A stretch of 40,036 nucleotides of DNA from Pseudomonadota bacterium (GTDB lineage: Bacteria > Desulfobacterota > Desulfobulbia > Desulfobulbales > SURF-16), in contig JAHIVT010000024.1 in the NCBI GenBank assembly GCA_018816555.1, positions 1-40,036 of the forward strand. The letters are read 5' to 3'. Below the pieces are notes generated by a model that was given only the letters and a program-made list of their open reading frames with translations, made no database searches and was not told where the DNA came from. The translations under genes were made by a program, and so were the position numbers. This document shows, one piece after another, positions 1 through 40,036 of this stretch. Within the stretch, counting starts at the first letter, position 1; each line of letters opens with the position of its first letter.

Positions 1-288
1 CAGGGCCTCCTTGACCACTTCCCGGGGATGGACCGTGGCGGAATTCACCGAGCCCCGGAACATCTCCACCCAGGCCAGCACCCGGTGCTTGCTGTCCAGA
101 AACAGACAGGCGAACATCTCGCACTCGTTGCCGCTGAGTTTGGCGGAAATCGCCAATTTGGCCATATCCGGCGATCTGATGAACACACCTCGCCTGAGCT
201 GATGGCTGTTGAGCCGCCGGGCCTCGATGAGTACCGCGTCTTTGGGAGCGGGGAGATAAGACCCGCTCTGGTCTTGGATAAAAAGCAT
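1..288 (-). CDS. radC: RadC-like JAB-domain protein, N-terminal part (runs off window)
   Basis: Ninety-six codons are open from an ATG at 288 down to the window edge, so only the N-terminal part is present. The stretch LDSKHRVLAWVEMFRGSVN followed by HPREVVKEAL matches the region of RadC-family JAB/MPN proteins just before the metal-binding HxHPSG motif, which would lie outside the window. The start has a strong ribosome binding site (AGGAGG, 7 nt spacing). RadC proteins of this short type are common on phages and conjugative elements; despite the name their role in DNA repair is unproven. It is the last visible gene of a minus-strand module of DNA-processing genes and has its own structured leader. 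The family call is secure; the function is not. Confidence 0.88.
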   Translation of the reverse strand, partial: MLFIQDQSGSYLPAPKDAVLIEARRLNSHQLRRGVFIRSPDMAKLAISAKLSGNECEMFACLFLDSKHRVLAWVEMFRGSVNSATVHPREVVKEAL

Positions 289-355
289 GTCGTGCCTCCT
301 TGGTTGAAAAAGAAAAGGGGCACGACACCCCGAGGGGCGTGGTGCCCCCGTGGGG
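289..355 (-). promoter_or_regulatory. Structured leader of radC (copy 1 of the leader family)
   Basis: In mRNA sense a G/C-rich hairpin (328-355) is followed by a strand at 319-327 reading UGUCGUGCC. That strand is perfectly complementary over 9 nt to the end of the Shine-Dalgarno and the bases before the start codon (GGCACGACA, 288-296). The same strand can instead pair 7 nt (GGGGCAC/GUGCCCC) with the 5' side of the hairpin. The two pairings exclude each other, which suggests a translational switch. The element resembles what I recall as the published radC RNA motif, found upstream of such genes; identity was not verified. Confidence 0.7.
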
Positions 356-381
356 AAAAAGGTTGTTTGTCCTCGAATTGA

Positions 382-657
382 TTACTCAACTTCATGTCTC
401 TGGGTGAGCAGGGCCGCACCGGCAATGTAGTCTTCCGGCAAGCCTCCTGCCTGATGCAGCAGTACGGTGGCAAAAATGTTGACGCGGTGCGGCTTGAACT
501 TGCCTTCCTCGTCAATCCACATGATGCGGCCGTCCAGAAGGAAAACCGCCTGCAGCAGAGAGCAGCTCAAAAACGAGTGCATTTCATCCAGGGTGAACCT
601 TGCCCCCTTGGCGGAGACCTCGGTCCTTTTTCCATCGGGTGTTATGAGTATTGCCAT
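382..657 (-). CDS. DUF3846-like small protein
   Basis: This encodes 91 residues. ATG at 657 is chosen because it has TAAGGAG 7 nt upstream; a longer frame would read through the leader hairpin. The N-terminus MAILITPDGKRTEV, the central LLDGRIMWIDEEGKFKPHRVN and the end DYIAGAALL resemble DUF3846 proteins, small proteins of unknown function found on phages and plasmids. The pattern of a 'DG..W.DEEGK' strand followed by 'D.I.G.ALL' is the basis for the call. It sits between the helicase and radC on the same strand, each with a leader of the same type. No catalytic residues are evident. The assignment is tentative; the coding status is well supported by start site and spacing. Confidence 0.7.
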   Translation of the reverse strand: MAILITPDGKRTEVSAKGARFTLDEMHSFLSCSLLQAVFLLDGRIMWIDEEGKFKPHRVNIFATVLLHQAGGLPEDYIAGAALLTQRHEVE

Positions 658-717
658 GTCTGACTCCTTAAATGAAAAGGGGCACGACACCCCGAGGGGC
701 ATGGTGCCCCTGTGGGG
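658..717 (-). promoter_or_regulatory. Structured leader of the DUF3846-like gene (copy 2)
   Basis: It is almost identical to copy 1 over about 45 bases (671-720 versus 311-360). The hairpin lies at 690-717 and the same GGCACGACA strand (plus-strand reading) at 681-689. The hairpin strand GGGGCAC can pair with GUGCCCC as in copy 1. The gene's own start region (GUCAGACAUG) matches the middle strand over only about 4 nt, so the start-sequestering arm seen in other copies is weak or lost here. Confidence 0.6.
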
Positions 718-731
718 AAAGGGTATGCTGG

Positions 732-3038
732 TTATGCCGCGTCCCGTACCTCGGCCAGCACGAAATGGCTGACATTGGCCGGCCGGTAGATCCGGATCGG
801 TTTGTTGTTGATCTGGCCACGGCCCTGACGGTCGTAGCTGCCGATCCTGCGGCCGTTCCAGTACACATCCCCGAAACGGAGCATGAACCTGTTGCCGGCC
901 ACATAGGCCACGGCGTTTTCGCCACGGACATAGACCCGGCCGCGGATGATCAGTTCATGACTGATCTGTGCGGTCAAGCCCTCTTCCGTGGTCATGGTTG
1001 TGGTGGTTGTTATGGTGGTTTGTTCATCGGTGCTGATGCCCTGCTCGTCATCGATGGCCAGCATGGTGGTCAGCTCCCGCTGCCGGTAGCTGTTCCAGGC
1101 CGCGTTGACATCGGTCGCCGTCTTGCGGCCGGTCAATGCCTTGGCCAGCTCAAATACCATGCTGTTTTCCGATTCGGACAGCGCCGCCAGACCCTGGTCG
1201 GATAACTCCCCTTCCACGGCCAGCGATGTCTCCATCTTCTGGGCCATGAGGGCCAGAGCCCTGTCCTGCATGGTTTCGCTATAGGCCATGAAAAAGACCC
1301 GCACCGGCAGATGCTGACCGATCCGCCAGGAACGGCGGCTGGCCTGCCGCAGGGTGAACACCGAATAGCCGCACTGAAAGAAGATGATGGTCGGAAAATC
1401 CAGCAAATCCAGCCCAGTTTTCACCAGGTTGGGATTGCAGAGCAGGCAGTCGTATTGACCTGTATCCAGGTTTTTGCGCAGCCACTCCTCCCGGTTTTCC
1501 GGCCTGACCGCATGCCCGCGCAGCACCAGCGGGGAAAAGCCATGTGCTTTCAGCTTCTCCTGCAGGGTGGGGAGCAGGTCGCGGCTGCCGGTATGTTCCA
1601 GAAAAACGGCAGCCTTGCGGCCCTCTTTGCGTTCGGCTGCCAGGATTTCCAGCAACCGCTTTTCCTTGGGCAGCAGATCGATATCAAGTGCCGGCGCCGA
1701 GGCAATGACCTCCTCGACCCCGTTGCGTTCAAGAGTCACCTGTTCGGGATAGCGGCAGCCGTCCGGATAGGCGAGCAGGCTCTGCAGCATCTTGCCGAGC
1801 AGACGCATATCGCCACGGGCCAATGCCTTCCTGGTCGCCTCGGTCAGGGTGTCCGCCAGTTGGTTGTAATGTTCACGGAGCTCAGCATGCATCGGCGTCG
1901 AGACGATGATCTCGTCATAGTCCGGCAGGGCCTCGCTCACATCGGTCAGCCGCACAAAGGCGGATCGTTCGAGCAGCAGGTCCGGCAGCAGCAGGGGCGA
2001 GATGCCCGGCGCTTCCTTGACGCGAGCCCGTCCCGATCTGCGGCCGATGCTGGCCTGGTTGAAGTCCCCGTCAAAGTCGTCGGCAGAGTATGTCCGCTGG
2101 ACAACCCCGTACCGTTCGGCAAAACCCAGGGTGCGGCCGTACTCGAAACCGCCTTGCACCATCTGCCGTGGAAACATGCGCCAGAGCAGAAAAAAGAGAT
2201 CCTTCGAGTAGCCGCCCATCAGGGTGCCGGTCAGGGCCAGGACCTTTTTCGAGCGGGCGATGAGACAAGACATCGCCTGGCCCTGGGCCGTGCCGCCGCC
2301 TTTGAGTTCGTGCACCTCGTCAAGGATCACCAGATCAAAAAAACCTGCCGGCAGATACCGCTTGATGAACTCGGCCTTGGCAAACCGCCGGTGCCGGGTG
2401 CCATCCGCCGACCACATCCTGGCCTGGCAATGTTCGCAGACCGGGGCCTGGTCGGTGCTCCGGTAGAGAACCGGGTGGCCGCAGTCCGGGCAGCATTCCG
2501 CGCCGAGCCGGGTGATGGTGCCGATTTTTCGTTGATAGTGGAGCTTGGCCCGCTCCTTGCCCAGAACCCACACCTCGGTGCCTGTCGGCTGAGTGGTTTC
2601 GAGCTTGCTGGCCAGCAGTATTCCCAGGTCGCGATCGTTGAGGTTGACGCAGGTGCAGGCCGGCAGGGTCACTTCCGCCTCCCTGATCCATTTCCTGACC
2701 AGATGGCCCGGACACTGAATCAGTATCCGTTTGGCCGGTTTCACATCGAGAGAGGCGATGGCCAGACTCATCAGAGTCTTGCCGGTGCCCATCTCGCCGA
2801 CCAGAAAAGCGCCGCGGTGGTCTTCCTTGTAAAGGGCCCTGGCTATCGGCAGAATGCCGCGCCTGGTCTGGGCCTCGAACGGCGGCCGCGTGAGGCGGGC
2901 AAGCCGCTTGCGGGCCTTTGCGTCCCAGTCGTCTTCAGCCTTGGGCCGGTAAACCGGGTTCATGTTTTTGATCACCTGGGATTTCAGTACCTCGCCCCAT
3001 TGATCGAGAAATTGCGCTAAGGCGATTTGTTGGGTCAT
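732..3038 (-). CDS. SNF2/DEAD-box-type helicase with inserted zinc ribbon
   Basis: This encodes 768 residues of a superfamily 2 helicase of the SNF2 group. Motif I is GEMGTGKT (81-88), motif II DEVH (240-243), motif III LTGT (269-272) and motif VI QASRRSWRIGQ (565-575), the last typical of SNF2/phage helicases. A CxxC...CxxC zinc ribbon (Cys183, 186, 201, 204) lies between motifs I and II. The C-terminal third carries a Thr-rich linker near residue 675 and then a small extra domain of unknown function. ATG at 3038 follows AAGGAGG at good spacing. Related proteins occur on integrative elements as DNA translocases or remodelers. The neighbouring Rad52-like, nuclease and SSB genes suggest a role in element replication or recombination. 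The substrate is unknown. Confidence 0.88.
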   Translation of the reverse strand: MTQQIALAQFLDQWGEVLKSQVIKNMNPVYRPKAEDDWDAKARKRLARLTRPPFEAQTRRGILPIARALYKEDHRGAFLVGEMGTGKTLMSLAIASLDVKPAKRILIQCPGHLVRKWIREAEVTLPACTCVNLNDRDLGILLASKLETTQPTGTEVWVLGKERAKLHYQRKIGTITRLGAECCPDCGHPVLYRSTDQAPVCEHCQARMWSADGTRHRRFAKAEFIKRYLPAGFFDLVILDEVHELKGGGTAQGQAMSCLIARSKKVLALTGTLMGGYSKDLFFLLWRMFPRQMVQGGFEYGRTLGFAERYGVVQRTYSADDFDGDFNQASIGRRSGRARVKEAPGISPLLLPDLLLERSAFVRLTDVSEALPDYDEIIVSTPMHAELREHYNQLADTLTEATRKALARGDMRLLGKMLQSLLAYPDGCRYPEQVTLERNGVEEVIASAPALDIDLLPKEKRLLEILAAERKEGRKAAVFLEHTGSRDLLPTLQEKLKAHGFSPLVLRGHAVRPENREEWLRKNLDTGQYDCLLCNPNLVKTGLDLLDFPTIIFFQCGYSVFTLRQASRRSWRIGQHLPVRVFFMAYSETMQDRALALMAQKMETSLAVEGELSDQGLAALSESENSMVFELAKALTGRKTATDVNAAWNSYRQRELTTMLAIDDEQGISTDEQTTITTTTTMTTEEGLTAQISHELIIRGRVYVRGENAVAYVAGNRFMLRFGDVYWNGRRIGSYDRQGRGQINNKPIRIYRPANVSHFVLAEVRDAA

Positions 3039-3107
3039 CGTTTGTCCTCCTTGGCAGGGAAGGCAAACGAGCCCCGCCAGGGGAATCGTGTTGCTTCCCC
3101 TGGTGGG
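3039..3107 (-). promoter_or_regulatory. Structured leader of the helicase gene (copy 3)
   Basis: A long hairpin lies at 3073-3107 (12 of 13 pairs by eye). The strand UCGUUUG (3064-3070) follows. It pairs perfectly over 7 nt with CAAACGA just before the start codon (3038-3044), or over about 13 pairs with one-base bulges with the hairpin's apical strand and loop (GGGAAGCAACACGA). Both alternatives cannot form together. Confidence 0.7.
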
Positions 3108-3120
3108 TTGATTGGTATGC

Positions 3121-3690
3121 TTATGTGAGATGTTGTTGTCTGATCCCTTCCAGGACCTGTTCCTCGAAATTTTCTTCCTCCCAGCTGATCAGCCACGCCT
3201 CCTGGAGTTGACTGTTGCCGAAGGAAAAGAGCTTCTCCGGATGCAGGATCTCGTCCCACAGCCAGTCCCGCCACGCGGGTTTCAACGGCATGGTGGTGCC
3301 ATTGTCCAGCCGCAGAAAGGCCCGCTCCTTGACAATGGCCAGATCCGGGCCGAAGACGACCGCGGACATGGCCGCCTCGGAAGATGAGTCAGTCCTGCCC
3401 GGAAAGTGCTCGGCGCTGATCATGATTTTGTTGACGATATCGCCGATCTTCTTGGCGCGGATAGCATGGACGGCGCCGTTTGACCGGCAGAGTTCGAACA
3501 CTGCATTGCCGGCGTCGGCAACCCGGCACAGGCCACCGCTGATAAAATGGGCCGAGGCCGCCTGGACGTGAGCCGGGCTGCCGATCAGGCTGAAAAGGAA
3601 TGATTGGGCTGTATCACCGGCAAGTCGCGCGATAAGCGCATCGCAATAGGTGATAAAGCCGTTGCTTTGGACTGTGAGATAGTCTTTCAT
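3121..3690 (-). CDS. Unknown protein of the DNA-processing module
   Basis: This encodes 189 residues from ATG at 3690, which has AAGGAGA upstream; the frame extends further but through the leader hairpin. I recognise no family. The protein is mixed alpha/beta in appearance and acidic toward its end (SWEEENFEEQVLEG), with no membrane segment, signal peptide or obvious metal motif; its few cysteines are not paired in CxxC form. It lies between the methyltransferase and the helicase with its own structured leader, so it belongs to the same regulated set. A role linked to the helicase is possible by position only. Confidence 0.65.
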   Translation of the reverse strand: MKDYLTVQSNGFITYCDALIARLAGDTAQSFLFSLIGSPAHVQAASAHFISGGLCRVADAGNAVFELCRSNGAVHAIRAKKIGDIVNKIMISAEHFPGRTDSSSEAAMSAVVFGPDLAIVKERAFLRLDNGTTMPLKPAWRDWLWDEILHPEKLFSFGNSQLQEAWLISWEEENFEEQVLEGIRQQHLT

Positions 3691-3752
3691 CGTGTCTCTC
3701 CTTATGATGACAAGGGGAGACACCCCAGGCGGGGAAGACTCCCCCGCATGGG
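3691..3752 (-). promoter_or_regulatory. Structured leader of the 189-residue unknown gene (copy 4)
   Basis: A hairpin lies at 3724-3752 (12 of 13 pairs). The next strand, GUGUCUC (3717-3723), is perfectly complementary over 7 nt to GAGACAC between Shine-Dalgarno and start (3692-3698). Its extension CUCCCC pairs 6 nt with GGGGAG in the hairpin's 5' strand. Confidence 0.68.
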
Positions 3753-3777
3753 TAATGTTTGAAAAAATTGTAATCGG

Positions 3778-4821
3778 TTATTGAATGGTCATCATTTCCG
3801 CCCGCATCATGTCAATGGCTTTGACCGTGGGCAGATACTGGTCCCGTGTCGTTATAATGGCCTCGCCCTTGGCGTTTTCACTGACGCTCTGCACCTTTTC
3901 GTTTTTGCGCACCACACCCTTGATGACCAGACGCCTGCCGTCCATCTCGATCTCGCCGTTCATGTACCCGCCGGCCAGCATGAGAGCCAGATGGCCGTTT
4001 TTGAGCGGGGCCAGGGGGCGGATCGAGTTGCACCGTCCGGGCACCAGGTCATTGCCGAGGAGATCTTTCAGCAGGCCCGATTTGCGGACCAGCGGAATGA
4101 CCTCAAGCGGGTCGATGCGCGTTGATTTGAAGGTGAGCATGGGGCTTTTCGGGGTTGGGATGATTACTTGCGCCGAACAGGCCGCAAGCTGGGGCATGCT
4201 TTTGAGGAACTCTTCCGGTTCCCAGCTGCTGAGCCGAGCCAGACTGCGTTCGGTTTCGGCGGACTGTCCTTTGTGGACAAGTGACCGCTTGCGGCCCAGA
4301 ACCACGCATTGTTTGAAGACCTGAAACTCTTCTGCCGGGAAGGCAAACACCTGCAGCATCTCGAAATGCCGCGCCAGAACAGCGGCACAGTATTTCAAGA
4401 CCGTGTACGGGATAACCAGCACGAGCCAGCCGTCCCGCTGCAGGGTTTCCTGGTAGCGCTTCAGAAAACGCGCTTCCAGACGTTCCGCCTTGCTGTCCGG
4501 AGCCATTTCATAATCATAGGGAGGATTCAGAAAGAGCAGACCGAAGGAGGCCATGGATATCCGCATCTCCACCAGGGCGTCGCCCCAGAGCAGCCGGGAT
4601 ATTCTGGTCCGTGCCTCGATGGCCCGCTGATGGTCGAGTTCGACCCCGTAAGTTATGGCGTTGGTCCCCGCTGCCAGCTTTGCCAGGGTTTTCCCCTCGC
4701 CGCAGCATGGGTCGAGTAGTCTGGCATCCTTATCGATATCGAGCAATTGTTTAAGCTGGCCGCACACACTCTCCGGTGTGGGATAAAAGCCGGCCTTTGC
4801 CTGTGAACCAAGTCTTGCCAT
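3778..4821 (-). CDS. SAM-dependent DNA methyltransferase, adenine type (DUF6094-like)
   Basis: This encodes 347 residues. LLDPCCGEGKTL is the SAM-binding motif I, and FLNPPYDYE is the catalytic (N/D)PP(Y/F) motif of N6-adenine (or N4-cytosine) methyltransferases, spaced as in type I/Eco57I-like enzymes and the DUF6094 family of mobile elements. The N-terminal FYPTPESV is also typical of such methyltransferases. ATG at 4821 is preferred: it follows the upstream gene's stop by 2 nt and uses the AGAGGTG inside that gene's end, so the two are translationally coupled. It is the only gene of the module without its own hairpin leader. No restriction endonuclease is adjacent, so it is probably an orphan or anti-restriction methylase. 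The target site is unknown. Confidence 0.82.
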   Translation of the reverse strand: MARLGSQAKAGFYPTPESVCGQLKQLLDIDKDARLLDPCCGEGKTLAKLAAGTNAITYGVELDHQRAIEARTRISRLLWGDALVEMRISMASFGLLFLNPPYDYEMAPDSKAERLEARFLKRYQETLQRDGWLVLVIPYTVLKYCAAVLARHFEMLQVFAFPAEEFQVFKQCVVLGRKRSLVHKGQSAETERSLARLSSWEPEEFLKSMPQLAACSAQVIIPTPKSPMLTFKSTRIDPLEVIPLVRKSGLLKDLLGNDLVPGRCNSIRPLAPLKNGHLALMLAGGYMNGEIEMDGRRLVIKGVVRKNEKVQSVSENAKGEAIITTRDQYLPTVKAIDMMRAEMMTIQ

Positions 4822-4823
4822 GG

Positions 4824-5186
4824 TTATGCACCTCTTTTTCTGATTGTGGTGACCGGTTTCTGCCAATTAGGGCAGATGCTCTCCAAGACTTCCACTGCCT
4901 CATTTCTTCCTCTATCAGGGAGGAGCAGCAGATTTTTGAGGGCCTCAAAAAGCAGAGGGGCGGCCTGGATGAGGCGGATGTTACTTCTGTCCCGCCGCTC
5001 CACGATCAGATCGCGCCGGTCGCCCTCTTCGTCCGAGATGTCGTAGCCATCAGGTCCCCATGTTTGTTGCTCGTGGCGGACCTCTTTAACGATGTAAGCG
5101 CCTTCCGTGTCCGGGTGAGACTCCACCGTCCAGGGTCCGGGGGTGATTTCGAATGCGATATTTTCATTTAACTGGTCATTTTTCAT
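4824..5186 (-). CDS. Phage-type small protein of unknown function
   Basis: This encodes 120 residues. The N-terminal 'TPGPWTVE' and the later 'NIRLIQAAPLLFEALKNLL' form a pattern common in small phage and plasmid proteins, where it usually reads TPGPW...ANARLIAAAPELLEAL. Their function is unknown. It is acidic (DISDEEGDRRD) and shows no membrane segment or signal peptide. ATG at 5186 has AAGGAAA upstream inside the sequence that the leader can pair. It is followed 2 nt later by the methyltransferase, so the leader at 5187-5248 probably controls both genes. Confidence 0.72.
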   Translation of the reverse strand: MKNDQLNENIAFEITPGPWTVESHPDTEGAYIVKEVRHEQQTWGPDGYDISDEEGDRRDLIVERRDRSNIRLIQAAPLLFEALKNLLLLPDRGRNEAVEVLESICPNWQKPVTTIRKRGA

Positions 5187-5248
5187 AGCGGTTTCCTTGC
5201 GAAAAGCCGGGGAAACCGCCCCTGCCGGGAAATGGTTTCCCCGGTGGG
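5187..5248 (-). promoter_or_regulatory. Structured leader of the 120-residue gene and methyltransferase (copy 5)
   Basis: The middle strand GCGGUUUCC (5211-5219) is perfectly complementary over 9 nt to the ribosome binding site region GGAAACCGC (5188-5196). Shifted by a few bases, GGUUUCCCC (5209-5217) is also perfectly complementary over 9 nt to GGGGAAACC (5234-5242) in the 5' strand and loop of the hairpin at 5220-5248. This copy shows the two competing pairings very clearly. Confidence 0.75.
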
Positions 5249-5289
5249 ATTATGGTTTATATAGTAAATCTGTGTTTGATCAGTGTCGG

Positions 5290-5688
5290 TCAGAACGGCA
5301 CGTCATCGGAAAATGGCGGTTCCTGGCCCTCTTTCGGCGGGGCCGGAACACTATCCGTCTTGTCGCCGCCGCCGAGCATTTTCATCTCACGGGCGATGAT
5401 TTCCGTGGTGAACCTGGTATTGCCATCCGCGTCTTCCCATTTTCTGGTCTGCAGGCGGCCTTCGAGATACACCCTGGACCCCTTGGCAAGATACTCGCCG
5501 CAGATTTCCGCCAGGCGGCCGAAGGCCACAACCCGGTGCCATTCCGTGGCTTCCTGCTGATTGCCCTCCGAATCTCTCCACCGTTCAGTGGTCGCAACCC
5601 TGAAGTTGGCAACAGCCATCTGGTTTTTGGTATAACGGGTTTCCACATCAGCGCCTAAATTGCCGATCAGCATGGTCTTGTTCAACAT
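5290..5688 (-). CDS. ssb: Single-stranded DNA-binding protein
   Basis: This encodes 132 residues of a bacterial SSB with one OB fold, starting [14 protein letters not shown] and containing [22 protein letters not shown] and [15 protein letters not shown]. It ends in the acidic tip DDVPF used to recruit partner proteins. The tail between OB fold and tip is short (about 25 residues), typical of SSBs on phages and conjugative elements rather than of a long chromosomal type. It would coat ssDNA during conjugal transfer or Rad52-like annealing; the neighbouring Rad52-like and nuclease genes support this. ATG at 5688 follows CAGGAGA. Confidence 0.95.
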
Positions 5689-5758
5689 GGTATTTCTCCT
5701 GTAATTTGTGCCAGGGATGTATTCCCCACTATTGGGGAGTGTTTTCTCCCCGGCAGGG
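5689..5758 (-). promoter_or_regulatory. Divergent structured leader of ssb (copy 6)
   Basis: A G/C-rich hairpin lies at 5724-5758 (GGGGAG/CUCCCC with flanking CCC/GGG) in the same position as in the other leaders. I could not find the start-complementary strand seen in six other copies, so it shares shape but not evident switching capacity. Confidence 0.5.
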
Positions 5759-5780
5759 TGAATGGTCGTGAAAAGAAGGA

Positions 5781-6752
5781 TTATGCCGCCTTCTTGATTT
5801 CCAGAAAGGAATAGGCGCTAGTCTCCTGAAAGTCTGTCAGGGATTGGCCATACTCTTTGAGAAAATCGACAAGCCGGTCCGTGTCCAGTGTCTTTCTGGT
5901 GCGGGTTGCCTTCTGCAGCAATCTGCCATGGGCCTTGATCGGTCCGCGGGCTGAAACAATAGCCAGGAGATCCCTTTTACGAATGTCGATGTCCGTCTCC
6001 AGATTCTTCTGTTGCTTCTGCAACTCGGTAAGGATCTCGACGCTCTCGGTGAGTTCCCGGACTTCTTCAGCCTCGAATTTCGGGCAATCGGCCACAAAGG
6101 GGCAATAGCCGCACAAGGGGCTGACTTCCATGGCCGGGATTGCTGACGAGTCTGTCATGACATGCTGGTAATCGTTCCAGATGGTGCACGCCCGCTCGAG
6201 CAAACCTGCAAAAATGGTTGCCTGAGGCGTGTAGCCGTTGAACAGCGCCATGCCTGACGATCCGAAGTTGACCGCGAGTATTGCGCCTTTTTCCACGGTG
6301 TAGTCAGGATTGGCCGCGGCCAGCAGTCCCATCTGCAGGTAGAGCTGGGTTTCCCAGGAGCCATATGGTTCCGTCGGGATGGTTTCCGGTGATTTCACTT
6401 CCAGAACGGCCATGGTTTTCCTGACCTTGGAAGTAAAGACGAAATCGATGTGGGCCGTGACCGGGACATCACCTGCATAATGGACTTCCACCTGCCGCTC
6501 GAAATTGGTGAATCCGGCGGCGGTGAATGCTGCGGCGACAATTTCCTCAGCCATGTGGCCGCGCCGGAAACGAAGCAAAGTCACCAAATCGGCTTGCGGG
6601 GGATTGATTTTTGAAAGGATTGTTTTGCGTGGGCACGCCCCGATCTCGGATACGCCGAGATAGGTGGCACGGTCGCCAAGCGTTTCCACGGTGTGCTGAA
6701 TGGCCAACTGCTGAAGAGCGGCCTGCAGGGTGATCATGAACTGGTCTGACAT
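5781..6752 (-). CDS. Cas4/RecB-like PD-(D/E)XK nuclease with Fe-S cysteines
   Basis: This encodes 323 residues. A cysteine follows an early Ser-Glu (SEIGACPRK), and three more occur as [14 protein letters not shown], together the four-cysteine iron-sulfur pattern of Cas4/AddB-type nucleases. The PD-(D/E)XK core is visible as AHIDFVF followed by VLEVKS, with a downstream Q motif ([10 protein letters not shown]). The C-terminal quarter is a coiled-coil-like helix ([23 protein letters not shown] is broken by no proline) of unknown role. ATG at 6752 follows AAGGAGG. Together with the Rad52-like protein and SSB this resembles the exonuclease/annealase pairs used for recombination by phages and SXT-type elements. 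The polarity of the nuclease cannot be told. Confidence 0.85.
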
Positions 6753-6834
6753 GGTATCCTCCTTGTGATGATTGATGGGGAGGATACACGGATTCCCGCC
6801 AGGGGAATGGTGTTCACTCCCTCTGGTCATTGGG
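6753..6834 (-). promoter_or_regulatory. Structured leader of the Cas4/RecB-like gene (copy 7)
   Basis: A hairpin lies at 6795-6834. The middle strand GUAUCCUCC (6779-6787) is perfectly complementary over 9 nt to GGAGGAUAC (6754-6762), which contains the Shine-Dalgarno itself. It can instead pair with about 10 of 12 bases of the hairpin's apical strand (GGGAGUGAACAC). Confidence 0.72.
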
Positions 6835-6837
6835 TGG

Positions 6838-6919
6838 TTGTTTCAGGCGGTTGAAACAGCTAGAGCCGTTCGAACCGTTTGATCGCTAGAACGTTGAAAC
6901 GCTTGATCGGTTTCAAAAC
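6838..6919 (-). repeat. Dense palindromic region after the Rad52-like gene
   Basis: About 80 bases between the stop of the Rad52-like gene and the next leader are packed with dyads. These are GTTTCA/TGAAAC (6840-6857), the 8-base palindrome GTTCGAAC (6868-6875) and TTGAAAC/GTTTCAA (6894-6916), with TTGATCG and CTAG repeated between them. It could be an mRNA-stabilising structure, a binding site or a weak terminator; no U-run follows on the minus strand. Confidence 0.5.
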
Positions 6920-7576
6920 CTACGCAGCTTTCATCCAGGTTTTCTCAGTTTTATCCCACTGGAAACCGGCGGCCTTGAGCAGTTCCTTCTTGTCGAACAG
7001 CCTGTCGCCGATGGCGACGATGACACCTTGACGGTCTTCAAAGGTGACGCCGGCAATCTTGGGCATGGCCGTGGCTGGTTTACCGCTCGTTTCAGCCGGT
7101 TTTTCGGCTGGTTGGCTTTTGTTGCCGGCTTGGGTATTGCCGGGATTCTTCTGATAGACTTTGATCAGCAGACCCTTGTAGGAGTCGCTGCCGATTGACA
7201 GAAGCGACATACATTTTTGAATGGCATCTGTAATCGAGCCCTTCTGGGCATCGCCGACATTGCCTTTGACAATCTGCATCTGGCCTTTCTGCGATCCTTT
7301 GCAGAACCATTCGCCGTCGACCTTGAGATAGAGTTTCACCTCGGCAACCGCCTGGCTGTCGAAGATCTCCTCCCTGGTCAGTTCGTACCGCCAGTTTTCC
7401 GGGCCAAGAAACTCGTTGACGCTGTCAAAGACATACTGAGGCCGGTAGCCGTATTTCACCTGGCCGATGACCTTGCCATCTTTGCCGGTCATTTTGATTT
7501 CCTGGACCGCCTCGATGCCGAAAGACCGTAATCTTTCGTTGATCAGATCGATCTTTTCCTTGAGTGTTGCTGCCAT
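6920..7576 (-). CDS. Rad52-family single-strand annealing protein
   Basis: This encodes 218 residues. The core GYRPQYVFDSVNEFLGPENW followed by 'GDAQKGSITDAIQKCMSLLSIG' is the signature of Rad52/22-type annealing proteins: the YVxG-like strand region and the GDA.K.A.TDA.KR.L...G helix. A Pro/Gln/Lys-rich linker follows, then a C-terminal segment ending KAAGFQWDKTEKTWMKA, seen at the end of several phage ssDNA-binding or single-strand proteins. It should anneal ssDNA in recombination, with the nuclease and SSB encoded just downstream. ATG at 7576 has AAAGGAGG and lies inside a perfect 13-nt complement of its own leader. It is the first gene of the minus-strand module in this window. Confidence 0.88.
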   Translation of the reverse strand: MAATLKEKIDLINERLRSFGIEAVQEIKMTGKDGKVIGQVKYGYRPQYVFDSVNEFLGPENWRYELTREEIFDSQAVAEVKLYLKVDGEWFCKGSQKGQMQIVKGNVGDAQKGSITDAIQKCMSLLSIGSDSYKGLLIKVYQKNPGNTQAGNKSQPAEKPAETSGKPATAMPKIAGVTFEDRQGVIVAIGDRLFDKKELLKAAGFQWDKTEKTWMKAA

Positions 7577-7661
7577 TGTTGTTTCCTCCTTTTTGCTGTG
7601 GAAGGGAAACAACAATGCGCCCTTGCGGGAGCAGAAAGTTGTTTCGCTCCCGATTGATGGG
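7577..7661 (-). promoter_or_regulatory. Structured leader of the Rad52-like gene (copy 8, clearest)
   Basis: The hairpin CGGGAGC/GCUCCCG (7626-7652, with outer CCC/GGG to 7620-7661) has a 13-base loop containing GAAACAAC (7638-7645). The following strand, CAUUGUUGUUUCC (7605-7617), is perfectly complementary over 13 nt to GGAAACAACAAUG (7574-7586), which includes the start codon. The same strand is perfectly complementary over 8 nt to the hairpin loop, which would form a pseudoknot and free the start. Confidence 0.8.
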
Positions 7662-7712
7662 GTAGATGGATTTACAATGAAAAATAGAGAAACGCCTGAC
7701 GAACATTGAAGT

Positions 7713-7907
7713 TCACATCGGCCGTGTAAATACAATACTGCTAGGGATTAAACCTGGGACAACAGCGTTTATAAGAATAGGGGGAAAAGAATAAAAGAAA
7801 AGATGAAGCAGCCACGCGAGAAAATATGGAGGATCAGGTTCGCATCCGCGATTAAACCTGTACGCACCAATATCTGCGAGGCCGTGGTACCTGGAATTCA
7901 AGAACAC
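7713..7907 (-). pseudogene. Possible transposase C-terminal remnant
   Basis: A 64-codon frame contains RYHGLADIGAYRFNRGCE, reminiscent of the C-terminus of IS1595-type transposases (…HG…YRFNRRF…). No upstream catalytic part, no terminal repeats and no convincing start were found. It may be chance. Its position at the edge of the element backbone is what makes a remnant plausible. Confidence 0.25.
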
Positions 7908-7967
7908 AGAAAATGTGTTCAGCTAAACCCTTGAAAGGGATATCTCATTGTGAAATGAGCCGGAATA

Positions 7968-8282
7968 ATGACCTTATTCTTATACGTTACGGTGGAAAAG
8001 GCAAGGGGAAAATTCCAAGGTTGCAAATCTGACTGTTGGAAATCTGGCAAGTCTATGGTCGGCTTTCCAAAACCATCGCCAATGTACTACCACAGTCATC
8101 CCCACACCTTCGAGCACGACCATGAGCATACCCACCATGGCGACGGTTCCGCCCATGCCGATAAGCATGAACTGAATGGTTCCACCCCGCATCAACATGA
8201 CCATGCGGACCATGACAAAGAAGCCCAAGATCACAAAGCACTCGTGAACCATTCCACTCACCCTGTTATCGGCTCTAATTAA
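7968..8282 (+). CDS. Histidine-rich ORF, possible metal-binding protein or remnant
   Basis: This is a 104-codon frame. From the internal ATG at about 8083 it is extremely rich in His and Asp/Glu (SHPHTFEHDHEHTHHGDG and HQHDHADHD). Such tracts are typical of nickel- or zinc-storing N- or C-terminal segments (HypB, CooJ, SlyD-like and small His-rich proteins). The first 35 codons look non-specific, and no good ribosome binding site precedes 7968, 8055 or 8083, so the true start is uncertain. The opposite strand also has an open hydrophobic frame here, but His/Asp-rich composition favours this strand. It stands alone between the element backbone and nrdG. Confidence 0.4.
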   Translation: MTLFLYVTVEKARGKFQGCKSDCWKSGKSMVGFPKPSPMYYHSHPHTFEHDHEHTHHGDGSAHADKHELNGSTPHQHDHADHDKEAQDHKALVNHSTHPVIGSN

Positions 8283-8298
8283 GAGTTCGGAGAGTAAC

Positions 8299-8424
8299 AT
8301 GGGGTTGGAAGAAGAACTGAGAATCAAGACCTGTGTTGGTCGGCCTCATAGTAGAACGTCAGATTTTTTGCAAAAGTTCGGAAGAGATAACCCAAAGAAT
8401 ATTACGCCCCCGCAAAACAGGTAG
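8299..8424 (+). CDS. Small ORF, 41 residues, unknown
   Basis: The ORF opens with ATG 4 nt after GGAGAG and encodes a basic peptide beginning MGLEEELRIKTCVGRPHSR. It has no recognised homologue and lies in a low-coding junction region after the His-rich ORF. It is kept only because of its ribosome binding site; it may be chance. Confidence 0.2.
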   Translation: MGLEEELRIKTCVGRPHSRTSDFLQKFGRDNPKNITPPQNR

Positions 8425-8482
8425 ACCCAGGAAAAACTAGAATTATGCCCCCTGATAATAATATTTTAGGAGGATCGATCAA

Positions 8483-8539
8483 ATGAACAAAATGGCGCCA
8501 TGCTCACAGAGCCTGCCGCAAGGTCGAATCAAAAGCTGA
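8483..8539 (+). pseudogene. Cut-off gene start with strong ribosome binding site
   Basis: TTAGGAGG lies 9 nt before ATG AAC AAA ATG, an unusually good translation start in AT-rich sequence. After only about six codons the frame enters the 3' end of nrdG on the other strand and stops at 8539 after 18 codons. This looks like the 5' stub of a gene whose body was replaced when the nrd segment was joined here. Confidence 0.35.
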
Positions 8540-9121
8540 GGCGGAAATGAAAGGCTGGACTCGATGCGCTGAGCCTGGCGGCACCAACTCCAGCACCGCC
8601 CTCAGATCTTCATCTGTAAGCAGCGGCCGGACATGGGTGGTGCGAAAGTGATGAGGAACACCGCTGCCGGCAATAAGGGCGATAGCGCTGCTGATATTCT
8701 CGGCAGCGCCGGCCTTGCCGGCCAGGAGCTCATAGCGCGCCAGGGGGGCCTTGATATCCATGGCGATAAAATCAACCAGCTGCCCCTCAATAAGATCGTG
8801 GATTACCTGGGGACGGCTGCCGTTGGTATCAAGCTTGACGGCAAAGCCCATCTCCTTGAGGTGCCGGCAGAACCCTGGAAGGGCCTCTTGCAGGGTGGGC
8901 TCACCGCCGCTGACTACAACACCGCCCAATAAGCCCTGGCGCGTCTCCAGAAAGGCAAAAAAATCGCGACTGCTCAACAGCTCCGCCGCAGGCCGCTGGC
9001 CAAGGAGCGTGCCGTTATGACAGAAAGGGCAGCGGAAATTACAGCCCTGGCTGAAAACAATGGCAGCTGGCCGACCGGGAAAATCACTGGCGGTAAAGGG
9101 TTCAAAACCTCCAAGACGCAT
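8504..9121 (-). CDS. nrdG: Anaerobic ribonucleotide reductase activating protein (radical SAM)
   Basis: This encodes 205 residues. The radical SAM motif CNFRCPFC (Cys27, 31, 34; CX3CX2C) follows 'FSQGC', and SGGEPTLQ is the SAM-binding GGE motif. Length and layout fit the NrdG activase that installs the glycyl radical on NrdD, of the longer YjjW/PflA-like subtype frequent in anaerobes. The gene starts 9 nt after nrdD ends, so they form an operon under the cobalamin riboswitch upstream of nrdD. The last 36 bases overlap the cut-off ORF on the other strand. ATG at 9121 is used. Confidence 0.92.
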   Translation of the reverse strand: MRLGGFEPFTASDFPGRPAAIVFSQGCNFRCPFCHNGTLLGQRPAAELLSSRDFFAFLETRQGLLGGVVVSGGEPTLQEALPGFCRHLKEMGFAVKLDTNGSRPQVIHDLIEGQLVDFIAMDIKAPLARYELLAGKAGAAENISSAIALIAGSGVPHHFRTTHVRPLLTDEDLRAVLELVPPGSAHRVQPFISASAFDSTLRQAL

Positions 9122-9130
9122 ACTCCCCCC

Positions 9131-11248
9131 TTACACAGTAAACCTGCTGCGCAGGACAAACTCGGCTTTCTTGCCCTCGTTCCACTGGCTGACCGGCCGC
9201 AGGTAGCCCACCACCCGCGAATATATCTCGGTTGACCTCTGGCAGTGAGGACAGATTTCCGGCTCACCCTGGAGATATCCATGCTCTGGGCAGATGGCAA
9301 AGGAGGGGGAGACGGTGAAATAGGGCAGTCTATAGCGGGAACAAACCGTGCGGACAAAGGCCTTGACCGCGCCAGGATCCGGTGCCGCTTCGCCGAGATA
9401 GGCATGGAGCACCGTGCCGCCGGTGTAACGGGCCTGCAGGTCGTCCTGCAGATCAAGGACCTCAAATACATCCCTGGAATAATTAACCGGCAGCTGGGTT
9501 GAGTTTGAGTAGATTGGGGTCGCCTTCGCATCCGGGCAGACAAGACAGGTCCTCATCTCGGGAAAACGCTTGCCATCCAGGAGAGCCAGGCGGAAACCGG
9601 TGCCTTCGGCCGGGGTGGCCTCCAGATTATACAGATGGCCGCTCTCTTCCTGAAACTCAGCAAGACGAAGGCGCATATGGTCAAGGACCTTGGCGGCAAA
9701 ACTGCGCCCGGCCTCGGTGCCGATATCTATCCCCAGAAGGTTGAGACAGGCCTCGTTGGTGCCGATCAGACCGATGGTTGAGAAATGGTTGTCCCAGAAA
9801 CGGCCAAACCGCTCCCTGACCTTCCGCAGATAGAAACGGGTGTAGGGATAGAGGCCTTTGTCAGTGAGATTCTCCAGAACCTTGCGTTTAGTTTCCAGGC
9901 TGGCCCGGGAAAGCTCCATCAGGGCATCAAGACGCTGGAAAAAATCGGCCTCGCCAGCGGCCTGAAAACCAAGGGCCGCCATATTGATGGTCACCACACC
10001 GATGGAGCCGGTGAGGGGGTTGGCGCCAAAGAGACCGCCCCCCCTTTTTTCCAGCTGCCTGGTGTCAAGACGCAAACGGCAGCACATGGAGCGGGCATCA
10101 TCCGGGCTCATATCGGAATTAACGAAATTGGCGAAATAGGGGATGCCGTAACGGGCTGTCACCTCCCAGAGCTTGGCAAGGCCCTCGGTATCCCAGTCGA
10201 AATCAGCGGTGATATTATAGGTGGGGATGGGAAAGGTAAAGACACGACCCTTGGCATCGCCCTCACTCAGTACCTCCAGGAAGGCAACATTGAAAATATC
10301 CATCTCTGCCTGATAATCGCCGTACACCTGGCCCTGCTCCTCGCCACCTATGAGTACCGGCTGATCGCGATAGGCCGCCGGCGCCTGCAGATCCATGGTC
10401 AGGTTGGTAAAAGGGGTCTGGAAACCAACCCTGGTGGGAACGTTGAGGTTGAAGATAAACTCTTGGAGGGCCTGCTTAACCTCCCGAAAGTTGAGGTTGT
10501 CATATCTGATGTAGGGGGCCAGCAGGGTATCAAAGCTGGAAAAGGCCTGAGCCCCGGCCGCCTCACCCTGCAGGGTGTAAAAAAAATTGACTACCTGGCC
10601 CAGGGCACTTCTGAAATGACGGGCCGGGGCTGATTCCGCCTTGCCAGGCGCACCTGTGAAACCGGTGCGCAGGAGGTCCTGGAGATCCCAACCCACACAA
10701 TAGACAGAGAGCAAACCCAGGTCGTGGATGTGGAGGTCGCCCTCCTCATGAGCCCGGCGCACCTCAGGACTGTAAATCTTGTTAAGCCAGTACGTCTTGC
10801 TCACAGAGCTTGCGATGTAGTTATTGAGGCCCTGGAGGGAGTAGGCCATATTGGAGTTTTCCTGAACCTGCCAGTCCAGGCGCTGGAGATAGTTGTCAAT
10901 CATATCGACATCGGCCTTGGCCACCATGGCCCGAATGCGGGCATGCTGATCGCGGTAGATGATATAGGCCTTAGCCGTCTTCTTATAGGGAGAGGAGAGC
11001 AGCACCTCCTCCACCAGGTCCTGGATATCCTCTACGTTGGGGGGCTCAGGCCCAAAGAGATTCTGGGCCAGGGTCAAGACACGAATCGTGAGGCGCCGGG
11101 CCTCAGGCTCCTCAAATTCGCCGCTGGCCCTGCCAGCCTTCAGGATGGCCTTGCTGATCTTCGTGGCCTCAAAGGGTACCAGGCGTTGATCACGTTTTTT
11201 TATAGAGGCAAACAGGGCTTCAGAGACGACTACAGATGACTGGGGCAT
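9131..11248 (-). CDS. nrdD: Anaerobic (class III) ribonucleoside-triphosphate reductase
   Basis: This encodes 705 residues. The N-terminal ATP-cone (RLVPFEATKISKAILKAG, about residues 20-100) senses ATP/dATP. The body contains class III landmarks such as HDLGLLSVYCVGWDL and NLTMDLQAP. Near the C-terminus there are CxxC-type zinc cysteines (CPEHG, CPHC) and then the glycyl radical site in SRVVGYLRPVSQWNEGK. It makes dNTPs from NTPs without oxygen and needs NrdG, encoded next. The start is taken as ATG 11248, which has AAGGAG 6 nt upstream; a GTG codon directly before it is less well spaced. Expression is very likely shut off by cobalamin through the riboswitch, which implies a B12-dependent class II enzyme elsewhere in the genome. 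Confidence 0.95.
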   Translation of the reverse strand: MPQSSVVVSEALFASIKKRDQRLVPFEATKISKAILKAGRASGEFEEPEARRLTIRVLTLAQNLFGPEPPNVEDIQDLVEEVLLSSPYKKTAKAYIIYRDQHARIRAMVAKADVDMIDNYLQRLDWQVQENSNMAYSLQGLNNYIASSVSKTYWLNKIYSPEVRRAHEEGDLHIHDLGLLSVYCVGWDLQDLLRTGFTGAPGKAESAPARHFRSALGQVVNFFYTLQGEAAGAQAFSSFDTLLAPYIRYDNLNFREVKQALQEFIFNLNVPTRVGFQTPFTNLTMDLQAPAAYRDQPVLIGGEEQGQVYGDYQAEMDIFNVAFLEVLSEGDAKGRVFTFPIPTYNITADFDWDTEGLAKLWEVTARYGIPYFANFVNSDMSPDDARSMCCRLRLDTRQLEKRGGGLFGANPLTGSIGVVTINMAALGFQAAGEADFFQRLDALMELSRASLETKRKVLENLTDKGLYPYTRFYLRKVRERFGRFWDNHFSTIGLIGTNEACLNLLGIDIGTEAGRSFAAKVLDHMRLRLAEFQEESGHLYNLEATPAEGTGFRLALLDGKRFPEMRTCLVCPDAKATPIYSNSTQLPVNYSRDVFEVLDLQDDLQARYTGGTVLHAYLGEAAPDPGAVKAFVRTVCSRYRLPYFTVSPSFAICPEHGYLQGEPEICPHCQRSTEIYSRVVGYLRPVSQWNEGKKAEFVLRSRFTV

Positions 11249-11304
11249 CACTCTCTCCTTTCCACGCGGGGATGTGAGTTATAAAAGTGGGTGGCCCATG
11301 GAAT

Positions 11305-11490
11305 TTTCAACCATGGCATCGGCAGGTCTTCGGACTCCCAGGCACTGACCAAAATCCTACTGACCACGGCTTCCCAGTCATTGACCAGTGCCTGATGTGG
11401 CGTTCGTTCCTGATTACCGCTGCGGGACAGTTCCGGACTTGCACCGGATTCCCTCTTGCCTCACCCCCCGGAAAACCCAGGCGGCGAACC
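11305..11490 (-). promoter_or_regulatory. Cobalamin riboswitch upstream of nrdDG
   Basis: On the minus strand the conserved pieces appear in order: GGGAATCCGGTGCAAGTCCGG, then CTGTCCCGCAGCGGTAA, then CATCAGGCACTGG, GACTGGGAAGCCGTGG and GAGTCCGAAGACCTGCC at 11321-11337. These match the known cobalamin aptamer (B12 box region, J6/3 and the P3-P6 core). The aptamer lies about 70-240 nt before the nrdD start, so ligand binding probably blocks transcription or translation of nrdDG. Confidence 0.93.
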
Positions 11491-11499
11491 GACAAAAAC

Positions 11500-11529
11500 A
11501 CTATATGTGGTATGGCAACAAAAAGTCAA
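11500..11529 (-). promoter_or_regulatory. Likely sigma70-type promoter of nrdDG
   Basis: In minus-strand sense TTGACT (11524-11529) is followed after 18 bases by TATAGT (11500-11505). Both hexamers differ by one base from consensus, and the start point would fall just ahead of the riboswitch. Confidence 0.65.
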
Positions 11530-11646
11530 TACAAAATACGGTCACTGTTGACCATTCCGTTGGCTGATAATGGGAAAAGAAAATGGGAATTCCCTTTTGC
11601 AGTTGTCATGGCGCTTCTGAAAAGCAGGGAATCGACATAGTCGAGC

Positions 11647-11789
11647 GTCTCAGAAAACGGAAGTTATAGCACGTTAGAGTTGACGTATGGCTTGCTTGGA
11701 TGGCAGGTTCTCATCTGGCGATGTGCCAACCACCTGAAATATAAGAGATATATTTCCCATAGCGGGCCCCGCGATCCGTTTTCTGAGAC
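11647..11789. repeat. 15-bp perfect inverted repeats flanking 113 bp
   Basis: GTCTCAGAAAACGGA (11647-11661) recurs exactly as its reverse complement at 11775-11789. The internal 113 bp is non-coding. The layout fits a small non-autonomous element or the fused ends of a lost insertion sequence. The flanks (GAGC / TACC) show no target duplication. Confidence 0.6.
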
Positions 11790-11863
11790 TACCATAAGCT
11801 GAAATGTTGAAGGTTGCCTCCCTGTTTCCGCCCCCGCCGCAACAATCACACTTTTTTTATTTT

Positions 11864-11930
11864 CGTGCTACATAATCCTTGAAAAATATTCCCGCCTATT
11901 ATAGTGTTACTGTTCTATTTTTCGTGTTAC
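11864..11930 (+). promoter_or_regulatory. GTGTTAC repeats upstream of the TonB/ABC operon
   Basis: GTGTTAC occurs at 11904-11910 and again at 11924-11930 with a 13-base spacer; a variant GTGCTAC lies at 11864-11870. The half-site and spacer match the NikR-like operator found at 25911-25937, but here the two copies point the same way. A metal-responsive site is possible; the direct orientation argues against a standard NikR dimer site. Confidence 0.35.
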
Positions 11931-12213
11931 CCATAACAACTCGTTTATTTGGAATATTTTCGTTTTCGCTTTTCTGTTCCGCCCGATCGTGCAGCGATTT
12001 CTCACAAGCGACGTAATTGAGAACATGAGGAAGGCCGGCACATTGACTGGCTGCAGGAGATGCCTGCCCGGCACAGCAACAGGCTGGTGGTGGTCAAGAC
12101 AGACGGCCGACGCCGAGCGGCTCAGCCGGGCAACGGAAAAGGATTTCTGATGGCGGTCATTACCTGGGAATCGTCATTCTTGAACGGTAAAACCACTACA
12201 GGAGATTTGAATC

Positions 12214-12639
12214 ATGGAATGGCTTCAGGCTGCCGTCGACTACGGCATCATTGGCTTGCTCATCGTGCTCTCGGCTGTTGCCGTGGCCGTGGGCATCGAG
12301 CGGTACCGGTATCTGAAGGAATGCGACGCCGGGGCATTCAAGAACAAGAAAGATCTGGAGCTGGCGCTCACCAGGAAGATGCACTTCATCGCCACCATCG
12401 GCAGCAACGCCCCCTATATCGGGCTGCTTGGCACCGTGCTCGGCATCATGCAAACCTTTTATGTCATGGGCCGGGACGGCATGATGGACACCGGCAAGAT
12501 CATGACTGGACTGGCGCTGGCGTTGAAAGCAACCGCCGTGGGGCTCCTTGTCGCCATCCCGGCCATCACCATGTACAACCTCCTCATGCGCAAGGCCAGG
12601 GAAATCATGCTGGAGTGGGAGAGCCGTCATGGAGGATAA
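12214..12639 (+). CDS. exbB: ExbB/TolQ-family proton channel subunit
   Basis: This encodes 141 residues, short for ExbB. The first helix spans about residues 10-27. The conserved block IATIGSNAPYIGLLGTVLGIM and then GLALALKATAVGLLVAIPAI correspond to the second and third membrane helices and the pore-lining Thr residues of ExbB/TolQ/MotA proteins. With ExbD it uses the proton gradient to energise TonB. The compact form, lacking the long N-terminal helix of E. coli ExbB, is common in dedicated TonB clusters. The Shine-Dalgarno is CAGGAGA. Its 3' end overlaps exbD by 11 nt, showing tight coupling. Confidence 0.92.
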   Translation: MEWLQAAVDYGIIGLLIVLSAVAVAVGIERYRYLKECDAGAFKNKKDLELALTRKMHFIATIGSNAPYIGLLGTVLGIMQTFYVMGRDGMMDTGKIMTGLALALKATAVGLLVAIPAITMYNLLMRKAREIMLEWESRHGG

Positions 12640-13009
12640 GACCTTCGACACCATCAACGTTATCCCCTTTATCGACATCATGCTGGTGCTGCTGGTCATC
12701 GTGCTCACCACCTCGACCTTCATCGCCCGGGGCGTGATCCCGGTGGATCTGCCCCGGGCCGGCGCCGGGGAAACCGAGACCATCAAGAGTCAGACCATAG
12801 ACATCGATCGGAACGGCAGGATTTTTTTTAACGCCAAAGAGGTGGAAATCGCCGGATTGGTCTTCAGCCTGGCTGAGCTGCCCAGGGAGATGCCGATCCT
12901 GGTCCGCGCCGACCGGACACTGCCGCTTCAAGGCTTTGTCGAGGTGATGGAGGCGATCAAGAACGCCGGATTCCGGCGGGTCAGTCTGCAGACCGAGGAA
13001 CGGCCATGA
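12629..13009 (+). CDS. exbD: ExbD/TolR-family biopolymer transport protein
   Basis: This encodes 126 residues from the ATG at 12629 inside the end of exbB, with GGGAGAG upstream. It has a short cytoplasmic tail (MEDKTFDTINVIPFIDIMLV), then one membrane helix (LVLLVIVLTTSTFIA) carrying the essential Asp of ExbD/TolR (FIDIML). A periplasmic domain ends VEVMEAIKNAGFRRVSLQTEE, typical of the family. It partners ExbB and TonB encoded on either side; the tonB start overlaps its stop by 4 nt. Confidence 0.92.
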   Translation: MEDKTFDTINVIPFIDIMLVLLVIVLTTSTFIARGVIPVDLPRAGAGETETIKSQTIDIDRNGRIFFNAKEVEIAGLVFSLAELPREMPILVRADRTLPLQGFVEVMEAIKNAGFRRVSLQTEERP

Positions 13010-13809
13010 CCAGACAGGCCGAGGCCAATCTCATCTCCCTTCTGCTCCATGGGATTTTCATGGCGTCAGTTTTCGCCATGCCCCATCCGAGGATGGCGGA
13101 GAAGCCAGCCCTGGAACTCGATTTCTGCTTTGCGGCGGCGCCGCCCGCGGTTTCAGCACCTGCTGAACCGATGGCGGCCCTAACCTCCACGCCTGCAGAA
13201 AAGCCGCTCCCCCGGCCAACGCCGCCGCCGGTAGTGGAAAAACCAAAACCGGTCAAGCCTCCGGCCCGGTCATTGGTAAAAAGGACCATAGTCACCCAGC
13301 CGGATCTTCCCGAGGAAAAGCCACTGGTGCATGACAAACTGCAGACTGTGGCCCCTCTTCTCGCCGCGAAGGGACCGGCGGACGAAGAGGCGCCTCCGGC
13401 AAGCGCAGCAGCAGCGGCCCCGGGGCCGCCGACACCACCCGCCGACGCCAAAGCAGCCGGCCCTCCCGGCCCAACGGCCATTCAGGCAGCGCCAGCCCCC
13501 CTGCGCGATGTCCCCTTTGGACAAGACTCGGGCCCGGCGTTCGCCAAACGCGTTCCCCCAGAATACCCGCGGCAGGCGAGGCGCATGGGACGGCAGGGCA
13601 AGGTGGTGCTCCGCCTCACCATCGACGAGCGGGGAAGTCTCGCCGAAGCGAATATTGTGGAGAGCGGCGGCCCGGCGTTCGACGAGGCCTCGCTCAACGC
13701 GGTCCGGGCATCGAGCTATCGCCCGGCCATGGTGCATGATACCCCGGTTGCCAGCTCCGCCCTCCTCACCATCCAGTTTCAACTGGTTGCGAACAAGGAT
13801 GAGGGATGA
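13006..13809 (+). CDS. tonB: TonB-family energy transducer
   Basis: This encodes 267 residues. An N-terminal membrane anchor (about residues 8-25, with the SLLLH motif resembling the Ser-x3-His of TonB) is followed by a long Pro/Lys/Glu-rich periplasmic spacer (PLPRPTPPPVVEKPKPVKPP). The C-terminal TonB domain (VPPEYPRQARRMGRQGKVVL … FDEASLNAVRASSYRPA) binds TonB boxes of receptors. It spans the periplasm and passes energy from ExbBD to the receptor encoded next. The overlap ATGA with exbD marks the same operon. Confidence 0.93.
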   Translation: MTRQAEANLISLLLHGIFMASVFAMPHPRMAEKPALELDFCFAAAPPAVSAPAEPMAALTSTPAEKPLPRPTPPPVVEKPKPVKPPARSLVKRTIVTQPDLPEEKPLVHDKLQTVAPLLAAKGPADEEAPPASAAAAAPGPPTPPADAKAAGPPGPTAIQAAPAPLRDVPFGQDSGPAFAKRVPPEYPRQARRMGRQGKVVLRLTIDERGSLAEANIVESGGPAFDEASLNAVRASSYRPAMVHDTPVASSALLTIQFQLVANKDEG

Positions 13810-13901
13810 TGGCTGCGCTGAATATCAAGACATGGCATGGCCAGATTTTTAATCGTTTGAGTATTTAAACATTACATCGCCAAAAAAAGGAGAGAAAGGA
13901 A

Positions 13902-15941
13902 ATGAAACTGAGGAGAAAGGAAAGATGGCTGCTGGCCGGGCTGGCCGCCACCGGGGTGGTCATGCCGCTGACCGTGCAGGCGGGTGATGATGTGGTGCTC
14001 GACACCATCACGGTCAAGGGCGAGGCGATTTCTGCGGCAAGTGAGCCCATCACCGTCAATGTCATCGACGCAACGGCCATTGACGAACTCAAACTGCTGC
14101 GTCCGGAACAGTTACTGGAACTTGTGCCGGGCATCGAGATCCACAATTACAACCAGGGTGGCGTTGCCAATGAATTTGAGATGCGTGGTTACAGTAACTG
14201 CGGCCATGGCGGAGATGCCGCCATCGCCATCGACGGTATACCTCTCAATGAAGGACAATCCCACGCCGATGGCTATGCGGACATGAATGTCATTATTCCG
14301 CTTGAAATTGACCATGTCGATGTTTTTAAAGGCCCCTCTTCCCCATTGTTCGGCAATTTCGCCAGGGGCGGGGCCATCTCCTTCAACACAAGAAAAAGCG
14401 GAGAATACAATATATTCCAGGCCATCGGCGGCTCCTATGACACCTATGATCTCCAGTCCGTTTTCGGCCATGCCATAACCGACACCATCCATAATAACAC
14501 CGCTCTGCAGTTTGCCACAACCGACGGCTACCAGGATAACTCATCGTGGCAGCGTGGCAATTTCAGCACCCGTTTCGGCTGGCAGACCACGCCCAGGCTC
14601 GACACCGCCGTTTCCATGCGGGTGCACCGCTCCGAGTGGGATGCGCCGGGCTATATCCCCGAATACCAGTTCGACGACGAGGACGCCTCCCGCCACCAGG
14701 CGATCAATGCCGAGGATGACGGCGGCGACAAGACCTTCACCACCCAGCGGCTCGACCTGGGCTATGATCTGACCAGCACCAGCCGTCTGCTTGCCTGGAC
14801 CTATGCGACACAGCAGGATTTCACCCGTTTTCAAAAGATGGGTATTGCCGCGGGAGGCCAAAAGGAAAAACATAATGACCGTTCTGTTTATGGTGCCGGG
14901 ACGAGCTATAATTATGAAGGGGAATACGCTGGCAGGGATGTGAACGGCGTTGCCGGCATCGAGTATTTTCATGAAGATACTGACACACTTGACTATAATA
15001 CCGCAAACCGGGTCCGTACTTCGCAGATTACTGATCGTAATTTCGTTATCGATACCTTGTCTCTTTTCGGCCAGGCCGATTATGCCCTTCATCCTCTTTT
15101 CAAACCCTGGCTTGGTTTTCGTTACGACACTTTCGGTGGTGACTATACCAACAATGACCCTGGCTCCACGCCTTTCTCCAATGGGATGAACGATTATTCG
15201 CATCTGAGTCCCAAAGTCGGTTTCCACAGCGAACTGCTCAAGACCCTGGACTTCCGGGCAAGCTTTACCCAGGGCTTTGCCCTTCCGGCAGACGCGGACA
15301 AATACAATAGCGCCATCGGCAGTGAGCCCCAGACCATCAACCAATATGAAGCAGGCCTCAACTTTGCGCCCTCCAGGATGTTTACCGGTGACCTGGCGGT
15401 CTTCCGCATTGATAATCTGGATGAAATCCAGGAGACTTGGTCTGGTTCCGGCCTTTATGAGGCACTTGGCGAAACCCGGCGTGAAGGTCTGGAGCTCTCC
15501 GGGGTGCTCAGGCCATGGGTTGATGGCTTTGAGGTGTTCGGTGATCTTACGGTCACCGATACGGAAGTCATAAAGAATAACGACCCCACACTGGTGGGGA
15601 AAGAGGTTAAAGGAGTGCCGGATTACACCTCCAACCTGGGAGTACGTTATCTGGCCGCATCCGGTGTCAACACCCAGATTAAATGGCAACATGTGGGCAG
15701 TTACTATACCGAAAGTACAAACCTCCACAGCTATGATGGTTACGATGTGACCGATTTCAGCATCAGCTATGGCGACAAGACAAAAAATGGCACAAAATGG
15801 CGGGCTGGGCTGGATATCGACAACCTTTTTGACGAACACTACAGCGAGGCCGTCATATTCTATAGCAGTCTGAGCCCCACGAATCTCTATGCAGTAAGCC
15901 CGCCCCGGACATACTGGCTGCGGCTGACCCTGGAGATGTAG
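13902..15941 (+). CDS. TonB-dependent outer-membrane receptor
   Basis: This encodes 679 residues. A signal peptide ends near VQA-GDD, followed at once by a TonB-box-like strand LDTITVKGEA. A plug domain follows (LRPEQLLELVPGIEIHNYN … DGIPLNEGQSHADGYADMN … VDVFKGPSSPLFGNFARGG), then a 22-strand-type barrel ending in an aromatic residue pattern (TYWLRLTLEM). AAAGGAGAG precedes the start. The receptor imports a scarce ligand across the outer membrane. The adjoining NikABCDE/Dpp-type transporter suggests a nickel or other metal chelate, or a small peptide-like metallophore; the sequence alone does not show the ligand. It is the third component of a complete TonB system. Confidence 0.93.
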   Translation: MKLRRKERWLLAGLAATGVVMPLTVQAGDDVVLDTITVKGEAISAASEPITVNVIDATAIDELKLLRPEQLLELVPGIEIHNYNQGGVANEFEMRGYSNCGHGGDAAIAIDGIPLNEGQSHADGYADMNVIIPLEIDHVDVFKGPSSPLFGNFARGGAISFNTRKSGEYNIFQAIGGSYDTYDLQSVFGHAITDTIHNNTALQFATTDGYQDNSSWQRGNFSTRFGWQTTPRLDTAVSMRVHRSEWDAPGYIPEYQFDDEDASRHQAINAEDDGGDKTFTTQRLDLGYDLTSTSRLLAWTYATQQDFTRFQKMGIAAGGQKEKHNDRSVYGAGTSYNYEGEYAGRDVNGVAGIEYFHEDTDTLDYNTANRVRTSQITDRNFVIDTLSLFGQADYALHPLFKPWLGFRYDTFGGDYTNNDPGSTPFSNGMNDYSHLSPKVGFHSELLKTLDFRASFTQGFALPADADKYNSAIGSEPQTINQYEAGLNFAPSRMFTGDLAVFRIDNLDEIQETWSGSGLYEALGETRREGLELSGVLRPWVDGFEVFGDLTVTDTEVIKNNDPTLVGKEVKGVPDYTSNLGVRYLAASGVNTQIKWQHVGSYYTESTNLHSYDGYDVTDFSISYGDKTKNGTKWRAGLDIDNLFDEHYSEAVIFYSSLSPTNLYAVSPPRTYWLRLTLEM

Positions 15942-15950
15942 GTGAGTTTT

Positions 15951-17552
15951 ATGTATAACATTCGCTATCTCACCGGCGCGGTTCTCTGTCTGCTGCTGCT
16001 TGCCGCCCCTGGCTGCGGCCGGCAGCAGCAGGAATCCCGCTCCATGCCCCCGGCGCTCACCCTGGCCGTGGGCGGGGAAAACCCGGAAGGTTATGACCCC
16101 ACCCTGGGCTGGGGCAGTTACGGCAACCCCCTGTTCCACAGCACCCTGCTCAGGCGCGATGCGGACCTCAACATCGTGCCCGATCTGGCAACGGAGTGGA
16201 AATTGGCGGAGAACCGGCTGACCTGGACCGTCACCATCCGGCCGGATGTGGTCTTTTCCGACGGCTCGCCGCTTACCGCCCGGGATGTGGCCTATACCTT
16301 CAATACGGCCGCCGCGGCCGGCGGCGTGCTCGACCTCGCCAATCTCGGCAGGGCGGAGGCGGTGGACGACATCACGGTACAGCTCCACCTCAAGCAGCCA
16401 GACATCACCTTTATCAATTATCTCATCACCCTTGGCATTGTGCCGGAAAAACTGCACGGCCAGGGCTACGGCCGAGGTCCTGTCGGCTCCGGGCCATACC
16501 GGCTGGTACGCTGGGATGAGGGCCAGCAGATGATTGTCGAGGCCAACCCCTATTACTACGGGCGGCAGCCGGCCATCAAACGGCTCATCTTTCTCTTTAG
16601 CGGCGAGGATGCGGCGCTGGCAGCAGCCAAAGCGGGAAGGGTCGATGTGCTGGCCGTTCCCTCAAGCCTGGCCGCCCAGGCGATCCCCGGCATGAAGCTG
16701 CATGTGGTGAAAAGCGTGGACAACCGGGGTTTGATGTTCCCCTGCGTGCCGGATACCGGCGTTAAAACCCCGCGCGGGCTGGCCGTGGGCAACGACGTCA
16801 CCGCCGATGTGGCCATCCGCCGGGCGGTCAACTTCGCCATCAACCGGCAGGCCCTGGTGGATGGCGTACTGGAAGGATTCGGCCGGCCTGCTTTCGGGGC
16901 GGTGGATGATCTGCCCTGGGACAACCCGACGATCCGCTTCAGGGACAATGATGCTGAAAAGGCCGGGGCCATTCTGGCCGAGGCCGGCTGGCTGGATCGT
17001 GATGGTGACGGGGTGCGGGAAAAAGACGGCGTCAAGGCTGAGTTCACCATTGTCTACAATGCCACGGACAGTCTGCGCCAGGGGCTGTCCTTGGCCGTGG
17101 CCGACATGCTGCGCCCGGTGGGCATCCGGGCCGTACCCAGGGGGGAGAACTGGGATCGCATCAAAAACGAGCTGGTGCACAGCAATGTGGTGGTCTTCGG
17201 CTTCGGCGGCCACAGCCCGCTGGAGATGTACAAGCTCTATCACAGTCCGGGAGCCGAGCCGTCCTACTGGAACGGCGGTTTTTACACCAATGCCGTGGTG
17301 GACCGCTATCTTGAGCAGGCCAGGGCGGCCGCCTCCTTTGCCGACTCCATCCCGCTGTGGCAGAAGGCCCAGTGGGACGGGCGGACGGGATTGAGCATGG
17401 CAGGCGATGCCCCGTGGGCCTGGCTGGTCAACCTGGACCACACCTATTTCATCAACCAGTGCCTGGATGTGGGCAGATCGCAGATGGAACCCCACGGCCA
17501 CGGCTGGCCCATCACCGCCAATATCAACGAATGGCAGTGGACCTGCAACTGA
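15951..17552 (+). CDS. ABC transporter substrate-binding lipoprotein, NikA/DppA family
   Basis: This encodes 533 residues of solute-binding protein family 5. A lipobox (LLLAAPGC) with cysteine near residue 23 makes it membrane-anchored. Family landmarks are WKLAENRLTWTVTIRPDVVFSDGSPLTA (an extended match), DVAYTFN, GSGPYRLVRW and AIRRAVNFAINRQALVDGV. The end is rich in His/Trp (HGHGWPITANINEWQW), which could matter for metal-chelate binding. The start is either GTG at 15942 or ATG at 15951; the latter follows AGGTGAG. The gene begins within 10 bases of the receptor stop, so ligand should pass from the receptor to this protein. Nickel, opine metallophore and oligopeptide are all possible substrates. 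Confidence 0.88.
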   Translation: MYNIRYLTGAVLCLLLLAAPGCGRQQQESRSMPPALTLAVGGENPEGYDPTLGWGSYGNPLFHSTLLRRDADLNIVPDLATEWKLAENRLTWTVTIRPDVVFSDGSPLTARDVAYTFNTAAAAGGVLDLANLGRAEAVDDITVQLHLKQPDITFINYLITLGIVPEKLHGQGYGRGPVGSGPYRLVRWDEGQQMIVEANPYYYGRQPAIKRLIFLFSGEDAALAAAKAGRVDVLAVPSSLAAQAIPGMKLHVVKSVDNRGLMFPCVPDTGVKTPRGLAVGNDVTADVAIRRAVNFAINRQALVDGVLEGFGRPAFGAVDDLPWDNPTIRFRDNDAEKAGAILAEAGWLDRDGDGVREKDGVKAEFTIVYNATDSLRQGLSLAVADMLRPVGIRAVPRGENWDRIKNELVHSNVVVFGFGGHSPLEMYKLYHSPGAEPSYWNGGFYTNAVVDRYLEQARAAASFADSIPLWQKAQWDGRTGLSMAGDAPWAWLVNLDHTYFINQCLDVGRSQMEPHGHGWPITANINEWQWTCN

Positions 17553-17553
17553 T

Positions 17554-18549
17554 ATGCCCCTGCAGCTGACGAAATTCCTGTTCGCCAAGACCCTCCGGCT
17601 TGTCCTGCTCGTTGCAGCGGTGGCAACCCTCTCCTTTGTACTGGTGAGCCGCTCACCCATTGACCCGGTGGACGCTTACGTGGGGGCGGCGGTCATGAAG
17701 ATTTCGCCGGAGCAGCGGCAGATGATCATTGCCCGCTGGGGCCTTGACCGACCACCCCTGGAACGCTTCGGCAGATGGGCCGCGCAACTGGCCAAGGGGG
17801 ATTTCGGCGTTTCCACCATTTTTAACGAACCGGTCACTGCCGTCATCGCCAAGCGCTTTGTCACCTCGTTGTGGCTCATGGTCCTGGCCTGGTGTTTTTC
17901 CGGCCTGCTCGGCTTTGCCCTGGGGCTCATCGCCGGGGCCTGGGAGGAGAGCCCGGCGGACCGGCTGATCAGGCTCTATGCCTATACCATGGCCTCCACG
18001 CCCACCTTCTGGGTCGGCATGATCCTGCTGATGCTCTTCTCCGTTTACTTGGGCTGGACGCCGGTCTGCTGTGCCTGGCCCCCTGGATTGAGCGCCGAAC
18101 AGGCAACACTCTGGCAACGGCTGCATCATCTGCTGCTGCCGGCCGTAACCTTGTCCCTGATCGGCATCGCCCAGATCACTCTTCATACCCGTGAAAAGAC
18201 TATCGAGGCCATGCGGAGTGATTACGCCGTTTTTGCCCGGGCCCAGGGGGAATCACCCGGCGGGATCGTCTGCCGGCGCGCCCTGCGCAATGTGGCATTG
18301 CCCGCCGTTACCCTGCAGTTCGCCTCCCTGGGGGAACTATTCGGCGGCGCCGTGCTGGCAGAGCAGGTCTTCGCCTATCCGGGACTGGGGCGAACCACCG
18401 TCGAGGCAGGTATTCGGGGCGACATCCCCCTTCTTCTGGGAATTGTCCTCTTCAGCACGATATTTGTCTTTACCGGCAATTTCGTGGCCGATCTCATCTA
18501 TTATCTGGTGGATCCGCGACTCAGGAAAACAGCAGGGGGCTTCTCATGA
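17554..18549 (+). CDS. ABC transporter permease, NikB/DppB family
   Basis: This encodes 331 residues from the ATG one base after the previous stop; a longer frame overlaps the binding protein and is rejected. The N-terminal RLVLLVAAVATLSFVLVSRS and 'PIDPVDAY … GLDRPPLERFGRW' are typical of DppB/NikB permeases. The EAA loop reads DYAVFARAQGESPGGIVCRRALRN. About six membrane helices are visible. It forms the inner-membrane channel with the next protein. There is no good Shine-Dalgarno, so translation is probably coupled. Confidence 0.9.
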   Translation: MPLQLTKFLFAKTLRLVLLVAAVATLSFVLVSRSPIDPVDAYVGAAVMKISPEQRQMIIARWGLDRPPLERFGRWAAQLAKGDFGVSTIFNEPVTAVIAKRFVTSLWLMVLAWCFSGLLGFALGLIAGAWEESPADRLIRLYAYTMASTPTFWVGMILLMLFSVYLGWTPVCCAWPPGLSAEQATLWQRLHHLLLPAVTLSLIGIAQITLHTREKTIEAMRSDYAVFARAQGESPGGIVCRRALRNVALPAVTLQFASLGELFGGAVLAEQVFAYPGLGRTTVEAGIRGDIPLLLGIVLFSTIFVFTGNFVADLIYYLVDPRLRKTAGGFS

Positions 18550-19382
18550 TGACCAATTTTTTGGTTCTTGACCTCAGAACACGCACCATGATGGTCATCT
18601 TCGGCTGTCTCCTTCTCTTCTCCGGAATTTTTCTCGGCGCCTGGCTGTATGGCGAGCAGGGTCAGACGACCAATCTGCCTCTGCGGAAACTGCCCCCTGG
18701 CTGGGATCGGCCATTCGGGACAGACTGGCTGGGCAGGGACATGTTCGCCAGAACCCTTAAGGGGCTCCGCATCAGCCTGGAGATCGGCCTGGCAGCCGCT
18801 ACCTGCTCCGCGAGCATCGCCCTGGTCTTCGGTCTGGCGGCCGCCACCATGGGCAGGCTCGTTGACGTTGTGGTAACCTGGTTATGCGATGTGGGAATGG
18901 CCACCCCGCATCTGGTTCTGCTTATCCTGATATCCTTTGCCTGCGGCGGCGGGGCCAAAGGGGTTATCATCGCTGTTGCCGCCTCGCATTGGCCTGCTCT
19001 CACTCGGGTTATCCGGGCCGAGGTTATGCAGCTCCGAACCTCCGATTACATTAAGCTCTCCCGCCGGCTGGGCAGAAGTTCCGCCTGGATTGCGCGGCAC
19101 CATCTGCTGCCCCATGTGGCGCCGCAGTTCCTGGTGGGGCTGCTGCTCCTTTTCCCTCATGCCATCCTGCATGCGGCCGGACTGACATTCCTTGGTTTCG
19201 GCATGTCGCCGCATACGCCGGAAATAGGAACACTGCTGGCGGAATCCATGCGTTATCTCTCAACGGGAATGTGGTGGCTGGCCGTGGCTCCGGGGCTGAC
19301 GCTTGTCCTTTCGGTCATGGCATTTGACGTCCTCGGGAATAATGTCAGGGCGCTGCTGGACCCAAAAACCCTGCGCGAATAG
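18546..19382 (+). CDS. ABC transporter permease, NikC/DppC family
   Basis: This encodes 278 residues overlapping the previous gene by 4 nt. 'PFGTDWLGRDMFARTLKGLRISLEIGL' (split here at its natural variants) is the hallmark of DppC/NikC permeases, and DYIKLSRRLGRSSAWIARHHLLPH is the EAA loop that contacts the ATPases. It has five to six membrane helices. It pairs with the upstream permease. Confidence 0.9.
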   Translation: MMTNFLVLDLRTRTMMVIFGCLLLFSGIFLGAWLYGEQGQTTNLPLRKLPPGWDRPFGTDWLGRDMFARTLKGLRISLEIGLAAATCSASIALVFGLAAATMGRLVDVVVTWLCDVGMATPHLVLLILISFACGGGAKGVIIAVAASHWPALTRVIRAEVMQLRTSDYIKLSRRLGRSSAWIARHHLLPHVAPQFLVGLLLLFPHAILHAAGLTFLGFGMSPHTPEIGTLLAESMRYLSTGMWWLAVAPGLTLVLSVMAFDVLGNNVRALLDPKTLRE

Positions 19383-19391
19383 GAAAGCTCC

Positions 19392-20315
19392 ATGCTTGAT
19401 ATACAAAATCTTTCCATACGGTTCACCCGTTACACCTTCGGTCTCAAGAAAAAAGAGGTCTGTATCGTCCGGAGTCTCGATCTGTCGGTCTCAACTGGAC
19501 AAGTCATGGCTGTGATCGGCCAATCGGGGGCCGGGAAGAGTCTGCTGGCTCACGCCCTGCTGGGTATCCTGCCTCGCAACGCCCGGATCGAAGGGAGAGT
19601 ATTTTTCAAAGGGCAGCCGTTGACTCCTGAACGGCAGTCAGCCATAAGGGGGCGGGAGATTGCTCTGATTCCCCAATCGGTCACCTATCTGAACCCGCTT
19701 CTGCGGGTAGGGGTACAGGTAGCCCGGGCTGCGCGGCTGAGCGGCATCAACCAAAAGGATGTGCCGGCCACTGTCAGCCGTGCTTTTGCCCGCTACCTTC
19801 TCCAGAAAAAGGTTGCGGCCTGGTTTCCATTTCAGCTCTCAGGGGGCATGGCCCGCCGGGTGCTCACCGCCACCGCCACAGTGGGCATGGCGGACTTGAT
19901 CCTGGCGGACGAACCCACCAGTGGTCTTGATCCGATCACAGCCAGGGAGGCCCTCGGCCATCTGCGCGAACTGGCAAACACCGGCAAGGCCGTACTGCTG
20001 ATCACCCACGATATTGAAACAGCCCTGCAAGTCGCCGATATGGTAACGGTATTCTGTGCCGGTACCACCGTGGAAGTGGCCAGAGCGGATGATTTCAAAG
20101 GCCTTGGCCATCTTCGCCACCCCTATACCAGGGCTCTCTGGGCTGCCCTGCCTACCAACAGTTTTATCGGCACCATGAAGCCCATCGAAAGGACATCCGA
20201 TACTGGCGGCTGTCCTTTCCGTCTCTGCTGTAATGACCAGGATGCCGTCTGCGGCCAAAGCGTCCCCGAATTGAAGCAGGCAGGCGAAGGATGGGTAAGG
20301 TGTCACCATGCTTGA
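19392..20315 (+). CDS. ABC transporter ATPase, NikD/DppD family
   Basis: This encodes 307 residues. Walker A is GQSGAGKS, the signature LSGGM, and Walker B LILADEPTSGLDP. The C-terminal extension CPFRLCCNDQDAVC … VRCHH carries the cysteine pattern typical of DppD/OppD-type ATPases. It powers uptake together with the next ATPase; their genes overlap by 8 nt. AGGAAAGC precedes the start. Confidence 0.9.
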   Translation: MLDIQNLSIRFTRYTFGLKKKEVCIVRSLDLSVSTGQVMAVIGQSGAGKSLLAHALLGILPRNARIEGRVFFKGQPLTPERQSAIRGREIALIPQSVTYLNPLLRVGVQVARAARLSGINQKDVPATVSRAFARYLLQKKVAAWFPFQLSGGMARRVLTATATVGMADLILADEPTSGLDPITAREALGHLRELANTGKAVLLITHDIETALQVADMVTVFCAGTTVEVARADDFKGLGHLRHPYTRALWAALPTNSFIGTMKPIERTSDTGGCPFRLCCNDQDAVCGQSVPELKQAGEGWVRCHHA

Positions 20316-21033
20316 GGCCAGAAACCTCGCGTACAGATATGGAAAGCAGCATTCCTGGCTATTTAATGATCTTGATCTGCGGATAACTCCGGGGGAGATT
20401 GTCGGCCTTTCCGGCCCAAGCGGCCGGGGAAAATCCACCCTGGCAAAGCTGCTGGCCGGCTATCTGCCCCCCGGTAGAGGAAGCGTGATGGTAGACGGAC
20501 GGCCCCTGCCCGAATCGGGCCATTGCCCGGTCCAGCTCCTTTTTCAACACCCGGAACTGGCCGTCAACCCCCGCTGGAAGGCGGGGGATATTCTGGCAGA
20601 GGCCGGGCCGCCGGATGCCGCGCTGCTGCGGGACCTCGGCATTGAACCATCGTGGCTTGCCCGTTACCCCCACGAACTTTCCGGCGGCGAACTGCAGCGT
20701 ATCTGTCTGGTGCGCGCACTCGCGCCGCGCACCCGCTATCTTCTCTGCGATGAGATGACCTCCATGCTCGACGCCCTCACCCAGGCAAGCATCTGGCGGA
20801 CTGTGCTGGATATAGCCCGGAGCCGGGAGCTTGGCCTGCTCGTCATCAGCCACGACCAGGCGCTGCTGGGCAAATTATGCCATCGGACGGTTTGTTATTT
20901 CCAAAGCGATCATCGTTCATCTGCTTGTTTCCCCGCCGCAAAACCATCATTTGTACGCAAAGCGTTTCCCGTCAGGCGCGATTCTCCTGCAGCCAGGACA
21001 GATACGTGGGCACCCCCTCCTCCACCGGCATGA
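20308..21033 (+). CDS. ABC transporter ATPase, NikE/DppF family
   Basis: This encodes 241 residues. Walker A is GPSGRGKS, the signature LSGGELQR, and Walker [12 protein letters not shown] (Met instead of the usual Pro after the catalytic Glu, as in NikE). It is the last gene of the plus-strand uptake operon. The final 20 codons (Pro/Ala-rich) overlap the 3' end of hldD on the other strand by 62 bp, so the extreme C-terminus may be a recent extension created where the two blocks were joined. Confidence 0.88.
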
Positions 21034-21925
21034 ATGCCGCAGTATAACCGGCCTCGCGCAGTCTGCTGATATCTGCTTGGGTAAAGCTCTGGTAGCTGCC
21101 TTTCAGATGCTCGGGAAAGGGAATGTAGTCGATTTCCCCGCGGCCGTGATAGGCGATGACCGCCTGCGCCACTTGATTAAAGCTTTGGGCCAGGCCGGTG
21201 CCCACGTTGAAGATGCCTGACACGCCTGGATTATCAAGCAGCCACAATTTCACCGCCACGGTATCGTCAACATGGACGAAATCGCGCCGTTGTTCACCAT
21301 CGCCGTAGCCGTCCGAGCCCTGGAACAGCCTGAGCCTGCCGCCCGCAAGCAACTGGTTGTGGAAGTGGAAGGCCACGCTGGCCATGGCGCCCTTATGCTG
21401 TTCGCGCGGGCCGTAGACATTGAAATAGCGGAGTCCAGCCACCTGGCTGGTCAGTGAAGCCCAGCAGCGGCGTACGTACTGGTCGAACTGGAATTTGGAA
21501 AAGGCATACATGTTGATAGGGTGTTCATACTGCCGCTCCTCCTTGAACACCGGCCCCATGCCATACACCGAGGCGGAGGAGGCATAGATGAACGGCACGG
21601 CACGGGCCTGGCACCAGTGCAGCAGTTCCTTGGAGTATTCGTAGTTGTTGGCCATGATGAACTCGCCGTCCCACTCGGTGGTGGCCGAACAGGCGCCCTC
21701 ATGCACCAGGGCCTCGACCTTTGCCCCCGGCTGCCAGCCGGTTCGCAGCCGGGCAAGGAAGTCGTGCCGGTCCAGGTAGTCCGCGATGTCGCAGCCGGCC
21801 AGGTTCCTGAACTTTTGCCCTTGCTTGAGATCATCCACCACCAGAATATCGGTGATGCCGCGCCGGTTCAGCGCCTTGACCATGTTGCTGCCGATAAAGC
21901 CGGCGCCACCGGTAATAATGTACAT
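20972..21925 (-). CDS. hldD: ADP-L-glycero-D-manno-heptose 6-epimerase
   Basis: This encodes 317 residues. The NAD(P)-binding [10 protein letters not shown] at the N-terminus, ASSASVYG with the catalytic Ser, and YAFSKFQFD with the Tyr-x3-Lys pair show a short-chain epimerase. [21 protein letters not shown] and [22 protein letters not shown] match HldD (RfaD/GmhD). It makes the L,D-heptose of the LPS inner core, so the host has a Gram-negative outer membrane. It stands alone here, convergent with the transporter, and is an unusual passenger in what looks like metal-uptake cargo. Confidence 0.95.
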
Positions 21926-22032
21926 GAATAGTCCTTACTGTGTGTCCGAAAGCCCGCAGGCGATAGCGCAGGATATGCCGCGAGTCCCTCAACAGTCGGA
22001 CAAGGGAAGGGGCTGGTCATATGCAGCCTTCA

Positions 22033-22053
22033 CACCACGAATCAATCGTGGTG
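22033..22053 (-). terminator. Hairpin spanning the stop codon of the poly-His gene
   Basis: The perfect 8-bp inverted repeat CACCACGA/TCGTGGTG has a 5-base loop, and the TGA stop sits at the loop. One arm is formed by the final His codons. No U-run follows, so it is at best a factor-dependent or RNA-stabilising structure. Confidence 0.35.
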
Positions 22054-22293
22054 ATGGTGGTGATGATGACGGCTGGCATCCGGACCGCCGATGGCGCTCA
22101 GGGCTTGCTCCAGAATGCCATCAGTGGTCGCCATACTGCCAATCGCCTGATCGAGCAGCTCAGCCAGATCAGGATGCCCTTCCTCTCTGACTTGCGCGGC
22201 CCAATTGCGGAACTCTTCACTGTGCTGGTGATTGTGATCTACCCAATGCGGCAACAGCACCCTCAGTTTTTCGATGCTTGTTTTCTTTTCCAT
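22042..22293 (-). CDS. Small helical protein with C-terminal poly-His tail, likely nickel-binding
   Basis: This encodes 83 residues from the ATG at 22293 with GGAAGGA about 10 nt upstream. The body (LRVLLPHWVDHNHQHSEEFRNWA … DLAELLDQAI) resembles small helical proteins that carry a His-rich segment in other anaerobes, but with the segment at the other end. The protein ends in seven His and an Asp. It is the fourth gene after the CooS homologue on the same strand. CODH clusters often encode a His-rich nickel protein (CooJ in Rhodospirillum), so a nickel-supply role is a reasonable inference; CooJ homology itself is not claimed. Confidence 0.75.
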   Translation of the reverse strand: MEKKTSIEKLRVLLPHWVDHNHQHSEEFRNWAAQVREEGHPDLAELLDQAIGSMATTDGILEQALSAIGGPDASRHHHHHHHD

Positions 22294-22481
22294 GAAATGA
22301 AATCCTTCCTTTTTCAGTTTGTCTGCCGCCTTCCGCAAGCGGTTCATTCCCTGTCCGCATGAACATGATTTCCGTGTTCGTACGGCCTGTCGATGCACGG
22401 TTCATGCTTGGGTCTATGAGTGGTGCCGTTGCAGTGATGGCAATGCTGTAATAATCCGGAACTTGCCCGTCTTCCCCTTGT

Positions 22482-24254
22482 TTATCTGTCGAGCACTGCC
22501 CGTTTTCCATCCAGATGCGAAACAACAGCCTTGGCGAGCTTCCGGTGATCTTCCTCCAACACCCAGTTGGCGCCATAATCAACCCTGCATTTATCCAAAA
22601 GGTATTCAATCATCGGCTTGGACCCTCTGACCGGCAGATTGGGGAAAAAAGTGGTAATGCCGCTTGCCACCATGCACTGCCCGGTAGCGACGATCTTCTC
22701 GCTGGTCCAGGAAGCCGAGGCCACGACCAGGGGCAGATCCGCGAAGTCATTCCCCAACCCCTCTTCGATCAAAGACGAGGCGATGGTCAGCAGGCGGTTG
22801 CTTTCCGTGCATTGCCCCAGCGACAAAACCGGATTGATCCCGAGTTCGCGGCAGGCGGCTGTCAGTAATGAGCCAGCCTTGGCCCACACGTCGTCTCCCT
22901 GCATCATTCCAGCCCGGGCCAGGGATTCAGAGACGCAGCCGCCGGCCATGACCAGAATATCGTGTGAAAGCAGTGCCTCGGCCAGGTCGAGATGTCCGTC
23001 GCCATGGACTCGATAATTATCGCAACCGATCAGAAAAACGATACCGCGCACGGCACCTGTTTTTATCTGCCGGGCAAGCCCCCTTGCGTCAATGGAGTCA
23101 TGCCGGCGCATGGTTGTCTTCACGGCCTCGACCGCCTCGTCCATTTCTTTCTTCGCCCTTTTGGCAAAGGCGGCAATGCCCATCATAAGGATGGCCCTGG
23201 CGTTTTCCAGCCCCCCGGGACCTGTCAGTTCGAAATGCTCCGCCCCGGCCATTTTTATGGAATTACCGACGGAAACGATTCGTGTGTGAAATAACCGGGC
23301 AGCCTTGCAGGCGGCAGGCATGACGCACGAACCACCGACCACCAGGACATCGACGGCGCCGCTCTGCACCATGCTTTCCTGTTCGCCGATGGCGCCGGAG
23401 ATCAGATTGATTCCTCGGGCCCGTGAATTTCCCAGGGAGGATTTGACGCCGGGGTCGTCAAGCCCGTTAAGCAGCGCCTCCAAGGCCAGGGGACTCTGGC
23501 TGTAGATCAGGATGTTGATCTTGTCGTTTCGCAGGCACCCCTCCCTGGCGCTCGCCGGGGGCGGGGCGGGAAACATGATATCATTAAGCAGGCCGAAGAC
23601 TCGGGAAGCGCCCCAGCCGTCGGCCAGTGCGCAACGGCTGGTCTGGCGGAGGATATTAACGTACTCCTGATCAACTCCCATATGGGTCCGGTGCATAAGT
23701 TCCACCACTTCCCGGTCAAGCCCCCGGGGGCTTACGCCCAATTCGCGCCAGATCCGGCGACGTTTTTCCGGGACAAACTTCAACAGCGCCAGCTCATCTT
23801 CTTGGTTACCGAACTCGGCCAGCAGTCTTTCACCCACAGCCTGGACCAGCTCATTTTTGTCCAGCCCCACGTGATCCAGTTCAAAAAGCCGGGCCAGTTC
23901 AACAAGCCGCGGCTGGTCATGAATCATGAAGGGTGATTCTCCCCGGACCGTTGCCCTTAACGCCCGGACCATCTCTCTGGCCTCCTCCACCTGCCTGGAA
24001 ACACCGGCGCCAACGATTCTGGCGAAATTTCTGGCCGCTACCGTGTCGGCAGTGGCCCCGCAGACCCCGATTAAATCCTGCACACCATCAATGATCTGGC
24101 ATGGGCCCATGTTACAGTTGCGGCAACAGGTCCCACCTGAACCGAACAAACACATGGACATTTCGCGGTCACTGATTCTGTCCACGGCATTACTAAATGT
24201 GGGTGGGGACTGCCCATGGGAGGACTTCCTTGTCTTATTCATTGAATTGTTCAT
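22482..24254 (-). CDS. cooS: CooS-family carbon monoxide dehydrogenase homologue with altered C-cluster site
   Basis: This encodes 590 residues from ATG 24254 (AGGA, 7 nt upstream); longer starts overlap the FmdE-like gene. The D- and B-cluster cysteines are all present: Cys35, Cys43, then Cys44, Cys47, Cys52 and Cys65, in CLFGSGGTCCRNCNMGPC and IGVCGAT. Of the C-cluster ligands of Carboxydothermus CODH-II, counterparts of Cys333, Cys446, Cys476 and Cys526 are present (Cys310, 411, 440, 482), as is the Lys563 counterpart (Lys520). The His261 region HGHNP reads YSQSP, and the Cys295 region ICCTGN reads GAIGEQ. The two ligands of the pendant iron are therefore missing. CO oxidation by the normal mechanism is doubtful; a hybrid-cluster-like or other redox role is possible. 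It is co-transcribed with the genes on either side. Confidence 0.88.
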   Translation of the reverse strand: MNNSMNKTRKSSHGQSPPTFSNAVDRISDREMSMCLFGSGGTCCRNCNMGPCQIIDGVQDLIGVCGATADTVAARNFARIVGAGVSRQVEEAREMVRALRATVRGESPFMIHDQPRLVELARLFELDHVGLDKNELVQAVGERLLAEFGNQEDELALLKFVPEKRRRIWRELGVSPRGLDREVVELMHRTHMGVDQEYVNILRQTSRCALADGWGASRVFGLLNDIMFPAPPPASAREGCLRNDKINILIYSQSPLALEALLNGLDDPGVKSSLGNSRARGINLISGAIGEQESMVQSGAVDVLVVGGSCVMPAACKAARLFHTRIVSVGNSIKMAGAEHFELTGPGGLENARAILMMGIAAFAKRAKKEMDEAVEAVKTTMRRHDSIDARGLARQIKTGAVRGIVFLIGCDNYRVHGDGHLDLAEALLSHDILVMAGGCVSESLARAGMMQGDDVWAKAGSLLTAACRELGINPVLSLGQCTESNRLLTIASSLIEEGLGNDFADLPLVVASASWTSEKIVATGQCMVASGITTFFPNLPVRGSKPMIEYLLDKCRVDYGANWVLEEDHRKLAKAVVSHLDGKRAVLDR

Positions 24255-24277
24255 TCTTGATTCCTGTTGCATTTCCG

Positions 24278-24880
24278 TTAATGATACATGAACCAGGCGG
24301 GTTCCAGACCGGAACAGGTTTGACAGCATATTTGTCCTTCAATGTCCCAGGCATTCTGGACGAAAGACGATTTCCCGCATCGACAGCACCGGATAGTACT
24401 GTTATTCTCCGCAGTTTGCAGAAGAGGGCGGCAACGTATCTGGCGGATCTTGCAGAAGCTGTCCACCGGGCGTTTGAGAATCGACTCGACCAGCAGGTCA
24501 AGCCCGGTTCGATATATTTCCACCACCGCAGGTTTATCCATGGCAAGATGCGGCTCCAGAGATCGCAACCCCTGCGACAGAACAATATGCTTTCGGATCA
24601 GGGTAAAATGAAGCGCCGTGCCGGTAACGGCGTGATAGAAGAGAAAATCCCATGGCCGCGGTGTTTCCGTCACGGTGACCTGACCGTAACAGCCATGTTC
24701 ACGGGACAGATAGGACAGGGCAAAGGCGGCATCACCTTCCGCGGCCACTGCTATTCTCACTTCCTGCAGACCGTCGAAGAATTCATGCACATACTTGCCT
24801 ATCTGCCAGCCGATGGCGAGATCAGGGCTCAGATGCCCCATTCTCTGGGTCAAACCGTATAATTCAATTGGTACCAGCAT
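24278..24880 (-). CDS. FmdE-like protein with C-terminal zinc ribbon
   Basis: This encodes 200 residues. 'MGHLSPDLAIGWQIGKYV' aligns with the start of FmdE-family proteins (usual form HGHLCPGLAIGYR), and the end CCRCGKSSF … ICCQTCSG (Cys165/168, Cys186/189) is the zinc-ribbon-like tail of the same family. FmdE was named from formylmethanofuran dehydrogenase operons; its biochemical role is poorly known and linked to metal or cofactor handling. Here the usual first His and the Cys of HGHLCPG are replaced (Met and Ser), so a metal site may be lost. The start at 24880 has AGAGGAG. It lies 23 nt before the CooS homologue and 80 nt after the ChlI-like gene. Confidence 0.72.
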   Translation of the reverse strand: MLVPIELYGLTQRMGHLSPDLAIGWQIGKYVHEFFDGLQEVRIAVAAEGDAAFALSYLSREHGCYGQVTVTETPRPWDFLFYHAVTGTALHFTLIRKHIVLSQGLRSLEPHLAMDKPAVVEIYRTGLDLLVESILKRPVDSFCKIRQIRCRPLLQTAENNSTIRCCRCGKSSFVQNAWDIEGQICCQTCSGLEPAWFMYH

Positions 24881-24960
24881 AGCTTGTCTCCTCTGTTCAA
24901 CTTGCTTTTCAAAAACAGCTCAATGGTCTCGGGGTACATGAGTATCCGGAATTGAAAAAT

Positions 24961-25893
24961 TTAACACTTGATAACAAAATCAATCTGTTGTGGAGGTGTC
25001 TGTAGAATCATCTTTGCTGATCTGTCGAGATCTTTTCCGCTAACCATTTTTCTTCCACACAGGGCCGCCAAGGCACAGGCCGCCGTTTGCAGTTTGCTTC
25101 TCAATTTCTGGGGATCGTCTTCATTCGAACCGGAAAAAGCCGCAAGCCGTTCTTGAATGTGCCCGGGAACCTGTACAGCGGGGAGCAACTTATTTGCCGC
25201 AGGTAGCAGCCCATAAGGATTTTCGCCTAACCATGACATCGGCGCAGAGTGGTCCTGCCTGTTTCTGCAACATGAATCCTCCGCGGGACTTTCCGCTCTG
25301 TTGGCATACAGGCCAAAACAGTCGAGCTCCCGGCGGGTCAAACCATGAGCCTCGGAATCGACGGAAGCAATAAGAAGAAATGAGGTTGGCCATTCATCCC
25401 CTTCAACATGCACCAGTCGTTCGCGGAAAGCGGCGAAGATCTTTTCCCGAAGATCTGCTCCAAGACGATTGATTTGCGGCACATAAAGTACGCCTTGGTC
25501 AACTGCTGCAAGCAAGTTAGGACAAAAATCAGGACAAACCCGCGCATGAACCGATTCTTCATGATCACCATAACGATTTTCTGCTCGGCAATCAGCCGGA
25601 ACGGTTACCAGTGGGCGAGGCTTTATTAAAAAATGACGACCACCAGCGCGATGGCCGGCGCCTCCTGTAAAACCACCCCGCCCTGGACGGCAACACCTCT
25701 TTTCAATCAAAGGGGGTAGCAGAGCTGCCAGACATTTGACCGCAGCTTCATTTGCCGTCTCTTCATGGCCGAAAAGAAGGACTCCGCCGATTTTTGGATC
25801 AACGGCGCATACCAGTAGGGCAAGGATTGCATTCTCGTCTGCCGAAAGACAATGTTCTGAGATGATGCTTATTGGTCCAGTGTTACTTTTCAT
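24961..25893 (-). CDS. ChlI/BchI-like AAA protein lacking Walker A and B residues
   Basis: This encodes 310 residues. The N-terminus (ENAILALLVCAVDPKIGGVLLFG), the middle (GVLYVPQINRLGADLREKIF … FLLIASVDSEAHGLTRRELDCFGLY) and the C-terminal helical lid (ALAALCGRKMVSGKDLDRSA) match the metal-chelatase ATPase subunit ChlI/BchI. The P-loop, normally GxRGTGKS, reads GHEETANE (42-49). Walker B, normally LYVDEVN, reads LYVPQIN (136-142). DRFGL, with its conserved Arg, reads DCFGL. All ATPase residues are gone while the fold pattern remains. Many added cysteines (CCRPG, CPDFC, SCCRN) may bind metal. No Shine-Dalgarno precedes 25893; the mRNA may be nearly leaderless. It is first in the operon. Confidence 0.78.
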   Translation of the reverse strand: MKSNTGPISIISEHCLSADENAILALLVCAVDPKIGGVLLFGHEETANEAAVKCLAALLPPLIEKRCCRPGRGGFTGGAGHRAGGRHFLIKPRPLVTVPADCRAENRYGDHEESVHARVCPDFCPNLLAAVDQGVLYVPQINRLGADLREKIFAAFRERLVHVEGDEWPTSFLLIASVDSEAHGLTRRELDCFGLYANRAESPAEDSCCRNRQDHSAPMSWLGENPYGLLPAANKLLPAVQVPGHIQERLAAFSGSNEDDPQKLRSKLQTAACALAALCGRKMVSGKDLDRSAKMILQTPPQQIDFVIKC

Positions 25894-25904
25894 AATTTAT
25901 TCTG

Positions 25905-25937
25905 CTTATAATGTTACGATTATTTAAAAAGTAACAC
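25905..25937 (-). promoter_or_regulatory. Candidate NikR-like operator and promoter of the ChlI-like/cooS operon
   Basis: ATGTTAC (25911-25917), 13 bases, then GTAACAC (25931-25937) forms an inverted repeat one base away from GTGTTAC-N13-GTAACAC, the form I recall for deltaproteobacterial NikR sites. On the minus strand TATAAG (25905-25910) directly follows, a plausible -10 box 11 bases before the start codon, so a bound repressor would block the promoter. A further GTGTTAC half-site lies at 25880-25886 inside the gene start. No nikR gene is in the window. Confidence 0.55.
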
Positions 25938-26052
25938 ATAATAAAAATTAAAAATTCCTGCAATATAAAAGTGTTGTTCGAAAATGGTTAGCCACCCTCA
26001 CATTTTTTATATGCCATCCCATTTAAAAAAAAGGCATAGAATGAGGCTGTTA

Positions 26053-26078
26053 CAGTGCGGTCTGGCAAGGTCGCACTG
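26053..26078. repeat. 7-bp inverted repeat ahead of arsR
   Basis: CAGTGCG and CGCACTG are separated by 12 bases. No U-run follows on either strand. It lies between the two divergent promoters and could be an operator or a weak bidirectional terminator. Confidence 0.35.
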
Positions 26079-26090
26079 CAAGGAGTACTA

Positions 26091-26121
26091 TTGACATGAA
26101 TTTTTTTTCATATTAAATGTC
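26091..26121 (+). promoter_or_regulatory. Candidate promoter/ArsR operator
   Basis: A perfect TTGACA (26091-26096) is followed by an AT-rich -10 region near 26111-26118. Nested inverted repeats overlap it: ATGAA/TTCAT (26096-26112) and GACAT/ATGTC (26093-26121). A repressor sitting here would cover the promoter, fitting autoregulation by ArsR. Confidence 0.55.
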
Positions 26122-26150
26122 TTTCATAACTTACTGAGGAAGGATAAAAA

Positions 26151-26444
26151 ATGCTGACAGGAAGAAACGGTAAATCGTGCCCGGAATTATTAAAGGCCCT
26201 TGCGGATCAAACCAGGCTTGCGGTGCTCCTGCAACTTATGCATGGGCCGCAATATGTGCAGGAATTGAATGCAGCGTTGGGGGTGGAGCAAACCTTGTTT
26301 TCCCACCATTTAAAGATCTTACGTCGGATGGGGCTCGTGATCGCGGAGCGATCCGGCAAGGGGGTCCTCTATCAACTGGCGCCCGGCGTAGCCTCTGAAA
26401 AGGGCGATGCCATCAACCTGGGTTGTTGTGAACTGAAATTTTAA
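26151..26444 (+). CDS. arsR: ArsR-family metalloregulatory repressor
   Basis: This encodes 97 residues with a winged-helix core (LLKALADQTRLAVLLQLM … QTLFSHHLKILRRMGLVIAERSGKG) typical of ArsR/SmtB dimers. As(III) is usually sensed by three Cys. Here they are limited to Cys10 near the N-terminus and Cys92-Cys93 at the C-terminus, a set resembling the C-terminal type of Acidithiobacillus ArsR rather than the CVC motif of plasmid R773. It should leave its operator when As(III) binds and derepress the two following genes. GAGGAAGGA precedes the ATG. Confidence 0.9.
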   Translation: MLTGRNGKSCPELLKALADQTRLAVLLQLMHGPQYVQELNAALGVEQTLFSHHLKILRRMGLVIAERSGKGVLYQLAPGVASEKGDAINLGCCELKF

Positions 26445-26455
26445 CTGGAGATCAA

Positions 26456-27274
26456 ATGCAATATACACATGAATTTTTCGGGGAATTGATCGGCACCTTT
26501 ATTCTGGTCTTTTTCGGTTGCGGCTCGGTTGCGGTAACGGTGCTTTTCTCTGCCCACGCCGGTCTTTTTCAGGTTGCGGCGGTTTGGGGTATGGGGGTGA
26601 TGCTGGCCATTTACGCCACCCGTCATCTTTCCTGCGCGCATCTCAATCCAGCGGTGAGTGTGGCCATGGTGCTTGGTCGCAGGATGTCGGCCCGCAGGCT
26701 GCCGGTTTATGTCGGCGCTCAGTTCATTGGGGCCTTTCTGGCTGCCGCACTACTTTACGCCTTGTTTTCCGGCTCAATCCTTGCCTACGAAGCCGTGCAT
26801 GGCATTGTTCGGGGAACCCCGGAATCGGTGCAAACCGCCATGATGTTCGGGGAATTTTATCCGAATCCCGGCGCCGGCAGCGTGGCGGTGGTCTCGTTTT
26901 GGAACGCCTTTGGCGCCGAGGCGGCCGGCACCTTTCTATTGGTGATCATGATTTTTGCCCTGACAGAGGGCTGCAATGTCGGCCGCCCCGATGACGCTCT
27001 GGCGCCGCTCTTTATCGGGATTACCGTGGCCGCGATAATCTGCGTGGTGGCGCCGCTTACCCAGGCAGGCCTTAACCCGGCCCGGGACCTTGGTCCCCGG
27101 CTCTTTGCCTGGCTTGCCGGCTGGGATCGCGCCGCCCTTCCGGATGACCAGTATGGCTTCATTACCATTTACGTGCTGGCTCCGCTGGTGGGCGGCTCCG
27201 CCGCGTCACTGCTTTTTGTCCGGTTTCTTGAACCGATGTTGTCCAAAAAAAATAATTGTTCATGTTGTGATTGA
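26456..27274 (+). CDS. Aquaglyceroporin, probable arsenite channel
   Basis: This encodes 272 residues of a MIP-family protein with six membrane helices and two NPA boxes (HLNPAVS at 62-68, LNPARD at 206-211). Asp after the second NPAR marks the glycerol-type (GlpF) pore, which passes As(OH)3. Context with arsR and arsM points to AqpS-like arsenite movement rather than glycerol use. It ends in a cysteine cluster (CSCCD) that could bind arsenic or regulate gating. It is 11 nt after arsR with GGAGATC before its ATG. Confidence 0.88.
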   Translation: MQYTHEFFGELIGTFILVFFGCGSVAVTVLFSAHAGLFQVAAVWGMGVMLAIYATRHLSCAHLNPAVSVAMVLGRRMSARRLPVYVGAQFIGAFLAAALLYALFSGSILAYEAVHGIVRGTPESVQTAMMFGEFYPNPGAGSVAVVSFWNAFGAEAAGTFLLVIMIFALTEGCNVGRPDDALAPLFIGITVAAIICVVAPLTQAGLNPARDLGPRLFAWLAGWDRAALPDDQYGFITIYVLAPLVGGSAASLLFVRFLEPMLSKKNNCSCCD

Positions 27275-27298
27275 ACATTGAAAACAGAAGGAGAAGAC

Positions 27299-28360
27299 AT
27301 GTCCACTGACACCTTTACAATAAAACAACTCCAGGAATATTACGGAAAGATCCTCATGGGAAACAAGGATCTTCAGGCAAATGCCTGTTGTTGCACTGAT
27401 GGGAATCAGACCCCGGCCATAAGGGCCGCGCTTGCCGAGGTTAACCCCGAGATCTGCGACAGGTTTTATGGCTGTGGCTCACCCCTGCCGCCGTTGCTGG
27501 ACGGTAGCACCATCCTCGATCTGGGCTGCGGCTTCGGCCGGGACACCTTTCTTGCCGCCCGGCTTGTCGGTCCTGCCGGGTATGTGATCGGGGTGGATAT
27601 GACCGAAGAACAGCTTGAGGTTGCCCGCTGCAATATTGATTCCCAGATGAAGACGTTTGGGTTTGCCAAACCAAACATTGATTTCAGGCAGGGGTATATC
27701 GAAGACCTCAAGGCCCTGGATATTGCCGACGGCTCCATTGACGTGGTGATCTCCAACTGCGTCATCAACCTATCGCCGGATAAAAAAAATGTTTTTTCAG
27801 AAATTTTCCGGGTCTTGAAACCGGGCGGGGAACTGTTCTTTACCGATGTCTTTGCCGGTCGCCGGGTCCCCGTCCGGTTTCAGGCCGATCCTGTCTTGCA
27901 TGGAGAATGCCTGGCCGGCGCCATGTACCGGGAGGATTTCCGCAGGCTCCTGCGAGATTTGGGCTGCCTCGACTTTCGCCAGACCTGCAGCCGCAGGATA
28001 AACCTCAATAACCCGGAAATCGAAATGAAAATCGGCATGGTGGATTTTTATTCCGTTACGATCCGGGCCTTTAAACTCAAAAGCCTGGAAGACATCTGTG
28101 AAGACTATGGCCAGACAGCAACCTACCACGGCACCATAGCCGACTTTTCCCATTTCTTTGACCTGGACGACCACCATCGCCTCATCACCGGCAAACCCAT
28201 GCTGGTCTGCGGCAACACCGCCTCAATGCTTGCGGAGACCCGCTACGCGTTTCACTTCACCATAACCGGAGATCGCTCCACCCATTTCGGCGCTTTTGAC
28301 TGCGCTCCCGCCGCCAGCAAGAACGAAAATGAGGAAGACCGCGGTGGGGCTTGTTGCTGA
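27299..28360 (+). CDS. arsM: Arsenite S-adenosylmethionine methyltransferase
   Basis: This encodes 353 residues. The SAM-binding motif is ILDLGCGFGRD (72-82). The As(III)-binding cysteines expected in ArsM are visible: CCC at 30-32, Cys154 in SNCVINLSP and Cys204 in GECLAGAMY. The start at 27299 has AAGGAGA; a frame start 21 bases earlier is less likely. It methylates As(III) to methylated and volatile species and forms an operon with arsR and the channel. The C-terminal portion ends in GGACC, an extra metal-thiol-type tail. Confidence 0.94.
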   Translation: MSTDTFTIKQLQEYYGKILMGNKDLQANACCCTDGNQTPAIRAALAEVNPEICDRFYGCGSPLPPLLDGSTILDLGCGFGRDTFLAARLVGPAGYVIGVDMTEEQLEVARCNIDSQMKTFGFAKPNIDFRQGYIEDLKALDIADGSIDVVISNCVINLSPDKKNVFSEIFRVLKPGGELFFTDVFAGRRVPVRFQADPVLHGECLAGAMYREDFRRLLRDLGCLDFRQTCSRRINLNNPEIEMKIGMVDFYSVTIRAFKLKSLEDICEDYGQTATYHGTIADFSHFFDLDDHHRLITGKPMLVCGNTASMLAETRYAFHFTITGDRSTHFGAFDCAPAASKNENEEDRGGACC

Positions 28361-28497
28361 CCAGAAGAGAACAAGCTGCACGCCTATTTTTGAGATTAAT
28401 CCCGGATTTTTGATTTCCCTGGAGAATGAATTATTTCCCCCTTGATGCGCGGAGGTCTTCCAAGGAAACGGCAATTCGCTGGAATCTCTCGCAATAG

Positions 28498-29295
28498 TCA
28501 AAATATATATGGTATCTCCGGTGCTTTGGTTTCTTCCACAGAAGCCTGTTTGAGAACTGGGATGGAGTCCTTGTTTTTCTTTTCCAGCTCAAAAACGCCT
28601 CTTACCCTGACCCAGGTGTTGTCGGGAAATTCCGACTGGTCCGATTCCAGAATTATCAGCGCAAGAGGGATGGCGTCAGCCGCGCAACAGTTAATCATAA
28701 AACGAAACACAACCATTGCCTTCTCCCCGAAGTCTTTTTGAACCTTCCTGTTTTTGGTAAACATTCCGATTACGGAAATTATCCTGCCTTTGTATTTTTT
28801 GGGGTTCATGTAAATATCGAGCATCGATACCTCTTCCTGTGGGGCTGCCGGTGCGGAGAGGACTTTCTCTTCCGCTCCCGTATCGACATCGGCTCCCATG
28901 GTAGTTGACTGCTCCAAGCCAGGAGCCTCACCGGTGCCCGGTGAAACAGCGGTCGGTGTGTTCATGGCTACTGAAGGCAAGCCGAGGGAACGATTCTGGA
29001 AGGCATTGGAATCAAGTCCTTGTTTTCCGGAGTTGAGCATATAGGCGAGGGGCAGGATGAGAATACAGCCGCGGACCATCTCCAGCATACCAAGCGGGCG
29101 TGACTTCGCAACAAGACTGCCGCTGAGCAGAAAACACGCCAGGGTTACTATGCCAAGGCCAAGCAGGATGCCGAATTCAGACCGCAGGAAAATAGTGTAC
29201 CGTTGATGAAGAAGAAGGAAAACAAGGGCAATAATCCAAAGCAGGAACACGACGGTTCGCCACCACTCTTGCCGTATCGTAAAAAAGGAGTTCAT
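28498..29295 (-). CDS. YcgQ/DUF1980-like membrane protein
   Basis: This encodes 265 residues from the ATG at 29295 with GGGAGGTG upstream. Three hydrophobic segments lie near the N-terminus (about 12-30, 38-60, 67-85). A linker follows, then a soluble domain (LDIYMNPKKYKGRIISVIGMF … VVFRFMINCCAADAIPLALII) that matches the DUF1980/YcgQ family with its conserved CCAAD motif. In Bacillus, YcgQ is paired with the permease YcgR under zinc control. Here it overlaps the YraQ-like permease by 4 nt in a zinc-uptake operon, supporting a joint zinc-related role. The exact function is unknown. Confidence 0.85.
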   Translation of the reverse strand: MNSFFTIRQEWWRTVVFLLWIIALVFLLLHQRYTIFLRSEFGILLGLGIVTLACFLLSGSLVAKSRPLGMLEMVRGCILILPLAYMLNSGKQGLDSNAFQNRSLGLPSVAMNTPTAVSPGTGEAPGLEQSTTMGADVDTGAEEKVLSAPAAPQEEVSMLDIYMNPKKYKGRIISVIGMFTKNRKVQKDFGEKAMVVFRFMINCCAADAIPLALIILESDQSEFPDNTWVRVRGVFELEKKNKDSIPVLKQASVEETKAPEIPYIF

Positions 29296-30449
29296 GGCAG
29301 GGCACCTCCCATTACCAATTCCAGTAAGAGCGCCACGGCAAGGACCGCTACCAGGATAAATACCGATAGCACCGCGATGGTCCGTTTGCGGAAGAGGCTT
29401 TGATACATGAGCAGGAGCTTCAGGTCGAACATGGGTCCGGTCAGCAAAAAGGCCATCTGGGCCGGTAACGGCATCAGGCCCCGGAATGAAGCGGCGATAA
29501 AGGCGTCGGCCTCGGAACAAAGATTCAAGAGAATGGCGAGCGCCATCATGAGTATTGAGGGGAGACCGAAGTATCCGGCAAAGCCTAAAAAAAATTTTCG
29601 GTCAATGTATGTCTGGGCCAAGGCCGCGATGAAAGCGCCGATGACCAGAAAATGGCCCACTGACAAAAAATCGTTAGCCGCATGGCGGCAAGCGGCGGCA
29701 AGTTTTCCTCCCAGGGCTGCGTCCTCATGGTCATGGCCGCAGCCACAGGAAAATCCGTCGTTCTTCTCATGAAAAAAGGGAAGAGGGATAGCCTCCGCAA
29801 GGTTCGGGAACCGGACATCCCCCTCCGGCGGAGCGAGGAGGGATTGGCTGCAGTGACAAGAGGGGGTTTCCGACGGGCGCAAGTCGGCTCTGAAAGCCTG
29901 GTCGGCATGGAACAACCGGCTCATACCCAGACCGACGACCACGGCAATCAGATATCCCCCCCCTAAACGCAACAGCACAATCAGGCCGTCGAATTTATAG
30001 GCCAGCGCCGTGGAGGCAACCACGATTGGATTGACAATGGGACCGCCAAGGAGATAGGCGATGGCCGCCCCCGCCGGCAACCCCTTTCGGGTCAAGCGTC
30101 TTACCACCGGCACCACGGCGCACTCGCAGACCGGAAAGACAAGCCCCAGTCCGGCGGCGATAAAAACCGACAGCCAGGGACGCTTTTTCGGCAACAGGGC
30201 GGTCATCCGTTCACGGCTGATAAAGATTTCCACCAGCCCTCCGACCATGGAACCGAAGAGCATAAAGGGCAAGGCCTCGAGGATGATGCTGGTAAAGATG
30301 AGTGAAAGTGACTGGATACTCTGTTGACTGTGAGCTGCAAGCAGAAGGGTTCCGGCAACAATCAGGAAGGACAGTTCCAGCAGCATACCAAAACGTGGAA
30401 TGCCGGTCTTCCGTGCGGTGCCCATATTTTTTGTTGCGGTTAAACTCAT
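29292..30449 (-). CDS. YraQ/YcgR-family (DUF318) permease
   Basis: This encodes 385 residues from ATG 30449, which overlaps the znuB stop by 4 nt. It has about eight to ten membrane helices, the family motif FPVCECAVVPV, and LLGGPIVNPIV repeated later as LTGPMFDLKLL. Between the two halves lies a Cys/His-rich loop (CHCSQ, then CGCGHDHEDA) likely to bind metal. The two-permease-half layout fits DUF318, a family implicated in metal handling; B. subtilis YcgR/YcgQ are zinc-regulated. Location after znuACB suggests zinc movement. Confidence 0.87.
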   Translation of the reverse strand: MSLTATKNMGTARKTGIPRFGMLLELSFLIVAGTLLLAAHSQQSIQSLSLIFTSIILEALPFMLFGSMVGGLVEIFISRERMTALLPKKRPWLSVFIAAGLGLVFPVCECAVVPVVRRLTRKGLPAGAAIAYLLGGPIVNPIVVASTALAYKFDGLIVLLRLGGGYLIAVVVGLGMSRLFHADQAFRADLRPSETPSCHCSQSLLAPPEGDVRFPNLAEAIPLPFFHEKNDGFSCGCGHDHEDAALGGKLAAACRHAANDFLSVGHFLVIGAFIAALAQTYIDRKFFLGFAGYFGLPSILMMALAILLNLCSEADAFIAASFRGLMPLPAQMAFLLTGPMFDLKLLLMYQSLFRKRTIAVLSVFILVAVLAVALLLELVMGGALP

Positions 30450-31312
30450 GAAAAATGATCCTTTGAGAAAATATTGGCGATGAGGCTTACGACAAACCAG
30501 CAGAAGGAGAAAAGTATAACCGTGGCGCCGGTGGCGGTGCGGGCCCACGGCTGGGCCGAGACCAGGAGACCCGCCACGGCGGAGGTGACGCTGACCAAGA
30601 GAGCCCACCAGAACATGCCGCCGGCCGTGCGGGTCAGATTTCTTGCAGTTGCGGCCGGTACGATCAGCAGCGCGGTTACCAGCAGCACACCGACAGCCCA
30701 TACCGAGAAGATCACCACCAGTGACAGGAGCGCCGCGTAAGTATACTGGTAGGCGGCGACCCGCAACCGGTGCGCCTTGGCCAGGATCGGCGAGATGCCG
30801 ATATAGAGCATGCGGTTGAACCCCCAGGCCTGAAATATCATAATGGCGACAAAGAGGAGAAGGAGCCAGCGGATTTCTCCGTCGCCGATGGTGAGGATAT
30901 CACCATAGAGAAATCGCTGCATGTCTCTGGCAAGACTCGCGTCCCTGCTTACCACCGCCAAACCAAAGGCGATGAGGGCGGAGAAGAAGACACCGATCAC
31001 CGTATCGGAAGAGAGCGCGCTTCGCCGCTGTACGGCAATGATGCCAAGGCCGATCAGGAGGCCAAAGGCCGGCATGGTGAGCCGGGGATTGAGCGAGGTG
31101 AGCATGCCGATGGCTACGCCGGTGAAGGCCGAGTGACTAATGGCGTCGGCAAAGAAGGCCATCCGGAAATTAACCACCTGTACCCCCATGGCGGCGGCCA
31201 TGGGGGCCAGAAGCACCAGTCCTATCAGGGCTTGCTGCATGAAGCGGGCCTCCAGGCAGTCGCAAGGAATGAGCAGGGGAACAAGGTCATAGAGAACGGT
31301 CAGATCAATCAC
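30446..31312 (-). CDS. znuB: Zinc ABC transporter permease
   Basis: This encodes 288 residues of an ABC-3 family permease. FMQQALIGLVLLAPMAAAMGVQ followed by MAFFADAISHSAFTGVA is the family signature (family ZnuB/MntB), with eight or so helices. The start is taken as GTG at 31312, which has GGGAGGTG upstream and overlaps znuC by 8 nt; no earlier start is better. It forms the inner-membrane channel for zinc (or manganese) with ZnuC and ZnuA. Confidence 0.9.
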   Translation of the reverse strand: MIDLTVLYDLVPLLIPCDCLEARFMQQALIGLVLLAPMAAAMGVQVVNFRMAFFADAISHSAFTGVAIGMLTSLNPRLTMPAFGLLIGLGIIAVQRRSALSSDTVIGVFFSALIAFGLAVVSRDASLARDMQRFLYGDILTIGDGEIRWLLLLFVAIMIFQAWGFNRMLYIGISPILAKAHRLRVAAYQYTYAALLSLVVIFSVWAVGVLLVTALLIVPAATARNLTRTAGGMFWWALLVSVTSAVAGLLVSAQPWARTATGATVILFSFCWFVVSLIANIFSKDHFS

Positions 31313-32108
31313 GACGCACCTCCCGGCAACAGCTGGCCGAACAATACGTGTCTCCGTCCGGCATGGCACGGGCATTCACTAACCCCATATGAAGCCCGAA
31401 AGTTGCCGTCAGGGTCTCGCCGGTCAGCACCTTGCGCGGCGGGCCTTCGGCCACCACCCGGCGGTTGAGGCAAATGACATGGGTGGCATGATGGGTGACC
31501 GTTGCCAGGTCATGGCTCACCATGAGCTGAGTAAACCCCCGGTCCCTGCGCAACCCGTCGAGCAATTCACAGAAGATCTGTTCGCCCTGGAAATCAACCC
31601 CGGCAGTGGGCTCATCCAGGACGAGCAGATCCGGTTCCTCCTGCAGGGCAAGGGCCAGGAGAACCCGCTGAATTTCGCCGCCGGAGAGCGCCCCCAGGAG
31701 GCGCGGTTCCAACTTATCGGCTTGCACAGCTGCCAGGAGTTCGCGCGCTCGCCCTCTACCGCCGCGGCAACCGAACCAGAATGGCAGGCGTTGCCGACCC
31801 ATGAGCATGAATTCCATCACTGTGAGCGGCATGCCGCGGTCAAAGGCAAATCGCTGCGGTACATAGCCGATTCTGGGCCTTCCACCCCCATTCCCGAACC
31901 GGATTTTCCCACTGTAGGGAAACATTCCCAACAGTGCCAGGATCAGGGTTGTCTTGCCTGCCCCGTTTGGGCCGACAATGTTGGTCCAACTGCCACGAGG
32001 CACTGAAGCGTTGACCCGTTCGAGGATAGGGACGCCGCGGGCGGCCACCGTCACCTCTTCGAAGTGGACGGTGGTCTTCGATACATACGGACTGTCTTTC
32101 TGGTTCAT
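31305..32108 (-). CDS. znuC: Zinc ABC transporter ATPase
   Basis: This encodes 267 residues. Walker A is GPNGAGKT, the signature LSGGEIQR, Walker B LLVLDEPTAGVD and the H-loop SHDLATV. RIGYVPQRFAFDRGMPLTV is typical of the Mn/Zn ABC class. A Cys-rich tail (YCSASCCREV) is unusual. It overlaps znuA by 4 nt. Confidence 0.92.
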   Translation of the reverse strand: MNQKDSPYVSKTTVHFEEVTVAARGVPILERVNASVPRGSWTNIVGPNGAGKTTLILALLGMFPYSGKIRFGNGGGRPRIGYVPQRFAFDRGMPLTVMEFMLMGRQRLPFWFGCRGGRGRARELLAAVQADKLEPRLLGALSGGEIQRVLLALALQEEPDLLVLDEPTAGVDFQGEQIFCELLDGLRRDRGFTQLMVSHDLATVTHHATHVICLNRRVVAEGPPRKVLTGETLTATFGLHMGLVNARAMPDGDTYCSASCCREVRRD

Positions 32109-33061
32109 TTGCTTCCCAGGCTCTTTGCAAGGATCTGCAGATTATGCAGCATCACCGTCTCATAATAGTCAAGGGAAGCATTCTCCGGGCCGTTGGCCAC
32201 CGGGTCCAGGGTGGCGGTGACAATCCCGGCCTCTCTGGCGATGGTCTGCCCGACCTTGGCGGGGTATTGCGGTTCGGTGAAGACCGCACCAGCCTTTTTC
32301 CCCCTGATGGTTTTAACAATCGTGAGTATTTCGGCGGCCGAGGGAGCTTGTCCGCCGTGTTCTTGGACCACGGCCACTACTTCCAGCCCCATATCCCTGG
32401 CCAGATAATCAAAGACGCCGTGCTGGGTGACAATACGGTTATTTTTCAGTCTCTTGCCGAGGGCCGAAAACTCATCGGCCAGCGCATTCATCTTCGCTGC
32501 GTAGACTTTAGCGTTGGCAAGGTAGGTCCCGGCACCTGCAGGATCAAGTTGGGACAGTTCGTCCGCAATGTTCAAGGCCAGCAGTCCGACCATGCGGGGG
32601 CTGGCAAACAGATGGGGATTCGCTCCGCTGTGCTCATGATCGTGATCATGGCCATTTCCCCCATGGCCGGTGTCGTGGTGTTCGTCTTCGTGTTCATCAT
32701 CCTCAGCATACAGCAGGATTTCCTTGATGCCGACGGAACTGTCGATCACCTTGATGCGAGGATTGGCCTTTTCAACCGGCGCGCCCAGGTATTCTTCCAT
32801 GCCGAGGCCATTGACGATCATCACATCGGCTTTGGCAAGCTTCTGCATATCCTGGGGGGTGAGGGCATAATCATGCGGACAGCCGAGCGCCGCCGGGATC
32901 ATAAGCTGGACAGTAATGCCGCTGTGACCGGCGACAATATTACGGGTGATTTGAAATATGGGGTAAGTACTGCAGATAATGGTTTGCTTTTCGCTTGCCT
33001 GCGCCGAAATGGCCGAAAAAATGAAAGCCATAAAGAGAAAAATAAGTCTCCTTAAGTTCAT
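32105..33061 (-). CDS. znuA: Zinc-binding periplasmic protein
   Basis: This encodes 318 residues of a cluster A-I (family 9) binding protein. A signal peptide ends near AQA-SEK. Metal ligands include His63 (CPHDY) and His150 (ANPHLF), plus the later QHGVFDYL and FTEPQYP. The long loop of about residues 119-148 is packed with His/Asp/Glu (HEDEHHD, HGGNGHDHDHEH) as in zinc-type ZnuA rather than manganese proteins. AAGGAGG precedes the ATG. A promoter with an overlapping dyad lies just upstream. It is first in the znuACB-yraQ-ycgQ operon. Confidence 0.94.
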   Translation of the reverse strand: MNLRRLIFLFMAFIFSAISAQASEKQTIICSTYPIFQITRNIVAGHSGITVQLMIPAALGCPHDYALTPQDMQKLAKADVMIVNGLGMEEYLGAPVEKANPRIKVIDSSVGIKEILLYAEDDEHEDEHHDTGHGGNGHDHDHEHSGANPHLFASPRMVGLLALNIADELSQLDPAGAGTYLANAKVYAAKMNALADEFSALGKRLKNNRIVTQHGVFDYLARDMGLEVVAVVQEHGGQAPSAAEILTIVKTIRGKKAGAVFTEPQYPAKVGQTIAREAGIVTATLDPVANGPENASLDYYETVMLHNLQILAKSLGSK

Positions 33062-33087
33062 CGTAAGCCTCCTTACTTGGGAATATT

Positions 33088-33128
33088 GTGAAGATAACTC
33101 ACTATAATTGCCTCAAAATCGGGAGCAA
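33088..33128 (-). promoter_or_regulatory. Promoter and candidate Zur-type operator of znuA
   Basis: In minus-strand sense TTGCTC (33123-33128), 16 bases, TATAGT (33101-33106). A dyad ATTGTGA-N7-TCACTAT (33085-33105, six of seven arm positions matched) overlaps and follows the -10 box, where a repressor would act. The sequence is not a recognisable enterobacterial Zur box. Confidence 0.5.
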
Positions 33129-33211
33129 CTCCAGATCTTGGCCGCACTGCTCTGGATGAAGAGATCGTGCTCTAAAAAGATTATGGAATTGCTGAAAATG
33201 GCGACGGAGGG

Positions 33212-33628
33212 TTAAACGGAGGGCGGAGCACGCGCCTGGATGGAATGTTGAAAGTGCGAAATGAAGTTGTCGTCAAGGGAGGAAAGAAGAACTCGGTCAG
33301 CTGCGAGGGGCAATATCAAGGATGGTGGCGCCGGAAGGCTGAAGGGGGTGCCAAGAACCCGCAGGCTCTGACAGATGGGACAATGGTGGGCATCGTGCTC
33401 CTTGCCGCTGAAAGGTTGGACATCGGAGAAACCGTGTTCATGACAGCATGTCTGGTGACCAGAAGTGGTTGTCTCATGACCGGTATAAAGATCATGATCA
33501 TGCCTGCTGTCAGCAAGATGAACCTCCTCCAGCCACGGGCTCAGTATCAGCAGCAGCACCGCCAAGGCATTCAGCACGGACCCTACGCTGAACCATCGCT
33601 GATTTATAACATTTCTTTGATGAACCAT
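33212..33628 (-). CDS. DUF2946-like His/Cys-rich exported protein
   Basis: This encodes 138 residues. An N-terminal membrane/signal segment (VLNALAVLLLILSPWLEE) is followed by a His/Asp-rich region (SRHDHDLYTGHETTTSGHQ is broken below 20) and HHCPICQSLRVLG. The end, RAPPSV, is the C-terminal motif common in DUF2946-type proteins (HCPLC … RAPP). Such proteins lie near TonB receptors and copper or zinc genes and are thought to bind metal in the periplasm. It lies 150 bases upstream of znuA on the same strand. The ribosome binding site is weak. Confidence 0.72.
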   Translation of the reverse strand: MVHQRNVINQRWFSVGSVLNALAVLLLILSPWLEEVHLADSRHDHDLYTGHETTTSGHQTCCHEHGFSDVQPFSGKEHDAHHCPICQSLRVLGTPFSLPAPPSLILPLAADRVLLSSLDDNFISHFQHSIQARAPPSV

Positions 33629-33735
33629 AGCATCGCAAAATAGGCAAACATGGGTGTAATGTCAAGGCGTGAATGAGCAAACCGCTTTCACATTGGCACC
33701 ACTACCGGCACTCCACTGCAATCATGAATAACGGC

Positions 33736-33771
33736 TCCGCATGATAGCAGCATTTTTTCTATCAGAGCGGA
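33736..33771 (+). promoter_or_regulatory. Hairpin upstream of the NusA-like gene
   Basis: TCCGC-A-TGATAG pairs with CTATCA-GA-GCGGA (11 pairs) around an 11-base T-rich loop. It lies about 90 bases before the NusA-like gene in a 235-base intergenic region with no other clear feature. It may be a regulatory RNA structure or a protein site. Confidence 0.4.
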
Positions 33772-33863
33772 ACATTGAATCTGTCAAAAGTCATCCCCAT
33801 GGAAAAGAATCTATAGACTGAGCTCAACGGTATTTTTATTCTGGGTACTTGGATGACAGAGAT

Positions 33864-34613
33864 ATGCAAAAAATCATAGCCTCGTTTACCGGGGAATATG
33901 CCCTCACCAGGGTCGAGGTCATGGCGGAGATCGAGGCCGTCTTTGCTGCCCGGCTCTCCCAATGGTATCAGCTGCCGGTGCTGGTATTTTTTCGTGATGA
34001 TCTGCGGCTGGAGGCCGTGGCGTACAACCAAACAGGCGGGGTGGTCATGCAGCGCCTCGTCGAGATGTCGGAGATCAAAGGCCGGGGGACGCTCAAGAGA
34101 CAGCTAGAGACGAATCTGGCCAAGGCCGCGGTGCTCAAGCAGGCCGCCCGCTATAAACACTTTGAGAAAGAGCTGCTGTGGGGCGAGATAACCGCCTGCG
34201 ATGCCGAGCAGAATCTCTATGTCGAAACCGAGGTCATTGCCGGCGAACGGGTGACGGCAATCTGCCCGCTTAACCGGATCGGGCTGCATGAGCGGCACTC
34301 AGGCAAATTCGCCATGGGCCGGAGACGGGCCTTTCATCTGCGCCGGGTGGAGCCGGTCATGCTGAACGGCACCCCACGTCTCAAGGTGATGGTGGACCGG
34401 GTGTCCAAGACCCTGGTTGAAACCCTGCTCCGCAGTCAGCTTGGGCCTGATGCGGAGAGGATCAAGCTCCGCTGCCTCAAGCGCTATGTAGGACATAAGA
34501 GTATTGTCTTCAGTACCGGCCGACTGCCGAGGTCAGCAATTATCGCCGTTGACCGGGAACTGAAAGAGCGGGTCCAGGTAGAAATTGTCAAGTCCCTGCC
34601 CGGCGACGAATGA
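33864..34613 (+). CDS. NusA-like protein (N-domain, S1, KH) in the transfer region
   Basis: This encodes 249 residues from ATG 33864 (a TTG at 33849 is an alternative; neither has a strong Shine-Dalgarno). The N-terminus ALTRVEVMAEIEAVFAAR parallels the first helix of NusA (ALPREKIFEALESALATA in E. coli). Then AKAAVLKQAARYKHFEKELLWGEI parallels the NusA linker into the S1 domain (…HEGEIITG). GTPRLKVMVDRVSKTLVETL and IKLRCLKRYVGHKSIVFS parallel the S1-KH1 junction (LFVTRSKPEMLIELF, EIKAAARDPGSRAKIAV). KH2 and the acidic repeats are absent. NusA modulates RNA polymerase pausing and antitermination. The gene overlaps traD by 4 nt, so it probably serves the conjugation operon. Overall identity is low. 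Confidence 0.6.
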   Translation: MQKIIASFTGEYALTRVEVMAEIEAVFAARLSQWYQLPVLVFFRDDLRLEAVAYNQTGGVVMQRLVEMSEIKGRGTLKRQLETNLAKAAVLKQAARYKHFEKELLWGEITACDAEQNLYVETEVIAGERVTAICPLNRIGLHERHSGKFAMGRRRAFHLRRVEPVMLNGTPRLKVMVDRVSKTLVETLLRSQLGPDAERIKLRCLKRYVGHKSIVFSTGRLPRSAIIAVDRELKERVQVEIVKSLPGDE

Positions 34614-35977
34614 TCAAACGCAAAGCAAAAGAACCCTGGACCCATATCGGCACCGGAGTCCATCTCGATCATCCCCATGCCGTTCTGGATCTGGGCTTTC
34701 CCGATTCATACAGGAAAGGCCATTTCTGGTGTTTCGGCACCACCCGGGTGGGCAAGACCAGGGTCATGGAGCACATCATCGAACAGGATATCCGCAAGGG
34801 TTATTCCGTGGTGGCCATCGACCCCAAGGGCGATATCGATTTGTTTTCAAAAATCACCCAGCTCGCCATCGATACCGGCCGCCACCACGATTTGATGCTG
34901 GTTACTCCCATCTTCCCGCAGTACAGCGCCATCCTTGATCCCCTCTCCTCGTACTACATGCCGGAAGAGCTGGTGGCCCATATCACCGCCGGGGTGGCGG
35001 TGGGCCGGGAGCCGTATTTCTTCGGGGTGGCCTATGAGGTGAGCCTGGTCGTGGTCCAGGCCCTGATCATGCTGGCCGAGGTGGCCGGCACGACGCCATC
35101 ATTTAATCTCAATGACATCAAGAACCATATCAGCCATCAGGACCTGGAAAAGCTCAAGGAAAAAATCGACTATATCAACACCCCGGAGGCGGAGCAGCTT
35201 TCCCGGGATATCCAGAAAATTCTCTCCACCCCGGCGGATTATTACTCCAAGGTGGCAAGCTCGCTCCGGGTGGCGCTCACTGAATTGACATCGGGCAATG
35301 TCGGCAGGATCATCGGCAAGGCGGATGAAAACCGCTTCATCAAGCGCCTGGAGCAGGGCAAGGGCATCATCCTGGTGGTGCAGCTTGGATCGCTGCTCAC
35401 CAAACGGGCCGCCTACACCGCGGGCAAGGTCATCATCTCCATGATTCAGGCCTTTGTCGGCCGGGTCTATTCCAGCGGCAGAAACGTCACCCCTGCGCTG
35501 GTCCTGCACATCGACGAGGCCCAGTCGGTGCTCTACCAAGGCATCGAGGATCTGTTCGCCAAGGCCGGCGGGGCCGGGGTCTTCATCCATGGCTACTGCC
35601 AGTCCATCAGCCAACTCTATGCCGAGGTGGGCGATGACCGGGCCAACACCATCCTCGACAACTGCAACACCAAGCTCTTCATGCGGGTGCCGGACGCCAC
35701 CACGGCCAGCTATGTCTCCGAGCATCTGGGCGAGGAGCGCCGTTTCTCGCCGATCATCTCACTCGGCGGCGGCCTGTCGATCCGGGAGACCGAAGAGGTC
35801 AGGATCAAACACACCGAGGTGTTGAACATGGCGCCCCGTGAACTGTTCCTGAACACCTATTCCGGCACCTACAGGGGAAAGACCGCCACCGTAAGCGAAG
35901 GAGGGCTCAAGGTGCGGTTCCCGGATCTGGCCGTGGAGAAGATGGCCGGGACGTATCCGGGCGCCGGTGGTCGTTGA
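34610..35977 (+). CDS. traD: Type IV coupling protein, TraD/VirD4 family
   Basis: This encodes 455 residues. Walker A is GTTRVGKT (43-50), preceded by HFWCFG; VVAIDPKGD follows; Walker B is LVLHIDEA (297-304). The later motif HGYCQSISQLYAEVG with NTILDNCNTKLFMRV is typical of the TraG/TraD group that links relaxosome DNA to the type IV secretion channel. No N-terminal membrane helices are seen, as in some integrative-element coupling proteins; the membrane anchor may be supplied by the next protein. It is the strongest evidence that the window belongs to a conjugative element. Confidence 0.88.
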   Translation: MIKRKAKEPWTHIGTGVHLDHPHAVLDLGFPDSYRKGHFWCFGTTRVGKTRVMEHIIEQDIRKGYSVVAIDPKGDIDLFSKITQLAIDTGRHHDLMLVTPIFPQYSAILDPLSSYYMPEELVAHITAGVAVGREPYFFGVAYEVSLVVVQALIMLAEVAGTTPSFNLNDIKNHISHQDLEKLKEKIDYINTPEAEQLSRDIQKILSTPADYYSKVASSLRVALTELTSGNVGRIIGKADENRFIKRLEQGKGIILVVQLGSLLTKRAAYTAGKVIISMIQAFVGRVYSSGRNVTPALVLHIDEAQSVLYQGIEDLFAKAGGAGVFIHGYCQSISQLYAEVGDDRANTILDNCNTKLFMRVPDATTASYVSEHLGEERRFSPIISLGGGLSIRETEEVRIKHTEVLNMAPRELFLNTYSGTYRGKTATVSEGGLKVRFPDLAVEKMAGTYPGAGGR

Positions 35978-37461
35978 TGCATGGGCTGGAGCACTGGCTG
36001 GAGGCGATCACCTGGAGCCGCCTGCTGATCGGGGTGGCGGGATTGCTGGCGTTGGTTGCGATTGTCGTGTTGGCCGGTGGCAGGAAAAAGGAACCAGTGG
36101 TACGGGAGATCTCCCTGCGCGATCTGTCGGCCTTGTGGACCAAGGAGGGCGCCAAGACAATCCATATCTCGGAACTTGCTCCCCTGTGGCGGGATGACCA
36201 GCTCATCGCCAGGCAGGAGGAATCCCTTGATCTTCGCCATCCACGGGCTGCAGCCTTCATGGAAAATATCAGGCAGTGGGCCTGGTTTGCGAAATTCCCC
36301 CTGCATAAGGCGGTGTGCGGCCGGATTCTGCAGATGCTTGACCGGGAAGGTCATTGCCCGTCAGTGGTCAATATGAGCGGCGATGTGGAGGGGAGCTGGG
36401 ATGAAAACACCTACCGGATCCTGGCCAAAACGACCCTGCTTGACCACTCCCTGAACGTGGCCGAACAGGTGGTGCAACTGCTCTCGGCCAGCGAGGCCTG
36501 GCATGTGATCCCCGACACCATGGTGGCTGCCCTGGCCCATGACCTGGGGAAACTCGAATCCATGCGCGGCTATCTCTATTCCCTGGGCGAGCATCCCCTG
36601 GCCGCGGGCCGACCTTTGGCCGGCATAGCCGGCTTCAAGGATCTGGCCAAAAAGGAGGAAATCCTGCGGGCCATCAAACTGCACCACAAGATGCCCGAGG
36701 GATTGCTCGGCAAAACGCTCAAAAAAGCGGACCAGCTCGCCCGACAAAAAGAGCTTGAAGAAGTTGTTGCCCAGCAGGAGAGCGTCACGGAATCAATCCC
36801 GCAAAAAAGTCCTGAGGCATTGGCCCTGCGGCAAGATGCGGAAAATGATAAAGCGGCGGCCTCTTCCGCACCGGAACCAGCCCGGCAGGACACAACGGAT
36901 AAAGCAGCAGCCGCCTGGCAGGCCCAGGCGGATATTTTTGGGGAGAATGGAGTTGCCGGACAGGGAAAGGATGCCCCCGAAGTTCCAATACTGCTGGATA
37001 TCTCGGCCTGGTTCGATGCCGCCAGCTTTCTGGCTGAGCTGAAACCTTTTATCAATAAGATGTTCGGCCGCCGGTTTCTGGCCTTTTCCATGGCGGACGG
37101 CACTGTCTATTTTCAGGTCAAGGTTCTTGAGGAAGTGGCCAGAAAGCAGGCGGAGCGGGCCGGATGCATGGAAATCGCCACCATGGCCCAGAACGATCCG
37201 ACCATGCGGCAGGTGCTGTTCACCATTGTCCATCACCTGAGAAGTGAACATGACGTCATCGCCAGAGGCCTGATCAAGGACAATTTCTTTGGTGGATATT
37301 TTACCGTCACCAAAAAAATCGGCAAGAGCGTCAAGGGCTATTACACCCCGTTTCATGCCGAGGCCTTCGGTTCCATTGCCGAGATGGAAAAGGCCAAGCC
37401 CGCCATGCTGCGAGATATCCAGAAAGTCCAACCGTATCTGAACGATGAGGGGAAAGAATAG
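35977..37461 (+). CDS. Membrane-anchored HD-domain protein, transfer region (MobH/TraI-like candidate)
   Basis: This encodes 494 residues; the ATG overlaps the traD stop (TGATG). One membrane helix (about 14-34) is followed by a soluble HD domain: DHSLNVAEQV (His157), AALAHDLGK (His188-Asp189), EHPLAA (His206), and IKLHHKMP (His236-237). A low-complexity Ala/Gln/Glu linker (about 250-330) precedes a C-terminal domain (ILLDISAWFD … HHLRSEHDVIARG … VKGYYTPFHAEAFGS). HD domains with a partner C-terminal domain occur in MobH (TraI_2) relaxases of SXT/R27-type elements. The position after traD fits, but a membrane anchor would be odd for a relaxase, so this is only a candidate. Confidence 0.6.
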   Translation: MHGLEHWLEAITWSRLLIGVAGLLALVAIVVLAGGRKKEPVVREISLRDLSALWTKEGAKTIHISELAPLWRDDQLIARQEESLDLRHPRAAAFMENIRQWAWFAKFPLHKAVCGRILQMLDREGHCPSVVNMSGDVEGSWDENTYRILAKTTLLDHSLNVAEQVVQLLSASEAWHVIPDTMVAALAHDLGKLESMRGYLYSLGEHPLAAGRPLAGIAGFKDLAKKEEILRAIKLHHKMPEGLLGKTLKKADQLARQKELEEVVAQQESVTESIPQKSPEALALRQDAENDKAAASSAPEPARQDTTDKAAAAWQAQADIFGENGVAGQGKDAPEVPILLDISAWFDAASFLAELKPFINKMFGRRFLAFSMADGTVYFQVKVLEEVARKQAERAGCMEIATMAQNDPTMRQVLFTIVHHLRSEHDVIARGLIKDNFFGGYFTVTKKIGKSVKGYYTPFHAEAFGSIAEMEKAKPAMLRDIQKVQPYLNDEGKE

Positions 37462-37569
37462 CCGCTTTTCAATACAAAAATATTCTGCCCATGCAGCCCC
37501 TTGCTCTGGTATGCTGTAATTTGTTGCCCGATCAAGCTTTATTCATCCCGGAAAATAGTCTCAATTATC

Positions 37570-38235
37570 ATGTGTGGACGCTTTGCCCTGCCGACTTTTG
37601 AAGGACTGGCCAGCCATTTCAGGCTGCAGAGCGCACCCGCGCTTGCCCCGCGCTATAACATCACGCCAGGCACGGACATTGCCGTGGTACGGCTTATTTC
37701 CGACGCCCATGACCGGGAGTTGGTCCTGCTCAGGTGGGGCCTCGTGCCTTACTGGGCCAAGGACAAGAAAATCGGTTGTAAGCTGGTTAACGCCAGGGCG
37801 GAAAGCGTAGCCGACAAGCCCGCCTTTCGGGACGCCTTCCGGCAGCGACGCTGCCTGATCCCGGCCCTTGGGTTTTACGAGTGGCTGGCCAAGGCCAGGC
37901 AGCCCTATTTCGTCCGGCTTAAAGAATCCGGCATCCTGGCCTTTGCCGGGCTCTGGGACCGCTGGCGCGGAGAGAATAACGAGACCATCGAGTCCTGCGC
38001 CATCATCACCACCGGGGCCAACCTGATGGTGGGCAGGATTCACGACCGGATGCCGGCCATCATCGAGCCTGCCCACTACGACCGATGGCTTGACCAGAAG
38101 AGTGACCGGGCGAGTCTGCCGGCCTTGCTCAAACCCTTTCCCGACAGTAAAATGGTGGTCTACCCGGTAGGGATGGGAGTTAATAACCCGAAAAACGACA
38201 GCCCGGATTGCCTGGCCGGGATAAAGGATAACTAA
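37570..38235 (+). CDS. SRAP-domain protein (YedK/HMCES family)
   Basis: This encodes 221 residues starting MCGRFAL, so Cys2 becomes the N-terminal catalytic residue after Met removal. The NITPG, NARAES, GFYEWLA and RIHDRMPAI motifs complete the SRAP active site (Asn, Glu and His). These proteins crosslink to abasic sites in ssDNA and shield them. The next gene is umuD, so the pair makes a DNA-damage-response unit. The Shine-Dalgarno is poor; frames extending upstream are not supported. Confidence 0.93.
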   Translation: MCGRFALPTFEGLASHFRLQSAPALAPRYNITPGTDIAVVRLISDAHDRELVLLRWGLVPYWAKDKKIGCKLVNARAESVADKPAFRDAFRQRRCLIPALGFYEWLAKARQPYFVRLKESGILAFAGLWDRWRGENNETIESCAIITTGANLMVGRIHDRMPAIIEPAHYDRWLDQKSDRASLPALLKPFPDSKMVVYPVGMGVNNPKNDSPDCLAGIKDN

Positions 38236-38237
38236 AC

Positions 38238-38687
38238 ATGAGCGTAAAGACTGACGCGACGATAGCGGCAGTATTCGGCTTTGAACGGAAAGCCAAAATG
38301 GTCCGCCCGCTTTTTCTCTGCGGGGTGTCGGCCGGCTTTCCCTCCCCGGCCGATGACTACATCGACCGGCTGCTTGACTTAAACGAGCTGCTGATTAAAA
38401 ATCCGCCGGCCACCTATTTTGTCAAGGTGGCCGGAGACTCCATGACCGGCGCAGGCATCAATGACGGCGACACCCTGATCGTTGACCGCTCGCTTGAGGC
38501 GACGAACGGCAAAATTGTCATTGCCGCCGTGCAGGGCGAGCTGACTGTCAAGCGCCTGGTGAAAACTAATGGCGCCTGCCGGCTGGTGGCGGAAAACGCC
38601 GACTATGCGCCCCTGGAAATTACCGAAGAGAGCCAGTGCGAGATCTGGGGAGTGGTGACCAGTGTCATCCATCAATTTGAAAAGTAG
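38238..38687 (+). CDS. umuD: UmuD-like S24 peptidase
   Basis: This encodes 149 residues with no DNA-binding domain, as in UmuD. The self-cleavage site is Cys28-Gly29 (LFLCGVSAG), followed by FPSPADDY. The catalytic pair is Ser68 (VAGDSMTG) and Lys105 (LTVKRLV). RecA-stimulated cleavage yields UmuD', the partner of the UmuC polymerase. It is separated by 2 nt from the SRAP gene and overlaps umuC. Confidence 0.95.
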   Translation: MSVKTDATIAAVFGFERKAKMVRPLFLCGVSAGFPSPADDYIDRLLDLNELLIKNPPATYFVKVAGDSMTGAGINDGDTLIVDRSLEATNGKIVIAAVQGELTVKRLVKTNGACRLVAENADYAPLEITEESQCEIWGVVTSVIHQFEK

Positions 38688-38725
38688 CCGGGTATACGCC
38701 CTGATTGACTGCAACAATTTTTTCG
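38662..38725 (+). CDS. umuC: umuC, 5' exon only (interrupted by group II intron)
   Basis: A GTG 9 nt after GGGGAG starts a frame reading SSRVYALIDCNNFF, the conserved N-terminus of UmuC/DinP Y-family polymerases (usually ...ALIDCNNFYVSCERVF). After 21 codons and one base the intron begins. Read on, the frame would stop within a few codons (GAT*). UmuC is thus disrupted unless the intron splices. The rest of the gene should lie beyond the window. Confidence 0.85.
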
Positions 38726-40036
38726 GTGCGACCTGAAAGTCGCTTGAATTTCTGTTTTACTGAATGATGTAGTTCTGATGAAACCGGTTGTTCCATCAGC
38801 CGTTCCCTACCCAGACATGCAGAGCCGGTAACAGCTCTGTGTGAAGCTCTGGGGACAATGTAGCCGCCGAATAATTCGGTATGCGAACCCGCGAGGGACC
38901 GCAAAATCTGCCAGCACAGAGGCGGAGAGGAGCTAGGGACGAACGGGGTAGGATCAACATATGTGAACCTCTATTAAACGTCGTGATTGTTGACAAGCCA
39001 AATGTGCTGACAGGCTTGGACCAAAACGGTAAGCGGTGAGGTATGGTTCTTCGAAAATGGACCATCGTGGACGGTGTGCCGCCGGCGAAGAGGAGGGGTC
39101 CGATCCGTTCAGAGATTCAAGCGGAACAGGGTAAACCCGAAGTGTTGCCAGAAATGGCAGGTGGACCGCAAGGAACACCGTTGGCGCTGCGGGCAGAGGA
39201 ACAAGGAAAAAGCGAAGGCCGTTCTGTAATGGGGCGGATAGGGGTTGAAACATCACCTTACGCGAAAGCGGGCAGACTTCCTTATGGTCTCTCTTCACAA
39301 GAGAGTTGGTAGAACCATCTAAACGGAGGGAAAGCAAATGGACGCTGAAACATGGGCGTGTGCATCTTCCGGCGTGACGTGGGACGGCATTAGTTGGGCC
39401 GATGTTCAACGTCAGGTAAGACGGCTGCAAGCGCGTATTGTGAAGGCAACACAGGCTTGCAGGCATAACAAGGTGAAAGCCTTGCAATGGCTGCTGACCC
39501 ACTCGTTCAGCGGCAAAGCATTAGCCGTCAAGCGGGTGACTGAAAATAAAGGCAAGAACACCCCCGGTGTGGACAAGGTCACATGGAAAACACCGGTGGC
39601 AAAGATCAACGCGATAGCATCGATGAAGCGGCGGGGATACTCGACGCTTCCGCTTCGGAGAGTGTTAATTCCGAAGAAGAATGGCAAGACAAGGCCGCTC
39701 GGCATCCCAGTAATGAAGTGCCGCGCCATGCAAGCGTTACATCTGCTGGCGTTGGAACCCGTTGCGGAAACCACCGCAGACCTGAATTCTTATGGATTCA
39801 GGCCGGAACGCTCAACTGCCGATGCGGGGGAAAAATGCTTCAATTCTCTCGCGAGAAAGGTAAGTGCGGAATGGGTGCTCGAAGCCGACATCCAAGGCTG
39901 TTTCGATAATATCAGTCACGACTGGATGATCGCCAACATCCCTACGGACAAGGCGATTCTAAAGAAATGGCTCAAGGCGGGATTCGTGTATCAAAACGAA
40001 CTCTTCCCCACAGAAGCGGGTACCCCGCAAGGGGGA
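38726..40036 (+). mobile_element. Group II intron (5' part), inserted in umuC
   Basis: The intron starts with GTGCG, the conserved 5' end of group II introns. Its exon-binding sequences match the flanking exon. EBS1 CGAAAA (39052-39057) pairs with IBS1 TTTTCG (38720-38725), and EBS2 ATTGTTG (38986-38992) pairs with IBS2 CAACAAT (38712-38718), both without mismatch. About 610 bases of structured RNA precede the reverse transcriptase gene. The 3' domains V and VI lie outside the window. The maturase resembles the chloroplast-like class. Confidence 0.92.
39338..40036 (+). CDS. ltrA: Group II intron reverse transcriptase/maturase, N-terminal part
   Basis: 233 codons are open to the window edge from an ATG with ACGGAGGG upstream. 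GKNTPGVDKVTW (72-83), STLPLRRVLIPKKNGKTRPLG (two-part block), SYGFRPERS (151-159), LEADIQGCFDNISH (181-194, with the first catalytic Asp) and AGTPQGG (227-233) are reverse transcriptase blocks 0-4. The YADD box and maturase domain lie beyond. It should support splicing and mobility of the intron. The N-terminus (WADVQRQVRRLQARIVKATQ, 20-39) fits the chloroplast-like maturase class. Confidence 0.94.
   Translation, partial: MDAETWACASSGVTWDGISWADVQRQVRRLQARIVKATQACRHNKVKALQWLLTHSFSGKALAVKRVTENKGKNTPGVDKVTWKTPVAKINAIASMKRRGYSTLPLRRVLIPKKNGKTRPLGIPVMKCRAMQALHLLALEPVAETTADLNSYGFRPERSTADAGEKCFNSLARKVSAEWVLEADIQGCFDNISHDWMIANIPTDKAILKKWLKAGFVYQNELFPTEAGTPQGG

Follow-up and report, generated by a model that had tools for sequence, protein, structure and literature searches.

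A CO dehydrogenase homologue with a remodelled metal site, located in probable nickel-import loci of Desulfobulbales

CO dehydrogenases (CODHs) have been divided into 24 structural groups by Inoue et al. (Table 2, PMC6344411); in that table the combined loss of His and Cys1 is confined to groups A-4 and A-6, with no example in clades B to G. The acid-base His is also absent from clades C, D, and G (PMC6344411). According to the available descriptions, C. hydrogenoformans CODH-V (Inoue group D-1) has His at the position of His261, with Cys295 replaced by Glu and the acid-base His by Tyr; its D-cluster is of type III, and it shows no CO activity. In the CODHs of clade B, as far as the available text describes them, the altered ligand of groups B-1 to B-3 is Cys2 (Cys333), maturases are few, some groups have His-rich tails, and 64% of the operons have ABC transporters beside the CODH. 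The class III hybrid cluster protein (HCP) of M. marburgensis keeps the His and has two Glu ligands (PMC10502027, available part). When the first cysteine of the pair was changed in DvCODH (C301S), the enzyme was inactive, contained no Ni, and could not be activated by Ni, and part of the unique iron sat in the cubane site (PMC6168284, available part). In our literature search, with subscription papers outside its scope, no title or abstract opening described a protein like the one reported here, and none is described in the available part of the nickel paper on cable bacteria (PMC11247825).

The window, i.e. the whole stretch of 40,036 nucleotides analysed here, belongs to a genome of the order Desulfobulbales. 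It carries on the minus strand (22482–24254) a CooS-type CODH homologue, which we call CODHx. An earlier, sequence-only reading of the window had recognised it as a CooS homologue, and this identification was borne out by alignment, by a fold model, and by PF03063 (Prismane/CO dehydrogenase family), which it matched with an E-value of 9.8e-99 and 331.8 bits against a curated cut-off of 27. The full ORF spans 22482–24329 (−) and encodes 615 aa, while the start at 24254 chosen by the earlier reading gives 590 aa; we also prefer the latter, because 17 of the 25 codons ahead of it overlap the preceding gene, and residues are numbered from it throughout. CODHx scored 346.7 bits against TIGR01702, the catalytic CooS equivalog, which is under its cut-off of 478, and 27.4 and 27.5 bits against the HCP models TIGR01703 and NF003658, whose cut-offs are 360.8 and 367. 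The top PDB sequence match was D. vulgaris CODH (E 1e-96). The AlphaFold model, based on an alignment of 26 sequences that left out L020, L038, and L065, had a pLDDT of 81.3. In the VIA comparison it matched solved CODHs with Z values of about 53 across 526–544 residues (top two rows), and 7e0l_B, the class III HCP of M. marburgensis, with a Z value of 26.1. A 550-aa product on contig C151 of genome G000 was taken as an HCP by its length only.

Residue positions were assigned from an alignment that included 15 hand-picked canonical CODHs. CODH-II itself is absent from the alignments, and its numbers were reached via the canonical rows and DvCODH numbering. The cluster to which each CODHx residue is assigned was taken partly from the literature and is in part presumed. 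As the sequence-only reading had stated, the cysteines of the D-cluster (C35 and C43) and of the B-cluster (C44, C47, C52, and C65) are in place, and all six are present in each of the four CODHx members described below, as in CooS-type Ni-CODHs. Also kept are four C-cluster cysteines, C310 (codon 23325–23327), C411, C440, and C482 (codon 22809–22811), which correspond to Cys333, Cys446, Cys476, and Cys526 of CODH-II, Cys526 being the nickel-side ligand of true CODHs, and the active-site Lys, K520 (Lys563; codon 22695–22697); all codons given here are on the minus strand.

The pendant-iron ligands of CooS-type Ni-CODHs, His261 and Cys295, have no equivalents in CODHx, again in agreement with the earlier reading. 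The position of His261 (His266 of DvCODH) is occupied by Gln in 4/4 members (Q253, codon 23496–23498) and by His in 15/15 canonical rows, and the canonical HGH motif has become YSQ in CODHx members, with FNQ in one. Cys294-Cys295 fall within a 17-column alignment gap, common to 4/4 members, between Q253 and C310. After C240 the next cysteine is C310, in agreement with the earlier remark that none occurs between residues about 240 and 310. That reading did not recognise the loss of Cys295 as a deletion, and it overlooked a second invariant G-F pair that is likewise deleted. Its account of the active-site loss was incomplete as well, since the acid-base His93 is replaced by Gln (Q88, codon 23991–23993; Gln in 4/4 members, His in 15/15 canonical rows) and His96 by Glu (E91). 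Only the Lys of the acid-base pair His93 and Lys563 is therefore retained in 4/4 members.

A total of 140 residues are invariant in the 15 canonical rows, and 35 of these are missing from all four CODHx members, 10 of them in deleted columns; the same count in 300 random canonical quartets averaged 0.04 and never exceeded 2. L006, which is the same protein as G011_C71, was excluded from the canonical counts. Seven canonical-invariant positions carry another residue fixed in 4/4 members, and 9 of the 11 invariant Cys are retained. E91 and C556 (C581 in the 615-aa frame) are lineage-specific residues present in 4/4 members. The sequence-only reading had named His and Cys ligands supplied from other positions as a finding that would overturn it; this possibility was rejected, as no new conserved His was seen in the alignment and C556 was the one new conserved Cys. 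CODHx is very unlikely to be a CO dehydrogenase, judging from the alignment and from analogy, because both cysteines and the His are gone and DvCODH C301S is inactive without Ni. The earlier suggestion of another cluster follows from this ligand set and from DvCODH C301S (PMC6168284, available part) in a conditional form: we infer that the four cysteines carry either an all-Cys [4Fe-4S] cubane or a Ni-containing one.

The nearest canonical relatives of CODHx belong to a type that is also present in its own genome. The own-genome copy, a CODH/ACS-type CooS, lies on contig C88 among FolD, MTHFR, AcsB, and corrinoid-protein genes, is 40–46% identical to the four CODHx members, and shares with CODHx the fold, the type II D-cluster motif, the B-cluster, four C-cluster Cys, and the Lys. 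Unlike CODHx, it retains His261, Cys294/295, and His93, and it sits in an acetyl-CoA-synthase gene cluster. CODHx resembles CODH-V in having an altered C-cluster ligand and an altered acid-base His, but it has Gln at the His261 position, a deletion at Cys295, and a type II D-cluster, and not the Glu at Cys295 with His kept that marks group D-1. CODHx shares a related homodimeric fold with the M. marburgensis HCP. Membership of CODHx among CODH-V or HCP proteins was rejected; its HCP profile scores are under the cut-offs, the His is gone, and the Cys295 loop is deleted. Groups A-4 and A-6 of clade A, as tabulated, are without D-cluster cysteines and have E and F clusters, whereas CODHx is CooS-like with its D-cluster present. 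The clade B enzymes, according to the available text, keep His, Cys1, and the acid-base residues, unlike CODHx, which keeps the Cys333 altered in B-1 to B-3. By analogy, their linkage to transporters is a suggestive parallel to CODHx.

CODHx was found in 4 of the 257 genomes of the order (the window's genome, G083, G011, and G187), with up to five candidates scored per genome. The search scores were 790 bits for G083, 735 for G011, and 684 for G187, and the next protein was a canonical CODH with 501 bits. Among 395 genomes of the phylum, with up to three candidates scored per genome, only the window's genome and G187 gave matches above 600 bits; a class-level search covered the same 257 genomes as the order search and added nothing. 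A scan of GTDB contigs, which retained 80 of 109 loci, gave one CODHx (DAOUUW010000191.1) that agrees with the G011 contig in length and in its match; neither the G083 copy nor the G187 copy was among the loci retained. Plasmid records held two distant CODHs, 31% and 26% identical.

The four members have open frames and pairwise identities of 50–59%. In a tree of these members and 64 hand-picked canonical CODHs, obtained by a quick method, unrooted, and with long branches, they formed one clade (SH-aLRT 100) on a stem branch of 1.52. In the same unrooted, quick-method tree this clade grouped with 35 canonical, mostly Desulfobulbales rows, with a branch support of 100 against the 29 others; the sequence-only reading had proposed placing the protein in a CODH clade tree. 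The dN/dS values between members were 0.23–0.31, approximate because dS exceeded 1. Judged from these sequences, CODHx is under purifying selection and not in decay, because the common substitutions and deletion occur in one clade with such dN/dS values. This upholds the earlier view of a conserved scaffold with a remodelled site.

The genomic context adds a metal-uptake neighbourhood and NikR-type operators, both of which the sequence-only reading had missed. Directly upstream of CODHx is the gene of a 200-aa protein of an unnamed family with a C-terminal four-Cys motif (24278–24880, −), hereafter the partner, which immediately precedes CODHx in 4/4 loci. The partner of the window matched nothing in Pfam at E up to 5 and gave only weak matches in the PDB and NCBIfam (best E 0.065 and 0.0021), and its fold model from a two-row alignment had a pLDDT of 31.6. 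A supposed resemblance to FmdE was dropped. The first gene of the putative CODHx operon (24961–25893, −) encodes a diverged BchI/cobaltochelatase-type AAA protein, which matched TIGR02442/TIGR02030 at E of about 1e-20, far under the cut-offs, and whose nucleotide-binding motifs we take to be broken. No other of the 257 genomes has this protein at E up to 1e-25. CODHx is followed, on its own strand, by a gene for a small protein (22042–22293, −) with a C-terminal HHHHHHHD tail. Loci L148 and L152 have homologues that likewise end in His-rich tails; such homologues are present in G187 and at another place in the window's genome. The small protein may bind nickel.

On the plus strand of the window, we identified genes for ExbB (12214–12639; PF01618, E 1.8e-30), ExbD (12548–13009; PF02472, E 2.8e-25), TonB (13006–13809; PF03544, E 6.6e-20), a TonB-dependent outer-membrane receptor (13902–15941; PF00593, E 1.1e-34, and PF07715, E 8e-17), a NikA-like substrate-binding protein (15942–17552; PF00496, E 1.7e-70), and four NikB-, NikC-, NikD-, and NikE-like permeases and ATPases (17407–21033; NCBIfam, with PF00528 and PF00005 for two). 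The top NCBIfam match of the NikA-like protein was nickel_nikA, with 115.5 bits against a cut-off of 393. For the NikB–E-like proteins, Nik or Opp models were among the best NCBIfam matches, and all matches listed were under the cut-offs; by this measure the Nik-like set falls outside the nickel ABC transporter NikABCDE. ExbB, ExbD, and TonB are present in 4/4 CODHx loci and the TonB receptor in 3/4, the fourth contig (G011) being 5.5 kb long. Nik-type ABC genes are present in two of the four, the window and G187; the G187 locus has the receptor, NikA–C, and the beginning of NikD where the stretch ends. At the G083 locus there are a receptor-like ORF, a gene resembling nicotianamine synthase (PF03059, E 1.6e-18), and, about 7 kb away, an 87-aa ORF with a NikR_C domain. 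In G011, a NikR gene lies on the same 5.5-kb contig as CODHx. A NikR_C profile search of the window's genome gave one match, on contig C85.

The partner family (the window and loci L115–L133) is linked to TonB/Nik-type uptake loci, and its gene had matches in 18 of the 257 genomes (19 matches in all). We examined 17 of its loci, including the window and omitting the two weakest matches (G251 and G119), and 15 of the 17 were aligned, with L145 and L150 left out. By BLAST (E up to 1e-4), every one of the 17 loci matched one or more of the following: the window's TonB, its receptor, its Nik proteins, or the G011 TonB; 4 of the loci contain CODHx. Of the 18 genomes that carry the partner gene, 14 gave no CODHx match, with up to five candidates scored per genome, and therefore uptake does not need CODHx. 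The CODHx loci are metal-import clusters, and the metal is probably nickel; nickel is favoured over cobalt or zinc by family resemblance. Nicotianamine-synthase-like genes also occur near the partner gene in the same order (L136, 6812–7690; L138, 7042–7935 and 7935–8744), and bacterial nickelophore synthesis is a possible role for such genes. The TonB receptor adjoins Nik-type ABC genes in the window (12214–21033) and in L137, L146, L147, and L148; a 2024 survey, in its available part, reports this pair within the order only in cable bacteria (PMC11247825).

The NikR signal of delta-proteobacteria has been described as GTGTTAC-N13/14-GTAACAC, with a reversed arrangement in Desulfotalea, and the half-sites reported in the available part of that study are converging or diverging, none direct (Rodionov et al., PMC545781). 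A predicted NikR-type operator, ATGTTAC-N13-GTAACAC (13/14 matching bases; 25911–25937), precedes the CODHx operon's first gene by 17 bases. Upstream of ExbB there are NikR-type half-sites in a direct repeat, GTGTTAC-N13-GTGTTAC (11904–11930). Our first strict NikR patterns gave no match. The consensus agrees with PMC545781 (available part), and sites were then scored with half-sites in any orientation at a 20-base spacing, each matching in at least 5 of 7 bases. In 21 stretches (364,071 bases) we found 28 sites of at least 12/14, vs 1.0 expected from 5 first-order Markov shuffles. This enrichment is supportive and not a blind test, because the scoring rule was set after the first sites in the window had been seen. 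At least one such site was present in 14 of the 17 partner loci examined, and none at 12/14 was found in L144, L148, or L151, or in the sequence surrounding the two canonical CODH genes of the window's genome. A predicted operator directly before the CODHx operon is clear in the window and in G083 (2/4 loci); G011 has a weak site (11/14) before ExbB, and no NikR-type site was found at the G187 locus. The nickel link of CODHx is well supported.

The metal genes of the window are flanked (732–4866, 34610–37461, and 37501–38687) by genes for a TraG/TraD-like coupling protein, an HD-domain protein, an SNF2-type helicase, a DUF6094 methyltransferase, SRAP, and an S24 peptidase. The contig, 40 kb long, may belong to an integrative or conjugative element whose cargo is the metal genes. 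No exact direct repeat of 20–399 bases joining the contig ends was found. Adjoining the nickel genes, the region 26151–33061 encodes ArsR, an aquaporin, a SAM methyltransferase (ArsM-like), an ArsP-type permease, and a ZnuABC-like set; the names aquaporin, ArsM, and Znu were given by reading the sequence.

Taking these results together, we lean towards the view that CODHx is a CO dehydrogenase scaffold related to the order's CODH/ACS-type enzyme and taken over for nickel acquisition, a purpose for which it is probably reused. Under nickel scarcity, NikR would derepress CODHx, which would be made together with the uptake system. CODHx would be unable to build a canonical C-cluster or to oxidise CO; its four cysteines would hold an all-Cys [4Fe-4S] cubane, or a cubane whose fourth corner takes Ni. 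The D- and B-clusters would pass electrons into this remodelled cluster, which would act on an imported nickel species. CODHx might reduce a nickel–metallophore complex and so release the nickel, or it might hold nickel and hand it to the maturation of true nickel enzymes, and both the partner protein and the small protein with the His tail might act with it. The full proposal, that CODHx is a nickel-acquisition redox enzyme under NikR control which strips nickel from a metallophore complex or loads it for delivery, is tentative and, as a whole, rather doubtful, and its reaction, nickel specificity, and cluster type are all put forward conditionally. Several points speak against the nickel-acquisition reading. 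The release of Ni(II) from a ligand has no obvious need for electrons, the Nik-like proteins are under the NCBIfam cut-offs, two of the four CODHx loci (G011 and G187) are without an operator at 12/14, and most genomes with the partner gene are without a CODHx match, as noted above. In addition, we noticed no CooC gene next to CODHx. We know of no nickel-acquisition redox function for the CODH fold.

Other explanations start from the same observations. CODHx could keep the dimeric fold and structural clusters yet perform no redox catalysis, and serve to sense or store nickel or as an adaptor. The lost acid-base His and pendant-iron ligands and the His-tailed neighbour fit such a role, as do the clade B CODHs, in which another ligand is altered, some tails are His-rich, and ABC transporters are often linked (available part of the source). 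We nevertheless hold it to be unlikely, since 4/4 members retain the D- and B-cluster cysteines, the four C-cluster cysteines, and the Lys, a pattern that speaks for electrons reaching a functional cluster. CODHx could also be a nickel-independent reductase, an analogue of HCP or CODH-V engaged in hydroxylamine, NO, or stress chemistry and merely placed under nickel control. CODH-V and HCPs do carry Fe-S-O clusters on this scaffold without CO activity (PMC10502027, available part), and for hydAB of D. desulfuricans, a nickel-free isozyme, regulation by NikR has been suggested (PMC545781, available part). However, the M. marburgensis HCP and CODH-V, as described, have the His and a Glu at the Cys295 position, of which CODHx has neither, its loop being deleted, and the recognised neighbours of CODHx are transport genes, so that a reductase of this kind likewise seems unlikely to us.

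The remaining two explanations fare much worse. A working CO dehydrogenase with its missing ligands drawn from other positions could point to the lineage-specific E91 and C556, but the two-cysteine loop is deleted, no member has His or Cys at the His261 position, and DvCODH C301S is inactive and without Ni (PMC6168284, available part); we regard this as highly improbable. Scarcely credible is a decaying CODH duplicate carried along in a metal-uptake operon. The long stem branch, the lost catalytic residues, and the rarity of the gene would fit decay, whereas the open frames at 50–59% identity, the dN/dS values, the seven replacements fixed in 4/4 members, and the nine retained Cys contradict it.

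CODHx should be absent from three published CODH surveys, because their stated filters remove such sequences: two of them, according to their available parts, discarded any sequence in which cluster positions were deleted or gapped (PMC6344411 and PMC13056359), and the third discarded those without all five C-cluster cysteines (PMC13240472). It would thereby expose a blind spot of these surveys. If the preferred reading of CODHx is true, a CODH scaffold has been recycled from carbon chemistry to nickel supply, and CODHx would offer a natural test of the CODH fold without the pendant-iron and nickel-insertion ligands. Metal release from metallophores and nickel delivery to CODH are, to our knowledge, open questions, and the CODHx locus would make both of them testable.
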